64,000 nucleotides of DNA from Sinohyriopsis cumingii (taxonomy: Eukaryota > Mollusca > Bivalvia > Unionida > Unionidae), in contig CM068835.1 of assembly GCA_028554795.2 (NCBI GenBank), forward strand, positions 62,007,219 through 62,071,218. Reading direction: 5' to 3'. The position numbers and the translations under genes are program-made. The notes beneath the pieces are model-generated. The model made no database searches and was not told the origin of the DNA. It worked only from the letters and a program-made list of their open reading frames with translations. Below, piece after piece: positions 1 through 64,000 of the stretch. Positions within the stretch are counted from its first letter, which is position 1; the number at the start of each line of letters is the position of its first letter.

Positions 1-269
1 TTAAAAATCCAGATCACATAACACTAAAGTACATTTCGTGATTTTCTTGAACCGTTAGGTTTTAATTGATGAAGTACTGCAATATTTTTAATATTTTTGG
101 CTCAAGGCAACTTTTGTGACGTGATAAGGAAGTCAGAGTAGACGGAAACTATTTTTAATTTTGCAAAGCATACTTACAACAGGAAACAATCTGCCTCTTT
201 CTCCAACCCACTGAGATTTAATGGACGGATATCTACCAATCTGTGTTCTGACTTGACAGTAAAGGAGAC

Positions 270-327
<58 letters not shown>

Positions 328-395
328 TGCGTTAATAGCGATGTCATTAGCAATGTTATTTTATGAAATTGTAAACCAGACTGCATCTTTCACAG
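1..395 (+). repeat. Interspersed repeat, copy 1 (unclassified)
   Basis: This stretch matches parts of 2160-2455, 3262-3605 and 7530-7665. Shared blocks include a segment around GAAGTACTG near the start and one ending ATGAAATTGTAAACCAGACTGC. The copy contains a (TA)n tract at 276-324. No coding potential or terminal repeats were recognised, so the class is unknown. Confidence 0.7.
276..324. repeat. (TA)n microsatellite
   Basis: A pure alternating TA tract of about 49 bp lies inside the first copy of the interspersed repeat. The other copies have only a short tatata at this place, so the tract expanded within this copy. Confidence 0.95.
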
Positions 396-1546
396 TTCTT
401 TTTGAATCACATAAATAGTGTCTTTGGGGACAAAACCAATATGCAGAACAAGGTGTACTCATACCACAAACATTCGAAATTAAGCTTTGATTAAAGATAT
501 TGACCTTTCGACTAAGTTCCTCACCCTCCTAATCTCTCTCTCTCTGTCTCTCTCTCTCTGGCTCCCTCTCTCTCTTTCTCTCTACGGATAAACAGAGGAT
601 ATATAGTAATCCAGTTCAGTCAGAAAAATAGTTGTTAATATAGTGTCGATGGTGGTTACTTTCTGTACATAATGTTTTGGTTGATAGACCGTGGTGCTTA
701 CTATTGTTGGCTTTCCAAGTATTATAATGATTCTAGCAATCAAAAACAGTTGACATTTACGTTTTCCCGAGAGAACTAAACTAGTAGTTTAATATATGTG
801 CCACGTGTGAATTTGGTCTCAACTACTGAATATTAAATAGCATATAGAGTGATGGTTGTGATGATATGTGTTCTTAATAACAATTAAAATTAAACTGGTG
901 TGTGTGTGTGTCTGAGTGTCCGTGTGTGTGTGTGTGTTTGTGAGTTTGTGTGTTTGTTTTGTCTGGAAAATTAATTACTATATCTGATGCGGTCATCATC
1001 ATTACGTTATCCAACCCGTCCGATAACACCACAATATATCTATACAAATGAATGTTATCGGTGTCATAATAGTTGTCTACCTGACAATATATGCATTTGG
1101 ATCACCATATTTAATAAAGTGTGAAACAGTTAAAATTTAAAAATGGAAACAAAATGGAAACTTTTTGTCGAATTATTTAAAATCAGACATTTTATCCTAG
1201 GTGATCTAGTTTGAAGGGAGATGATAGAGGGCACATATTGTAGGAAGAAGAGTATATATTTGATTAAACGATGACATATACAAAGTTACATGCATCTTTT
1301 TAAAGAGAAATCGAATATAAAGGTGTTAAATAAAATGAACATGATCTACATCTTTTCTAAAAAGATGAAATATTTATTTTAAGTTTGAAGTCGAACAATT
1401 CATTTTTTTAGTCTACTAAATTTCAGCCTGTAACACGATTAAATTAAAAACCTTTACTTTCATCTAATCTTGCAAATAAACACACATTCGATTTACCCAA
1501 CCGGTACCTGATTATTTTAGATTCAGTTAGATTTTGGTATGACTGT
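396..1546. other. Non-coding host DNA with CT-rich and GT-rich tracts
   Basis: No gene is visible here. The stretch holds a CT-rich tract (about 528-585) and a GT-rich tract (about 898-960). The segment from about 1430 to 1545 matches 3672-3765, so the interspersed repeat probably continues discontinuously to here. Confidence 0.6.
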
Positions 1547-1880
1547 ACTAGCAGCTGGCTAGGTTCGCGCTCATCGTTAAGAGGTTAGTGTTAGTACTGG
1601 TCAGCCTGGTTTCAGGATAATGTGACTGGTGGGCACATGATGCTACATGTCTGAGTTTGGATGTTATAGTGCTAGATATCACTCTAAACTGCCACAATGC
1701 AGACATCGTAGCGATATGACTAAAGTTGATAAAGCTACTTCACAAATTGCACACACACACACACACACACACATCTGTGCAATTTCTTGAAGGTTGGGTA
1801 GGCCAGGGTCTACTGATTACATCGTGATGACACCCCCTTTTCTTAGCAATATTTGAACCATTCAGAATGTGGACGCCCAG
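1547..1880 (+). mobile_element. SINE-family copy, 5' truncated, with internal CA tract
   Basis: The body (GCAGCTGGCTAGGTTCGCGC and onward) is shared with 4104-4155, 4251-4570, 7717-7930, 8014-8068, 8155-8362, 8449-8790 and 61,419-61,725. The two longest copies of that set carry a tRNA-like head, which this copy lacks. It contains a (CA)n tract at 1751-1772, followed by a 3' segment starting TCTGTGCA that is shared with the 8449-8790 copy. Confidence 0.7.
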
Positions 1881-2089
1881 TACTAATGTGGCTCCATGAT
1901 GAACGATGTTTCCAAGATCCGTGTTATGATATCTTGACTGCATTGTGCAATTAAGAATTGATAAAGCTTTTCTTCATTTTAAGAACACGCGAATATTGCA
2001 TGCGAAAGGGGACAGACGTGTGTTTGACGCATTTAGATGGTCTCCATTTTGACTTGTTAATTACTAATAGACATACACTATACAACATT

Positions 2090-2830
2090 GATTAATCTCC
2101 TGATATTCTTCTCCTATTTTAATTGACCAACAGTGAAAGATATTTACATCAGAATTTACATTTGAATTGAGGAAGTACGGCAATATATTTCACAATGTTG
2201 TCCTCAATGCTTTTTTTCAATACGGATAAGGAGGTTGGAGGAGAAGCATTTTTAAATTTTTGTATAGCAAAGAAATCTGCCTCTGTATCCAACCCCTAGT
2301 ATAATTAACAGAATGCTCTCTTCCAAGCGGTTGTCGGAATTATCAGAAAAGTAAACGGATGCAATATATAAATTTGTTTGTTAGCGTCAATTGCCAGGGC
2401 ATCTGTAATCTTATCTAATGAAATTATAAACCAGTCTGTATCTTTCACAGTTATTCTAAAATCTCACAGTCTCACAACACTTGATGATATCGAATGTTTT
2501 TTTAAAACAACTTTATTTTAAATTCTCTCTCATTACATCTGGTGAAACAAGTTCGATTTCTTCCACCTCAGTAGTAAATTAAAATTGAATAGGTGTGTGC
2601 GTGTGAGTGTTTGGGAACTTGTTTTTGGTGTTTGTGTCCATGTGTGGGAATGAATGAGTATAACGCAATGCATTAGACCAAATCTGAGCAGAAGACAGAC
2701 CATGTTTTCTCCGTTTTTATCTTTAGTTGAAAAAACAATAAGAAGATATCGCTATCTGGTCTCTGATTTCTGGATATCGTCACATCAACGTTCAATTTTA
2801 CGAGGATTATGAGGTCTATGTATTTGAATA
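2090..2830 (+). repeat. Interspersed repeat, copy 2
   Basis: Parallel to 3240-4015 along most of its length: a GAGGAAGTAC block, an ATCTGCCTCTGTATCCAACC block, an AATTATAAACCAG block, then the GAATGAGT...GAGGTC block near 2650-2820. It is interrupted at its right end by the hAT-like element at 2839-3189. No coding content was recognised. Confidence 0.65.
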
Positions 2831-2838
2831 TAGCAGTC

Positions 2839-3189
2839 CAGTGGCGTCGGTAAGGGGGTGCGGGGGGTGCGGACCGCACCGGGTGACACCATCTCAGAGG
2901 GGCGACACCAAAATGAAAAATTGCAAATTTTACAGAGCACACACTGCTCGGTCTAGTCGGATTTCATAAGCGGATAACCGATCATAGTTAAATACATGAC
3001 TAACAGGCACAGCAGTGGCGTCGCTAGGGGGATGCGGCGGGTGCGGACTGCACCGGGTGACACCATCAGAGGGGGTGACACCAAAAGGACATTACTAAGG
3101 ATTCTGTGTGGTCTGTTACGGAAGGAGGACCATGGAGGTGACACCATGAGCTACCGCACTGGGTAACACCAACCCGAGTGACGCCACTG
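2839..3189. mobile_element. hAT-like MITE with 8-bp target duplication
   Basis: The element starts CAGTGGCGTC and ends with its reverse complement GACGCCACTG after one intervening difference, a terminal sequence typical of hAT transposons. It is flanked by perfect 8-bp direct repeats TAGCAGTC at 2831-2838 and 3190-3197, the size hAT elements make. A second copy of the 5' end lies inside it (from 3013), so it contains a partial internal duplication or a nested relative. It has no transposase and must have been moved in trans. Confidence 0.85.
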
Positions 3190-3239
3190 TAGCAGTCTAC
3201 TCTACTACACACATACATAATCACACACACACACACACA

Positions 3240-4015
3240 TACATATATGTGTGATATAGTGGCAGTGTATTTCGTGTTTTGTTTGAGCCTTTACGTTGTA
3301 ATTGAGGAAGTACTGTAATTTATTTCATATTTTTGACTCAAGGCAATATTTTTGTTCGTGATAAGGACGTTTGAGTAGACGGAAATATTAACAACATTTT
3401 AAGGCATATTTACAACACGAAGTAATCTGCCTCTGTGTCCAACCCGTGGAGAATTAATGTACCAGTCCCTACCAATCGTTATCGGTTATGTCAAAAAGGA
3501 GTCGGAAGCAATATATAAAAATATCTGTTTGCGTTAATAGCCACGTCATCGGCAATCTTATTTTATGAAATTGTAAACCGGACTGCACATTTCACAGTTA
3601 TGCTTGAATCACGCAAAACTCGCTTCGTCACATACATAGAGTCCTTGGGGACAAAACCTATGCTAAATTTCATCTTGCAACACTGCTAGATTTAACTCCT
3701 TTACTTGCATCTAATCTTGTAAATAAACACACATTATTTTAGATTCAATTAGATTTTGGTATGACTGTAAATGTCTTAGGGTTATCCTCTTACTAGTTAA
3801 GGAGGAGTGGAGATATGAAACGTGCGGGAATGAGTGATTATAAGGCAATCTATTAGACAACAATATTAGCAGAAGATAAACCTTGCGATCTCCGTGTATG
3901 ATGCAAATTTAGAAGCAGTAAGAATAGACTGTTATCAGGTCTGATCTCTTGGTATGCTCCCATGAACGTTCGGTTTTACGACGAGTAAGAGGTCGATGTA
4001 TTCGTATGCAGGGGT
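3240..4015 (+). repeat. Interspersed repeat, copy 3 (empty site of the MITE)
   Basis: Collinear with 2090-2830 and with 1-395. At the position where copy 2 carries the MITE, this copy runs directly from the GAGGTCGATGTATTC block into a CA tract, so it serves as a paralogous empty site. It ends in the CA microsatellite at about 4017-4051. Confidence 0.65.
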
Positions 4016-4016
4016 C

Positions 4017-4062
4017 TACACACACACACACATACACACACACACACACACAGAAACACACA
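4017..4062. repeat. (CA)n microsatellite
   Basis: Imperfect CA tract at the junction of the interspersed repeat and a truncated SINE fragment (4104-4155). Small reading frames crossing it are low-complexity artefacts. Confidence 0.9.
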
Positions 4063-4103
4063 CGGGCTCACATATATACTCATACCAAAGTTTACAGTTT
4101 GTT

Positions 4104-4155
4104 TACTAGCAGCTGGCTAGGTTCGCGCTCAGCGTTGAGAGGTTAGTGTTAGTAC
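4104..4155 (+). mobile_element. SINE fragment
   Basis: A roughly 52-bp fragment beginning ACTAGCAGCTGGCTAGG and ending GTTAGTGTTAGTAC, identical in layout to the start of the SINE body seen at 1547 and 8449. The tRNA-like head and 3' part are absent. Confidence 0.7.
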
Positions 4156-4250
4156 GTCTAGGACATAGGCAAAGCGAATATGTGAAAGCCGCGAACGTCA
4201 ATAGCGACGTCTTGAGAGTCTTGAACATTTTCTTACTACCGGAATCAACC

Positions 4251-4570
4251 CCTCCGGTGGCCTAGTGTTAGATCGTCCGCCTCGGATGCATGATGTTGTG
4301 TTCTAATTCCCGACCGAGTCAAAACAAAGACTTAAAAAAATGGTACTAACAGCTGCCTCGCTTGACGCTCAGCATTAATAGGTTAGAATTAGGACTAGTT
4401 GGCCTGATGTCAGAATAATTTGACTGGGTGAGACATCATGCTACATGTCTGCGGCATGATGCCCCAGTGCTAGACATCACTATAAACTGCCACATAGCAG
4501 ATATCCTAACTATATGACTGGATAATTGTTAAAGCTACGTTAAAAATCCAAATCAAATCACATCATATCA
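4251..4570 (+). mobile_element. tRNA-derived SINE, near full length
   Basis: The head contains an A-box-like GTGGCCTAGTG and a degenerate B-box region about 50 bp later (TTCTAATTCCCGACC). The body contains the same blocks as the copy at 61,419-61,725 and ends AAAGCTACGTTAAAAATCC. An RNA polymerase III promoted retroposon is inferred. The damaged A and B boxes suggest it is old. Confidence 0.8.
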
Positions 4571-7529
4571 CACCTCTACCGGAATCTCAGCTTTCCATGG
4601 GCATATATCTGGTTTTCGACGTCATCAATCGTCTCCAACACCATGGTAAGAAGGGTTCAAAAAACTAAATGCTCCGTATCACGCACGAAATCTGCATTCT
4701 TTCTCTCTTATACTTGAAGAGGAAAACTGCCACCTTCATGCTTTTCGCCGGCTTGTTCATGCAGATATTGAAGTTTTTTTTTGTTCCGTACTAAGTTATG
4801 CTGACGTTACAATAAGTTTGGTTGTTTTGAGGTTTCGGTCTACTATATTTTCATGTTAAGAATTCTGTCAATGCACGAATACATACTTAAACATGGCATC
4901 GTCACAGTAAAGTGGAGCCCGTTAACGAGCAGAAACAAATACAATTGTCCCTATCCGTAGTACAAAGGCATATGGGGTATGATTGCATCCGAGTGTTAGA
5001 CATCAGTGAGTAGCAGCTATCGACTTAAGCAACATGAAATCTTGCTAAAAGGTATCGAGTTCTTGAGTGTCTTGATAAAAGGACATGGTGATCAAAAAAA
5101 CTCCATATCGGAGAGATTATCGATCTCAGCAAAACACTACGCACAAATATATACAATATAAAAATGAGTTATGGGATTGGTACGCGATGGTAAAAGAATA
5201 TATCAACCAATTTACGGCTATCCGGGAGAACATGAGCAAAATTCTCCACAAGGATAAAACTCTAGCTTAACAGCCGTGAACACTCTTCCATGAGCAGAGT
5301 ATTACTATGGCCTGATTTGTATGTCGCTTCGGTTCATCATTAGCCCAGTTGTCCTTCAACAACATTTCAACATATCTGGGTGTGTAAACGAAATAGAAGC
5401 ATTCGACATTTTGTCGTAAAATGGCAAAGGTATGATGTAGATAATCAACAATTTCACGTGCTGGTGCAAGTCAGTATGACTGAAAGTATAAACGATGTCA
5501 ATGCGTTTTCACGTACGTGATTCAATGAGTTCTGGGTACTACTGACGAATCCAGGTCGACGATTCCGTAGATGAAACGTCGCACCCGTGGCTCTCAGACC
5601 TCTTCGGCTTCCTATCCACCACGGTGGCAACATACCGTTTATATTTTTATGTGGCTTCTTGACAATATGCGTCCATCGAACGCTTGTTTTCAGAGTCATA
5701 CCGAATGCAGTTCAGTGCGCCCCTAACGCAGTTGCGATTGTAATAGCGAGAGTCTCAGACTCCAACAACTCTATAATTGTTGGGCGAAATATAAGTATTC
5801 AATCGCTTTTTTGGTAATTGCTCAACATACGATTTCAATAACTTTAATGTTATAGAAGAATTCTTTGTTTTCCCTCCTTAACACAGGTTATATTTGAATA
5901 GCTACTAGAAAACATTTCCTGTTGACTTTGACGCAGAAGTTTCCAATGTCCATGTGATAAATTTTTTTACATTCTTTTGAAAGATCAGTAGAATTTAGCA
6001 AACACGTGTGAAATTGTTTGAATGACTCATTTAAATTCTTACTCATGATTTGAATAACAAGGTCTAGTACATACGTAGTTCATTTCTTAAAAAAATGATA
6101 GTCTAATTTGAATTGTGTAAAAGATAAACATTATATGCGCATGAATCTCTTTTTGCAGATATTCGTTGTCAGAAATTCCTAACGAGTGATATTTTTTTGT
6201 TTATAATATGTTGTAAATAAATATTTCCATCTTTTGGGACATGCAGCATATGAAAAATCTAAGCATATGCCTTTAGAAAAGAACAATGAATGTATCAGCA
6301 TGTACACAAAATACATTCTGACAGACACAAATCCTGTGCAAACGTGGAGAAGCCCTTGTGATTAATTAGAAACGATACAATACTTTCACTAAAGAGTCCA
6401 CACAGCAGTCCTGCCCATCTACAAACTCCATTATTTGCCAGCCACAGAACAATACCCACAATGAAAATAATTGCAACCATTTCTAGAACACTAGCATCCA
6501 TGTCTCGAATCTCAACGCCAACGAAGAAAACTGTGTTTATATACCTCTTAAACGTCTGAATACCCAATAACTTAGTAGCCAGGTCACTGGGCCCTAACAT
6601 AGTGAAACAGAATTGTATCGAATAAACACTACCACCAATAATAGGAGAGGAAACTAAATGTTTACGTCCTTGCCGTCCATTATAAGTGTATTAGTCAAAG
6701 GAAAATACTACTACTTTATTGTTCAAATTTACACGTGATTTACATATAATCTTCATAATCTGCAATTTTTGTGTGATTTGTTAATTTTGTTAATATATGT
6801 TATACTGAATCTCTTAGTATTGTTTAGAACAGTGATCACGCTAAATAATCCGAACATTTGTAAAAACATTATTTGGTGATTCCAGGAAGCAACAGAATTT
6901 TGCATGCATACGGAATAATGCATATTCTAATTTCATGCCAGTTTTTTGTTTTTTAAATTTGCATTTCATGTTTATTTTTAAAATACGTAGAGAAAAGGAG
7001 TATTATTTGAATAATTGTTTTACAGATAAACATTATTTTATGATCTGACAGTCTTCATTTGTATCAAGAAGTTTGAAACCACGTCGGGGACATACATGTA
7101 TTTCATATAAATTTATTGAATTGAATGAATAAATGCGTGTGTATTGGAATGAAGAAAAGTTATCTGTTTAGATATTTAAAGTTCTTAACTAAAATAAAGA
7201 ATTTAAGGCATATTATGACAAGAGTGTGTATCAGAAACATAAGAGTAGATTAAATCCTGCAGATTCAGGCTTTGATGGAAGAGTATTTTTTAAAAGTATG
7301 CTTTCACCAGCATCGGTGCAAAACACGATGGTTTTTATCCCATCTATTCTTAAAGTTTCTGCTAAGATCTAACTTTAGGCGTGCCAAGGTTATTTGTTAA
7401 TTGAGCAAACTTACTTTCGTCTCGTTGAAGTATGATGGTGTAGGTGAGTGTCAGAAACATGCGTTAAAAGTGATACGACACCAAATGGTGACACTGGTAC
7501 TAGTTAAGATAACTTTGGATTACAGAGGA
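4571..7529. other. Non-coding host DNA, nothing recognised
   Basis: AT-rich sequence without recognisable genes. Reading frames are at most 101 codons. The longest (6295-6600, minus) encodes a hydrophobic peptide but has no family resemblance I can name and no splice context that I can support. Confidence 0.5.
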
Positions 7530-7680
7530 TAACATACTGCGGTGTTCGGACTTGTCAGTAACGGAGACGAAAGCTATATATAAATATATGTTTGCGTTAA
7601 TAGCCAAAGCATTGGCAATGTTATTTTATGAAATTGTAAACCAGACTGCCTCTTTCACAGTTAGTGCTTGTCACACAGAC
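7530..7680 (+). repeat. Interspersed repeat, partial copy 4
   Basis: Matches the 3' part of the repeat at 1-395, including the GTTTGCGTTAATAGCC block and the following TTATGAAATTGTAAACCAG block. Confidence 0.7.
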
Positions 7681-7716
7681 ATATTCATGCGAAAGACATA
7701 CAAATTATTTACATGA

Positions 7717-7985
7717 TCTGGCTAGGTTCGCGCTCATCGATAAGAAGTTAGTGTTAGTTCTGGTCACCCTGGTTTCAGGATAATATGACTGGGTTGGACA
7801 TGATGCAACATGTCTGACGTTTGACGCTTTAGTGCAATGCTAGATATCACTATAAACTGCCAAACTGCAGACATCGTACCGATATGACCAAAGACCAAAG
7901 TAGCTAAAGCTACTTCACAAATCACATACAAAAACATACAACTACACACAAACTTACACAGACACACACAGACACACACACACAC
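7717..7985 (+). mobile_element. SINE-family copy, 5' truncated, plus CA tail
   Basis: Begins TCTGGCTAGGTTCGCGC and follows the SINE body through CTACTTCACAAATCACA, then passes into a CA-rich tract to 7985. First of four head-to-tail fragments in 7.7-8.8 kb. Confidence 0.7.
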
Positions 7986-8013
7986 TCATTCCAAAATCTT
8001 ACAAATGTTTTAA

Positions 8014-8068
8014 TATCAGCTGGCTAGCTTCGCGGTCAGCGTTAGGAGGTTAGTGTTAGTACTGGTCA
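8014..8068 (+). mobile_element. SINE fragment
   Basis: Short fragment (ATCAGCTGGCTAGCTTCGCG to GTTAGTACTGGTC) of the same SINE body, followed by CA-rich DNA. Confidence 0.65.
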
Positions 8069-8154
8069 GACATATACAGGGACAGAGGCACTCAAAAACA
8101 CAAACACACACGCATACACTGACATACTCCTACCAAAGAATTGCAAAGTTTGTT

Positions 8155-8362
8155 GTTACTAGCAGCTGTCTAGCTTCGTGCTCAGTATTAAGAGCTTAGT
8201 GTTAATAATTATCATCCTGGTTTCAGAATAATGTAACCAGGTGGGACACGATGCTATATATCTGGGTTTTGATGTTTCATTGCTAGATATCACTATAAAA
8301 TGCCATTTTGCAGACATGATAGCGATTTGACTAAAATTGCTAAAGTTACTTCACAATTCACA
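8155..8362 (+). mobile_element. SINE-family copy, 5' truncated
   Basis: Begins ACTAGCAGCTGTCTAGC and runs through the body to AAAGTTACTTCACAATTC, then a CA-rich tract to about 8420. Same orientation as its neighbours. Confidence 0.7.
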
Positions 8363-8448
8363 CAAACACACACACATACTCACAGAGGCACAGACACACT
8401 CGCGCGCACACACACACATACGTATTCCAAACACTTACACATTTTCTT

Positions 8449-8790
8449 ACTAGTAGCTGTCTAGCTTCGCGCTCAGCGTTAAGAGGTTAGTGTTAGTAAT
8501 GGCCAGCCTGGTTTCAGGAAATTTCGCCGGGTGGGACATGATGCTACATGTCTGAGTTTGTATGTTCCAGTGATAGATATCACTATAAACCGCCACACTA
8601 CAGACATAGTAGCGATATGACTAAAATTGATACGGCTACTTCACAAATCACACAAACACGCACAGACACACACACACGCACACTCACACCACACATCTGT
8701 GCAGCGTCTTTAAGGTCGAGGAGGCCAAGGTCGACTGGTGTCGTGATGAGCCCTCCCTTATGTTATCAATCTTTGAACAATTCAGAACAC
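8449..8790 (+). mobile_element. SINE-family copy with 3' extension
   Basis: Body from CTAGTAGCTGTCTAGC through CTACTTCACAAATCACAC, a CA tract, then the same TCTGTGCA... extension seen after the CA tract at 1772-1880. The extension is shared, so the CA tract is an internal part of this repeat and not a chance neighbour. Confidence 0.7.
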
Positions 8791-11700
8791 ATTAAATAGG
8801 AATGTATTGAAATATTCTAATGGTACGAAGCAACAAATTAACCTTTTTTTATACCTTACAGTTCATGTTCAGGTGATTCTAACAGAACAAGAAAAGAATG
8901 GTTTCTAAGAGGATCTTTAATAATTAATATTTTACATATGCTTAATTCCATATAATGCGCCTTGCATGTACTAAATTTTGCTTATTAAACGAAATTTAGA
9001 AATAGCATCTTCTTTTAAAGAGGCAAATTCCGCATTATTTTTGTTAAATTCATTTTTTATTTTTGTCGAGTTATTCTACAGAGACATAGTAAACATTAAA
9101 AGAACATTATAAGCTATGATAAAGAAATTAGAAGGTTTATTTCGTGTACAATGCAAAAATTATTACATTCATCGTATCTCACAATAATATCGTTTCTCAC
9201 AATAATATTAAGCACTGAAAAACAGTTCTCTTGGTCCGGAGATTTGCAGATAAATACTTCTTTTCTCTCTTACATCATTTTTCGATACTGATATGTTTTA
9301 ACTATTTTTTAGCTTCAGCAAACATTTGAAGATAAATACAGACGTCGATGACATATGCCCTATCTCAGAAAATATGCATACTAATTCATCATTGTTATCT
9401 TTTAGGACAAATTTGATTAAAAACGTGACAGCAATTTCAAAATAAAGCGACAAATTACGGAGACTATGCATGGGAAGTTAAATGTTAAATGGAAGCATTT
9501 TGGTCATATTTACTGCCATTACGAAAATTCAGTTACTTAAACAAAAGTCAATATATTTCTGGACACATTATTAAATGGGGCTGCAAGGAGATACACTACT
9601 TAAATTTAAAGAAGAGAAAAGATAACAATTTGCAAACAGTGCAAAGCAAGCGAGAAAATACACTTTTGTATAAAGGTTGTATAGTATTGAAGTTGGAATG
9701 TAATGTCACAGAAATATTATTAACATGCAATCTCTTAAAAAGAAGTACAACGGATATAACTAATAATGATATATTTCTTACCAGAATAAGCTTTGACTAG
9801 AAAAGTGAAACAAACGACGGGAGACGACATACACGACGCCGTCAGAGAAATGCGTTAAAAGAGAAGCCTAGACAAAGTATAGTTTGATGAAGTGAAATAT
9901 TTTCATAACTGTAACGTTAAGAAACTATTAAGGAAATAAAATGAAAACATACAAGAAAATCTCAATATAACATAACAAAACTATCTTACATTACCGTATC
10001 TCTTTACCTACGCAAACCACATGCTCGATTAATATCGCATATAATTCACAAAATGCTAATTCGAAGCAATCACTAACCTAATAGATTATTTAAACATTAC
10101 AAAATTAGATATAAGATGCGATTATCGTTTAATCACGATAATCAGTATCATCCTTACAGACAAAATAAATTATTTCTTATAACCCTATGAAATACTACAC
10201 TTATGAAAATTTTGATCTTATTCAATCCGTCAGTTCTATCAGTGAACTAGTAACTGTAATATTAAAGAGGTAAATTGCATAAGAACTCTAGCGTCAACAC
10301 ATTTCCAAGAAATTGAATAAACTATACATAATATAGATCCAAGTCATATCAAACACATTTGCATAAAACAAACAATCATAAATAGAACATTAGGTGGAAA
10401 GTTAAATTGCGTACGTTAATGCTATTTTCTTTCAGAAATTGTGCGTCCTAGCACTAAACTCTGTCTTACTTTACAAGAAAGCCACCTGGTCCCATTTTCG
10501 TTTTCACGAGGAAAGCACTATTCTTTTAAGGCATCATCGGAGCCAAACCTCTCCTCTCTCAGGAAATTTCGGACCAAAGAATTTTCGACCAAGGTCGTCA
10601 CTATAAAATCACATTACTTCCAAAGTGTATGCTTGAATTTATTCTGACCAATCGTACGCAGTGGTTCCTAAATTTTTCCAAGATAATAATTTATTTCGTC
10701 AATTTTGGATAGCCTAGAATGTCTAAACTACGTTGTGATGCCTCGGTCAAATCTCAATGAGTCGTATATGCTGGCCTTTCAAGTTTAACACTGGCATTGG
10801 GGGAGGGAAAGAAGAACGGTCATAGTGACCTTTCACAAGGACCTTTCTTGCTTAAGTATGACAAAATTGTAATGCTCAATGCATTAAACTTTACGGTTCA
10901 ATACTATTTAAAATTCGACACTTTGCAAAGTCCAATGAGTAACAATAGCCATTTGTTTAATTTATCACCATTTTATTACAATTAAATTCCTGTCCCTAAA
11001 ATACTATCCTTCTCATGTAAATCAAGATGTACATAAGTGCAGTGGACTACGACAATAAAGTCAAACAATATACCTATATTCTATCTCGGTTACATGATTA
11101 GCACATCTTTCCTCAAGCAGTTTGTAACATATAATAATTATATGATTTTCTTTCAAATAATTTACTTGCAACACTTGGATATCAGATTAAAAGCTTTATT
11201 TGGTTATTAAAAACTTCGATAGTTTCTCTCGATGTCTTAAAGGAGTTGTCATAAGTCATCTTGGTTATAGTCTCAATGCAATGAAGACATTTCACCTGTA
11301 TTACTTGTGGTTTTATTTCTGAAGGTTGTTTGGATTGTGGAGATATATCGACTCAAAATAAGAAGAATTAAAATTTAGAGCCGTACTGAGTAGTTCCTGC
11401 TGTTGTGGGTGAAACGCCATTTTTCAGTACATGATAGGATATATAAGGTGTCCAGAAAAACTGATGGAAGAAGAAACTGGGAAAGACCAGATAAGAACCA
11501 CCGATCAAGGAAATCTGCTGGAAAGCTTTCGCGCATACACACGTTGGCTGAGCCCTATTCTAGGATACACGCGGATTGAGGTGAGATATCAGTCTGGAAA
11601 GACGAGCACACTGGCCTTTAATCCCCCGTGTCTTCCGTGTTGAACAGAAATTATTAAGTTAATGAAAGCATGTCAATCTGTCCAACTGTGAAGACTTTCT

Positions 11701-14700
11701 ATATCACTCCTCCAACGAAACCCGATATCTCGGCATCGTATTCATTACATTAGTACCATTCTAATTCGTAAAATATGAAGATGTGAAAGGTTCTGGTCCA
11801 AACTTTGTAATATCTTTGAATTCCACAGATTGGTTAAACCTGATTAGTACAGTCATATTGCATTCCATAGTTTTCACCTTCACTATATGGGACCGTTATA
11901 ACTAAACGGATTGAATGATACTTTGGTCTCTATATACCAACCTATTTCTTTAGCATGTTTATATGACACAGCTGGTTCTGCTCCTGCCACCCTAAGTCAC
12001 ATAAACTATCCCGAATCTTGAGGTATGGACAAGAGAACTAGAACTCCACCACCATGTTAAAAGTGTTTTTTTCAATGTACTTCTTTCTTACCTTATATTT
12101 TGTTAGTCTGAATTGAGTGGAGATTAGTTCTTACTACTTAAATGTCTTTTATTTGAAACAACGACATAGTCAATACAGATTAATTATAGAATCTTCATTT
12201 GAAAGAAGTTGATCTTTAAGGCCTTCAATGGTCCACTGACGATATGTCTAAAAGTAGAACTAACGGAATAAAACCTAATGATTCTTGAACTATTTCCTAA
12301 CAGAAAACAACATCTTAATATTTTCCTGTTTGTCACCAGCTGGTATCTCAGGTGGTCTCCATTTTCTTTCATTTCGCCTTTTCTCAGAAAATACATAATT
12401 GATATGTCTGATGGTACATGCTATTTTCACTTTCCAACTTCAGCATGTAGAAGTATTTTGCCGTGTCTCTCGTTTAGTATATGAGGTGTTGAATAAACGT
12501 TCACTCACATTTATCATCTTGACAATATTTACAATATTTAGAGACTTTGTTTTCTTGTCACATTGTATACACTTAACCTGCAGTCACTCGTGAGTTGACG
12601 TCCTGATAGTTCCTTCGAAAAGTACTTTATTGAACCAAATGTCTTTGTTATTGATGATCTCCATCAAAATTGTTACTATGTTATTACAAAATCCAGTCAA
12701 GTCTTGATTGGTACCATCGTAAACCACTAATCGCCTAAAATACGACTTAATGAATGTCATAACCTTTTAGGTTACAATTTTGTTTTCAATTTTCCTTCGT
12801 CCTTTTATGTGTCTCAGTTCTTTTCCCCGAGAGACGAATGCAAGGTGGCTTACTTCTTTTGGAAAATTTCTTGATATTTTTAAGAAAGTATACTTTACAG
12901 AACAATTCGAAGATGATAATTCACCATTTAAAACATATGATGCAATAACGATTTAGAAATATTTTTTCACAGTTTTCCATATTGAAGATAATAACGACAT
13001 TTTCACTATTTTTATTAATTTAAGTAAGAAACATTTTAAGATATCTTTAGCAATTATTCGCATTTTGCTTTATGGCACTATGCAATCGCGTTTATATTTG
13101 TGTACCATGATTTAGAGACCAGTCGAATGATTTTATGAGTTTAACATTCATTTTGTTTCTGTGCACTGTTACGCAGAATGTAATTCCAAATCAAATTATA
13201 AGTCTTACTTGTGCTTGCATCTCAATTTTTATGTAATGTTTTGTAAAAGGCAAGGTTAAACCATTCTATTAGTTAAGACAGGGTATTACGTCACAGTTTT
13301 CGATGCTGCGATGCAGCAAGCAAGTTGAGATCAGAATAAAATGAGTATTATAACATTAATTTATTATGTAATGTGGTTCGTACAACGTCATTTTTTAAAA
13401 CCCAGCTCCTTGCTCCAAATACCACCATTGCTTTGTAATAGGTAGTTACTCATGTTAACCATTTGTATGCAAAACATATTTCGTACCACATATTACACTA
13501 AAGGTGTAGAACAATCATCAGTTCTACTGAGCTTTGACCTGACGTTATTCTAGTGAAGCAGTTCGAGGATGCATACGTTTAGGCAGCTGAATTGGTCCAG
13601 AAATATTCACGTATACAGGGGTAATCGGTTTTGAAAACTCAAAATTAGCGAAGAGGGCACCAGTTTAGACTTTGGTCCTGAACGTTTGGAGTAGTTTTGC
13701 GTTATAAAACATAAAACATATAAGGAAAAAAGACACAAGCGAAGTAGACATTATGTTATGTACTGATATGAGATATTAAATTGCAAAATTGTCTATCTGG
13801 TTTAAACCAGTTTAAACCAACTGGATCGTGTAGTACTCGCACATCCTTAATATCTTAGGAGGAGGGAAGAAAGAATTGACAATGATGACGAAAAGATGAT
13901 GATGAAGAAGAAACAAACGTCTTCTAGGCTAACGGCTAAATAAATATTTAAAAAGGAAAGATGTGCATTACCAGATAACGTCTGTGACATAGGACATGGC
14001 TTTTTTAACGTTAAATGGAAATTCACAAGAATCACTTATTAGAAGAAGTGTGCATCTGAATAATTTGTGATAACTGTCATAATATCTTGTGCAATATTTT
14101 CCTTAGGAAGGTCGTGAGGAATGAAATGGAACAAATCTACTTAATGAACCTAATTTGGTATTTTATCAGTTCATGACAAAATATATACGCTTAATATATT
14201 CGCTAACTTCTGCATTGTAGAAACATACCTGCCATTCATTTCCCCAAGCAATAAATTCATCCGGCAAGATAAGCTGTACCCATTTTCATAGGATCAGGAC
14301 ACATTTGTAGCAAATATAACACCTGGAAATATAGTTAGTAATGCGTGCTGACTCATCAGCTAAACGTGATAATATGCTTCACTTTAATATTGTTCCAACA
14401 TGTCAGACCACGTCTACAAGACGATTTGTTTCAAAGTAAAATCAGCGTATATTCAAAATGGAAATTCACAGGTAAAAATGGTTGTTGCTTAAGTAACAGG
14501 GAGGAGCCACTATAATTATATGTGTACCTGAGAATTTATGAGGTATTTACAAAGCAGAACTTACAATGCATTATATTTTGAGGAGTTTGGCTAATTCTGT
14601 ATATGACCTTCTTCAAACATTAGTGAATATACCTTTCCAGCCTCAACAAATGCTGAACTTTGACAATATACCAATACACAGTGTATCTACGAAATGTGAG

Positions 14701-14734
14701 TATGATTAAATGTCCCATTTTGCCAAAAAATATA
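8791..14734. other. Non-coding host DNA, nothing recognised
   Basis: AT-rich DNA. Reading frames are at most 103 codons (9489-9800), with no motif or family resemblance. I looked on both strands for transposase, reverse transcriptase and exon-like segments and found none I could defend. Confidence 0.5.
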
Positions 14735-14850
14735 GGTTACTGCATTTGTATGGTAAAATATGAACGAGTTTTCAGGATGGGAGACCCTTGGGAGAGCAAT
14801 ATAACCATCCGACAAAACGAGTCATATTTTACCATACAAATGCAGTGACC
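14735..14850. repeat. Long hairpin with 46-nt arms
   Basis: Arms 14735-14780 and 14805-14850 are inverted complements, near perfect over the outer 29 nt and imperfect over the inner 17, with a loop of about 24 nt. It could be a small foldback transposon or a precursor-like RNA hairpin. No flanking target duplication was evident. Confidence 0.8.
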
Positions 14851-15740
14851 TTGGTTTATATGCTCAGTTTCCTATTCTACCTAAGGCTTAACTATGTAAA
14901 CAAAAATACCTAACACGAAACAAAGTAACTGAATGTATGCCGAATTCCAAACAAAATGCAAAAGCACATATTCATCATTACGCAGCAACAACATTATTAA
15001 TGCGCACATTACTCTGCCCAAATAAATTTGTTCTTAGTCGCGCGCTAGACATAACTTTCTAAAGTAAATGGCGTTCTGGTCTAATAACAATTCAAATTTG
15101 GACTCATTTTGTGAATGAATGCGCATTGAAACATCTTTATCATTTGATCTTGAATTAATAGATTTGGGTATTTTTGTCGTTTTCACGAAATTTTGTGATT
15201 CTGGACAGGATTTATCTGTGCCAGTTCTATATGAAGTACATGGGGTTTAAGCGGTGACGTGGCCGCGTGTTGACATCTGCAAGTGTGTTTCGGTTATTAT
15301 CATTATATTGTTTTTCCTTCATTTTATGTATCACTTTTAGTCTTTTTAAGTAACTTTATGTTAAACCAAAGGGGAAAGTTTATACATACCTTTAACACCA
15401 CTTTGAACTTGACTGTAATTAGATCACAACAATAACCAGCATGAGTGAAATATAATTAAGACACTACTTGTGTCTTGTATCAAATCATAAGGTACTTGAT
15501 TGAATATCACTACATCACATGATAAGTTCACGAGATCCGATTTTGAAGTCAGAAGGTATCAATTTTATCGGAAAAGCATCAATATTTACTAATATCAATA
15601 TGCTGAATATCCACTAAATAATTAAAAATATTTTATAATGTTTTTAATGAAATTGTGAGTCGTATAGTGCAGCACTTGAGGGTCAAACAGCATACTATGT
15701 CAGGTAGCGGATATTTAAGATGGGAATGGCACCTTGAACT

Positions 15741-15830
15741 CAATGTGAATTTCATATGGACAAATGTGGCACACTCGGGACAATGGGAATTTCATATGGG
15801 CAAACATGTCACACTCGGGACAACGGAAAA
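15741..15830 (+). repeat. Imperfect 40-bp tandem duplication
   Basis: Units begin at 15741 and 15781 with the shared core GAATTTCATATGG and the block CACACTCGGGACAA. A third unit from 15821 diverges quickly. Confidence 0.75.
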
Positions 15831-17788
15831 TTTGATAACATCTAACGGAAATTTAACATGGGGTGTAATGGTACTTCAACATGGGAATTCCACTATGGCT
15901 CCTCACGTTAGTTTAAGTGTTTTAAAAAACTGACACGATTATAGTAAGGGGAAATATAATGTTAAAACTGTCCTTAGGTTTAAAATGATGTTTCTTTAGG
16001 TCTTTAAGGTATGTAACGAGAATTTAACACTGACACGATACCGGACCATCTAAAATGTTTCCGTTTTGTCTGTATGGTCCCTAATTGGAAATGTAATGTT
16101 AAAACTACATCTGCTATTCAAAACGAATCAATCTGTTTACTATCCAATGCATGCATTTGAACACGACGTTTGGACGGACTGACCATCATCTTCTCATCTA
16201 CTGACCACCATGCGTTGGATATAATACACGGGGAATACAAACAGAAGCCAGATCCCTAATAAACATCTACACAGGCCTATTCTATTCTAACGTCTTTAAT
16301 ATCCCTTTAAAACAGACTAAGATGCATACCCAAATAACTTCACTACCATCAATTTTGAAAAGAAAACTACCATCCACTACTACATTCATAATCCATACAA
16401 CGCTTGTAATTATAACATTAATAGAGGGAACAAAGAGCAAATAGTACTAGTACATACGCACATACACGAACATTGATTTCTGTATACATTCAATAGGATG
16501 AAGGAACGAACAAATGCACACTTAAAGGCAATTATTAGCTTACCATTGTGTCACAGAAAAAGTCAGGAAATAACTTGGTTTCGCCTTAGAATGAGTTGAT
16601 CATTTGCGTCGTCCATACATGCGTACAACGTTAAATAATTATTTTACTAGCTATGTATCTCGACAAAAAAATCTCGGTATGGACGGGAATTTTGTCCTTA
16701 GCAATACTCATTCTCCTGAGGATTTAAAGCAAGTTATTATTTTTTTTATCTAATTGAAAGCCTGCTCTTTTGGATCTTATCAAGGAGTTTACGTTCTCCA
16801 TTTGTGTTCTACAACCATAGGGGTAGGTGTTACATTTTTATTTTATTTGATATATGAAACATATTCAGGTTTTAATGTCGTGGCGTGAAATGTTGCATTA
16901 CCACTACGCGGATTTGATGCCTTGTGAACTTTTAATTTAATAGCATGTATATATTATGTTATTATGACCAGTTTGGTTTTATTTTACCTGTTTGTATATG
17001 TGTGCGGGTATATCAGGCTTTTGGTCTGTCCGTCTGTATGGGGATAGAAGCAGGTGTGATCATGAAGGAGATAGAAGGAGGAGACTGCTGATTAGTAAAC
17101 GTGTTGTGTGTAGCCAATACAAATTTGGGCCAACCCAAGAATTCAGGAGAACTGTGTGGTTTGACAATGGACACGTGAGCCAGGTCAAAACATTTCTTTT
17201 ACAAGTTTTTTTTACAAGTATTTATGAGTCATACGTGGTTGAGAATCATACGGGATGCACAACTGACTGAATCACGAGTCATAAGCTTGGGAAATTCCTA
17301 TGGTGATTAAAATTGAACATATGTGTTTCAATTGATAATGTTGTTTCAATTGATAACGTTGTTGCAATTGAGTACAGAAGAGTCACTTTCATTACATTAG
17401 ATTATTTGAATCTTAGTGTCAGTACATGAGCTTGCATGAATTTTACCTTTATTTCTGAATATGTGAATCACATTTTGTTTTCCCTTTTTGTAAATGTTTG
17501 AATAAAGTAATTGAATGCGTCGTATATTTCGAGCATGAAAAGTCACTGAATGTGTAGAGCATATGCATTTGTTTTATTAATTCATTTTTTAAACCTCCGT
17601 CTTTCACCATATTGTGTTGTTGTGTGGTCATTTAATCGAAGCATCCATTCAGGTCAATCCTGTTACAATCCCCGAAAATCTTTATACACTGGTATTTATG
17701 ATGTGAACGAAGTGAATAATGTAATAATGCAAACTCACATAAACAAACACAATATTCTTCTGATATTCAACATTATGGAGAGAACAGC

Positions 17789-17792
<4 letters not shown>

Positions 17793-17832
<40 letters not shown>
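17793..17832. repeat. (CA)20 microsatellite
   Basis: Uninterrupted CA tract. The reading frames that cross it on both strands are low-complexity artefacts. Confidence 0.95.
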
Positions 17833-17834
<2 letters not shown>

Positions 17835-19619
17835 TCTTGTTCTAACGTTTGTTTTACATTTACAATTTGACATCCTAGAATTGATTAAATTGACCACATT
17901 GGCAAACTAAATCAGACTTTGGTCCGATGTTAAGTGTTTTTGCAAGGCTGTGATATCGAAGGTTCGAATGTTCATGTTAAAATGATGGAGAGAAAAAACA
18001 AAGACACTAAAGGACAGACTAGTTCAAACCAAACACAGCTTTAACATCGTGTTACTATCTGGCCTCTACCGCGAAATGTAATATCAGCTATATCCATGGA
18101 TTTAATAGTACGGGCTTCTATTTGGACAGAGTGAAGTTGACATTACACTGCCATGGTGAAATGTTTTAGGGTATTCGGGGACAATGTCATAGTTCAGTAT
18201 AATGGAGCATTAAAGATTGAAGATAGGGAATGTAATTTTAAAAATGTTAAAAAAAAACAACAGCTGTCTACTATTCGAAACCTAGTCATATAGTTTTCAA
18301 AACCCTGTCATCTACTGTCAAATACATAGTGATATACAATCCAATACCCAACTATCTGGAGTGACCAAAACCACAATATTTCAATATTTAGACGCCGGTT
18401 AGAGTGGCCAGCACTCACTTAATTACAGCCAACACAAAATATGATGTACAAAATCTGTATAAAATATAATTGGGAACCATTATATACACAATTCACCTCC
18501 GTGTCTTTATATAACATTACTATTATAACTTTCTATACAAAAGTGAAGCCCTATCCCTTATAAAGTTCCTATCATCTCTTTTAAACAAAACTACCAGTAA
18601 GGTCAAGACATAACAATGGGTAGAAATATACAAGCTATTCACTCAAACAAACTTATTCACTATCACGAATGGAGTGAAAGAAGAGAAAATAGCAAGAGTG
18701 CATGCAGAAATTTATGTAACATTCAAGCACCATATAGTATCCATTACGTAGCTGTCTATTTTCCATTACCCCTCAATTGCTTTTGAGGAGGTTGTTTCGA
18801 GTGGCGATACACCCTAATTATTTATTCAACGCTCAGTGGCCATCACCAACTAATCTACCGACCACACTGCGAATGAGGTAAAATGCAATCTAAATGCATT
18901 AGAAACACAACTATCCTATCTCTTTAAAACTTTCCAGTTATCTTCTTACGAAGAACTTAAAATACTCGTCCCCGTATGACTTCCCTACCATTTATGTTGA
19001 AACTAAATAACCGTCCCTACCACATCTATAATCAAAGAGAGTAATGTACACAAACTTACCTGTTATATCAAGATACCATAAAATTAAGGAACAGAAAGGA
19101 ATGAAATGTGTCAAGGTTTCTAAAATTAATAAATATTATTTATTTCCCTAAAATACAAATTAAAAAAATTAAAATATGACATACAGTATAGTGTACGAAA
19201 ACTTAAACTACTAAATGTTTAATTAATTCCAAAAGTATCGAGTAATCCAAATGAGTTCCAATGTATTACGAATTATGGTCAGTAATGTGCTGATGTATCG
19301 AGAGTAAGGATGATATAAATCAAAACAGTCGTTAATTAAATTTACAGCAATTCCGTACAGCTATTAAATATCCAAATGGTCTTTAAATAAAGTCAGTGTA
19401 TTCCAGTGACAGTTATTATTCTTCCAATTAATCTCAAATGTTTTGAGCACTGTATTTATAACGAATGACTCAATTAAATAAACGAACTCTCCTCAATATA
19501 AAAAAGAATAAACTTTCATGACTTGTGGTACTACTACGAACGTCTAACTTTACGTAATATTTATATAATGTATAATACTTTTACGTAACAGAGAGCGCAT
19601 AATACGAGGCTCGAAATAA

Positions 19620-21190
19620 TCATCTTGGCGTTTCGACGAAATCTTCAAACATATCAGCTATTTTAACACCAGCTTTTTGCCTCTAGAATCGTGCCTACCT
19701 TGGTTTAAACTTGTTTACTACCTATTTGGTTGCATTGCTTTCAGAGCGCTCAAGTGGGTATTCACTTGTGTCGTACAAGCTGGCATAATCAGCGATATCG
19801 CGATAGACATCGGCAGTCTCAGTTTGCAGCAGCAAGCTGTCGGTGTCCATGTATAACACGACAGCCTTTCCACCACAGCGTAACTTGATACAATTGTAGC
19901 ACGCATCGTTCGTTAGTTCCAGGACTGCTTTTCCGGTACACAGTTGACGGTGTAAATCCGTTTTTCGTTCTTGCCGTAACGAGGCTGATACTAAATATTT
20001 TCCGGCTCTGAACCCTGGGTTTACAGTCAGGCGCTGATGCTTGTCCTCTTCACCCCTCAAACCTCACGCTATAAATCGGGATGGGCTTCTCGAGGTTCTC
20101 GATTGTATTCCCGAATATAGGGTACTTCTTCAGCTTGACGAAATCTTATCAAAGTCCGATGATCCTATGAATGTTGAGCTTCTGTTATGGGTACATCAAC
20201 AGACTCTGGTCAAAATCCAGTAGAATGTGAGCTTTGGTTAACGGCATTCCAAGTTTTGTGTTGTGCTCGATATTTCAGCAGTGAATCACTTACGGTTCAA
20301 TGTTTCGCAGGCTTAAATCCAGTATGGCGATTTTTATTAAATTTACGCTCCAGTTTGCTCAAGAAATCACTTTAGCACTCTTTCAGTCTCTCTTCCTGGA
20401 CAAGCATGGCCTCAAAAGCCAGTGGGTAGTATCTGCAACCGCCATGAAGATACTCCGGATACTCAATGTCTGCTTCAGTAATGTAGCCCTTTAGTGAATC
20501 CGTTTTAAATCTGGTATAGCCGCCATTGTTTTTCAGGCGCAGATCATCCACACGCTTTGGGCATGGTTATAATCTTTTTGGCTAAACATGCGTGGTTCAG
20601 TAGTCTGTGAAAGGCGTCTATTGGTGGAAGCTATGTTTGCCTGAATCGTTCCTATCTGCTCATATGTTCTTATGTGTATACAATCTCGCGAAGAAAAAAG
20701 GTCAGTGCTTTATTCTATGCACTATACCTTAGAACGCAAGACGTACTTTGACATACTGTCTGCCAGCTTCTTGAGGCTGTTATTAGTAAATTGGAGTTTG
20801 CCAGGAAACTATAAATATCTAACGAGAACGTCATGTATTTAGCCATGTTGTTTGGCCAGCATTTATCCCTTTTATAAATTCTATTCTGATGTCCTCGATG
20901 ACCAGATGCCCATCGGAGATTAACAATCACGACAGGCAGGCTTTCTACCCCGGTTTTCTTAAGCCTACTCTCGAGGCTCTGGATTAATGTGGCCCTAGAC
21001 TCATTACCAAGATGTAAAACTAGTTCAGTTGCTATTCCTTCACGGCAGAGGACCATATAGCGAAGGTTACGTGTAACATGGTCTGCTTAATGTTTATATC
21101 TAGATTGTTGGCGAGACATTTCACCGGAACGTCGAATGCGTTTACAGCTGAGTGAAACGCAGCGAGCATAATAAGCAGGGAACCAGATTA
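19620..21190 (-). pseudogene. Decayed adintovirus/Maverick-type DNA polymerase B
   Basis: Read leftward, several frames together give pieces of a conventional viral family-B polymerase. At 20,700-21,060 there is an exonuclease-like segment with LPVVIVNLR and a CWPNNMAKYM block. Around 20,400-20,470 there is a GYITEADIEYPEYLHG block near palm motif A. At 19,720-20,060 there is the catalytic motif C (VLYMDTDSLLL) followed by an LYDTSEYP block. The finger region between the motif A and motif C segments is mostly missing, and frames change repeatedly, so the gene is dead. This polymerase is clearly different from the helicase-fused one at 39,055. No other Maverick gene was seen beside it, so it may be a solo fragment of a third element. 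Confidence 0.8.
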
Positions 21191-23010
21191 AACCCGCGTA
21201 TTTAATATGCTGAATATATTGTTTTTATTGAAATACATGCTGGAACAATTACAATGTATATAATCTTATGACATAGTTAATGTATTCCTTCCAACATCTT
21301 TAATCAGCACATTTATATCAAACAGCTAGCTGACGAAGGAGATGTGGTAATAAATTTTATTTTGAATAATGTTTGTATAATTCTTCTTGTTCCATTACCA
21401 TTGTTTTCCTTTTTCAAGCTTTTATAATTACAAAACTTTATATAGATATTTTGGTTCTCTGCGTGATGGGAACAATTGTTCCCTTCTCTGACTGTTTGTT
21501 ATACATCTGTGCTGAGTTAGTGTTTCTTTAATAAAATGTATGAAAATTAAAGGATTTATACCTTTTTCAGTTATGTCTTCTGTCTTGTATTTTCTGTCTG
21601 TTCTATATTTTATAGTGATATGCATGTACGAGTCAACGCTATTTCTGATGGATATAAGGTTGATTGTTTGCATTGGGATGTACACTGTTTGTACAATATT
21701 CATCTGATGATGCAAAGAGAATGCAATACGAGGATGGAAATAATGTTGTTGGTATTTCGAAAGCAGTTTACAGATCAACTATTTTTACAACAACTAAACC
21801 AGAATCCTGTCATCTTGGTCTCTCAGTAAAGCTCATGTCAGATATATATATATATATATGTTTGTGTGTGTGTGAGTGTATATGTGTGTGGGCGTTTTGA
21901 TGATATGGTCTTCAACTAAATCACAGAGAAGAGTGAAATACAACTAGTTTGTACAATTCAACAACGAATACATAAACCAAAATCTTACAGTATCTTGAAT
22001 TATATCATAAATAGTTGCAGAAATTCTATTGAAAGTTCAGATCTTTTAGTATTTCAAATGTTGTTCCGAAGGATGACCAATCTATTTAGCTGAAATTCCA
22101 ATATGCTGAAATGGTTTCATGTACTAGCAGTCTTGATATAAATTAATGAAAATAATAACAAAATGTCGTTAAATGAATTCATTTGTATCCAAGTTGCACC
22201 GAGGTGTATGAGCGCCTTGTCATTCCAATGAATAATTGAAATAAATCATTTAAATCCTCTCAATTAACAACACCGCCAACACTGATGTTCAAGGTCGGAA
22301 TAAAATAATTCTCTGGTAAACAGCCCTTATATGAAAACTAAGATGCATTTTTAGAACCAAAATGAAGGTCGAATAATCATTTCTAGGTCATTGTATTTGT
22401 GACAATGTCACGTCTTAGAGCACTTACCTAATCAGGAAAGGTCATCTGTTTTTCCTAGAGGAGCCCATTAGTAGCACTCTAATATCATCAAGTTCGTCAT
22501 CAAGATTATATCAACACTTTCTAAGGTTAAAATGTTAATATAAAATGTTTACTAAACAGAATGACCTTATCTTAAACTACAAACTCACAATCATGAAAAT
22601 ATTCAACCATTTCATATTTTATCGACTAATCGATCCTTACAATATATATCATAACACTCAATGCATCACATATTATATATATGTATATTTATTTTGGGAA
22701 TATTGGTTAGGCTGGCCTTGTCCTTTGAGGATTTTGTGCTGCACCCGAAATATATGAGAAACCTTCGCATCTTTCTACTATTGAATACATCTGTATATGA
22801 AAATGAAATAAAATGCACATTGATTAGAGGGGTTGGAAGTTTTTCTTGAAACAAAAACAGTGCAAATATATATGAAAAAAAGAAACATTAAAATTCATTC
22901 GGGAATTGTGGGAGCCATTATTCCAACGGTAACCAATACAAATGTTTTGTAATTCGAATTAAAGTTTGTAAGTTGGACATACATTATAGATTCACTCTAG
23001 ACCCTTTTTA
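21191..23010. other. Non-coding host DNA
   Basis: No gene recognised. It contains a short TA tract (about 21,840-21,858) followed by GT-rich sequence, and AT-rich unique DNA. Confidence 0.5.
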
Positions 23011-23127
23011 CACGAGAGAGCATGTCTGCTGGATATCTACTCCACATTCGAACCCACGCATACGGAGGTGAGATGGCAGTGATCCGTAACCGTGAGCACT
23101 TTAGAGCAGTCTGCCTATCGGGGTCCC
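23011..23127 (-). mobile_element. tRNA-derived SINE (second family), head region
   Basis: On the minus strand it starts GGGACCCCGATAGGCAG and continues through GGTTACGGATCACTGCC to a B-box-like GTGGGTTCGAATG. The arrangement matches the complete copy at 47,625-47,887, and the 3' half is absent. Confidence 0.8.
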
Positions 23128-23139
23128 TCTCCTTGAGGC

Positions 23140-23390
23140 TTTAAAATAGGAAGCAGCGCTATATATTTCAGAGTTTATCACTCAAGGCATTATTTTACAG
23201 CTGAAACATGTTATACAACAGGAAATAAGTTTGCTTGCATACCAGTTGGCTTCTGTTTCTACCAATCAGACGTAGGACTTGTTAGAATTGCAAACGGAAA
23301 TGCAATTAAAATAAATTTGTGTGCGCCAATGGCAGAAAATGATTATATATGTATATGTTTCCTCTCGCTGGCTTTACAGTTTATAATCAA
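23140..23390 (+). repeat. Diverged copy of the interspersed repeat
   Basis: Weak collinear resemblance to 1-395: a CACTCAAGGCA block, an ACAACAGGAAA block, and a TCTACCAATC block in the same order. Strongly diverged, so the assignment is tentative. Confidence 0.4.
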
Positions 23391-25068
23391 TTCGTTGAAT
23401 GACTTGCATGAACACAGAAGTCTTACGGATAATATCTACAGTAAGCTATTATTATCTTCGGAAGCATGAACATATTTAAGCTGTTTATATGTAGGAAGAC
23501 ATCCACGTGGGTACTGTAAATCGGATTATGTTCGAGATATTCTCAGTCAATTTTCTACGAAATCAAAAGTCCGTTAAAATTTCATGTAACGTATAGGTCA
23601 GTTAATGGACAGCAATACTGAACTAAAATACCGCACACACATCTTGAAATCGCAGGTGAAAATGTGGCTATTAAAAATACCACGCTATGCAGTAAACTAT
23701 TTTTCTAAAGAGACATTTTATTCGCATTTTGATCCCTGAGCAGTAGGAATGAAAGAAGAATAGGCACTAAAGCGACAAATATTCTTACATAATTGTGCAC
23801 TGAACTATATTCTAGGACAATACTCGTGCAAGTGAGTATTAAACTGCAGCTACATTTGCTTGATGTTATGCTGTTTGTCGTATTGTTTGGTTCTCTATTA
23901 ACATATATATGTTTTGGCTTTACCAATGTTAGGCGTACAGAAGTCATAACTCATGTAAATGTAATTTATAACATGTTTAATTATCTTTTGCAATATTTCA
24001 TTAGGACTAGAAGCTTCTCTGTTCTACAGATAAAGATGGTATTCGTGTTTCCAGTTGGTCCACCTCTAGGACCATTTGGGTTGACAGTTGTACAAGTCTT
24101 TTTTGGTCTAACGGTACTTCTTGTGATTCTCCAGAGTAAGACTCTCTCCCTCCCTCTCTCTGTCTGTCTCTCTGTCTGTCTGTCTCTCTGTCTCTCTGTG
24201 AGAGATTTTATTAACGTTTCTTGCAGGAAGACGTGTATTAGGAATGTTGCAAGTCCATTACATCTGTCTGGTTTGTTTGTTTCTCTGCTGTCTGTGTCTG
24301 TCTGTCTCTATATAAAGGCATCATGATATAAACATTTATACAACATACCTTCTAGATTGTAATTTCAATGTGTTTTAGTCAGCAATAAAACACAACAAAA
24401 TCCATTAAATTTATTTTTGGTACACCAAACCACAGGATGATACTGCATAGAAAATAGTACAATACAACGTCCGATTACAGAACTTTCAAGCAGCTGATCA
24501 TATGAACTGTTCCTCTCGTGAATCGATAGTACAACAATGTTGACAGTCTAGTCTTGGTACTAAAATTAACAACAGATATAAGACTAACAAAAAATATGAA
24601 TTATCTATTATTTAACAGTATTTTGTGTGAATGCTTTCTACTCAGATCATCATCTGCGTGATACGCATTTTATATTCAAAGACAACGATGTTCATTCGTC
24701 TTCCCCAATATTTAAACAATTATTTGCACAATGTGGAAAAATTATAACAGGTCATACAAATCATAATATCAACCTGTCTCTATAACAAAGATATCACTGG
24801 AACATTAAAAGCTAACACAATTTCAACTCTAAGATTTAATTCAAGTCTAAGAAATATAAACTTGACATGATTATAACATATTTGTAACTTCCCGGTGTTG
24901 AACTGATACAACTTTGAATTCTTTGTCGAACCATATAAATAAACTTGTATTTGCTTGTCCTATACAAAATTAAACCCATATGAATATATTAATTTTTTCA
25001 CGTGTTTTATATTTCGAATACAATTACGTTAGCGTGTGTCATGTAGTTTCTCATAGATCCGCACTTAT
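23391..25068. other. Non-coding host DNA with CT-rich tract
   Basis: A CT/GT-rich tract at about 24,130-24,200 and again near 24,290 lies inside the 177-codon frame at 23,793-24,326. The frame encodes hydrophobic and low-complexity residues and I do not consider it a gene. Nothing else recognised. Confidence 0.5.
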
Positions 25069-25170
25069 TTCCGGGGTTTTCCGGGTTCGTCCTCCACCAT
25101 TTATACTGGCCGCCATGTTTGGCCCATCGTGTGCTGAGAAATGGCGTTACACCCCACAAGAACAGCAACT
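25069..25170 (+). mobile_element. SINE (second family), 3' fragment
   Basis: Matches the 3' half of the SINE at 47,625-47,887 from TCCGGGGTTTTCC through CTCCACCATT, ACTGGCCGCCAT and ATGGCGTTACACCCCACA to an AAC-like tail. Confidence 0.8.
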
Positions 25171-25559
25171 TTAGCATGATATTACAATTATACAAATATA
25201 ACTTGTTTGATCCACGTGACATAAGTTGTGATATTATATGAGACCGTATGTAATAGGCAACACACACTTGGTATTTGAAACAATATTTCAACTGCTTATA
25301 TATTACTCATACAGGTGCCGTTCATAAAGTTATGTTGTTTGCAGATGCAGACTTTTGATTAATGGTAGAGGACAAGCTTAATGATGCCATCGACAAGCTT
25401 AATAAATAAAACAAAAAACCACACAAATTTATCGTAAAATATCTAAAATACATTAATTCAATTTTAAAACTACATCCCTCATTTCATGGTTAGCTGTACC
25501 AAGCATCATATTTAAGGGGAACACTATCCCCATCTATTTATATAAGCAGACTCAGTCAA

Positions 25560-27060
25560 TCGACAAACGTCTAAAATACCATTTCTAACTGTATTTGAAC
25601 ATTCCTTCATTTCTGAAAAGAATTTCTTTGATTTTATCCAGATTGATTTTTGCACCACAAAGGTATTTTACAAAACCATCGGCATGCAGTATATTAAGTA
25701 TATGCTCTGTATTTTCATTTATAATGATAACACAAATGTTTTTTACAAGCAGTTCTTCCCTAAGATCAGTAATGCATAATGAGGATAAATAAGGGCCTTG
25801 AACACGACCTTGTCTGGTACCTACATGGCAGGAAAAACCGATACCGACAATCTTTAGGAGGCTTAATGCATGGTTCCAAACTAAAATGTATAAAGGAATT
25901 TACCCTGACCATTGTATTAGTAAAATATATTGTGAAGTTTTAAATTTGCATGCGGTCTTCGTTCAGAGGTTCAAATGGTTCAAGCAAAACAATGACAGCA
26001 TTACTAATCTATTCAATCACTCGTCTTTCTGGGGAATCTTGAGATCTGAGAAATGTATCATTGATTGCTCTAAACATATTTTTTTTACTCTCCTTGCATG
26101 TACTAGACCGTATGAGTTGATGATTTAAATTGAAAGTTATATTGATTGCCATTTCTATTGCTGATTGAGTAAGGATTTTATTTTTGTTTTGGTACTTTAC
26201 GGCACAATAAAATATAAGTACGTTATTTAATGTCGTGGCAATTGGAGTAAAGTGCCCTGCCCAAGGATATACCACGGTAGCTCATTCTGGAAATCCAGGT
26301 TTGGTCTGATAGTAGGATTAGAACGCGGACCAGTTTGGTCGTTATGTCCGGCACGCTAACCACTGAGCCACCCCATCACTCAGCAAGTACTAATCCCCAT
26401 ACAATTTTAGTTTTCCTAGATATTATGCATGCAGTTTATGCGGTTTATTCTTTTTTATTTCATAACCTTAATCCCTGTCGAATAATGAATCTCCAGTAAT
26501 AACCTGCAGCCTTTCGATTCCACATTTGAAGTGGTAACTATCCTTGGAATATGATATGAAAAGTTTCTGTTATTTTTATCCGTTTCTGCAGCAGGAAAAT
26601 ATTATCGTACAGTTCATGTAAGCTTCCGATTCATATCAGTATGCCTTCAGATGTTTTTTCCTTGGACGTATGCAGAAAATTTGTTCAGCTGATGTTTAAT
26701 GTTATTTTGTGAAATTATAAACCATCCTACCAGTCTGCAGTTTTTATAGGTTTCATAAGACTAACTTTTGATATATATTTGTATGTATATATGTACGGAA
26801 ACATGACCAGTCATAGCATGTAGTGTTATATAATTGGCATGTTGTATCTCTTGCAAATACTCGTATATAAACATATTACATAATATACATCTTTTCCTAA
26901 ATTGGCCATACCTTTGGTTAAAATTGAGACCCAAATCTTGATATAAGACAGGTGTAAAAAGCATTCTAAAGATCGATAATAACAGTACCATCGATCATCC
27001 TGCCTTGAGAAATACGTATGTGCAGTTGATTGCAGAATAAATAAAATATATCCGGTGGAA
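25560..27060 (-). pseudogene. Decayed non-LTR retrotransposon reverse transcriptase
   Basis: On the minus strand a segment near 25,600-25,880 reads CHVGTRQG followed by a PYLSSLCITDL block and then ILHADGF, matching the order of the LINE reverse transcriptase motif before, and at, the YADD box. Here YADD has become HADG. Fragments near 26,830-27,060 resemble the preceding fingers/palm region. Stops and frame changes are common, and another SINE lies between the two parts. I cannot assign a clade. Confidence 0.5.
26245..26374 (-). mobile_element. tRNA-derived SINE (third family)
   Basis: Read on the minus strand the head is GGGGTGGCTCAGTGGTTAGC (A-box-like), followed by a B-box-like CGCGTTCTAATCC and then a CCTTGGGCAGGGCAC module. 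This order of tRNA-like head plus conserved module is typical of animal SINEs. The target duplication was not identified. Confidence 0.7.
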
Positions 27061-28405
27061 TTCGTTTGCAAAAAATCTGCTTGTGACCCTTGAAGAAAGT
27101 TATCTTCAGACCTTGTGCCATATTTTGATCCTTAATATTTTGTAAAAACTATGCACAAATCATCTATTAGCGGAATAACACCGTAATTGTTGGGATCTAT
27201 ATCTATTTTGCAATAGACAAATTATGCTAAACAGCAAATTATATTTCCATGAACCAATAAGCTTTTATTACGACGGATTCGGTTTATAATTTACGGTGCA
27301 TCCAAAATCTCATAAAGCGTTTTGTGTCATCATTTAAAGCAAGCGTGTTTAAAAAAGAATCGACGCATTGAGAAGCAGAAATACGCGAAATGTGTCTCGT
27401 TGTGAAATTCCATGCTAAAACATTCTTCCAAAATAAAGCAGGAATATTTCGTAACTAGACCGATCTGTCAGGCTGCTTTCGAAATATATATTTTATTTGT
27501 CTCCATAAATATGGATTAAACATGTTTTTCTGTTGTTTATGCACATTAAACTCCGCCTGCACAATTACTCTTGCAACATAAGTCTCTGCTACCTATATGT
27601 TTTGTACTTCACACAAATTAGCACGTTATCAAGCTAAGTGGCTTGATTCAATTTAGTTTTGTCTAGCACGTTATCAGGCTAAGTGGTTTGATTCAAATCA
27701 GGTTTGTCTAGCATGTCATCAAGCTAAGTAATTTGATTCAAATCAGTTTTGCCTAGCATGTCATCAAGCTAAGTGGCTTGATTCAAATCAGATTTGTATA
27801 TGATGGTGATGTAACTTTCATACTTCTAGCTACACCAGTATAAAAAATAAATATACTGTCAATGGATTGTCTCTAAAGCATTCAAATAAGTTTCATGCAT
27901 AATAATACAGCTATTTGTGAAACATTATCTGCATATTAGTATTCCACCTGAACTTTAATTGTTATCGAAACTGTATGTATTGTAATATCATTGGGAACGT
28001 TTTCAAAATATATCCTTGGCAGAATACCGAGGGAGGGAGGGAGAGAGAGAGAGAGAGAGAGAGTCAGTCTATCTTATTATGTATATATGTGTCTGTTTAT
28101 AAACATGTTCTTCTGTTTATAATACTTCCTAAATTGATAAACTATTTCGAATCTTTCTGATAGTATTTCCTTTTACCTTTCATCTGTATATATGCAATAC
28201 ATCTCTAGCACACGCGTGATGCTAAGACATTTTTTCTAGAGTGACCTATTATTTTCATCAGACTATGTTTGGAAAGAAATTATTTGCAGACGTTGCTGAA
28301 CAAAGGAAGATATTGTTTTACTTTTCAAAATATTTTGTGATCTCTCTCGACTGAGGATTAATTTCACTTCCGTATCCACAAAACGATCTATGTCACCATG
28401 TAGAT

Positions 28406-28441
<36 letters not shown>

Positions 28442-29168
28442 GTAGACAATCTGAATAACTCCAGAGGAGTTCCCAGATACAAGAAGAGAATTCTAAAGAC
28501 AGTAATATGACTAGAGACAATGCCCGATTTAAGCATAAACTAAACACGGTACAGCTTAGGGTCTCACAGTGCAAAGGGGCCTCTCAAAATTGCAATATAT
28601 ATAAATGTTTTGCAGTTTTATTATGACTTATTTTTAAGTCATAATTTAACATTTGATGTTTGCATAATATGTTCACAAATATTATCTATGCAATATGTTT
28701 TACATAAATTATATAATTTACATTGTAATAATTAGTAACAAATTACCAAGTTCAGTTGTTCGACAGCTGTATTCTCAGTTAACATTTACCAAATAGGGCC
28801 TCAACAGCTTCCCATAGCTTAGGGCATCACCATGTCTAAATCCGGCCCTGAATATAGGTAATAGTTTAGACATTATACAACCTACAGAGAACCGTAATCC
28901 TTGTTGAAAAGAATAACAACATAATGTTGGGTAGAATGAGAAAATAAGTGTAGACAATTACCATCATGGGGTATAGCATGTAAAATTTCTCATCTAGTTC
29001 ACCCCTTTAGTTTTCTGAAAAAGCTCGTTTTGCTCTCTGCTTTCTACATATACTATTTCTTTTCTTTCTTACTTGCAAGTGTTTCATTAAACGATCTTTT
29101 CGCGTAACAACATTTCTATATAGGAAATGTTCCAAACCAAACGTTATAAAGATGTATCGATTTGGTTT
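27061..29168. other. Non-coding host DNA flanking the intact element
   Basis: No gene recognised. It holds the 45-bp tandem repeat (27,621-27,800) and GA microsatellites at about 28,027-28,064 and 28,407-28,438. The last five bases (29,164-29,168, GGTTT) are the left target duplication of the Maverick-like element. Confidence 0.6.
27621..27800 (+). repeat. Four-copy 45-bp tandem repeat
   Basis: Units start at 27,621, 27,666, 27,711 and 27,756, each with ATCAAGCTAAGT (or close), then TTGATTCAA and TTTTGTCTAG. There are no spacers between units, so this is a minisatellite and not a CRISPR-like array. Confidence 0.9.
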
Positions 29169-29426
29169 AGCAGCAGAGGGGGCGAATCCGACATTTTGTC
29201 CAATCGTTATTTTGCTTAATTATTACTTTCTGCACTCAAAGATCTAGTGTCGTCAGCGCCTGGTAAAAAAAAAACGACGACGTCGTTGGGGGGTCGACGC
29301 GTCGTCATTTGGTTTAATTAACATCTTCTGCGCGCCGATCCCCAGCGTCGTCAGCGTCCGGTAAGCACATCGACGACCGCGTCGATGTCATCGCCCCCTC
29401 TGCTGCTAAGTGGTTATTTACAATGA
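29169..29426 (+). repeat. Left terminal inverted repeat (258 bp)
   Basis: Reverse complement of 44,727-44,984 with one mismatch (near 29,240). The portion 29,169-29,407 is itself bounded by 16-bp inverted ends (AGCAGCAGAGGGGGCG and its complement). Inside are an 18-bp imperfect direct repeat (29,249-29,266 and 29,347-29,364), a perfect 9-bp stem with 4-nt loop (29,367-29,388) and a run of ten A. It also includes the last codons and stop of the first gene. Confidence 0.95.
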
Positions 29427-30731
29427 TCTTACAAACAGAGTGATCACTAACTCCTCCTCCTGTAGATCAATTAGGTTATTTGACTGATCGGTGAGTTTAA
29501 AATTAATTCTCGTTAAAAACCGATCATGGCATCGCATATAGACCGGATTAATCGGATTCTCAACGATTAAAAATCCCGGAGGGGCTGTTGGTGAAAATGA
29601 ATAAAGGATATACCCCTGTTGAGCTTGATTTGATTGATTGGTATCTACCTGGTAACTCCCTTCAATAACATCACACACTAGATTGATTGCTATCACCGAT
29701 GCGATATTTACGTTGTATGGAGCAATATGCCTACCACCATCTCCGTTATCGTGTCTGAGGATATAAGTTGATGGATCGAGAAAATCATTAAGAGACTTTC
29801 TTAGTTCTGGCGCGTTGTATCCTGGAAACTTGAAATCGGGTAAATCGGCTTCTGTGATATTATACCCGGTTAGGAATTTTTGTTTATTATCATCGCTGCT
29901 ATCGGATATTACTTTAACGATTCGTTCATTGATATATTCCATGTCTGATATAAGTTGATTTAACACCTCAACGTGTTTTTGTGCTTTTGTCTCTCGTAGT
30001 TGTTCTAGTTGTAATTGGTAATAATGATTAATCTCGGCAAACGCACTAGTGATATCATCTAAACGAACTGTGACCTTGGCTGACAATTCAGGAGTTTTCT
30101 TATACGGAAAAAACCATTGCATGGTATTCCTGTCTTGAAATATAAACTCGCTGGGTAATAACGTGTTTCTTATAATAGACAAATCATTCAGATAACTGGG
30201 ATTAATCTCATGATACGATTGCATATTTGTGTGCAAATCCGCGGGTGGATTCTTAGGCCATCCTAGTATGGTTCTTATTGAACTGTTATAAATATCAACC
30301 ATATACCCCGGTGTGCTTATTTCAATCGTCGATGATAACGTCGGTTCATGAACCGTAATAGCGATTTTTGATTCCTTTCCTGTGATCGATTTTATTCTGC
30401 GTTGAAATTCTTTATTGATTTGCTCTATTTGGTATGACCCAGTTGGTATTGTAACCTCCTCCCAGTCTGGGGTCCCATCGGGTTTATTTTTCCGTGCAAA
30501 AACCAGCGAGTTATTAGGTTGTTGTCCGTTAAATGCGTCCGCTCGAATATTAGGCCAACTGTGATATACTCGCAATTTTGCCAGCGCTATTTCCTTCACT
30601 GGAACCGGCGACGGGAAGTTCACACTGAATTCGGGTTTCGTTGACGTTATTGATATCATATTTGTTTGTACCGGAGTGGTGTTCTCCGCGATCCGCTGAA
30701 GTAATTGAAACCCTTCGGGGTTCAGCGACAT
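29418..30731 (-). CDS. Maverick-associated protein, likely virion component, function unknown
   Basis: 437 residues, last gene before the left inverted repeat, whose stop codon lies inside the repeat. The N-terminal third has the pattern of a family I know from invertebrate Maverick/adintovirus-like loci: FSVNFPSPV, then KEIALAKL, then a LVFARKN segment and IPTGSYQIEQINKEF. The rest is mixed alpha/beta with a central helical stretch near residues 230-280. A minor capsid, penton or attachment role is possible but I cannot show one. A decayed homologue is at 54,385-55,769. It lies downstream of the hydrophobic protein with a 5-bp gap, in the late structural block. Confidence 0.75.
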   Translation of the reverse strand: MSLNPEGFQLLQRIAENTTPVQTNMISITSTKPEFSVNFPSPVPVKEIALAKLRVYHSWPNIRADAFNGQQPNNSLVFARKNKPDGTPDWEEVTIPTGSYQIEQINKEFQRRIKSITGKESKIAITVHEPTLSSTIEISTPGYMVDIYNSSIRTILGWPKNPPADLHTNMQSYHEINPSYLNDLSIIRNTLLPSEFIFQDRNTMQWFFPYKKTPELSAKVTVRLDDITSAFAEINHYYQLQLEQLRETKAQKHVEVLNQLISDMEYINERIVKVISDSSDDNKQKFLTGYNITEADLPDFKFPGYNAPELRKSLNDFLDPSTYILRHDNGDGGRHIAPYNVNIASVIAINLVCDVIEGSYQVDTNQSNQAQQGYILYSFSPTAPPGFLIVENPINPVYMRCHDRFLTRINFKLTDQSNNLIDLQEEELVITLFVRSL

Positions 30732-30736
30732 TATTA

Positions 30737-31273
30737 TTATTCGTTGTCTTTAGTGTCTAATTTCAGCAACCAGGTGGTTCCGGCTTCCAGTTGAAAATCC
30801 TCGATTTTTGACATCGCGGAGCTATACAACTGGACCATTGTGGAGAATTCAACATCGGATACGAACAAATTATCAATCGATAATGAGATCAACCCGGATA
30901 ATTTCGAGTACGCGTCGGATACTATTTGATGTTTTACTGTATACTCGTTGAGTTTTTTCTGAAAACACGATGATATCTTTTTAGTGATTGCGTTGGCGAC
31001 TCCAGCAATTGTTGTCATCGCGGAGATAGCGATTGGAACAGCGATCGGGGCTATCGTGGTTACCGTGGATAAAATAACACCGGTGCCAGCTACTATACCC
31101 GACACCGAGTACACGACCGCGTCGATGGCGGTTATTTTTCGGCGGTATTTTTTTATTTTTGCACGGTATTGTTCGGAAAGCGTTTTCAAGTTCGCGGAGA
31201 ATTCTTTTGCGGTATCGAATCGATATTGATGTGACGTCGGTGATACCTCTGATTCAATTTCCTTGGTGGTCAT
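30737..31273 (-). CDS. Two-helix hydrophobic protein, unrecognised function
   Basis: 178 residues. An amphipathic N-terminal half (residues 20-48, Lys/Arg-rich) is followed by a long hydrophobic Gly/Ala/Val/Ile stretch at about residues 51-95 that could form two membrane-inserting helices, with a GIVAGTGVILS turn. The C-terminal half is helical and soluble. The layout suggests a membrane-active virion or egress protein, which is inference only. A frameshifted homologue occupies 55,717-56,251 with the same neighbours. The stop of the fibre gene and the AATTAAAAAC motif lie just upstream of its start. Confidence 0.75.
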   Translation of the reverse strand: MTTKEIESEVSPTSHQYRFDTAKEFSANLKTLSEQYRAKIKKYRRKITAIDAVVYSVSGIVAGTGVILSTVTTIAPIAVPIAISAMTTIAGVANAITKKISSCFQKKLNEYTVKHQIVSDAYSKLSGLISLSIDNLFVSDVEFSTMVQLYSSAMSKIEDFQLEAGTTWLLKLDTKDNE

Positions 31274-31298
31274 TTTTATTTTAAAAGAACTAGTGTTT

Positions 31299-33014
31299 TT
31301 AATTACTTAGATTCGCTACAAATTCCACATACCATGTAATGTTTGCCCCGGCTAGATTTCTATCAACGGCATAAATTGTAAACTTTTCAGTTGCGTTCTT
31401 GTCTATAATTGTTGATATTGTATTGTTAAACCCGGATGAACTCGACGATAATATATTAAACTGCATCATTGAAATCAGTGTCAATCGATAAATGCCCTTA
31501 ACAGTTGCGGTGATATTTACTGTATTCTGTGTAGGAGTCCAATCGAATGATCCATGCCGAATTGTGTATACTGTGTTGATGATGTTCTCATGAGGGATTT
31601 TTATTTTTTCGAATTGCTCTGCTACTCTCGGTAGTCCGTCTTTAATCGCTTCAACATCAGTTTTAATCGTTCCTATTTCCTGTATATGCGTGTCCACATC
31701 TTTTTTGTTCGCTGCAACCCTAGTAATGAGTGTATTTATTTCCTGTATATGCGTGTCTATACTTTTTTTGTTCGCTATAACATTAATTTTGAGTACTTCT
31801 ATTTCCCCTTCATGCACGTCTATACTTTTTTTGCTCGCTATAGCATTAGTGTTAATTGTTTCTATTCTCTGTCCATGCGCGTCTACATTATTTATGATCG
31901 TTACAACATTAGTTTTGATTGTTTCTATTTCCCGTGTATTCTCGGTCATGCTTTTTTTGTTCGCTGCAACATCAAGTTTGATTGTTTCTATTTCATATGT
32001 ATGCACGTCTATACCTTTTTTATTCGCTGCAACATCAGTTTTAATTAATCCTATTCCCCGCCAATACGCGTCTACATTTTTTTTGTTCGCTTCGACATCA
32101 GTTTTGATTGTTCCTATTTCCTGTGTATGCGCGTCTACATTTTTTTTGTTCGCTTCAATATCAGTTTTGATTATTCCTATTTCCTGTGTATGCGCGTTTA
32201 TATTATTTATGATCGTTGCAACATCAGTTTTGATTGTTTCTATTTTCCGTCCATGCGAGTCTACATTATTTATGATCGTTGCAACATTAGCGCCGATTAT
32301 TTCTATTTCCCGTTCATGCACGTCTACACTTTTTTTGTTCGCTTCAATATCAGTTTTGATTGTTTTTATTTCCTGTCCATACGCAGTGATATCATTTATA
32401 GTTATTGTAATCTCATCCGGCTTGGTATTTTTTTTACCAAAGAATTTATCAAAGTTGTCATCGATCCTGTTAACATTTTTTCGCAACGGTGGTAAATTGG
32501 CCGACAGCGCCATAAGTTCCGAAATAGCATTTGTTATTGTTGCAAGATTTGGTTCGGTTGCCGTCGGGGGTCCCCGAAAAAAACTATCGACAATGTGTTG
32601 CACATTGGTGAAACGCGTTAGCATCGACCTGAACTGTTCTCCATGAAAGTTAAATTCACCACGTAAACCCTTTAACGAATTCGACATGGTTATATAACTG
32701 TTGCCAAGTATACTTATTCTTCCATCTATCATCGATATATCTTCACCCGGTTTGAGTCGTCCGTCGCTGGTATACAGCGCGATAGCGTTCTCGGCGGCAT
32801 CACGCTGTCGTATTAAAACGTCATTCAGCGACACATTACTGGATTTCAATTTACCCTGGCGGTCTTGAAACACAACTATTTCGCCCGGGTCAACACTTGT
32901 TAAATTCAACGTATCAGCGATTTCATCCTCAATTAGTTTTTTTATGTCATCGGTGGCGGGCGTTTCCGTGGGCTTTTTCAGCGCCGAAACCGGTCGTCCC
33001 CAGATATCAATCAT
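31299..33014 (-). CDS. Fibre-like protein: 21-residue coiled-coil shaft and C-terminal knob
   Basis: 571 residues. The N-terminus (MIDIWGRPV) resembles the start of the homologue at 57,160 (MVDIYGRS) and may anchor the fibre. Residues 211-462 are twelve consecutive 21-residue units of the type EIxTIKTDVEANKKxVDAH, each three heptads long, encoded by twelve 63-bp repeats at 31,629-32,384. This predicts a long trimeric coiled-coil shaft. The last 85 residues, with GIYRLTLISMMQF and ITWYVEF, look like a beta-sandwich knob. The overall design is that of an adenovirus-like attachment fibre, inferred from architecture and not from sequence identity. It ends 26 bp upstream of the next start and overlaps the protease gene end by 8 bp. 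Confidence 0.8.
   Translation of the reverse strand: MIDIWGRPVSALKKPTETPATDDIKKLIEDEIADTLNLTSVDPGEIVVFQDRQGKLKSSNVSLNDVLIRQRDAAENAIALYTSDGRLKPGEDISMIDGRISILGNSYITMSNSLKGLRGEFNFHGEQFRSMLTRFTNVQHIVDSFFRGPPTATEPNLATITNAISELMALSANLPPLRKNVNRIDDNFDKFFGKKNTKPDEITITINDITAYGQEIKTIKTDIEANKKSVDVHEREIEIIGANVATIINNVDSHGRKIETIKTDVATIINNINAHTQEIGIIKTDIEANKKNVDAHTQEIGTIKTDVEANKKNVDAYWRGIGLIKTDVAANKKGIDVHTYEIETIKLDVAANKKSMTENTREIETIKTNVVTIINNVDAHGQRIETINTNAIASKKSIDVHEGEIEVLKINVIANKKSIDTHIQEINTLITRVAANKKDVDTHIQEIGTIKTDVEAIKDGLPRVAEQFEKIKIPHENIINTVYTIRHGSFDWTPTQNTVNITATVKGIYRLTLISMMQFNILSSSSSGFNNTISTIIDKNATEKFTIYAVDRNLAGANITWYVEFVANLSN
31629..32384 (-). repeat. Twelve in-frame 63-bp coding repeats
   Basis: The shaft of the fibre gene is made of twelve units of exactly 63 bp (21 codons) with no length variation. 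Neighbouring units 4 and 5 are nearly identical at the protein level and others are more diverged, suggesting stepwise duplication. Confidence 0.9.
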
Positions 33015-33474
33015 TATTATTGTAAATGTTATTCTCTAAAATCCGTTGAGCTTCTACGACCCCACTAGTGTATTCGTTTACAACCACATGAGGTGGTTTT
33101 CGCGATGATGAAATCGCCGCAAGTACGTTCAATACCTCGCGGCCACATATCGGTGGGTCGCTTAATCGCTGTGTTGGCAGCGTGGAATAAAAAACCCGGG
33201 CTGAACACGCCCGGGCTGAACACGCCCGGACATACCGCATGAACTCTTTCGGCGGGGCTAACCCGTATGAATCAAAATAGACGATCGCACGCGGATCAAT
33301 TGCGTATGCAACCCAATGAGTTCCCGCTCCGGAGGACCCATCGAGGTTAATTATGCCGGTTTCAATATTTCTTGGTGCCGCCGGTAATTGATCCCTCATA
33401 AAAACACCTCTGAAGTTTTTTATCGCTAGCGCGTTTGCGGCATCTATTAAATCAAAATTAGACATGGGAGTCAT
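33007..33474 (-). CDS. Adenain-like maturation cysteine protease
   Basis: About 155 residues from the chosen start. Motifs in order: NFRGVFMRDQLP, GTHWVAYAID (catalytic His), VYFDSYG (catalytic Asp), TQRLSDPP (the oxyanion Gln) and ICGREVLNVL (catalytic Cys). Adenain-type proteases cleave capsid precursors during virion maturation. The frame is open to 33,531, but the upstream gene stops at 33,486, and the methionine at 33,474 or 33,465 directly precedes SNFDLIDAA, where I expect the family to start. A 15-bp tandem duplication (about 33,198-33,229) repeats five residues between the Asp and Cys. A decayed homologue is at 57,165-57,560. Confidence 0.9.
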   Translation of the reverse strand: MTPMSNFDLIDAANALAIKNFRGVFMRDQLPAAPRNIETGIINLDGSSGAGTHWVAYAIDPRAIVYFDSYGLAPPKEFMRYVRACSARACSARVFYSTLPTQRLSDPPICGREVLNVLAAISSSRKPPHVVVNEYTSGVVEAQRILENNIYNNND

Positions 33475-33485
33475 TGACTCCTGCG

Positions 33486-33962
33486 TTAATAAACGGTTCC
33501 CGGTAGTCTTAGACCCTTTCCCGAGTACCATGAATACGGGGTTCCCGGTAGTCTTAGACCCTTTCCGGCCACGGGTCGTTTTTTTTTGTAGCCTTTCCCG
33601 GTTGCCTTCTTCAATGCCATTCCCGCCGCGGTACCAACGGCTCCTAACGCCGCCGCCTTAGCCACTGCTGGTGCGGCCGCGGCAATCAATGCCGGAATCG
33701 CAGCTAACAGCGGAAATATCCCACCGGTCTTTTCCATGTTTTTAATTGCTGCGGCTGAAAAATCTATTTGAACACCCTTTTTATTCTTCATCGCATCATT
33801 GAAATGTTTTATTTGACGCGCCGTCAACGATATCTTATGATTACCACCCGCCATCTGTGACGGCTTCAGCGTTATTGTGATCCCGCATTGTTTAGCCGAC
33901 TTTGATCGTAATTTCTTGACTTGACCATCAGTCAACTCTACATTGACGACACTATACGACAT
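33486..33962 (-). CDS. Small pX/pVI-like virion protein
   Basis: 158 residues. The first 80 contain two similar beta-type segments (TDGQVKKLRSK and TARQIKHFNDA), then FSAAAIKNM. A Gly-Gly-Ile-Phe-led Ala-rich hydrophobic helix follows (residues about 80-115), then a Lys-rich tail with two copies of GKGLRLPGT. Proteins with this layout are standard in Maverick/adintovirus genomes next to the capsid gene. They are compared with adenovirus core or membrane-lytic minor proteins. The GKG sites could be protease cleavage points, which is a guess. The start is preceded by AATTGAAAGC and TTTACAATAA. Confidence 0.75.
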   Translation of the reverse strand: MSYSVVNVELTDGQVKKLRSKSAKQCGITITLKPSQMAGGNHKISLTARQIKHFNDAMKNKKGVQIDFSAAAIKNMEKTGGIFPLLAAIPALIAAAAPAVAKAAALGAVGTAAGMALKKATGKGYKKKRPVAGKGLRLPGTPYSWYSGKGLRLPGTVY

Positions 33963-33991
33963 TTTATTGTAAACGCGTTTTGTGCTTTCAA

Positions 33992-35437
33992 TTACATGTT
34001 TTCCACTGGCGCATCAACGATTCTCATTCGTCCACCAACACCTTCTAGCAGCATTGATTTATCGCTGAGAATGACAGCGACCGCTCTGTAATTAACACCA
34101 CCCGGGGGGGCTATACGAGCTCGGAAGTGTATATCAACGACGGATTGTCTCGTTAAATCAAGATGTTCCAGCGAAAAATAATAAATCGGATACCGGTTTT
34201 TAAAATCAAGTTGTGATATTTGCAAACCAGTGTCGACGTTTTGATCACGACCCATATACGACAGCAATCGATGATACACACGTGCGATATGGTTGTCGCC
34301 GTAATTAAGCTGTATATCCTCGGATGGTTCCTGTTGTCCGTTTATTCTCAGCGAAACATCCCTGACTCCTAATTGATCAAATATCATATGGCTGTGTTCT
34401 TGACTACCCAATCGTTCCCTATTCTGTAACGCTATGAATATATGACGCGGGGCTGAAACACCCTGTTTTGATGCTAGGTGCCATGTAAACGTATCGGCGA
34501 CGTTATCCTCTTTAGCATCAGTTGTTACCGCTAGCCAACTCAACAACGATTTTCCTCCCTGTTCCATAAATGCTAACAATCGTGCTTCCGTGGTAACTGA
34601 TGGAGTCAGCACCGGCATCCACAATGCCATTTTAGTTAAAATGACTTTACCGGCAGCGACGCCAGCAGCACGCCATATTGCATTGTTATCATCGCCCCTT
34701 CGCGTCAGCGCGATTGTATGCTTAGCCCCATAGACAACTTTTCTAACATTTCTGCAGAATCCAAATATGTGATGGAGTGGAATCGCGCATGAAAACTTTC
34801 GGCGTGGTCCTTGCAACATTCCTATTCGTGTTGCAAACCCTAGATTAAAATTATCGTTAGTACTTTTTATGATATTGAACTCAGCACCCGGTCTTGCTCT
34901 GCGGTCTGGGTTGGCTGCTTCAGCTTGATTATTAAATGCGGTATCTCTTTCCACCAGCACGTTGATGTACTGAAGATGATCAGCGTTATCGGTGGAGTCC
35001 TTTGCGAACATTATAGATGGGCCCGCCGATCTTGTATAATCATCCGAGTATCTCGCTAACCCAATTATCGTCGTTGCAACATCAACCTCGCGTTCTATTG
35101 ATTCAATTTCTCGTCCGTCAATAAGATATCTGGCACTCTCAAATAACGCCATGATACCGTTGTTGACGAAGCCAACTCGAACACGATGGTCATCTGCGTA
35201 TGGTGCATTATCGGCGGCATTTGTCACGAGTTCTCCCTCGATTTCGATAAACGCTTCACACGGCAGAAAGTATTTACTGGTATCTTGGACCTGAAGTTCA
35301 ATTCGCGATCGTAGGTCGGGTTGCGCTGCATAATAAGAATAATATTGATAATCACGGACAGAATCATCCCTGCGCACTGGGGCGTCCATATCAAACGCGG
35401 GGTCAGCGGTTCGCGCAAACATTCTATTATTTATCAT
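33992..35437 (-). CDS. MCP: Major capsid protein, double jelly-roll (hexon-like)
   Basis: 481 residues. Features expected of Maverick capsid proteins are present in order: a QYYSYYAAQPDLRSRIELQ start region, FLPCEAFIEIEGEL, VNNGIMALFESARYLIDG, FSCAIPLHHIFGF, a central APRHIFIALQN segment and a C-terminal YPIYYFSLEHLDL. The family forms trimeric pseudo-hexameric capsomers. It is short beside adenovirus hexon, in line with loops being reduced. It sits between two small virion-like genes, as is usual. The stop codon overlaps the AATTGAAAGC motif before the next gene. No homologue survives in the decayed element. Confidence 0.88.
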   Translation of the reverse strand: MINNRMFARTADPAFDMDAPVRRDDSVRDYQYYSYYAAQPDLRSRIELQVQDTSKYFLPCEAFIEIEGELVTNAADNAPYADDHRVRVGFVNNGIMALFESARYLIDGREIESIEREVDVATTIIGLARYSDDYTRSAGPSIMFAKDSTDNADHLQYINVLVERDTAFNNQAEAANPDRRARPGAEFNIIKSTNDNFNLGFATRIGMLQGPRRKFSCAIPLHHIFGFCRNVRKVVYGAKHTIALTRRGDDNNAIWRAAGVAAGKVILTKMALWMPVLTPSVTTEARLLAFMEQGGKSLLSWLAVTTDAKEDNVADTFTWHLASKQGVSAPRHIFIALQNRERLGSQEHSHMIFDQLGVRDVSLRINGQQEPSEDIQLNYGDNHIARVYHRLLSYMGRDQNVDTGLQISQLDFKNRYPIYYFSLEHLDLTRQSVVDIHFRARIAPPGGVNYRAVAVILSDKSMLLEGVGGRMRIVDAPVENM

Positions 35438-35447
35438 GTTGATGTTT

Positions 35448-35960
35448 TCAATTGCGATTTTTTCGTCGTAAATTCTTTGAATTTAAACCACTCCCCGCTA
35501 TCGCGTTCATGAGCGCGTTGGTTGCCGCATCGGCTGATGGCGAAGTCGCCAACGACGGAGTCGTCGCCAACGACTGAGTCGTCGCCAACGACTCTAATTT
35601 TTCTTCCACGGCGTTATTTATTACTTTACTGACATTTGCAGGCATCACTGTCGTTGATGGCATTACCGGTGGTTTCTGTTTTTTTCTCCTGAATTTCACC
35701 AATGACATTAGTTTGTCCCGCGCGGCTGAAAACGCCCTTCCGGCAACATCTCCAATGGCACTAATACCCTTATCACGAATAACATCAATAGCCTTCATTC
35801 CTAATTGTTTGGCTAACGGCGCTACTTTTGGAGCCATTCTTGTAAATAACCCCGCAATGGTGCTACCGAGACCATCTCCATAGTACGCGCGGTAAACAGG
35901 CAATCGCGAGTTTACCACGTAGACGAGTACTGGTTTATCATGGTTGTAGTGTATGATCAT
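35448..35960 (-). CDS. Small Gly-rich virion-like protein (minor capsid type)
   Basis: About 170 residues from the ATG at 35,960; an in-frame GTG lies five codons upstream. Near the N-terminus is YYGDGLGSTIAGLFTRMAP followed by an amphipathic Ala/Lys-rich helical region (residues about 45-95), a pattern common in Maverick/adintovirus minor virion proteins. A basic stretch (FRRKKQK) and three Ser-Leu-Ala-Thr repeats come next, then a basic C-terminus. Probable role is internal or membrane-interacting minor capsid protein, by position and composition. Its stop (AAT TGA) is part of the AATTGAAAAC motif upstream of the capsid gene. Confidence 0.7.
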   Translation of the reverse strand: MIIHYNHDKPVLVYVVNSRLPVYRAYYGDGLGSTIAGLFTRMAPKVAPLAKQLGMKAIDVIRDKGISAIGDVAGRAFSAARDKLMSLVKFRRKKQKPPVMPSTTVMPANVSKVINNAVEEKLESLATTQSLATTPSLATSPSADAATNALMNAIAGSGLNSKNLRRKNRN

Positions 35961-35986
35961 CCTTATTAAAAACACCAGTTTTCCAA

Positions 35987-36928
35987 TTAATCATCCACGA
36001 GTTCGTCTATGAGCGTTCGATATGCATTAATGTCCATAATACCGCCTGCAAATAACCGCTTGCAAATATCAGCGGCCTCATTGATTATTTCCGTAGAGTT
36101 ATTTCCGGCTCGTTTTCCTCCAATTAGTACTTCCAGCCGTGATATATCACTGAGAACACTATTAGGGCAGGTAACGCCGTAGGATTCTTTACCAACAGGG
36201 TATCCTTTTCCTTTTTTTGGTGTTCTACTCTTAACTTTCTCGAGGAATTTATCGTAATCGGGATCACCACGATGTGGTAATGCTTCTCTATGTTTACTCG
36301 CTAAATACACTATTCTTGCCCAGTTCTCCGTCGAGGTTATTTTTTTCTTGTAACCTTCATTGATATACTCATCTCGAATGCTCTTAGTTGATGTTGTAGC
36401 AACAAAATTAACTAATTCTTCATCGTCGTCGATGTCTCTAATTTGATCTATTGCGGACTTTTTAAGAACATTACGGGGTATATTTCCCTCTTTCTTTTTT
36501 TCTTTCGATGTTTCTTCGGGTGTTTCTTCGGGTATTTCTTCTTCTGGTTCTTTCGCAGTAGCACCTAATTCTTCCTCGTCGGCCATTGTAACATAAGGTT
36601 CTTGTGGTTCGGTTATAGCGAGTGGTGGTGGCCTCCGTGTTGTAGCAGCCGCTATTTTTGCAGGGAGTGTTTCTAAAGACCTTTTTGTTTGTTTTGTCTC
36701 TGCCGCTATCTTTTCAAGCGCACCAAGAACGGGTACAGTTGCCGCCGTAACATCCTTAGTCGCTTTAGTTACCGGGGCAAAGAGTTGTTCGCTTCCAACA
36801 GTAAAATCGGTTTGCATTTGTTGTCGCGTTTGAAGTTTCTCTCTCACCCTGTCTCGTAACGGTATAAACTTTTTAAGCGCTGCTAGCCGCTCTCTGGCTA
36901 GCCGAGTAGTAAGTGATTCACCTACCAT
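35987..36928 (-). CDS. Unrecognised protein with acidic middle and conserved C-terminal region
   Basis: 313 residues. The N-terminal 95 residues are helical and basic, then a Pro/Thr stretch, then a Glu-rich segment (residues about 120-145). The region from about residue 165 (RDEYINEGYKKK, ENWARIVYLA, then GKGYPVG and CPNSVLSD) is retained in the decayed element at 57,560-58,080, so it is the constrained part. The end is helical. No family recognised. Position upstream of the capsid genes suggests a virion assembly or scaffold role, which is inference only. The TTTACAATAATG start context is shared with other genes here. Confidence 0.7.
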   Translation of the reverse strand: MVGESLTTRLARERLAALKKFIPLRDRVREKLQTRQQMQTDFTVGSEQLFAPVTKATKDVTAATVPVLGALEKIAAETKQTKRSLETLPAKIAAATTRRPPPLAITEPQEPYVTMADEEELGATAKEPEEEIPEETPEETSKEKKKEGNIPRNVLKKSAIDQIRDIDDDEELVNFVATTSTKSIRDEYINEGYKKKITSTENWARIVYLASKHREALPHRGDPDYDKFLEKVKSRTPKKGKGYPVGKESYGVTCPNSVLSDISRLEVLIGGKRAGNNSTEIINEAADICKRLFAGGIMDINAYRTLIDELVDD

Positions 36929-36952
36929 TATTGTAAATTGATCCGCAATTTT

Positions 36953-37333
36953 CTAATTTTCCGCCGAGTGTACCATCGGGGGCTCCACGGAGTTTTCGTC
37001 TATAATCCTTCTAATGTTTTTGATCTTACTAGAAATCTCCCGGCGTCGTTCATAAACACGTCCGAGTTTTTTTCGTATTATTTCAACGGCAGTAAATAGT
37101 CCAATGAATGCATTTGCGTCATTGTGGTACAAGTTTTCATTGATCGTATGTTGTAATCGTTTTATAAAAAAGTACTCGCGGGCCAGGGTAAAACGCCCCC
37201 GTTTCGACTGTTCGTTAATAATCTCATAATCGGATAATATTTTTTCACTGTCGAGACCATCAGATAATTCAATTCCTTGATTTTTTAATTTTGAAATCTC
37301 AGTTAATATATTATTGATGTCTTCGATATTCAT
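36953..37333 (-). CDS. Unrecognised helical protein
   Basis: About 126 residues from the methionine at 37,333; the frame is open to 37,366 but the methionine after TTTTATAAGAATA fits the homologue better. It is almost entirely helical and charged (EKILSDYEII, then REYFFIKRLQ, then RKKLGRVYERRREISS), ending IDENSVEPPMVHS. The decayed element has a homologue on the opposite relative strand at 53,190-53,627 sharing MNxExIN, the central helix and a final IDEN segment, but with an added acidic stretch. No function assigned. Confidence 0.65.
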   Translation of the reverse strand: MNIEDINNILTEISKLKNQGIELSDGLDSEKILSDYEIINEQSKRGRFTLAREYFFIKRLQHTINENLYHNDANAFIGLFTAVEIIRKKLGRVYERRREISSKIKNIRRIIDENSVEPPMVHSAEN

Positions 37334-37394
37334 TATTCTTATAAAACATCTTATTTCTAATATCAAAAATTTTAATAAAATTTAATAAAATTAT

Positions 37395-37420
37395 TGGGGT
37401 CATTTTTGACCCCGTTTTTT
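37395..37420. terminator. Small GC-rich hairpin with T tract
   Basis: GGGGTCA and TGACCCC arms around a short T loop are followed by GTTTTTT. It lies just upstream of the leftward gene start, so a transcription-end or RNA-processing role is possible for transcripts coming from either side. This is inference from shape only. Confidence 0.35.
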
Positions 37421-37422
37421 GT

Positions 37423-37537
37423 ATGGACAGTACAATGCCGTAAATCCCCACTCGAGTGTTGTGGCAGATTACAGGCATACATGGACAGTACAATGCCGTA
37501 AATTTCCACTCGAGTGTTGTGGCAGATTGCAGGCATA
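37423..37537 (+). repeat. Two-copy 58-bp tandem repeat
   Basis: Units at 37,423-37,480 and 37,481-37,537 share ATGGACAGTACAATGCCG, CACTCGAGTGTTGTGGCAG and AGGCATAC. They differ by about three substitutions. Short frames through them are spurious. Confidence 0.9.
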
Positions 37538-37751
37538 CACATATACTTAATTAAGGACATTCACATCTTGGAACCCTAAACATACATCTCCGGGAGGGGA
37601 GGCCTAGGGTGACAAACGTCATCGTAGACCTCCCAGAAGATATGCTTAGGGACATCACTACATGGATGAATATATTTACAATGAAATGATTGATGGATGA
37701 TGGGACGGCACAAGACAGCACAAACATAAAACGGCGGGGCGGAACTCTACG

Positions 37752-37869
37752 GCCAATTCAACCAATCAAAAGCAACCCAATTAAATTAACCCGGTTGCAT
37801 GATTGTAAACAAAAGACAACCACACGCCCGGGTTAAGAGCGTGGGTTAGTTTTGATTAGTTGAATTGGC
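37752..37869. repeat. Nested inverted repeat followed by TATA box
   Basis: Outer arms 37,752-37,779 and 37,842-37,869 match at 25 of 28 positions. Inner arms 37,786-37,794 and 37,828-37,836 (TTAACCCGG and complement) match perfectly. A TATATATAA lies about 35 bp to the right. Could be an origin hairpin or promoter element. Confidence 0.8.
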
Positions 37870-38133
37870 TTTCGAAAGCCCCAGGCTTATAACGAGTCAT
37901 CTTATATATAAAGTGACTAATACAGCGGCGTCAGTCACAAGGTGTGTGTTAATTTGAATCCCCTTGAATCGTTAAACCCTTAAATACTTATTAATGGTGT
38001 TTCACGGCATTTAAATGAAACCAAATACTCAAATAAAACATTAAAAAAAAGAATACAGCTGTTAGATAATAGCGTGTATTTTATTAGTTTTCATCGTAAA
38101 ATGATTAATTAATCGCAACATTAATTGGACTTC

Positions 38134-38187
38134 AAGGGACATAACTCTTGTCATGAGACGCTATCACAAAACGAGTTATCTCCCTTT
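38134..38187. repeat. 54-bp foldback with molluscan-type AAGGGAGATAACTC arms
   Basis: Arms AAGGGACATAACTC (38,134-38,147) and GAGTTATCTCCCTTT (38,173-38,187) are inverted complements with one mismatch. I know this arm as a very common short repeat in molluscan genomes. It supplies the final codons and stop of the HNH gene. A similar foldback is at 52,381-52,434 in the decayed element. Confidence 0.8.
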
Positions 38188-38678
38188 GATGTTATATATG
38201 AAAATCGAATTCTGTGACCCGTCTTTTTTGAGATCGCTGTTTTAGTTATATTCTCCGCAACATCTAGAACTGATTTACTACAAATATCGAAGTATTTACC
38301 AGCCGCATTCATAGAGCGAAATATTTTTTCCTCGTGCGTTATTGTATCAAATGACTTTACGGGTTTTGCCTTTCTCATCCCTCCTGTTTTTCCAAATTTG
38401 GAATTTTGACTCGGTGTAACAGCTCTTAGATTACACAGTCTGTTATTTTGAGGACATCCATCAATGTGATCAATAACGAGACCGTCGTTGATCAGTCCGT
38501 TAAACGCTTCATACACCATCCTGTGAATAAGACAGATTTTTTTCCCAGCATTAAATCGCAAGTATCCGTGATTATTTACGGTACCAACCGGCTTCTTCAG
38601 TCTGCGGTTTCTAACAATACCGTCGCGAGATGCCTCGTAATTAACAAACACAGGGTGAGATCTGAACTCTTGGTCCAT
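38151..38678 (-). CDS. HNH endonuclease with NUMOD-type domains
   Basis: 175 residues. The N-terminal part (NYEASRDGIVRNRR) resembles a NUMOD4-like segment, the middle holds an HNH core with LIHRMVYEAF, VIDHIDGCPQNNRLCNLR (the His and Asn of the motif) and SQNSKFGK, and the C-terminal SMNAAGKYF resembles a NUMOD1-like DNA-binding repeat. Such proteins are free-standing homing-type nucleases common in phages and large viruses. No intron or intein is visible here, so it could be selfish or work in element replication. The C-terminal residues come from the inserted foldback repeat at 38,134-38,187. No equivalent was seen in the decayed relative. Confidence 0.88.
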   Translation of the reverse strand: MDQEFRSHPVFVNYEASRDGIVRNRRLKKPVGTVNNHGYLRFNAGKKICLIHRMVYEAFNGLINDGLVIDHIDGCPQNNRLCNLRAVTPSQNSKFGKTGGMRKAKPVKSFDTITHEEKIFRSMNAAGKYFDICSKSVLDVAENITKTAISKKTGHRIRFSYITSKGDNSFCDSVS

Positions 38679-38691
38679 TTGTATAATAATA

Positions 38692-39015
38692 CTACTTGTC
38701 TAATTTATTATTTGGTTTAATTATAAACCTTGCAATGTAGTCCTGAGGAGTTTTGATGACGAAGTCTGCGGTGGGGTCAATGACGGCGTTTTTAATTCGC
38801 TTGTCATAATAGCGTTTTAGTTCCCTGTATCGCTTTCCGCCACAATTGATACACAACTGCGATTTTCCTCTTACACCGACGTGGCAAACCAAGCACGGTA
38901 GGGGGCCAAGAGAGCCATTACGAACGCTTTGTAAATGATATCCGCAGAATTCACCTCTACATGATTTATTGCACGGGGTTGTCGACCCAATCATCAACCA
39001 TTTGCATTTATTCAT
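38692..39015 (-). CDS. Small Cys-rich (zinc-binding) protein
   Basis: About 107 residues from the methionine at 39,015; the frame opens at 39,033. Cysteines occur in pairs or near pairs: CKW, PCNKSCRGEFCGYH, PCLVCHVG and LCINCGG, followed by a basic RYRELKRYYDKR helix. This suggests two zinc-binding knuckles and a nucleic-acid-binding tail. It is transcribed divergently from the polymerase gene with 20-40 bp between starts, so a shared promoter is likely. A stop-riddled homologue with the same cysteine spacing lies at 51,908-52,145 beside the decayed polymerase. A role in replication is inferred from this constant pairing. Confidence 0.75.
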   Translation of the reverse strand: MNKCKWLMIGSTTPCNKSCRGEFCGYHLQSVRNGSLGPLPCLVCHVGVRGKSQLCINCGGKRYRELKRYYDKRIKNAVIDPTADFVIKTPQDYIARFIIKPNNKLDK

Positions 39016-39054
39016 TATACTATATTCTTTCATTTAAATACTTGTTTTAATTAT
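39016..39054. promoter_or_regulatory. Divergent promoter between Cys-rich and polymerase genes
   Basis: Only 21-39 bp separate the two divergent starts, and the interval is AT-rich with a TATAGT-like box near 39,020 and TTTAAATA near 39,035. A bidirectional promoter is the simplest reading. Confidence 0.5.
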
Positions 39055-42000
39055 ATGGATGAGTTTGAGAGATTAGCAGTAATTAAGCCCTGGAAAAATA
39101 TTAAGTTCAATCTCGATAGAGTCCTCAAGGACACACCAAAAGCGTTAATAAACGATAGAACCCTGTTAAATAAAATACGCGATTGTATCGATGAATTCAA
39201 ACGTGATGGTGCATCTCATAGTTGGTCAACATTTCGAATTGATGGCGTTGTTGATGCTACCATGAACGACAACCGCGCAGCAATGATAATGTCACAACTT
39301 GACGGTAAAAGGTATTTCTTCAGAGTAAAATTCATTGTCCGGGTGAAATCAGGCGATTGGATCATACGTGATAAATTTGAACCAGTTCTCAGCGACAAGA
39401 AAACAGTCACTGTCAGCCGCGACTCCAAGCCGGGGTTGTTAACCGGAATTGACAGACCATACTATGAACGAGCGTATCCTGAAACAGCAGTTGTTTATGG
39501 AATATACCCGTTAAATAAGAAACCTGATATCGGAAAACTGAAACCGATGAAACAGTCAACGGGGATAAATTGTGTAGCAGAACGAATAATAGAGCATTTT
39601 ACAAATGCGTGTCGAGGAAACAAATTGACTGATTTACGACGTAGCAAAATCAACCAGTGGGAACTAACCGTAAAAGAGCGTGGAGCGACCATCAGCGACA
39701 TAGCGAGATTAGAAACGTCGTTGAGATTTCCAATAACCGTTACAACGATAACCGGTGAAGTATTATACGAATCAAAGTACAAATCAAATGGAGCCCCAAT
39801 CAAAATTATTGATCATAACGAACACGCATGGACGCCCGCGATCACAATATTTCCACGGGATAGAACAGTAAAGTATATCCCGGGGGGATTTTTAGGAGAG
39901 GACGGTTTTCTCGCGGAGAGGAAACTATTTGATGCTATTGCCTACTTGTGTAAAAATGACCCTGTATCAGTGTGGTTACTTCGCAGCGCTGAAAACGACA
40001 TGGATACCTTTGATCAGTTTGTAAGACCAAACGGCGAATTATATCGCACTGAAGCATTTCACAACAGGATGAAAAAAACCGCCATGGAATTTGAAGAGCA
40101 TGATGAACAACTGCTAACAAATTGTTTTACGATTCCATCGGTTGTAGCTCATGTTGCAGCAAGGAAAAATGCGTGGAGACCAACGCGCAAGGAATTTCTA
40201 CCGGATGTACAATCCAGTTGTTTGGAATACTATCACGGTGGACTATGGAACACTGAATACAACCGCGACGCTATGATCTCGGTTGATATGGTTGCCTGTT
40301 ATCCAGCGAGTTTTCTCGGGTATGGATCCGCCGCTGAATATTTCAAACGATTTGGACACCCCAGTCATGAAATGACTCGTGTTGCTATTAATGGACCACT
40401 GCCTGATTTTGATTTAACCGGATTCGCTCGCATAGTATCATTTGAATTCGCGGCAGGACTCCATCGCTGTTGCTATATTTGGATCGGTAGACACATGGCT
40501 GAAAAGAAGTGGTTGCCAATAGCGCTGCTACGGTATATGATTGATTGTAGCATGCTAGTTTCGTTGATTGTCAGTGACGCGATTATATCATACCGGGCGC
40601 AGACTGAAGTCTGGTTACCAGAACCGGAGCGTCCAGATAGCATAATTGACGAGTCCAGAAAAAACATTGATGCCGACGAGGAATATATCATCGAATGGTC
40701 CAGGAGGATATTTAACCAACGAAACCGCGAGGCAAAAGATCTCGGTAGAAGAATAATTGGTAAGTTCACACAAGGTGGAAAAAACTGCGACTACAAACGA
40801 TATTGCTCACGGCTGATTATAGATGACGCAGAATATGATTTCGTAATCAAGGACGCAGTGGCAAAAAATAGATACGTGAACTGCAAAACAGCTTTCTTGT
40901 CCAATGGAACAAAGTTGGGTACAGTTGTTACCTACAGCGACAGAGACAGCCCGGCGTATCCACATTTGAGGGCGTCTATGCTGGGTTATGCCGCTATCAA
41001 TTTATTCTCGATGATAAATAGATTCCCCGATACCGCGGTTAGAGTAGCCGTTGATTCGTTTTATGTTGACGTAGCGTATAAGGAAAACGTAGCCGAGTTT
41101 ACTAGTCCGGACGAGAGTTGGGGTACATGGAGAATTAAAAATGAAATACGACGCGATTATTCCCCGTCAGCAGATGTCACCGTTGAGAACAACTACTTAC
41201 GCGGTGATAAATTGTCAGAATGGTCTAATGCACCATCGTGTTCTGATCCAATTTGTAGACACAAGACGGTTTATTTAAGCGGCTGTGGCGGGTCAGGAAA
41301 GACGACTCGGGCAATTGAATTATTTCGAACGCGGGCAAGTATAATCGTGCTTACACCGACCCATAGACTAGCGCGAGAGATAAAACAACGAAATGTTGAC
41401 GCCGTTACTTATCACAGCTTTTTTCGATACAGCGGCGGTGAGTGGACTCCTGATCGAATGGGTGAAAAATTTATTCCTGAGGTTATCATCTGGGACGAAA
41501 TATGTACTGTTTCGTTAGATACTTTACAAATGTTTCTTGAGTGGCTGCTGCGCGCGAATACAGCGGTGATCATGTGTGGCGACCATGGCCAACCACCACC
41601 ATTTGTCGGCGAGGGTCCACATGAGTGGTTGAGCGGGTTCGTAGACTATTATGAAGAAACCGATACTGATTACCGAGCACTTGATGAACAACTGCGCGAG
41701 GTTAAAAAACTAATCAGATTACAGCCGGATAAAATTCAATGTGAAATAATCCGCGAGGTGATTCCGGAAACGCCGTTGAATGAATTCTGGGAAACATGGA
41801 GACCAAACGATTTGATTGTAGCGAGTAGAAAGATAGTCAGAGACACACTTCAGCGGAAGTTGTTTGCGTTGCATAAGGAAAAGTTTCCAACGCGTCCAGT
41901 GCCGTTATGTTATAGACCCGCGGACACACGGCAGCAGAACATTGAAGTTGAAATCCCGGGCCCGACAGCGTCAGGGACAAAAAAACAAATTCTCGTGCTG

Positions 42001-42531
42001 AATGATATCGTGCTCGTTGATATCAGCGTCGTCGAGGACGCGCTACGTGCTAATAAATCCCCGTGGACGCTAGGATACGCAACAACAATACATTCCTCGC
42101 AGGGACTAACCATCACGGACACAATTGTTTGGATGGTTGATAATCGCATCGAATGGTCGAATCTAGTCTATCTTGCAGTGTCCCGAGTACGAAGGATAAA
42201 TCAGCTTCGAAGAATTGTTATTGACGGAGTCAGTGACGAAGCCAGTGACGGAGTCATCGATGCAAGCGTCATTGATAGAAAACTCTCGGGTTACCGCCAA
42301 CAGGATAAAAAAAAACAGCGGCGTTTTGATATTGATGCCGAATTAATAATTGCGTTACGACAACAACAGAATAATCACTGCGCGAGTTGTAATTGTGTAA
42401 TGCGCTGGCGTTATTCGGATAAAGACGCTCGCCAATTTACCGTGGACAGGATCGATAACAGTCTCGGTCATGTCAAAAACAATGTGAGGTTGACCTGTCT
42501 TGAGTGCAATAGACGCAACGGCGCTAGTTAA
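39055..42531 (+). CDS. Family-B DNA polymerase fused to SF1 helicase and HNH nuclease
   Basis: 1158 residues. About 1-400: unassigned N-terminal region containing IIDHNEHAWT, without exonuclease motifs that I can find. Palm: SVDMVACYPASF (motif A, Asp411), GKFTQGG (motif B, Lys570) and VAVDSFYVD (motif C, Asp667). Helicase: GCGGSGKTT (Walker A, from 743), VIIWDEI (Walker B, Asp814-Glu815), GDHGQPPP (from 842), TIHSSQGLT and YLAVSRVRR, an SF1 RecD/Pif1-like order. C-terminus from about 1098: CASC, FTVDRIDNSLGH, then CLECN, an HNH or recombination-endonuclease-like module. One chain could unwind, copy and cut element DNA. The start is supported by the homologue at 51,864. It converges on the integrase gene with an 8-bp overlap. 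Confidence 0.88.
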   Translation: MDEFERLAVIKPWKNIKFNLDRVLKDTPKALINDRTLLNKIRDCIDEFKRDGASHSWSTFRIDGVVDATMNDNRAAMIMSQLDGKRYFFRVKFIVRVKSGDWIIRDKFEPVLSDKKTVTVSRDSKPGLLTGIDRPYYERAYPETAVVYGIYPLNKKPDIGKLKPMKQSTGINCVAERIIEHFTNACRGNKLTDLRRSKINQWELTVKERGATISDIARLETSLRFPITVTTITGEVLYESKYKSNGAPIKIIDHNEHAWTPAITIFPRDRTVKYIPGGFLGEDGFLAERKLFDAIAYLCKNDPVSVWLLRSAENDMDTFDQFVRPNGELYRTEAFHNRMKKTAMEFEEHDEQLLTNCFTIPSVVAHVAARKNAWRPTRKEFLPDVQSSCLEYYHGGLWNTEYNRDAMISVDMVACYPASFLGYGSAAEYFKRFGHPSHEMTRVAINGPLPDFDLTGFARIVSFEFAAGLHRCCYIWIGRHMAEKKWLPIALLRYMIDCSMLVSLIVSDAIISYRAQTEVWLPEPERPDSIIDESRKNIDADEEYIIEWSRRIFNQRNREAKDLGRRIIGKFTQGGKNCDYKRYCSRLIIDDAEYDFVIKDAVAKNRYVNCKTAFLSNGTKLGTVVTYSDRDSPAYPHLRASMLGYAAINLFSMINRFPDTAVRVAVDSFYVDVAYKENVAEFTSPDESWGTWRIKNEIRRDYSPSADVTVENNYLRGDKLSEWSNAPSCSDPICRHKTVYLSGCGGSGKTTRAIELFRTRASIIVLTPTHRLAREIKQRNVDAVTYHSFFRYSGGEWTPDRMGEKFIPEVIIWDEICTVSLDTLQMFLEWLLRANTAVIMCGDHGQPPPFVGEGPHEWLSGFVDYYEETDTDYRALDEQLREVKKLIRLQPDKIQCEIIREVIPETPLNEFWETWRPNDLIVASRKIVRDTLQRKLFALHKEKFPTRPVPLCYRPADTRQQNIEVEIPGPTASGTKKQILVLNDIVLVDISVVEDALRANKSPWTLGYATTIHSSQGLTITDTIVWMVDNRIEWSNLVYLAVSRVRRINQLRRIVIDGVSDEASDGVIDASVIDRKLSGYRQQDKKKQRRFDIDAELIIALRQQQNNHCASCNCVMRWRYSDKDARQFTVDRIDNSLGHVKNNVRLTCLECNRRNGAS

Positions 42532-43468
42532 GACCACGCGGGGGTAATTGAGTATCGTCAGGTATCACTTGTAGTTGCTCGCGTGTAAATCCGCGCTGAG
42601 GAGCAGTTGAATCCAGTCTGTAGATCGGTGGTCTACCAGTTGATCGTGTTATCGTTGATATGTTATGTGTGGTAACACTCCAAATAGGATCAGTAGCTCT
42701 TTTTTTACCGCCTTCAAGCTCTCCTGGTTCATATAGATATCTCACGGTGACATTGCCGAGAATCGGCTTGGAAACGCTATTTATTTTTGATTTTCCGGGT
42801 ATATACTCGTATTTAATCGCGTCGCTGGGCTTAATGTTGATTGCTCGGGTAATCTCGTTATTTAACGCTGCAATTACACCTGGCAACCTTTTAACCCATT
42901 CACGAGATCGTTTTTCCTGAATGAATTCCTTCGCGTATTGATATCCAAATAACCGTTCAGCGAGAGTCCGATTGAATCGTTCAACAATTGCCTGATCACG
43001 ATGTAGCGCAGTATGACCTCGTCGTACCGCGACGCTATGATGTTTCAGCGTTGATAAAACAGTGCCGCGAAATTCACTACCGGGATCAACTTGTAATAGA
43101 TTTGGCCAGCGCAGAGGGCCTCTTCGATAAATTCTTTCAAACGCAGCGGCTACTTCAGTTGCCGACTTTGTTTTTAACGGTTCCGCTTGTTTGTATCGAC
43201 TCGCAACATCAACTACGGTTAGCGCGTATTTGTAACCGTTGTCATGCGGCAGAAATAATATATCAGCCTGATGAACTTCATTAGGTACGCTGACATCAAA
43301 GCGCGAGAAGTTGATTTGTTTAGGCGGTGGTAGATAGATTTGCCATATAGCCTGTTTGGATAACCAATTAGCCGCAGTGGTCTTTGTTACCTTTGCAGCG
43401 CTTGCAAGCTTACCAATTGCGGCCTTCCCCTTCCAGTATCCTCTCGGAGAATAATAGATGGATTCCAT
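42524..43468 (-). CDS. INT: DDE (rve-type) integrase
   Basis: About 314 residues from the methionine at 43,468; the frame is open to 43,525 but the homologue at 47,352 starts at the equivalent MxSIxYSPxGY. An N-terminal helix-turn-helix-like region (KGKAAIGKLASAAKVTK) replaces a zinc finger. The catalytic core has HQADILFLP (first Asp), QVDPGSEF (second Asp) and AIVERFNRTLAERLFGY (Glu), with 34 residues between the second Asp and Glu by my count. The C-terminal ITRSTGRPPIYRL and QLQVIPDD segments resemble the SH3-like region of Maverick integrases, and no chromodomain is seen. It catalyses insertion of the linear element with short target duplications. Confidence 0.93.
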   Translation of the reverse strand: MESIYYSPRGYWKGKAAIGKLASAAKVTKTTAANWLSKQAIWQIYLPPPKQINFSRFDVSVPNEVHQADILFLPHDNGYKYALTVVDVASRYKQAEPLKTKSATEVAAAFERIYRRGPLRWPNLLQVDPGSEFRGTVLSTLKHHSVAVRRGHTALHRDQAIVERFNRTLAERLFGYQYAKEFIQEKRSREWVKRLPGVIAALNNEITRAINIKPSDAIKYEYIPGKSKINSVSKPILGNVTVRYLYEPGELEGGKKRATDPIWSVTTHNISTITRSTGRPPIYRLDSTAPQRGFTREQLQVIPDDTQLPPRGLN

Positions 43469-43500
43469 GTTGTTATTATAAACGCTAGCGTTTTCAATTA
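43469..43500 (-). promoter_or_regulatory. AATTGAAAAC motif upstream of integrase
   Basis: On the minus strand, GGTAATTGAAAACGCTAGCG precedes TTTATAATAA and the integrase start. The TGA inside the motif is the stop of the phospholipase frame. The same arrangement occurs at other junctions of the element and, as GGTAATTAATAA, in the decayed relative. Confidence 0.55.
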
Positions 43501-44032
43501 CCAGCGCGAGAAGCTCCGCTTCCAATCATTAATTTACCTTTCATAGCCGATTTTACCAACCATGAAGCCAATTTTTCTTTGAATGATTTATCAGGAATGG
43601 CATTTAACGCGTGAATTAATTTTACATCCGCGATATGACGCTGTTGCAGATCGCTACTTTTGTAAGCAACATCATGAACATGACACGCCTTATCGATAGC
43701 GTTTATTGGATACTCACCGGGTTTGGGCTGATTTTGATCATCGAGTCTGATATCTAATCGTGTTCCGGGGCCACAGTAGTTATATCCTGGGAGGTGTTTT
43801 TCTCCTGGATACTTTGCCCACGGTGTTCCGGGGAGTTTTGATAACCTGGCTGCAATATCACCTCCTCGCTTTTTTTTAAAACATCCCCGGGTTTAATAGA
43901 AATAAATCTAAATTTCTTTGTACCGCATTGTGCACACTTACCAGTAAGGGCCGATCTGTTATTTCTTGTTGTAGCGGTTGTCATATCATTTGTGCCAGTA
44001 CGTACTCTACACTTCACACAATATAGATCCAT
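43494..44032 (-). CDS. PLA2: Zinc-ribbon (DUF5679-like) / phospholipase A2 gene with -1 frame break
   Basis: The first frame (from 44,032) begins YCVKCRVRTG, followed by KCAQCGTKKFRF, a two-knuckle DUF5679-like ribbon of about 50 residues. The -1 frame then encodes KYPGEKHLPGYNYCGPG (calcium loop) and ACHVHDVAYK (catalytic His-Asp), a parvovirus-VP1-like phospholipase A2 that would help breach endosomal membranes. The PLA2 frame has an upstream stop near 43,891 and no early ATG. The frames meet at a slippery TTTTAAAAAAAA (43,870-43,881) that suits a -1 shift. In the decayed relative the two domains lie in one frame, so the parts belong to one gene. Either programmed frameshifting or a one-base indel in the A run explains this copy. 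Confidence 0.85.
43870..43881 (-). promoter_or_regulatory. Putative -1 ribosomal frameshift site
   Basis: On the minus strand, TTTTAAAAAAAA is read by the zinc-ribbon frame as GTT TTA AAA AAA, containing a T TTA AAA heptamer that permits simultaneous -1 slippage. The -1 frame is exactly the phospholipase frame. Short complementary blocks (CCGGGGA upstream, TCCCCGG downstream) flank it. An assembly or mutational indel in the A run is the alternative. Confidence 0.5.
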
Positions 44033-44049
44033 AATTTATGTATAGAGAT

Positions 44050-44712
44050 ATGAATATAATTGATTTTTCGGCGACTAAAACAAGAGAACCAGTTAAGCAT
44101 GTTGCAGCGTTACCAAACTCGATCCGGATGATTATCATCGGACCATCTGGATCCGGCAAGACGCAATTGTTACTCAATTTAATAATGAGATGGATGAAGT
44201 GGGATAAGTTGTATTTGGTTGCTCCTAGCGTAGATGATCAACGATGCTACGAGGTGTTGAAAGATTTCAACGAGAATGCATCAGCGATCGCTAAAAAAAA
44301 TGTCATCAAGTTTATTACGGATATCAATGATGCGCCAGGTATCGATGATATTGATGGCGACGTTAACAATCTAGTCGTGTACGATGATGTTATGTTAGAC
44401 AATCAAAAAAACCCAGCTAGGATATTTTCCAGAGGCAGGCATAAAAACACCGACGTGATATATGTCACTCAACGATACACTCAGATTCCAAAAGTAATCA
44501 GAGACAACTGTAATATTCTTGCTGTATTCAACGGCGTTGATACACACACGCTACGAAATATTTGGCAGACATGGTGCGGCGGTGACATGGACTTTAATGT
44601 TTTTCGAAACTTTTTTAGTCATGCTCAGTCGACCCCACATGGATTCGTAACGATAAATTTACATGATCCTCGGACACGATATCGTATTGGACTTGACCAA
44701 ATATTCGGTTAA
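44050..44712 (+). CDS. Packaging ATPase (FtsK/HerA, A32-like)
   Basis: 220 residues from the methionine at 44,050, preferred because the homologue starts MDVIDFS; the frame opens four codons earlier at 44,038. Motifs: RMIIIGPSGSGKT (Walker A), NLVVYDDVM (Walker B, about residues 113-121), then RIFSRGRHKNTDVIYVTQRY (the sensor region with Gln) typical of A32-like genome-packaging ATPases. It would pump the linear genome into the capsid. It is transcribed divergently from the zinc-ribbon/PLA2 gene with 5-17 bp between starts and ends 15 bp before the right inverted repeat. A dead homologue lies at 46,100-46,786. Confidence 0.92.
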   Translation: MNIIDFSATKTREPVKHVAALPNSIRMIIIGPSGSGKTQLLLNLIMRWMKWDKLYLVAPSVDDQRCYEVLKDFNENASAIAKKNVIKFITDINDAPGIDDIDGDVNNLVVYDDVMLDNQKNPARIFSRGRHKNTDVIYVTQRYTQIPKVIRDNCNILAVFNGVDTHTLRNIWQTWCGGDMDFNVFRNFFSHAQSTPHGFVTINLHDPRTRYRIGLDQIFG

Positions 44713-44726
44713 ATTGTAAATAATTT

Positions 44727-44984
44727 TCATTGTAAATAACCACTTAGCAGCAGAGGGGGCGATGACATCGACGCGGTCGTCGATGTGCTTACCGGACGCT
44801 GACGACGCTGGGGATCGGCGCGCAGAAGATGTTAATTAAACCAAATGACGACGCGTCGACCCCCCAACGACGTCGTCGTTTTTTTTTTACCAGGCGCTGA
44901 CGACACTAGATCGTTGAGTGCAGAAAGTAATAATTAAGCAAAATAACGATTGGACAAAATGTCGGATTCGCCCCCTCTGCTGCT
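44727..44984 (-). repeat. Right terminal inverted repeat (258 bp)
   Basis: Inverted copy of 29,169-29,426 with one substitution and equal length, including the ten-base homopolymer. Its inner boundary (44,746, AGCAGCAGAGGGGGCG) and outer boundary (44,984) are inverted copies of each other. Followed by the GGTTT target duplication at 44,985-44,989. Confidence 0.95.
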
Positions 44985-44989
44985 GGTTT

Positions 44990-45881
44990 TATTAGTTTTA
45001 CAATTAATTAATTTATTCTTAAGTTCTTTTTTATGTTTGTTCAATATTTCAGTCAATTATTCATGCCTTATCAACGCACTCGCACTTCACTTTCTTTCAA
45101 TCTTACTCGCTTGTTTTGCTCCCTGATTAGCTCTCACTCACCAGCAAACTTAGCAACTGACTCGTTTACATTAACTCACTCATTCAATGAAGACTCACGA
45201 ACTAGTTCATTTCGTACGCCCAATCAGAAGGTTGCCAGTTTAATACCCACTAAAGCCTGCCGGGGTTGGCTGCATCGGTTCACAAACATCCTCAAACAAA
45301 TTATTTACGGATAAACGCAGCATTAGCTTACTCATCTTTCGTTTTTAGATACCACCGATGTAAGAAACAGAAGAACATGGATCGGCGATATAACAAACAG
45401 AGGAACTTGCGGTGAGCCATCTAGCACGCTCGGTGACTTGGTCATTTATAAACAAGAAAGAGACGCAGCGTTTTACGTCTGTCCAGGTTTATCCATATAC
45501 GTAACGTTTCCCCTGACTTGTCCAATCATCTACTGTCAAGCGAACGGAACCTTTTCTACACCTGATTTTGCTACTAATGCGTCCGTATGTCCCCCATGTA
45601 AGTACCTTTGTTTCAATCTCGCAAAGAGGTCGGTCACCAATCCAAAAGAGTAAAGCCAGAGCGTTCTACTTTTTTGTTTGGATTGTATAAAAATAGCTCA
45701 CATTCTCCTCTATAAGAATTTGTAATGCTTATGTATGCAGAACCTGTTTGAGTATGGACCTAACTTGCTTAGACTTGCCGCTCGCCAAGGTTTGTATTTT
45801 CATTTAAGTGTACGATAAGAGGATGCATTATCATCCTCTGTTTCATCAGGGTAACATTTTATTCGCTTAATAATCTCAGGA
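44990..45881. other. Spacer between the two Maverick-like elements
   Basis: About 0.9 kb of host-like DNA. No gene recognised; frames are at most 93 codons. G+C is a little higher than in the far flanks. Whether this is old host DNA or terminal debris of the second element is not clear. Confidence 0.5.
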
Positions 45882-46099
45882 AGCAGCAAAGAAGGCGAAC
45901 AGACCTTTTGCTTAAACGTAACTTTGGAAACTAAAACCTCATAAGAAAAAATAACAATAATAAGCTCACTTAAGCTAAACCAAAGACTCTAACTTTACCA
46001 AGAGTTTCCCTAATTGGGTTACTTTATTTTTGTCGAAATTTGTATCAGTCTTTGTTTACCCACTTGAAGTCTCATTGAGGTCGCGCCTCCTCTGCTGCT
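45882..46099 (+). repeat. Left terminal repeat of the decayed element
   Basis: Starts AGCAGCAAAGAAGGCGAA and ends GCGCCTCCTCTGCTGCT, so like the intact element its repeat is bounded by short inverted ends related to AGCAGCAGAGGGGGCG. Only the outer 15-20 bp at each side resemble the intact element; the interior is unrelated. It lies directly beyond the ATPase remnant, the same position as in the intact copy. Confidence 0.75.
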
Positions 46100-46786
46100 A
46101 TAATTTGATCAAGCAAATATTTTATCAAGACCTACACGATATCTTGTTCTGGGATCGTGTACATTTAATATCATAAATCCGTGTGGAGTAGATTGTGCTT
46201 TTGAAAAGAAGTTTTTGAACTTAATCATGTCTATATCCCCACTACATCAAATCTAGTGAATATTTTGCAAAGCATGTGTTTCAACTCCATTAAACACAAC
46301 TAAAATAAATATTACAGTTATCTCTGATTATTTTGGAATTTTGTGCATATCGTTGAGTAACATAAATCACATCATTATTTTTATGCCTACCTCGAGAAAA
46401 TATTCTTGCTGGGTTTATTAGCTTTTCCACCATTACTTAGTCGTATACTACGAGATTATTAATATATCCATCTAATTCATATACGGACGGTTCTTCATCA
46501 TTATCCGTTATAAAACTAATAATGTCGTCAGCATCTTCTTTTAACAATCTTGCGTTCTCATTAAAATCTTAAAATAAAAGTACATGGTAGCATTTCTGAT
46601 CCTCAGCTGATGGTTTAACAAATATAATTTATCCCACTTTAGCCATCTGTTTATCAAATTAAATAATAATTGTGTCGTTCCACTTCCAGATGGGCCTGTT
46701 ATAATCATTCTGATATAATTCGGTAGCGCTGGATGATGTTTTACTGGCTCATGCTTTCATGTCGTTGAGAAATCAATTACATCCAT
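46100..46786 (-). pseudogene. Packaging ATPase remnant
   Basis: Starts MDVIDFS at 46,786, soon interrupted by a stop. The Walker A region reads GPSGSGTT, so the nucleotide-binding Lys is replaced by Thr. NLVVYD and RIFSRGRHKNNDVIYVTQRY blocks are still clear around 46,380-46,480. Several stops and frame shifts occur in the last third. It cannot be functional. Confidence 0.9.
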
Positions 46787-46799
46787 ATTATAAATATAA

Positions 46800-47332
46800 A
46801 TGAATCTATATTGATTACGTTGTAGAGTTAAAAATCCAACTGCTGATTTAGCCACGGTTACAAATAATAATAATAATAATACAAAAATTGGAAAAATAGC
46901 ATATGGTGGTAAAAATGTGCAATATGTAACAGAAATTCTTTTTCGTTTTTACCTAAAATTCAAAGTAAGGATGTTAGTGATATTGCTACATTAATGTCAA
47001 AGATTCCAGGAACACTATGGGCTAAATACCCAGGAAACAATAAACATCTTCCTGGATATAAATATTGTGGTCCTGGTATCCTACTTGATATCCAACTTAA
47101 TAACCAAGATCAACCAAGACCTGGAGAATATTCGATAAATACAATTGATAAAGCGTGTCATATTCATGATGTTGCGTATAAAAGCAATGATTTACAAAAG
47201 AGACATATTGCAGATGTGGAATTAATTCAAGCATTTAATTCCATAAAAGATTTATCTTTTAAAGACAAATTAGCCAGATTGATAATAAAATCTGCAATGA
47301 AAGGTAAACTAGTATTCGGAGCTGGTAATTAA
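46800..47332 (+). pseudogene. Zinc-ribbon/phospholipase A2 remnant (single frame)
   Basis: Begins MNLY, then a stop where the intact copy has Cys. A CAICN knuckle, a PKIQSKD linker and the PLA2 part follow in one uninterrupted frame: KYPGNNKHLPGYKYCGPG (calcium loop) and ACHIHDVAYK (catalytic). The PLA2 part is open from 46,994. A run of AAT codons replaces part of the ribbon. It shows that the linker was originally read without a frame change in this lineage. Confidence 0.88.
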
Positions 47333-47351
47333 TAAACCAATTATTACAATA

Positions 47352-48567
47352 ATGAAATCAATTTTTTATAGCCCAAAAGGATATTTGAGAGGTAGAGCCG
47401 CAGTTAGTAAACTTGCTGAAGCAGCACATATTACACGTTCTGCTGCTGAAAAATGGTTCTCAAGAGCGGCAATATGGCAAATGTATTCACTACCACATAA
47501 ACAAATTAAACATGCTCATTTTGATGTTCATCAGGCAGATATTTCATTTTTACCATATGATACTATCAAATTGGTAGACGTCAAATAACATTCAAATACG
47601 CGTTTACTGTCGTTGACGTTGCAAATAGGGGCCCCGAGTGGCCGAGTGGTCTAAAGCGTTCGCCGTTACGGATCACTGCCATCTCACCTCTGTCTGCGCC
47701 GGTTCGAGTCTCAGATTCAGCCAATGTAGATATGTGAGAAAGCATGCCAGTAGCTTCTCGTGGGTCGGTGGTTCTTTCCGGGGTTTTCCCGGGTTCTTCC
47801 TCCACCATTAATACTGGCCGCCATATATAGCCTATCGTGTGCTGAAAAATGGCGTTAAACCCCACAACAACAACAACAACAACAACAACGTTGCAAGTAG
47901 ATATAAAGAAGCAGAACCACTATAAACAAAAAACAGCTGCTGTAGTTGTATATGCTTTTGAACGAATTTATCAACGAGAACCCTTACGAGGGCCACAACT
48001 ATTAAAAGTTGATCATGGCAAAGAATGTATTGGTCTAGTATCATCTCTGATGAAAAAGCATAATGTCGAAACCATACGTGGACATGCTTCAAGTCATCGT
48101 AATCAGTCAATTGTTGAACTATTTAATCGAACGCTTGCTGAGCGGTTATTTGGATATCAGTACGCGAAGTAAATAATTCAGAAAGATACGAGATCTCCTG
48201 AATGGGTCGTAAGATTAGCGAGTGTGATAACTGCATTAACTAATGCAATTACTCAAACAACGTCTATGAAACCCATTAATGCAATTACAAAAAAAAACAT
48301 ATTCCAATACAACGACACGATTTTTCAAAACAATCAGTATTAGGTAATGTTACTCATAGGTATTTATATAAACCCGGTGAACTTGAAGGCGGTAAAAAAC
48401 GAGCGACTGATCCTATTTGGAGTGTAACAGCACAAAAGTTTCTAGCGTGGTAAGATCCATGGGTAGACCCATAATCTACAGATTAGATTTAACTGCTCAA
48501 TTTGTATCTGTACGTGAACAATTACAAATAATTCCTGATGACACACATTTACCACAGCATTCACCTT
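47352..48567 (+). pseudogene. Integrase remnant split by a SINE
   Basis: The N-terminal part (47,352-47,588) has IFYSPKGYLRGRAAVSKLA and HQADISFLPYD, then a frame shift. A SINE with target duplication occupies 47,625-47,887. The core resumes with ERIYQREPLRGPQLLKVDHG (second Asp) and QSIVELFNRTLAERLFGYQY (Glu). After a stop at 48,171 further pieces run to IIPDDTH and the end near 48,567. Catalytic residues are still present but the gene is broken. Confidence 0.92.
47625..47887 (+). mobile_element. Complete tRNA-derived SINE with 9-bp target duplication
   Basis: Head with A-box-like GTGGCCGAGTGG and B-box GGTTCGAGTC, resembling a tRNA-Leu or tRNA-Ser type start, a central ACTGGCCGCCAT module and a tail ending in repeated AAC. 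It is flanked by ACGTTGCAA at 47,616-47,624 and 47,888-47,896. The integrase reading continues across the duplication, so the insertion point is exact. Partial copies are at 23,011-23,127 and 25,069-25,170. Confidence 0.92.
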
Positions 48568-48569
48568 AA

Positions 48570-51500
48570 TAAACGAGCGCCTCGATATCAGTTACATTCA
48601 AGACAGGTCAGCGTTACATTTTTGCGTGTATGACCCAACTTACTATTAATTCTGTCTACGGTAAATGATCTTGGATGATTAAGCATATTACTCCACAACG
48701 TTACTGTATTACAGCTCGTACAATAATTGTTCTTAGCTGTTCTGTCAGCATCTTTATAAATTCAACATCAAGGTCAAAGTCGTGCTTAATTTGTTTATCA
48801 TAACTTTAATAACTAACTATTATGTTTTATTATATCATTGTCAATAACATCATCTTTGGTTTTTGTAAAGTCCATGACAAACCTCCCCAATTGAGATAAT
48901 TTTAACTCTAGACACTACGAGGTAAACTAAATTTGACCATTCGATACGAACATTGATGTTCCAAACTCGCGTATCGGAAATAGTAAACCCCTGAGATGAG
49001 TGTATTGTCATCGCGTATCCTATCGTTCACGGAGACTAGTCAATTTGTAGCGCATCTTCATCAACATTGTTAGGAACCAAAACAATATCATTTAGTACAA
49101 AATTTTGTTTTTCTGACGATCCTTGAATATCAACGTCGATATTCTGCCGTCGTGTATCAATCGGTCGGTAACATAATGGTACTCGTAGATTTGAAAACCT
49201 TTCTTTATGTAACATAAATAATTGTTGTTGAATTGTATCAGGAACTATATTTCTACTCGCAACTATCAAATCATTTGGTCTCCACAAATTCCAAAAATTG
49301 TTAATATGGGTTTCTGGAATTATTTCACGCATTATTTCACACTGACATTCATTCGGTTGTAGTCTGATTAATTTCTTAAACTCTCCTAAATCTGGATCAA
49401 GTGCTCTGTGATCATAATTTATTTTTTTCATAAAAATCAACAAAATTCTTTAACCATTTATGTGGAGACAATCCGACAAAAGGTGACGGTGGACCATGAG
49501 CGCCACATATTATTACAGCAGTATTTTTTTTAAATAACCCTTCAAAAAACATGTTTAATGTTTCTAACGACACTGTACATATTTCATCTCAAACAATAAT
49601 CTTTCGAATGTATTTTTCGCCTATTCGATCAGGAGTCCATTCATCTCCTTTCCATCGAAAGATTTTATGATAAGTACATTATTTCATATTTTTTTCTCTC
49701 ATTTCTCGTGCGAATCTGTGTGTAGTGGTTAAAACGACCATATCAAAGTTCCGAAATGGTTCAATCACACGAGTTGTTTTACCAGAATCTCTTGTTCCCT
49801 TAAGATAAACTGTTTTATGTCCAGCTACGGGATCATACACTGACGGTGCTGATGACAATTTTGATATTTGATTATTTTTTAAGATAAATACCTTTGATTT
49901 CAACGTCGTCGGATTCAGAATAATCAAGTTTGTTTTCATGTTTTATTCTCCATTCGCCCTATGATGCACAATTGCAGATATTTAATTTTTCCAACAATCC
50001 TGAAAAATTTATATTGATATAAAACGTATCCATAGCAATTCTGACAGAAAATTTAGAAATCCTATTTATCATCGATCATAGTTATATCGAAACGTACGCG
50101 ATCATTGAAGATCTTAAATGAGTACACTTCGGTGACTCGCCATCCATATAACTTACAATTGTACTTAATTTGGTTCCGGCCGATACATTATCATTGCTTA
50201 GACTTATAAATGTATTTGTTTTCGTTGTATCGGTAATTATAAAATCTAACTAAGAATCGTCTATAACAAATCTTGTACAATGTGATATGCCATATGATCC
50301 TCGTTGGGTGAATTTACCGATAATTTTTCTGCCGAGATCTTCTCCAATTTTATTTTTGTAATCAGTTATATCAGGATTTTTATCATGACACTGTTTCTTT
50401 TGTTGTGGTAACCAAACTTCTTTCCGCAAACGGTATGATATAATTGCTTAACTTATTGTCAGAATATTGTATCTTTTGTCACCCACATATTTCTTCTGAA
50501 AAATATTTGCCAAACCAGACATAACAAATTGGATAAAGATTTTCAGCAAACTTAAATGACTCGATACAAGCGAATCCAGTCTGGTTCAAATCCGGTAATG
50601 GTCCGTTTATCGATACTCTGGCTATTTCGTGTGGGGTGACCAAACTTTTCAAAAATATACAGAACACTCTCCCATTCCAAGAAAACGTCTGGGATAACAT
50701 GTAACCATATCAACCGAGATAAATCTCTGTGATAGTATTTACTGTTCCACAATCCACCTTGTCCTTATTCGACACAACTCAATATTACATCATCGAGAAA
50801 ATCAAACCGAGTTGGTTTCAACAAATTTTGTCTCTAGCAAAATGAGCCGCAACTGACGGAATCTTAAAACAATTACTGAATAATTGTTCCGCATCATTGG
50901 TATATTTTTATTCAAGATATTTTCATTTCTTCGCGGAGAGATTCTTTGCGATCAATAACGCCATTTGGTCGTACAAACAGATCATAGTTTCCAATATGAA
51001 AACTTTGAAATTATCATAATGAAAAAGGATCGTTTTCACTTATTTCAATAATAAAAACCGAATATATCTCCTTGGTAAATGACAATTCGATTTCATGGAA
51101 ATATTGTTACTGCATTAGTCCACGCATGCGTATTATGCAAAATAATTTCAATCGAAGCTCCTTTTGATTTATATTTTGATTCAAACAAAATCTTTCCTCT
51201 AATCGTTTTTATTATTGTTTTCTTTCCTAGCTCAGCGTCATTTTTGACAGACGCTCCGGTATCTTTAACTATGTCTTCCCACTCGTTTATAACATTACGT
51301 CTTTTATGTGTTAGACCGTTTCCACGAATCGAAACGGTTACTCGTTAGTCTTGAAAATTTAATTGGTTTTAAATTATTAACGCTGGGTTTATCATTTATC
51401 GGATAACTGCTGTTACAGTTCTTTCATAATACAGTTTGTCAATACCAGTCAACATTCCTTGTTTGGAATTTTGAATGAGTATGGTACATTTGTTATTATG

Positions 51501-51864
51501 AAGGACAAGATCATATTTGTCACGGATAATCCAGGTTGTATTGTCTGTTTCTGCTAATACAACAAACTTTACTCTGAAAATTATCTTCGATTATCGATTG
51601 TCAAGATAATTACTGATGGTCGCCGCTCATTGCTCGTTCATTGTAGCATCGACACCTTCCTCATTGTGTATGATTTTGAATGTTGACCACACATGAGATG
51701 CACCATCTTTGTTTAATTCTTTCTTGGTGTCATGAATTTGTATTAATCAAGGTTTTATTCTTCCGCTCAACCAGAGCTTTCGTCAGTAAGTCAGGGTATA
51801 TTCTGTCAAGATCAAATATATCTTTAGCAGGTTTAATTTTTGATAATCTCTCGAATTCATCCAT
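48570..51864 (-). pseudogene. PolB-SF1 helicase-HNH remnant
   Basis: Starts MDEFERL at 51,864, like the intact gene. Retained blocks include FGHPTRNSQ near 50,640 (palm), a Walker-A-like GTRDSGKTT in 49,679-49,939, the WRPNDLIVASR block in 49,036-49,443, and a C-terminal TVDRINSKLGHT...CLECN HNH module near 48,600-48,700. There are many stops and frame shifts. The same domain order as in 39,055-42,531 shows that the triple fusion predates the split of the two elements. Confidence 0.88.
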
Positions 51865-51907
51865 ATTATAATTAAGACAAATATTTAAATTGAAATATAT
51901 CTAAATA

Positions 51908-52145
51908 ATGATTCAAACATAGGACAAATGCAAGTAATTAATGATAGGTTCTTCTTGTAACAAAGCCTGCGTAAAAGAATTCTGCGGCCATCATTGATTG
52001 ATATCTAGGACCAAAACCGTGTTTAAGATGCCGTGTTGGAGTTAGAGGAGAAACGATGCTATCGTTCAATGGGGTGGTAAAACAATACAGAGAACTGAAA
52101 AGATATTATACAGCTGGCAAATATTTGACATTCGTAGGAGCTCAA
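51908..52145 (+). pseudogene. Cys-rich protein remnant
   Basis: Reads KCK, stop, MIGSSCNKACVKEFCGHH, stop, then after frame changes a PKPCL-like and QYRELKRYY segment, collinear with 38,692-39,015. It is divergent from the polymerase remnant with about 44 bp between starts, as in the intact element. Confidence 0.8.
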
Positions 52146-52380
52146 TAAAAATCATGTTAAATTATGGGTAAGAGAGATATTTGTCAAGCTAAGCTATCTC
52201 CGGTAGGGTAATTAAGTAGTTACCTTTACTATATTTACACACTATTTATTTTATTTGTATTGTCCAATTACTAACATATATATATATATATATACATTGC
52301 TTTTTCTCCAGTCACGAGAAAATCGAGAGAGAATAATTATTTTTCTCCGTATTTAGGTAGTCTAAATCAAATTGTTATTT

Positions 52381-52434
52381 AAGGGAGATAACTCTTGCTT
52401 CCTTGACATATTAATTTGGCAGTTACCTCCCTTT
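52381..52434. repeat. 54-bp foldback with AAGGGAGATAACTC arms
   Basis: Arms AAGGGAGATAACTC (52,381-52,394) and AGTTACCTCCCTTT (52,421-52,434). Same arm type, total length and comparable location as the foldback at 38,134-38,187. Confidence 0.8.
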
Positions 52435-52940
52435 CATTATGTCACTGACCTAAAGGAAGGAGAGATAATTTTGTTATATATGGATGTCCGTAGATCGTAA
52501 TTCAATTTATCATGGTAATTGCTTAATTTATTAATCATCAACGTCATAATTAATGTCAGTGAAGTAACATAATTGTAAAATAGTTAAAATTAGTAGAAGG
52601 ATAATTTATGGTTTCTAACATGTAAACGAAATCAAGGCCGAGGAACACGCGGTTACATCTACTGTAAATATGTACAACAACGCTATTTTAGAGATTTAAC
52701 ACGGAAATATATTTATTTTTCAAAACTGAATGCTTAAATGTTGGATTTTCATACTCGAGGTCAGGCGTGACTGACAACTATCGACGGTGGCAATATAATT
52801 GCGATTTTTCTATATATGACGTGAATGTTCTTTCGCACTTTCACCGGGTTGATTATCGTGTGTGAGTACATGCAAAAATATGCTGGATGTAGAGAAGGCA
52901 CCGGTGTGTGTATTGTGATTGTACATAGGTTGATGCTCTC

Positions 52941-53152
52941 TGAATCTGTTAGAATGTCGTTGGCAATCTAGGGATTTAAAATGAGGTTTTATTGTATATT
53001 TTGTGCCCTCTGAATCTGCTTGAACGTCGTTTGGCACTCAATCGCTTTAAATCCTGGTTGTCTTGTGTAATTTCGTGCCCTCTCAATCTACTATAATTTC
53101 TTTTTTTTCAATCTACGGTTTCAAATGGATTTTGTGTGGTGTAATGTTGTGT
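52941..53152 (+). repeat. Imperfect 70-bp tandem repeat, about three units
   Basis: Units start at 52,941 (TGAATCTGTT), 53,011 (TGAATCTGCT) and about 53,083 (TCAATCTACT), each ending near TTTCGTGCCC or similar. Located in the gap where the intact element has its unrelated 58-bp tandem repeat. Confidence 0.7.
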
Positions 53153-53189
53153 AAATATTTTTAATTTTAATTGAAAAGTAAACTATATA

Positions 53190-53627
53190 ATGAATTACGA
53201 AAATATTAATGATCTTATTTCTGCAATAAAGAAGAAAAACAAATGACTGCATTAAACTTCAACACGTTCCAGAAAAAAATTATTTTTGATTTTGAATCAC
53301 TGCTATCAGAGTATAGGTCTAAAAAGATTATGCAACAAGCTATGTTCCAATCTTTGGCAGCTGTAAAAGATACAGAAGTTAGCAACTGTGTATCCCTCCC
53401 ATGTGTGATACAATAGATTAGATCAGAATTATCTGAGGAATACGAAACAGAGAATTGTTAGCACGCGCGTGAGACATTTGAAAAAGTTTGTCTGATCGTG
53501 AAAATGAGAATAGTGAAGAAAATTTCCAAAGTAGTGAAAGTGAAGACAGTAAAGAGGATTTTGAAAGTGTTGACAACTTCATTGATGAAAATAAAGTTCC
53601 GGCAATATCGTGGTTGATTATCATCTG
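53190..53627 (+). pseudogene. Homologue of the 137-residue-type protein, broken
   Basis: Starts MNYENINDLIS, shifts frame, continues with a FDFESLLSEYRSKK helix similar to the intact copy, and ends in an acidic stretch and FIDENKVP, which parallels IIDENSVEPP at the end of the intact protein. The acidic stretch (about 53,480-53,590) is not in the intact copy. The AATTGAAAAG motif sits 20 bp upstream. Confidence 0.6.
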
Positions 53628-54384
53628 ACTTTTATTCTACCTGAGAAATAAAAAACTCTATCTGTAATTTTTTATATTTTTAGATAATTGTTTAATGTAG
53701 GAATATGTATAATTCACAATATGATCTCTATCACACGTGATCATTAAAATATTTTCTCGCCGCAGTTGATTTTATTGTTCCTGCGTCAATAAAACTTCTT
53801 CGTTGCCGTATTCATCAATAATTTTATCAACACTAAATTGTTATGTCTTGACTGGAGTCTGTCTCATTATTGTCCTATGAAACTCTCACATGTTGGTACA
53901 TTATATAATATACCTCTTAATTAAATAATTAACTGTAAGACACTCTGCAAAAATATCTTAATGATAAAAAAAATTTTTACGGACAATAATTGTATTATAA
54001 TAATTTTGTAATTGTTCTAAAATGTTATATTTTCTGAATTTTGTTATAATGTCTTATTTTTGCATAAACATTAGTGAAACGTTTTATCACGTTTTTTTGT
54101 TATATTTGTCCAGGAAAACATCAGATTTCGCAACCTTTGAAGGTGAAAACCCCAGCGGTTCTCTAATTGATTTTGACCATTTTTAGATACATTCTCTTTA
54201 TTTGAAAGCAGTCAAAAAACTGACAAAAACACATGAAAAACATCATTTTATGTGTGCTTTACATAAATTTATCGATACATCACCTTAAAGAATTGCGAAA
54301 ACTGATAAAATGTCTTCGACAGTTTAAAAAAATCAATAATGTTGTCATCAGAATAAAATCAAATTGATTTCACGCTGATGTTGA
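53628..54384. other. AT-rich inversion junction region
   Basis: No gene recognised. Gene orientation of the decayed element switches across this stretch, so one inversion breakpoint should lie here. No terminal-repeat motif was found in it. Confidence 0.5.
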
Positions 54385-55769
54385 AAATCGTTAAGATATT
54401 ACATCTAAAATTTATATTTAAAATTTCTCCACGCATGTCTGTTAAGTGTCCGATTTGGTTAGTAAGTTTGATATTTCTTGTTGATAATAAATTATTATAA
54501 CATCGTAGATAATCAGGATTAATATGTTCTTGTACAATCGAATATCCAGGGGAAACTTGCGGAGTAAATGTATATAAAATAAGACCTTGCTGAGCCTGAT
54601 TTGATTTTGCAATATCTATTCGATAGATGTCATCAATTACATTTCATACAAGATTGACTGCAATAGGTGGAATTATATTAACCATTCCTGGTGAAATTTG
54701 ACGCCCGCCACCCTATGGATCATTGTTATGTCTTAGAAGAGATGCTGGTGGGGCTATTTTTCTCCCTAACTCGAGCATTTTGGGAAAAGTTTCACTCATA
54801 ATTTTTGTTTAGTTATTTTTATTACATGTTGGTACTACAAATGTAAAATCATCAGGTCCTTCATATTCTTTTTCTGTTTTTTTTTATATAATGCATCATA
54901 AATAGTTTTCTAGAGCGATGGAAAATAGCTTGGTAAATACGTCCTTAATGAAAGTGTCATTAACATGATTACAATCTGATTCTAATTGACTTAGATCTTG
55001 CATTGTTTCAATGGTTTTTTGTTTTATATCATCTTTATAATCTTGTGATAACGACAAAAACAGATTTTTATTTTGTTGATTGATTGATGGACCTCAAATT
55101 TAATGGGGTCGGAATACATTTTATAAACGCCTAAGAATCTTATTTGGCCACTAAAGCATACATTTTATGTACACCATCAGTTTCATTCCATGGGAAAATA
55201 TTATATTTTTGGAGTTATACATTTTTTCTCATCTGTGATAAAATCAGCAGTTTTGGTTCTGGTGGTCCATGATAATCTGTTGGAATTTCTGGCCAACCCA
55301 AAATAGATATGATTGATGATTGTTAAATATCTACAACGTAATCTGGAGAATATATTTTACTTGGAGCTGATGACGTTGGTTCGTAAACTAAAATAGCTAC
55401 TTTTGCTTCTTTTCCCGTTATGGATTTTATTTTGCGTTGAAATTCATCATTGATATGTTAGATTGGATAATTTCCTGAAGTAATAGAAACAATTTGGCAA
55501 TCGGGAGTTCCATCATCTTTAGTTGTATTTGCAAATACAAGCGAATTATTCGTCTGTAATCCACTAAATGATTTTGATCTGATATTTGGCAAGCTGCAAT
55601 ATATTTGTAATTTTGCCAGTGCGATTTCTTTCACTCTAATTGCAGTTGGAAAGTTAACACTAAATTCTGGATTAGTTGTGCTTACAGATATCATCGTGGG
55701 TTTTGACGGAGTCGTGTTAGTTACGATTTGCTGAAGTAGCCCACTTGGCGATATCAGTTGAGTTGACAT
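54385..55769 (-). pseudogene. Homologue of the 437-residue Maverick-associated protein, broken
   Basis: The N-terminal 104 codons (55,458-55,769) are open and contain PEFSVNFPTAIRVKEIALAKL and an NNSLVFAN block. Later pieces in shifted frames include QAQQGLILYTFTP and INPDYLRCYNN near 54,450-54,620, matching the C-terminus of the intact protein. Many stops in between. Confidence 0.88.
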
Positions 55770-56251
55770 TGTTATTGAAATCTTGATTTTCTAAATCAAT
55801 CACTGTGATTGGTTCTATGTAGATTTTGATCATCTCCGTGAACTCAAAATCTGATATTTTTTCATCACCAAGGTTCGTTGATAACAACGAGGATAATTTG
55901 GAATGTGCTAGCTTTGCTGTATGTACTTTTATTATGTAATCATGTACTTTTGCATTTCTGCACGTACATATTTTGTTTGCAACGATACTAAGAATACCAT
56001 CAATCGTTGTTGCAGTTGAAAGACAAATTGTTTTTACTTCTGTTGCCATCGTTGTTATTGTTGATAATAACACGCCGGTTCCAGCAATAGCAACAGACGC
56101 TGAAAAACAATTATATGAACGATAACTACACGTCTGCGACATGGCATTTTTTTACTACATTCTCGTCAACGGTATTTTTAAATTTTGTTTGCCATTCACG
56201 TGCTTGATTATATCTATAATGTTGCGCTGCAACATCACGTTGAATACTCAT
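55717..56251 (-). pseudogene. Homologue of the two-helix hydrophobic protein, frameshifted
   Basis: N-terminus at 56,251 reads MSIQRDVAAQHYRYNQAREW, equivalent to the HQYRFDTAKEF region of the intact copy. After a frame change a VAIAGTGVLLSTITTM segment marks the hydrophobic helices, and IDLENQDF the end. Overlaps the next start slightly. Confidence 0.85.
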
Positions 56252-56261
56252 TATATATTAA

Positions 56262-57160
56262 TTAGGTCGGAATTTAGCTACTAATTCAAGGCACCAATAA
56301 TAAATCCAGCTGAGCATTTTTCTTCTCCAGGTTCCACATAAAATGTTACCTCGTCGTTGTGATCTAACATCACTAACATTGTTCCTTCTGACGAAAAACG
56401 ACTTGAAATCGTTGTAGATATTATAAATGCTACAACACAGATCACCGAGAGCCTGTATATGCCGGTAAACTCAGCACAATGTTTAATGGTCTTATTGAGT
56501 GGTGGCTATAAGGCTTGGTCAGACGCTAATGTGTATACCATGCTATTAATTTGCTTGTGGGGAATTTTAGTCAGATTAAATGTTTTTAACGATATCATGA
56601 ATCCCACGTATAACATCTTCTAGTTTTTGTCTAATCATTTCAATATATGATACAGCTGTATTTATATTACCAAGTTTTGTGTTAATATCAACGAGTTTTA
56701 CTTAGGTCAACATTCAAAGGGGTGCTAAAGAAATCATCTGCGATTTCATTAAGTTTTTGAAAGTTTCTACGAAGTCTTGTAAACGCGAGAATCATACCCA
56801 GATGTTGGATCTCTTAAAAAGCTCTTTTATTGCCACTCATGCTGAGTTCTCCTGTCATTGTATCGCTTGTGTTTGGCAAACGATTAGCAACACGTTTGTA
56901 ATTTCATTTCTAATAGTTGCGATTGATATACTCGAGTCTCTGATTTTACCGTCATTGGTAAATACTGGAATATTATCCGTAGTAGCACCGAGAACTCTGT
57001 ATTGATCCTGAAAAATAAGAACTTCATCTTGGTCAAATCCAGAGAGGTTCACAATATCAGCGAGTTCATCATTAGTCGCGTAGTTTGACAGATCAATGCC
57101 ATCTTTTTTCTTGCTTTTAGTGGTACCATTAACAGAAGATCTTCCGTAAATATCAACCAT
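56262..57160 (-). pseudogene. Fibre homologue with very short shaft
   Basis: N-terminus at 57,160 (MVDIYGRSS, then DEVLIFQDQYRVLG) matches the anchor end of the intact fibre. The knob near 56,280-56,520 keeps GIYRLSVI, FSSEGT and TFYVEPGEE segments. Only about 270 bp lie between anchor and knob, with stops, and no 63-bp repeats are seen. The intact copy has over 1 kb there. Confidence 0.85.
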
Positions 57161-57164
57161 TGAA

Positions 57165-57540
57165 CTTCAAGATCCTTTTGAAATGACGCGGTTACTTGTA
57201 TAATCATGAAGGACCTGAAGATATGGTAATGCTGATTTTGATATAGCACTCAGCACATTAATTGCTTCACGACCACATATTGGTGGATCAGTTAGTGTTG
57301 AAAATAATGAATATCAAAGTGGAATGTTTCTGGCTTATTTTAAAAATGATATTCCCGGAGGAAGCCCTTACCAATCGAAATAAACGATTCCATGTGGTTC
57401 AATTGCATATGCTCCCCATGAGTACCAGGCCCTTAATTATCATCAAGATTTATGATTCCTGTTTCAAAATTGTTTGGTTGTTTTGGTAACTGGTGACACA
57501 TAAAAACACCTGAAATTTTATATTTTATTGTTTAGCAGAA
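57165..57540 (-). pseudogene. Adenain-like protease remnant
   Basis: In changing frames: KNFR and a GVFM-like start, a GTH...AYAIEPHGIVYFD region with the catalytic His and Asp area, and LTDPPICGREAINVLSAIS with the catalytic Cys. Interrupted by several frame shifts. The start has been fused to the end of the 313-type gene by deletion of about 2.4 kb of genes present in the intact element. Confidence 0.88.
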
Positions 57541-58080
57541 AGAATATTGTTAGGACAATCAATAAGACCACTTCCTTGAGTAGAATAACCATTTCCGATT
57601 GCTCCTTTTTCCTCACTTATTGTTTCATCCGATTTTTTCTTCCAGAACCTTAAGGCTCATCTTTCTAATTTTGCTTTCTTAAATTGCTGCTTCATTACTT
57701 CTTTTTGTCTTATTTCCAGTATTGTTTGTTTAATACGGTCTTCTACTGACGGGTAAAAAGTCTCAAAATTATTAACATCTTTAGATCTGACATTTGGAGT
57801 ATCAGTAGCGATGTGATATACATATCTTCTCCAATCAGCTTCTTTTAAAGTTTTAACATATTCTGGTTTTACATACTCATTTCTATTATAATATCCAAAC
57901 GCGGCAATATCAATCATTTTGTTTGGGTATTTGATAGCGGCTATACATTCAGGCGGGAATTTATCCGTAATGTTAGTGGAAGCGGTAGAATCAGACGTTA
58001 TTGATACGATTGAAGAAACGTTGCAACTTATTGAACGTATATTTACCTTTCGGGTTATTCCTAAGACCTAAACACATTTC
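57541..58080 (-). pseudogene. Homologue of the 313-residue protein, partial
   Basis: The frame from about 58,000 reads NRNEYVKPEYVKTLKEADWR and VYHIATD, then a stop, then GNGYSTQG and CPNNILSA in the same frame, parallel to the conserved C-terminal half of 35,987-36,928. The remaining C-terminal part is missing at the deletion junction with the protease. Confidence 0.75.
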
Positions 58081-58989
58081 TTGAAGCGCAAATCATTCTT
58101 TGTGATTTTAATAATGTTTTCGTGACCAATAAAGACCATTATTTAAGAGATCTTTTTTGATTACGAAAGTATAGTTGCTAAATATATCATTCAATTTAGG
58201 GACGAAAGTAAATAGGAGGAAAATAAAATCTAGTTACTTTCAAATCGCAGTAAATGTTATTCGAATGGAATGCCAGGTAAACATTTTTATATTGTTATGA
58301 TGTCATGCATACCTATATTTCTTGTAGAATATTTCTTTAATTTTTGAAGAATATTTTAATAAATTTCCATTGGTTGCGATAGGTCACATCAATAGGCTAT
58401 TTTGAGGCTAATTGGGTATGTATGATCCATCACGAGGTTTATATACGTGAAATATAGTCGTAAGATAATTATGTGCGTACATAAGGAGGTAACTGGTCAA
58501 TCAGATGGATTCCCATTTTGAAGTCATCCTCAATTTTGTGTTCCTGTTGTAAGTCTGCAGACGTGTTTTTATTTTTTACTTAGATATTATTTGAGAGGAA
58601 TAACATTTGTTTGGAATGTTCAGTTGAAATAGAAAGTGCTCATTATTTGGACTTCGTATCATTCTGGAACTGATGTGAATTATTTAAAGGAGTTCTGGAC
58701 AACACAAGCTTGACAACGTTACAATTCATGGCGTACCGGAGAAAATCTGATTTTTGAAATTTATACAGAACTCAGCTTAAACCAGAAATGACTAAAATAC
58801 ATCTTTGACTGGATCTATGAATAAATCTATCATTGAGTTTGGACAGTACTTGCTTTTTAGGCAAAACAATAAATGATGGAATCTGAAGCTGGTATTGTGT
58901 CATATATAATATGAGTTGCATCATGTTATTTCTAGAAGTCATGAATGATGCAATCATAACTAATCTTACATCACTCTGCTGAACAAATT
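58081..58989. other. Right flank of the decayed element, nothing recognised
   Basis: AT-rich DNA without recognised genes. I searched it for the AGCAGCAGAGG-type terminal repeat on both strands and did not find it, so the right end of the decayed element is either lost or too diverged to see. Confidence 0.5.
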
Positions 58990-60745
58990 GCCCTATATGA
59001 GCTCTAGAAATCATACAGTGTCGTGCTCTCTTATTTGTCAGTGACTGAGGTTGTGTAAGGACACGTTTCTGTTTATCCAAAAAGCAGAGATTTCTCTTAC
59101 TTGTGTGAACAATGCAGAAAACGTCAGCTATGTTTGTTGTGAAACGACGTTTGCATCACAAAAGCGCAGTCGTAGTATAACCACTATGGTAAAGAAACTC
59201 TATCACCATTTGTGGCTTCAAAATTGGACATAGAGACAAGAGGTGGGCTCCACCTATATGATGCAACATCTGTGCAGCAAACTATAGCCAGTGGTTGACC
59301 AGAGCTCTGTGCCTTATGCAGTGCCAATTATTTGGAGAGAGCCAACAGATCATACCAGTAATTGTTAATTCTGCATGGTGCCTCCAGTTGGAAAAGGTGT
59401 CTTAAAGAGGAAAAAGTGAAATGTACATTATCCAAACATTCCATCAACTATACGCGCAGTACCTAACGGAAGTACTGCCATTTTCGATGCACCAGAATCA
59501 TTCTCACTTGAGTCAGACGAGAAAGAGGAAGATGTAGAGGATGAAACTTACATTCCTGAGCCATCAATTCCTGAGCCATCAATGTCACATGACCCATATT
59601 TATCCCATCCTCTTCCTCTCAACCACACCTCATACCACAAGGGGAAATTAATGACCTTGCCAGGGATTTGGAAGTATCCAAGGGCTCCAGACTACAGCAG
59701 TGGAACCTCCTGGCTGGAGATGTAATGGTTTCCGTGTTCCGTGACCTTCAAAAGGATATTGTCCCATTCTTTTACATGGAAGGTGATCTTGTATCCTGCA
59801 ACAATATCGACGGTGTGATGGCAGTTCTCAACATCGTTCATGAGTGGAGACTGTTTGTTGATTCATGTTTTGCTGCAGCATAATGTTTTGCCAACAATTC
59901 CAGTGGTCATGCGTCCATATGACGGAAACCAACGTAAATATGAAACAACGCTTGAGGTGCATAAGCTATGGCCAACAACAGTGGAAGCACTGTGGCGATT
60001 TATAGGTTCCTGCTCTCTTGCTTGGTCTTCAGACTGGATACACAACGTTATTCTGTTTTATTTGCGAATACGATATTTGTGCAATAAATTCCCACTACAT
60101 CAAGAGATATTGACCTCCCCGACTGTTATTAGAGTCTGTGAGGACAAGTGTTCATCATCCACCACTTGTTGAATCAAGGTAGATTGTGTTACCTTGCACA
60201 TCAAGCTGGGTTTGATGACGAACCTTGTCAAGGCCATGGAAAAACCACAGGTAGCTCTCAAGTACCTCCATGATTTTTTTTTAAAGGTTTAGTGAAGCCA
60301 GGATAAAGCAAGGTGTCTTTGTTGGTCCTCAGAGTCGTGAACTTCTTCGAGATTATGCATTGTACAGTGCACTGCGGCGCGGACAAGACGGCTTGGAAAT
60401 CATTCCAGTTAATGCCAATAAAGTTCATCCAAAACAACAAGGCAGACACCTACAGAGAGTTTGTGTAAAACCTCCTCGAAACATACAACAATCTTGCTTG
60501 CAACATGTCACTAAAGATAAAGATGTTTGCACTCTCATCAACATTTTGTTCCATCGAACTTCGACGCATTGAGCGACGAGCACGGTGAGCGATTTTACCA
60601 GGACAATGCATCAATAGAGAAACGCAGAGAGGGCAAATGGATCCATTCAATGATTTAAGACTATTGCTTGACACTGATAAGAGATGCTCCATTTAATGAA
60701 TACAAGACCCAAGCCAAGAAGTGTCGAGTAGAGACTAAATAAGAC
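58990..60745 (+). pseudogene. Broken copy of a multicopy invertebrate gene family, function unknown
   Basis: Collinear pieces in shifting frames: LYHHLWLK and HRDKRWAPP, a YPNIPSTIRAVPNG block, SRLQQWNLLAGD, FVDSC, IKQGVFVGPQSRELLRD, and finally SDEHGERFYQDN, KRREGKWIHSM and LIRDAPFNEYKTQAKK to a stop near 60,740. I know proteins with this block order as large, uncharacterised multicopy families in arthropod, cnidarian and mollusc genomes (blocks such as PNIPSALRPVPHG and SDEHGERFHQD). They behave like mobile-element products but I cannot name the element. Many stops and frame changes make it a pseudogene. Confidence 0.7.
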
Positions 60746-61418
60746 TAAACTAAGTGCTTATATATACATAATGGTTTTGTGCCTTTTGTTTCATAATAAA
60801 TTTGATTTATTTATCCGTCTTGCTGTTTCTAGAAAGTTACATAAACACGATAGGTGAAATATATCATGTAAAGCAACCATAAACACATGAAAAGACATAG
60901 ATTTACAATTTATGATTAAAACTCTACACAATAAACGCAGACTTAAAGTATAAAAACTTAACTATCCTGGAAACAGTAGCCAAACAGTTGTTTGAATTAT
61001 CATATTTTAATTCAGCACAACAAAATCCATAATAAGTAGCACATTTTATCTCTGAAGCAGACGACTTCTAAAACATGAAGACCATTGTAATAAATTTATT
61101 TGTTAAGTTGCACATAACCTGTTTTTATGCTTCATTCTGTTACTTAGTTCAAGACAATAGAGTCTTAACAATATTTTAGGTGACGACGATATTATTCAAA
61201 TGATAAGGCGACGACATGATATTTTTCATGTGATAAGGCGACGACATCTTCTATCAAGGAAACACATCCTATTAGTGAGAAGAAAGAAATGGCGTAACAT
61301 TGAAATGCGTGATGTTTATTTTAGCCAGATCTGACACAAGCTGAAAAATGCGATTTAATAATGTATAATCTGTTTCACAATACAATGTAATAATTTATAA
61401 GCTGTTTAAGAATATAAT
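60746..61418. other. Non-coding host DNA
   Basis: AT-rich, no gene. A short direct repeat of about 30 bp (GATAAGGCGACGACAT) occurs at about 61,200 and 61,230. Confidence 0.5.
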
Positions 61419-61725
61419 GTGGCCTAGTGGTTAGAGCGTCCGCCATAGATGCGGGAGTTCGTGGGATCGATCCCCGCCGAGTCGTACCAAAGACTTACAA
61501 AATTGTACTAAAAGCTGCCTCTTTAGACGCTCAGCATTAAGAGGTTAGTGTTAGAAACTGTTGGCCTTGTGTCAGGATAATGTGACTGGGTGGGACAACA
61601 TGATACATGTCAGTGGCATGATGTCGTAGTGCTAGACAGCACTTTAAACTACCCAACTGGAGACATCATAGCGAGATGACTGCACACTTGTTAAAGCTAC
61701 GTTAAACATCCACATATCACACACA
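61419..61725 (+). mobile_element. Full-length tRNA-derived SINE (first family)
   Basis: Head GTGGCCTAGTGGTTAGAGCG (A-box) and GGGATCGATCCCCG (B-box-like), followed by the body AGCTGCCTCTTTAGACGCTC, GGTTAGTGTTAGAAACTG, and the end AAAGCTACGTTAAACATCC. It is the least damaged head of this family in the window and defines the 5' end that the truncated copies lack. Confidence 0.88.
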
Positions 61726-64000
61726 CTATGTATATCATCAAGGAAGGATGTGTTGCGTATCTTCGTGAATAAGGTCGTTTGTCAATATATTTGGTTTTAG
61801 TCACATTCTCCCACCGAATTTAAAAGCTGGTTAAACTAAGTGGAGGAATCCTTGGATATTTATATATAGTCACATGAAGATGCTTCTGCATTTCCAATTT
61901 TTGGACTTATCCTCAAGGTCAAGGTGACAGTTAAAATATTTAGGGTTATAGTGAGGCAGATGGGTCAACTACGATACGCTTATGCTTCTCAGAGTTATGG
62001 CATCTCATTTATCACAGTCAAGGTATATTGTAACTGTCAACGTTTTGTATCTATTAACTCAATTGCCGTTTGAAGTATGGTCACTACATATTACAGCTTT
62101 ATCTTAAAGGTTACATTTAGATTTCATTTTTGTGAAGTTGTATTACCTCACTAAGGTAGGTGTGACACACATATTCATCGAATTTACTTTTTAAACTGAG
62201 ATAGTGATATTTATAAAGGTAATATTTCAAATGATATGTAATGTGGTAAAAAATGTGATACTATATAGATTTATAAAAATCATTAACATTTAGGGATTGT
62301 GTTTACGGCTGAGGGAATAACTGCAGATACACGGAAAACAGTTGAAGTCAAGTTTTAAAGCAGTTCTGTTTACATGATGCATACTTATGTAATTATATTG
62401 AAATTTGAATTATTTTATTCTCTTGTAATAACAGTTTCAGTTTATGCAACCAAAGTTTAGTGTTTCGCTAGGGTGGATATTAAACTGAAAAATCCCTTAA
62501 AGTTCTCTACTAGATTACTTGGGATCACATTCTGTACTGATCCTAACTTTATATATGGTACATTGGAATCCGGCGATGCAGACCATTCTAGTTTTAAATG
62601 CCATCATTCTGGACTAAACTAATCTTCTCCTATCTTCTAGTTCCGTGGATGTTGAAAAGAAATATAAACAGAATCGTACATGATTGATCATTTTAAATGA
62701 AATTTATGAAACAAGTCGAGTTATTCCCATCGTTTTGGTTGCTTTCAAAATATTTACATTATTTGACAACGTTCCAAGTTTCATAAAATTCATTTCAAAT
62801 AAGTTAAAATGTAAAATTGTTTTTATATTATTTGGTTTATATAACCAATCCGCAGAATAGTTTTCTTGTAATGACTATGCTAATATAAGATTTTGAATTG
62901 ATAAATAAGAGCGATATTACTTTACCGTCTGACTTAAAACTGTCTGCCAGTATCAAATTTGTAAATATAATATATCTTATATTCTTTAAACTATGTTATG
63001 TTACAGAATGAAATTTATTAATTATATTCCTCTCTTGGAAATAATTTACAATATTCTATTTTCTAGAGAAAAATTGAAATAATTGAAATAAGAAATACAC
63101 AAACTAAAAATGTCATATAAATTTTGTTTAAAAATTGAAATTAATTTTGTTAAATATATGCATGTTTGTGTTACTTTTATGTAATATTTGAAACACATTT
63201 TGGAATTCTGGTTCGATACGCCTTCCTTCGCCTGACGTGTTATTGCAATGTGTGGTGTTGTGAAGTCAATTACATGTGTTACATGTATGAAAATTATGTT
63301 ATCGGTATAATATAGTCTATTACAGATTTATCATGTGATGAAGCTTCTTCAGTAAATATTGCTTAATTCCTAGTGTATATGAGTTTACATATTTGTCCAG
63401 AACGGAAATAATCAAAATCAAACTATCCAGAGAGATGTAAACATATCCAACATAATTTACCTCTTTAGGGTATACGTAGGAAAGAATTTGTCATACACGT
63501 GGCCACAAAACACTACATTGGCGAAGAATAATTTGCCCCAAGATGTTAAAGTTCATATCTTGACCTATTAGCACTGCATACGAATCAATTAGTCTACAAG
63601 TTGGAATGAATTTATTTTGTCTATATGTATAAATGAAAATGATCAGGGAAAAATCGTTAGTTGTACAAGGGATGAATATTCTGACTCATTTGACATACCA
63701 ATATAAGAACATTGTTCTAGTGATATTGAAGTTGGATTCATAATAAAGTGCATAATGGTTTAATGGATTGATAGCATGTCTTGTATATGCATTAGTTTAC
63801 ACGATTCGTTTTGAAGTAATTGATACACGTGTGTACGTGGTGCGACTTCAGCTTTGGATACATATGCAGGAAAGCTGTCTGCTCTGTTCTTCCAGGAGAT
63901 TTTGTGCTAAGTTTTGAAGCATGTTTATCCTTAAATGGAACCGTAAGTCTCTAGATCTGGTATTATTATATGTTGCAAAATAAAATCGTAAAATGTGTTA
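61726..64000. other. Non-coding host DNA, nothing recognised
   Basis: AT-rich sequence with no reading frame above 60 codons, no recognisable repeat and no terminal-repeat motif. Confidence 0.6.

Follow-up and report, generated by a model that had tools for sequence, protein, structure and literature searches.

Fusions of a protein-primed family-B DNA polymerase (pPolB) palm with an S1H helicase are known from polinton-like viruses (PLVs), Tlr1 and transpovirons, and the sections of Krupovic et al. (2024; PMC11071308) devoted to these Tlr1-like helicases describe a C-terminal GIY-YIG or HNH nuclease and the absence of an exonuclease. According to the same sections, the palm is backed by structure, and of the two Asp residues of its motif C only the second remains, as in the PolB of mavirus, which is active despite this loss, as are other PolBs that lack the first Asp. 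The authors propose a combined polymerase, helicase and nuclease without proofreading for these proteins, and suggest that the fused helicase compensates for the loss of the exonuclease (PMC11071308, same sections).

By that published description, the gene that we analyzed in a stretch of 64,000 nucleotides (the window) resembles the Tlr1-like helicases (pPolB-S1H; Tlr1 of Tetrahymena, PLVs such as TvV-S1, transpovirons) in the order of its parts, in which N-terminal domains are followed by the palm (here a palm candidate), S1H and an endonuclease, and it shares with them the absence of an exonuclease and a motif C that lacks the first Asp. The double-jelly-roll capsid and ATPase that these sections give for PLVs, and the rve integrase that they give for Tlr1, are also found at our locus. 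On the other hand, the tail of Tlr1 is a GIY-YIG module, whereas an endonuclease-VII-type HNH is found here, and motif B is less degenerate in the Tlr1-like helicases than in our replicase (PMC11071308, as far as these sections go). Their hosts are protists or algae, whereas the present genome of 2.9 Gb appears to be that of a bivalve. Of its 19 large scaffolds, 17 are 71.8–193.1 Mb long and the remaining two reach at least 114.7 and 129.2 Mb, against at most 7.5 Mb for the other contigs with a listed length, and 19 large chromosomes would suit many bivalves. The first-pass annotation had regarded the fusion as unusual and new, which we had to abandon, as those sections of PMC11071308 already report the same architecture from PLVs, Tlr1 and transpovirons. 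The fused replicase is not a new architecture, and the find mainly extends a type of replication protein that is already known from polinton-like viruses of protists.

Canonical Polintons/Mavericks have terminal inverted repeats starting with AG, an rve integrase, a double-jelly-roll capsid and an A32-like ATPase in common with our element, but their replicase is a pPolB with an exonuclease, whereas here the exonuclease is absent and a helicase and an HNH are fused. For vertebrate Mavericks, the pertinent part of PMC8097293 reports a 6-bp target duplication, in contrast to the 5 bp seen here. The mavirus pPolB, as outlined in the sections of PMC11071308 named above, consists of TP, vOTU and palm, has lost most of the exonuclease, and has no first Asp in motif C, which is how we read our protein, too; unlike here, mavirus has a separate S3H helicase and no fused S1H. 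OmPLV (PMC12721341) is a polinton-like element that likewise has an SF1 helicase–pPolB fusion, but its helicase is N-terminal and the exonuclease and full pPolB are kept, whereas our protein has its helicase behind the palm candidate and lacks the exonuclease.

The putative replicase gene and its element

The replicase gene is one intact ATG-to-stop frame of 1158 codons at 39055–42531 on the plus strand, and the first-pass annotation had been exact in both the coordinates and the length of this single protein. The gene lies within an element that is bounded by terminal inverted repeats of 258 bp with one mismatch, and the features of the element and of its decayed neighbor are as follows.

29164..29168, no strand, target site duplication GGTTT, left
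29169..44984, no strand, whole element, 15,816 bp (258-bp terminal inverted repeats and 5-bp target duplication)
29169..29426, plus, left terminal inverted repeat, starts AGCAGCAG
33007..33531, minus, adenain-like cysteine protease, weak (Pfam Peptidase_C5 0.0061, below curated cut-off)
33992..35437, minus, double-jelly-roll major capsid protein (Pfam DJR-like_dom 5e-17)
38151..38678, minus, separate HNH_3/NUMOD1 endonuclease (Pfam HNH_3 1e-14)
39055..42531, plus, replicase gene, putative pPolB-S1H-HNH, 1158 aa (frame, Pfam/PHROG domain matches, dN/dS)
42524..43525, minus, rve integrase (Pfam rve 7.4e-9, above cut-off; NCBIfam IS481 8.6e-17, below its cut-off)
44038..44712, plus, A32-like packaging ATPase (Pfam Pox_A32 4.4e-12)
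44727..44984, minus, right terminal inverted repeat
44985..44989, no strand, target site duplication GGTTT, right
48576..51864, minus, decayed second-family replicase (pieces in the same order; orientation opposite to that of the intact element)

A second ORF as the source of a polymerase or exonuclease was considered; Pfam scans of 12 further ORFs in the element revealed neither, with no match to a DNA polymerase, and a 113-aa ORF at 38692–39033 was checked for motif strings only.

The replicase frame is open in 28/28 genomic copies examined (the best 28 of 40 listed; 1155–1163 aa), and the pooled dN/dS of these copies is 0.193, a value that is biased downward because they are the best protein matches of those listed; the frame is therefore not a chance one. 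Every part of the replicase is under low dN/dS in the 28 copies (palm 0.225, helicase 0.208, HNH 0.229, vOTU-like part 0.055; leave-one-out ranges are narrow), with residues 1–160 as the fastest-evolving part (0.455). Perfect 5-bp target duplications flank 9/9 copies in which both ends are readable, namely the copy of the window and eight of the nine others fetched, and among the copies listed, the nearest one differs at 5 of 3474 bases, and thus the element, of which many recent copies are present, has been mobile recently. In this genome, canonical pPolB genes that contain an exonuclease as well as a palm occur frequently, and many are open frames of 1334–1363 codons.

The decayed neighbor matches replicase residues 1–39, 38–281, 295–452, 407–716, 715–868, 865–1048 and 1100–1157, among others, and these pieces are collinear with the intact protein, as had been claimed. 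The further claim that the fusion is old in its lineage holds for this genome, as the second replicase family is 66% identical and has its parts in the same order. Viral contigs searched with the replicase protein, alignment A1, the helicase, the ATPase, the capsid protein and the pattern GD.GQ.PPF yielded no relative, and neither did genome contigs searched with alignment A1. The 16 viral contigs that matched in the pattern search are chance matches. With phage helicases added to the query, at least eight viral contigs gave significant matches, all in the helicase part only, and 64 phage records matched at E up to 1; the 30 listed among them match the helicase or HNH parts.

The helicase and the C-terminal HNH module

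41254..42210, plus, SF1 helicase, residues 734–1052 (Pfam, PDB, PHROG and NCBIfam matches)
42295..42525, plus, endonuclease-VII-type HNH, residues 1081–1157 (PHROG endonuclease VII 1.7e-10)

The SF1 helicase that had been placed behind the palm motifs was confirmed by significant matches to Pfam AAA_19 (2.7e-11) and AAA_30 (4e-8), both above the cut-offs and both at residues 734–849, and to a PHROG Dda-like helicase (3.4e-17). The NCBIfam RecD2 match (2.5e-9) lies far below the equivalog cut-off of that model, and the top PDB match, 5ftb (3.7e-8), which we take to be a bacterial Pif1, is labeled 'TPR DOMAIN PROTEIN'; PIF1-labeled entries match weakly (0.06–0.5). Judged by these matches, the helicase is classed as SF1, RecD2/Dda-like.

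The C-terminal HNH had also been recognized correctly, as shown by the PHROG match listed above; the Pfam HNH match of this module is only 1.7. Endonuclease VII is a junction-resolving nuclease. It is a real, though minor, possibility that the module, as a homing endonuclease or an intein remnant, rides on the replicase and takes no part in replication, which is the explanation given for GIY-YIG and HNH tails in the sections of PMC11071308 on these fusions, and which would also fit the free HNH_3/NUMOD1 endonuclease that adjoins our replicase (38151–38678). A mere passenger, however, is not what one would expect from an HNH that is common to both replicase families, keeps its Cys/His/Asn residues in 28/28 first-family copies, has a helicase-like dN/dS, and has endonuclease VII as its best match.

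The N-terminal region and the palm candidate

39055..39534, plus, N-terminal domain, residues 1–160 (dN/dS 0.455; putative terminal-protein position)
39535..39894, plus, putative vOTU-like domain, residues 161–280 (C173, H254/H257, dN/dS 0.055; place and role after the vOTU description in PMC11071308)
39895..40254, plus, residues 281–400, short stretch at the place of the canonical pPolB exonuclease (no exonuclease motif strings; YxGG-like motif 393–396)
40255..41214, plus, palm candidate, residues 401–720 (motif A D411/Y416/P417, motif B K561/G569/K570, motif C A665-V-D667-S668; profile comparison not significant)

C173, H254 and H257 are invariant in 28/28 copies, and residues 161–280 may form a vOTU-like domain. 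This strongly conserved Cys/His set within the N-terminal 400 residues, where the vOTU protease of Tlr1-like helicases is expected, had been missed in the first-pass annotation. Only about 120 residues separate the vOTU-like part from the palm candidate, and the exonuclease strings D.E, N..(.)[FY]D and Y...D are all absent from residues 1–410, as is also the case in 41 of 1000 shuffles of these residues. The earlier statement that exonuclease motifs are missing agrees with the absence of all three strings, and the replicase is predicted to contain no 3'-5' exonuclease domain.

The palm motifs can be read in order as Y393-H-G-G, D411-MVAC-Y416-P417, K561-(7)-G569-K570-F571 and A665-V-D667-S668, and D411, Y416, K570 and D667 are invariant in the 28 first-family copies. 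In all of these, the first Asp of the DTD of motif C is lost (A665) and the second is kept (D667), and the open pieces of the second family keep D667 in 28 and K561 in 27 of 29 cases. Motif B is degenerate: K561, G569, K570 and F571 are kept, and the Asn and Tyr of K...NS.YG are Arg and Ile. Both this degeneracy and the missing first Asp of motif C had been overlooked before. The best ordered match to the four pPolB motifs lies at the expected places (390/408/559/660) with pPolB-like spacing and single-motif ranks of 6, 8, 1 and 2 of about 1150 positions, and its score was equaled by 98 of 500 shuffles. The D....YP string occurs in the capsid protein as well, presumably by chance.

No family-B polymerase model of Pfam, PHROGs or NCBIfam matches the replicase, and the only polymerase match was a chance-level one to DNA polymerase III psi (NCBIfam, 0.092). 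In hhalign comparisons, a palm profile of 98 open pieces scored 15.5 against eight phage pPolBs (14.2 ± 2.1 with shuffled columns; not significant), whereby the best local match placed A665-V-D667-S668 on DTDS in register at a score within the shuffled range, and 16.7 against two canonical pPolBs of the same genome (15.3 ± 2.3 shuffled), with the best match off the motifs. A three-row palm profile against two phage pPolBs was not significant, and the positive control, a pair of canonical Polinton polymerases from this genome, gave an E of 3e-18. AlphaFold2 models were unusable, with a mean pLDDT of 31.8 for the whole chain from the single sequence and 33.8 for residues 360–735 with three window pieces. 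Of the family-B palm that had been claimed, the ordered motifs stand, and the model matches and profile comparisons do not bear it out; the motifs weakly suggest that residues 401–720 could have the fold and activity of a PolB.

We consider it unlikely that the palm is a dead structural remnant of a helicase–nuclease, with the DNA being copied by a host polymerase or by the canonical pPolB of Polintons in the same genome. The residues lost from motifs B and C, the lack of profile similarity to pPolBs, and the frequent and often open canonical pPolB genes would suit such a remnant, and the title of Krupovic et al. 2016 reportedly terms the fusion an 'inactivated DNA polymerase', which we count on the same side. 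However, the four invariant motif residues and a palm dN/dS that about equals that of the helicase argue against it, as does the fact that PolBs lacking the first Asp, that of mavirus among them, are active (PMC11071308, sections cited). Still less probable is an unrelated, non-PolB linker domain with coincidental motifs: the shuffles that match the four-motif score, the negative hhalign comparisons despite a strong positive control and the D....YP of the capsid protein are in its favor, but the order and spacing of the motifs speak against it, both families conserve the catalytic residues, and Tlr1-like helicases have an identical architecture in which the palm is backed by structure (PMC11071308, same sections).

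A probable replicase without proofreading in a probably animal genome

Our preferred reading, which we regard as probable, is that the gene encodes the replicase of a Tlr1-type polinton that has moved recently, and that this replicase consists of an N-terminal priming region, a vOTU-like protease, an exonuclease-less protein-primed PolB palm, an SF1 helicase and an endonuclease-VII-type HNH. DNA synthesis would start from a protein primer at the ends of the linear element, and the vOTU-like domain would release the replicase from the primer by self-cleavage. With the duplex being opened by the fused helicase, the palm would copy one strand, and intermediates of replication, branched or other, would be cut by the HNH. 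The ATPase might package copies of the element into a double-jelly-roll capsid, the rve integrase might insert them with a stagger of 5 bp, or both. The combination of polymerase, helicase and nuclease, possibly without proofreading, that the first-pass annotation had envisaged thus persists in outline, being the mode proposed for Tlr1-like helicases in the sections cited from PMC11071308, and its PolB fold is a prediction.

Somewhat tentatively, we suggest that a proofreading-less lineage of Tlr1-type replicases, composed of a protein-primed palm, helicase and resolvase-like HNH, may be still mobile and of high copy number in the germ line of an animal, where it would integrate with a 5-bp stagger of its own and coexist with canonical proofreading Polintons, and that the HNH may be a working third module and not a homing passenger. 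If true, a probably animal genome would contain, in an element that has moved recently, the pPolB-S1H replicase that has been published from protists, algae and transpovirons. As the same genome also holds canonical exonuclease-bearing Polintons, the two kinds of replicase share a host in which they can be compared, and the substitution spectra of both families would directly test the fidelity cost of exonuclease loss and its compensation by the fused helicase.

The replicase gene, its element and its copies

The gene at 39055-42531 (+) is one uninterrupted open frame of 1158 codons, and its product, here called the replicase, is encoded within a polinton-type element of 15,816 bp (29169-44984). 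The element ends in 258-bp inverted repeats with one mismatch between them, which begin with AG and finish with CT, and it is bordered on either side by GGTTT. Its other genes include the following:

In the element: double-jelly-roll capsid protein (Pfam DJR-like_dom, 5e-17)
In the element: A32-like ATPase (4.4e-12)
In the element: rve integrase (7.4e-9; IS481-type 8.6e-17, under that model's cut-off)
In the element: adenain-like protease, weak (0.0061, under cut-off)
38151-38678 (-): separate HNH_3/NUMOD1 endonuclease beside the replicase gene (1e-14)
31299-33014 (-): fibre-like protein of 571 residues in which a 21-residue unit recurs many times; DNA self-matches spaced at multiples of 63 bases show it too

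A search of the same genome (2,904,868,851 bases, 1138 contigs) placed the full-length replicase at at least 40 sites with 97-100% protein identity. Among the best 28 of 40 copies, the frame is open in 28/28 (1155-1163 codons), and the nearest of the 27 other examined copies differs by 5 of 3474 bases, the furthest by 87. The pooled pairwise dN/dS of these 28 is 0.193; by part it is 0.225 for the palm candidate, 0.208 for the helicase and 0.229 for HNH, stable under leave-one-copy-out. Taking the best protein matches as copies biases all these values downward, but residues 1-160, under that same selection, stand at 0.455. The dS varies about fourfold along the replicase (0.025 in residues 1-160, 0.092 in 161-280; copies L001-L008 and L052-L071), a pattern suggestive of gene conversion or recombination among subfamilies. 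End regions were fetched for nine further copies, and both ends were readable in eight, the end of L037 lying outside its stretch. As the window copy and all eight readable others carry perfect 5-bp duplications at differing sites, the copies are real insertions; vertebrate Mavericks, in contrast, are described with a 6-bp duplication (PMC8097293). At locus L027 (453-711 and 943-1199), the copy's end is followed, about 230 bp further out, by an extra repeat end in inverted orientation, possibly from a nested or neighbouring insertion.

The decayed neighbour at 48576-51864 (-) represents a second family, and it aligns to the replicase piecewise with the order preserved. One of its pieces matches at least 150 places in the genome; the longest open frame over it among the 150 matches listed has 947 codons, so no full-length second-family copy is among them. 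This longest frame, L019 (916 codons from the first ATG), holds palm motifs, helicase and HNH within a single frame at 66% identity to the replicase. The first-pass annotation had called the fusion old in this lineage, and for this genome the matching order in the neighbour and the divergence of L019 bear it out. By eye, L019 also has a relative of the HNH_3/NUMOD1 endonuclease at the corresponding position (8086-8604).

Domains of the replicase

The helicase is identified with certainty by matches to AAA_19 (2.7e-11), to a Dda-like helicase (3.4e-17) and to the RecD2 model (2.5e-9, under the equivalog cut-off). In the PDB comparison, also run with a profile built in this analysis (A1), it matched 5ftb (3.7e-8; labelled 'TPR DOMAIN PROTEIN'), which we take to be a bacterial Pif1, and PIF1- or RecD-labelled entries more weakly. 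The last 77 residues match endonuclease VII (1.7e-10).

Upstream of the helicase, no family-B polymerase model of Pfam, PHROGs or NCBIfam matched; Pfam was scanned with the whole replicase and with the palm and N-terminal pieces singly (0 families each), and the sole NCBIfam polymerase match there, DNA polymerase III psi (0.092), is chance-level. The candidate palm shows ordered motifs, Y393-H-G-G, D411....Y416-P417, K561.......G569-K570-F571 and A665-V-D667-S668, with motif B without Asn and Tyr, and with the first Asp of DTD in motif C gone and the second present. D411, Y416, P417, K570, A665 and D667 are identical in 28/28 first-family copies, and the second-family open pieces have D667 in 28/29, D411 in 23/28, K561 in 27/29 and Ala at position 665 in 21 of at least 28; as these pieces come from mostly broken copies, some of their changes reflect decay or misplaced ends. 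A palm profile of 98 open pieces plus the replicase, compared by hhalign with eight phage protein-primed family-B polymerases (pPolBs), gave its best local match in register at motif C, with a score of 15.5 against 14.2 ± 2.1 in 60 column shuffles. The palm profile scored 16.7 (shuffles 15.3 ± 2.3) with two canonical pPolBs from this genome, where the aligned position is no motif match, and these two, as a positive control, matched the phage pPolBs with E 3e-18. An ordered four-motif scan found its best match at the expected places (390, 408, 559 and 660), a score equalled or beaten in 98/500 shuffles. The palm is thus a putative assignment resting on motif order, conservation and fit to the published architecture, to which the independent statistics add no support.

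The strongest constraint falls on residues 161-280 (dN/dS 0.055). C173, H254 and H257 are invariant in 28/28 first-family copies and present in 19/20, 17/18 and 18/18 second-family pieces, respectively; the broken copy L020 has a deletion spanning the His. In Tlr1-like helicases, the domain directly upstream of the palm is described as a vOTU cysteine protease whose Cys and His are conserved (Krupovic et al. 2024, PMC11071308). By position and residues, 161-280 would be vOTU-like.

The first-pass annotation had also seen no exonuclease motifs, and a string search of residues 1-410 agreed, finding none of D.E, N..(.)[FY]D and Y...D; since all three are also absent from 41/1000 shuffles of this region, their absence is suggestive of a replicase without exonuclease and no proof. 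The gap between the vOTU-like part and the palm is about 120 residues; the phi29 exonuclease domain has about 190.

Relation to known systems and proposed replication

The replicase gene is real, but its kind is already known. It resembles, by published description, the Tlr1-like helicases, for which the name pPolB-S1H (S1H, SF1 helicase) was proposed, in the palm-S1H-HNH order, in having no exonuclease and in the loss of the first motif-C Asp (PMC11071308), and Tlr1 also shares the rve integrase. According to the same source, polinton-like viruses (PLVs), Tlr1 and transpovirons have the order TP-vOTU-palm-S1H with a variable fold at the TP position, different PLVs carry GIY-YIG or HNH as a C-terminal tail, and the Tlr1-like polymerases are predicted to be active, since PolBs lacking that Asp, mavirus among them, retain activity (PMC11071308). 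Sixteen Cryptomonas PLVs have an SF1 helicase bearing a GIY-YIG tail (PMC12220804). In OmPLV of Oxyrrhis, unlike here, the helicase comes first and the exonuclease is retained (PMC12721341). PLV-like elements are mentioned for insects (PMC12220804); a limited literature search found no report of an animal palm-S1H-HNH fusion, and we make no claim of a first.

What is observed comprises the homologies of helicase and HNH, the element's ends and its 5-bp duplications, its spread, and the low dN/dS. Beyond this we propose that synthesis would start protein-primed at the terminal repeats, the vOTU-like part would free the primer, the palm would synthesise DNA while the fused helicase unwinds the duplex, HNH may act on branched intermediates, and element copies would then be packaged or integrated.

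Canonical DNA_pol_B_2 genes occupy at least 75 places of the genome (at least 150 matches). The matches cover profile positions of about 8-216 for the exonuclease and about 210-426 for the palm, and many of these genes keep a frame of 1334-1363 codons open. Canonical Polintons with exonuclease and palm (L100 and L101 among the loci) coexist there with the helicase-fused type. In the window, a small open frame at 19722-20060 (-) has VLYMDTDSLLLQ, a canonical-looking PolB motif C with no Pfam match, and apparently derives from a different, decayed element. The value of the find lies in the host, the copy number and the coexistence with proofreading Polintons.
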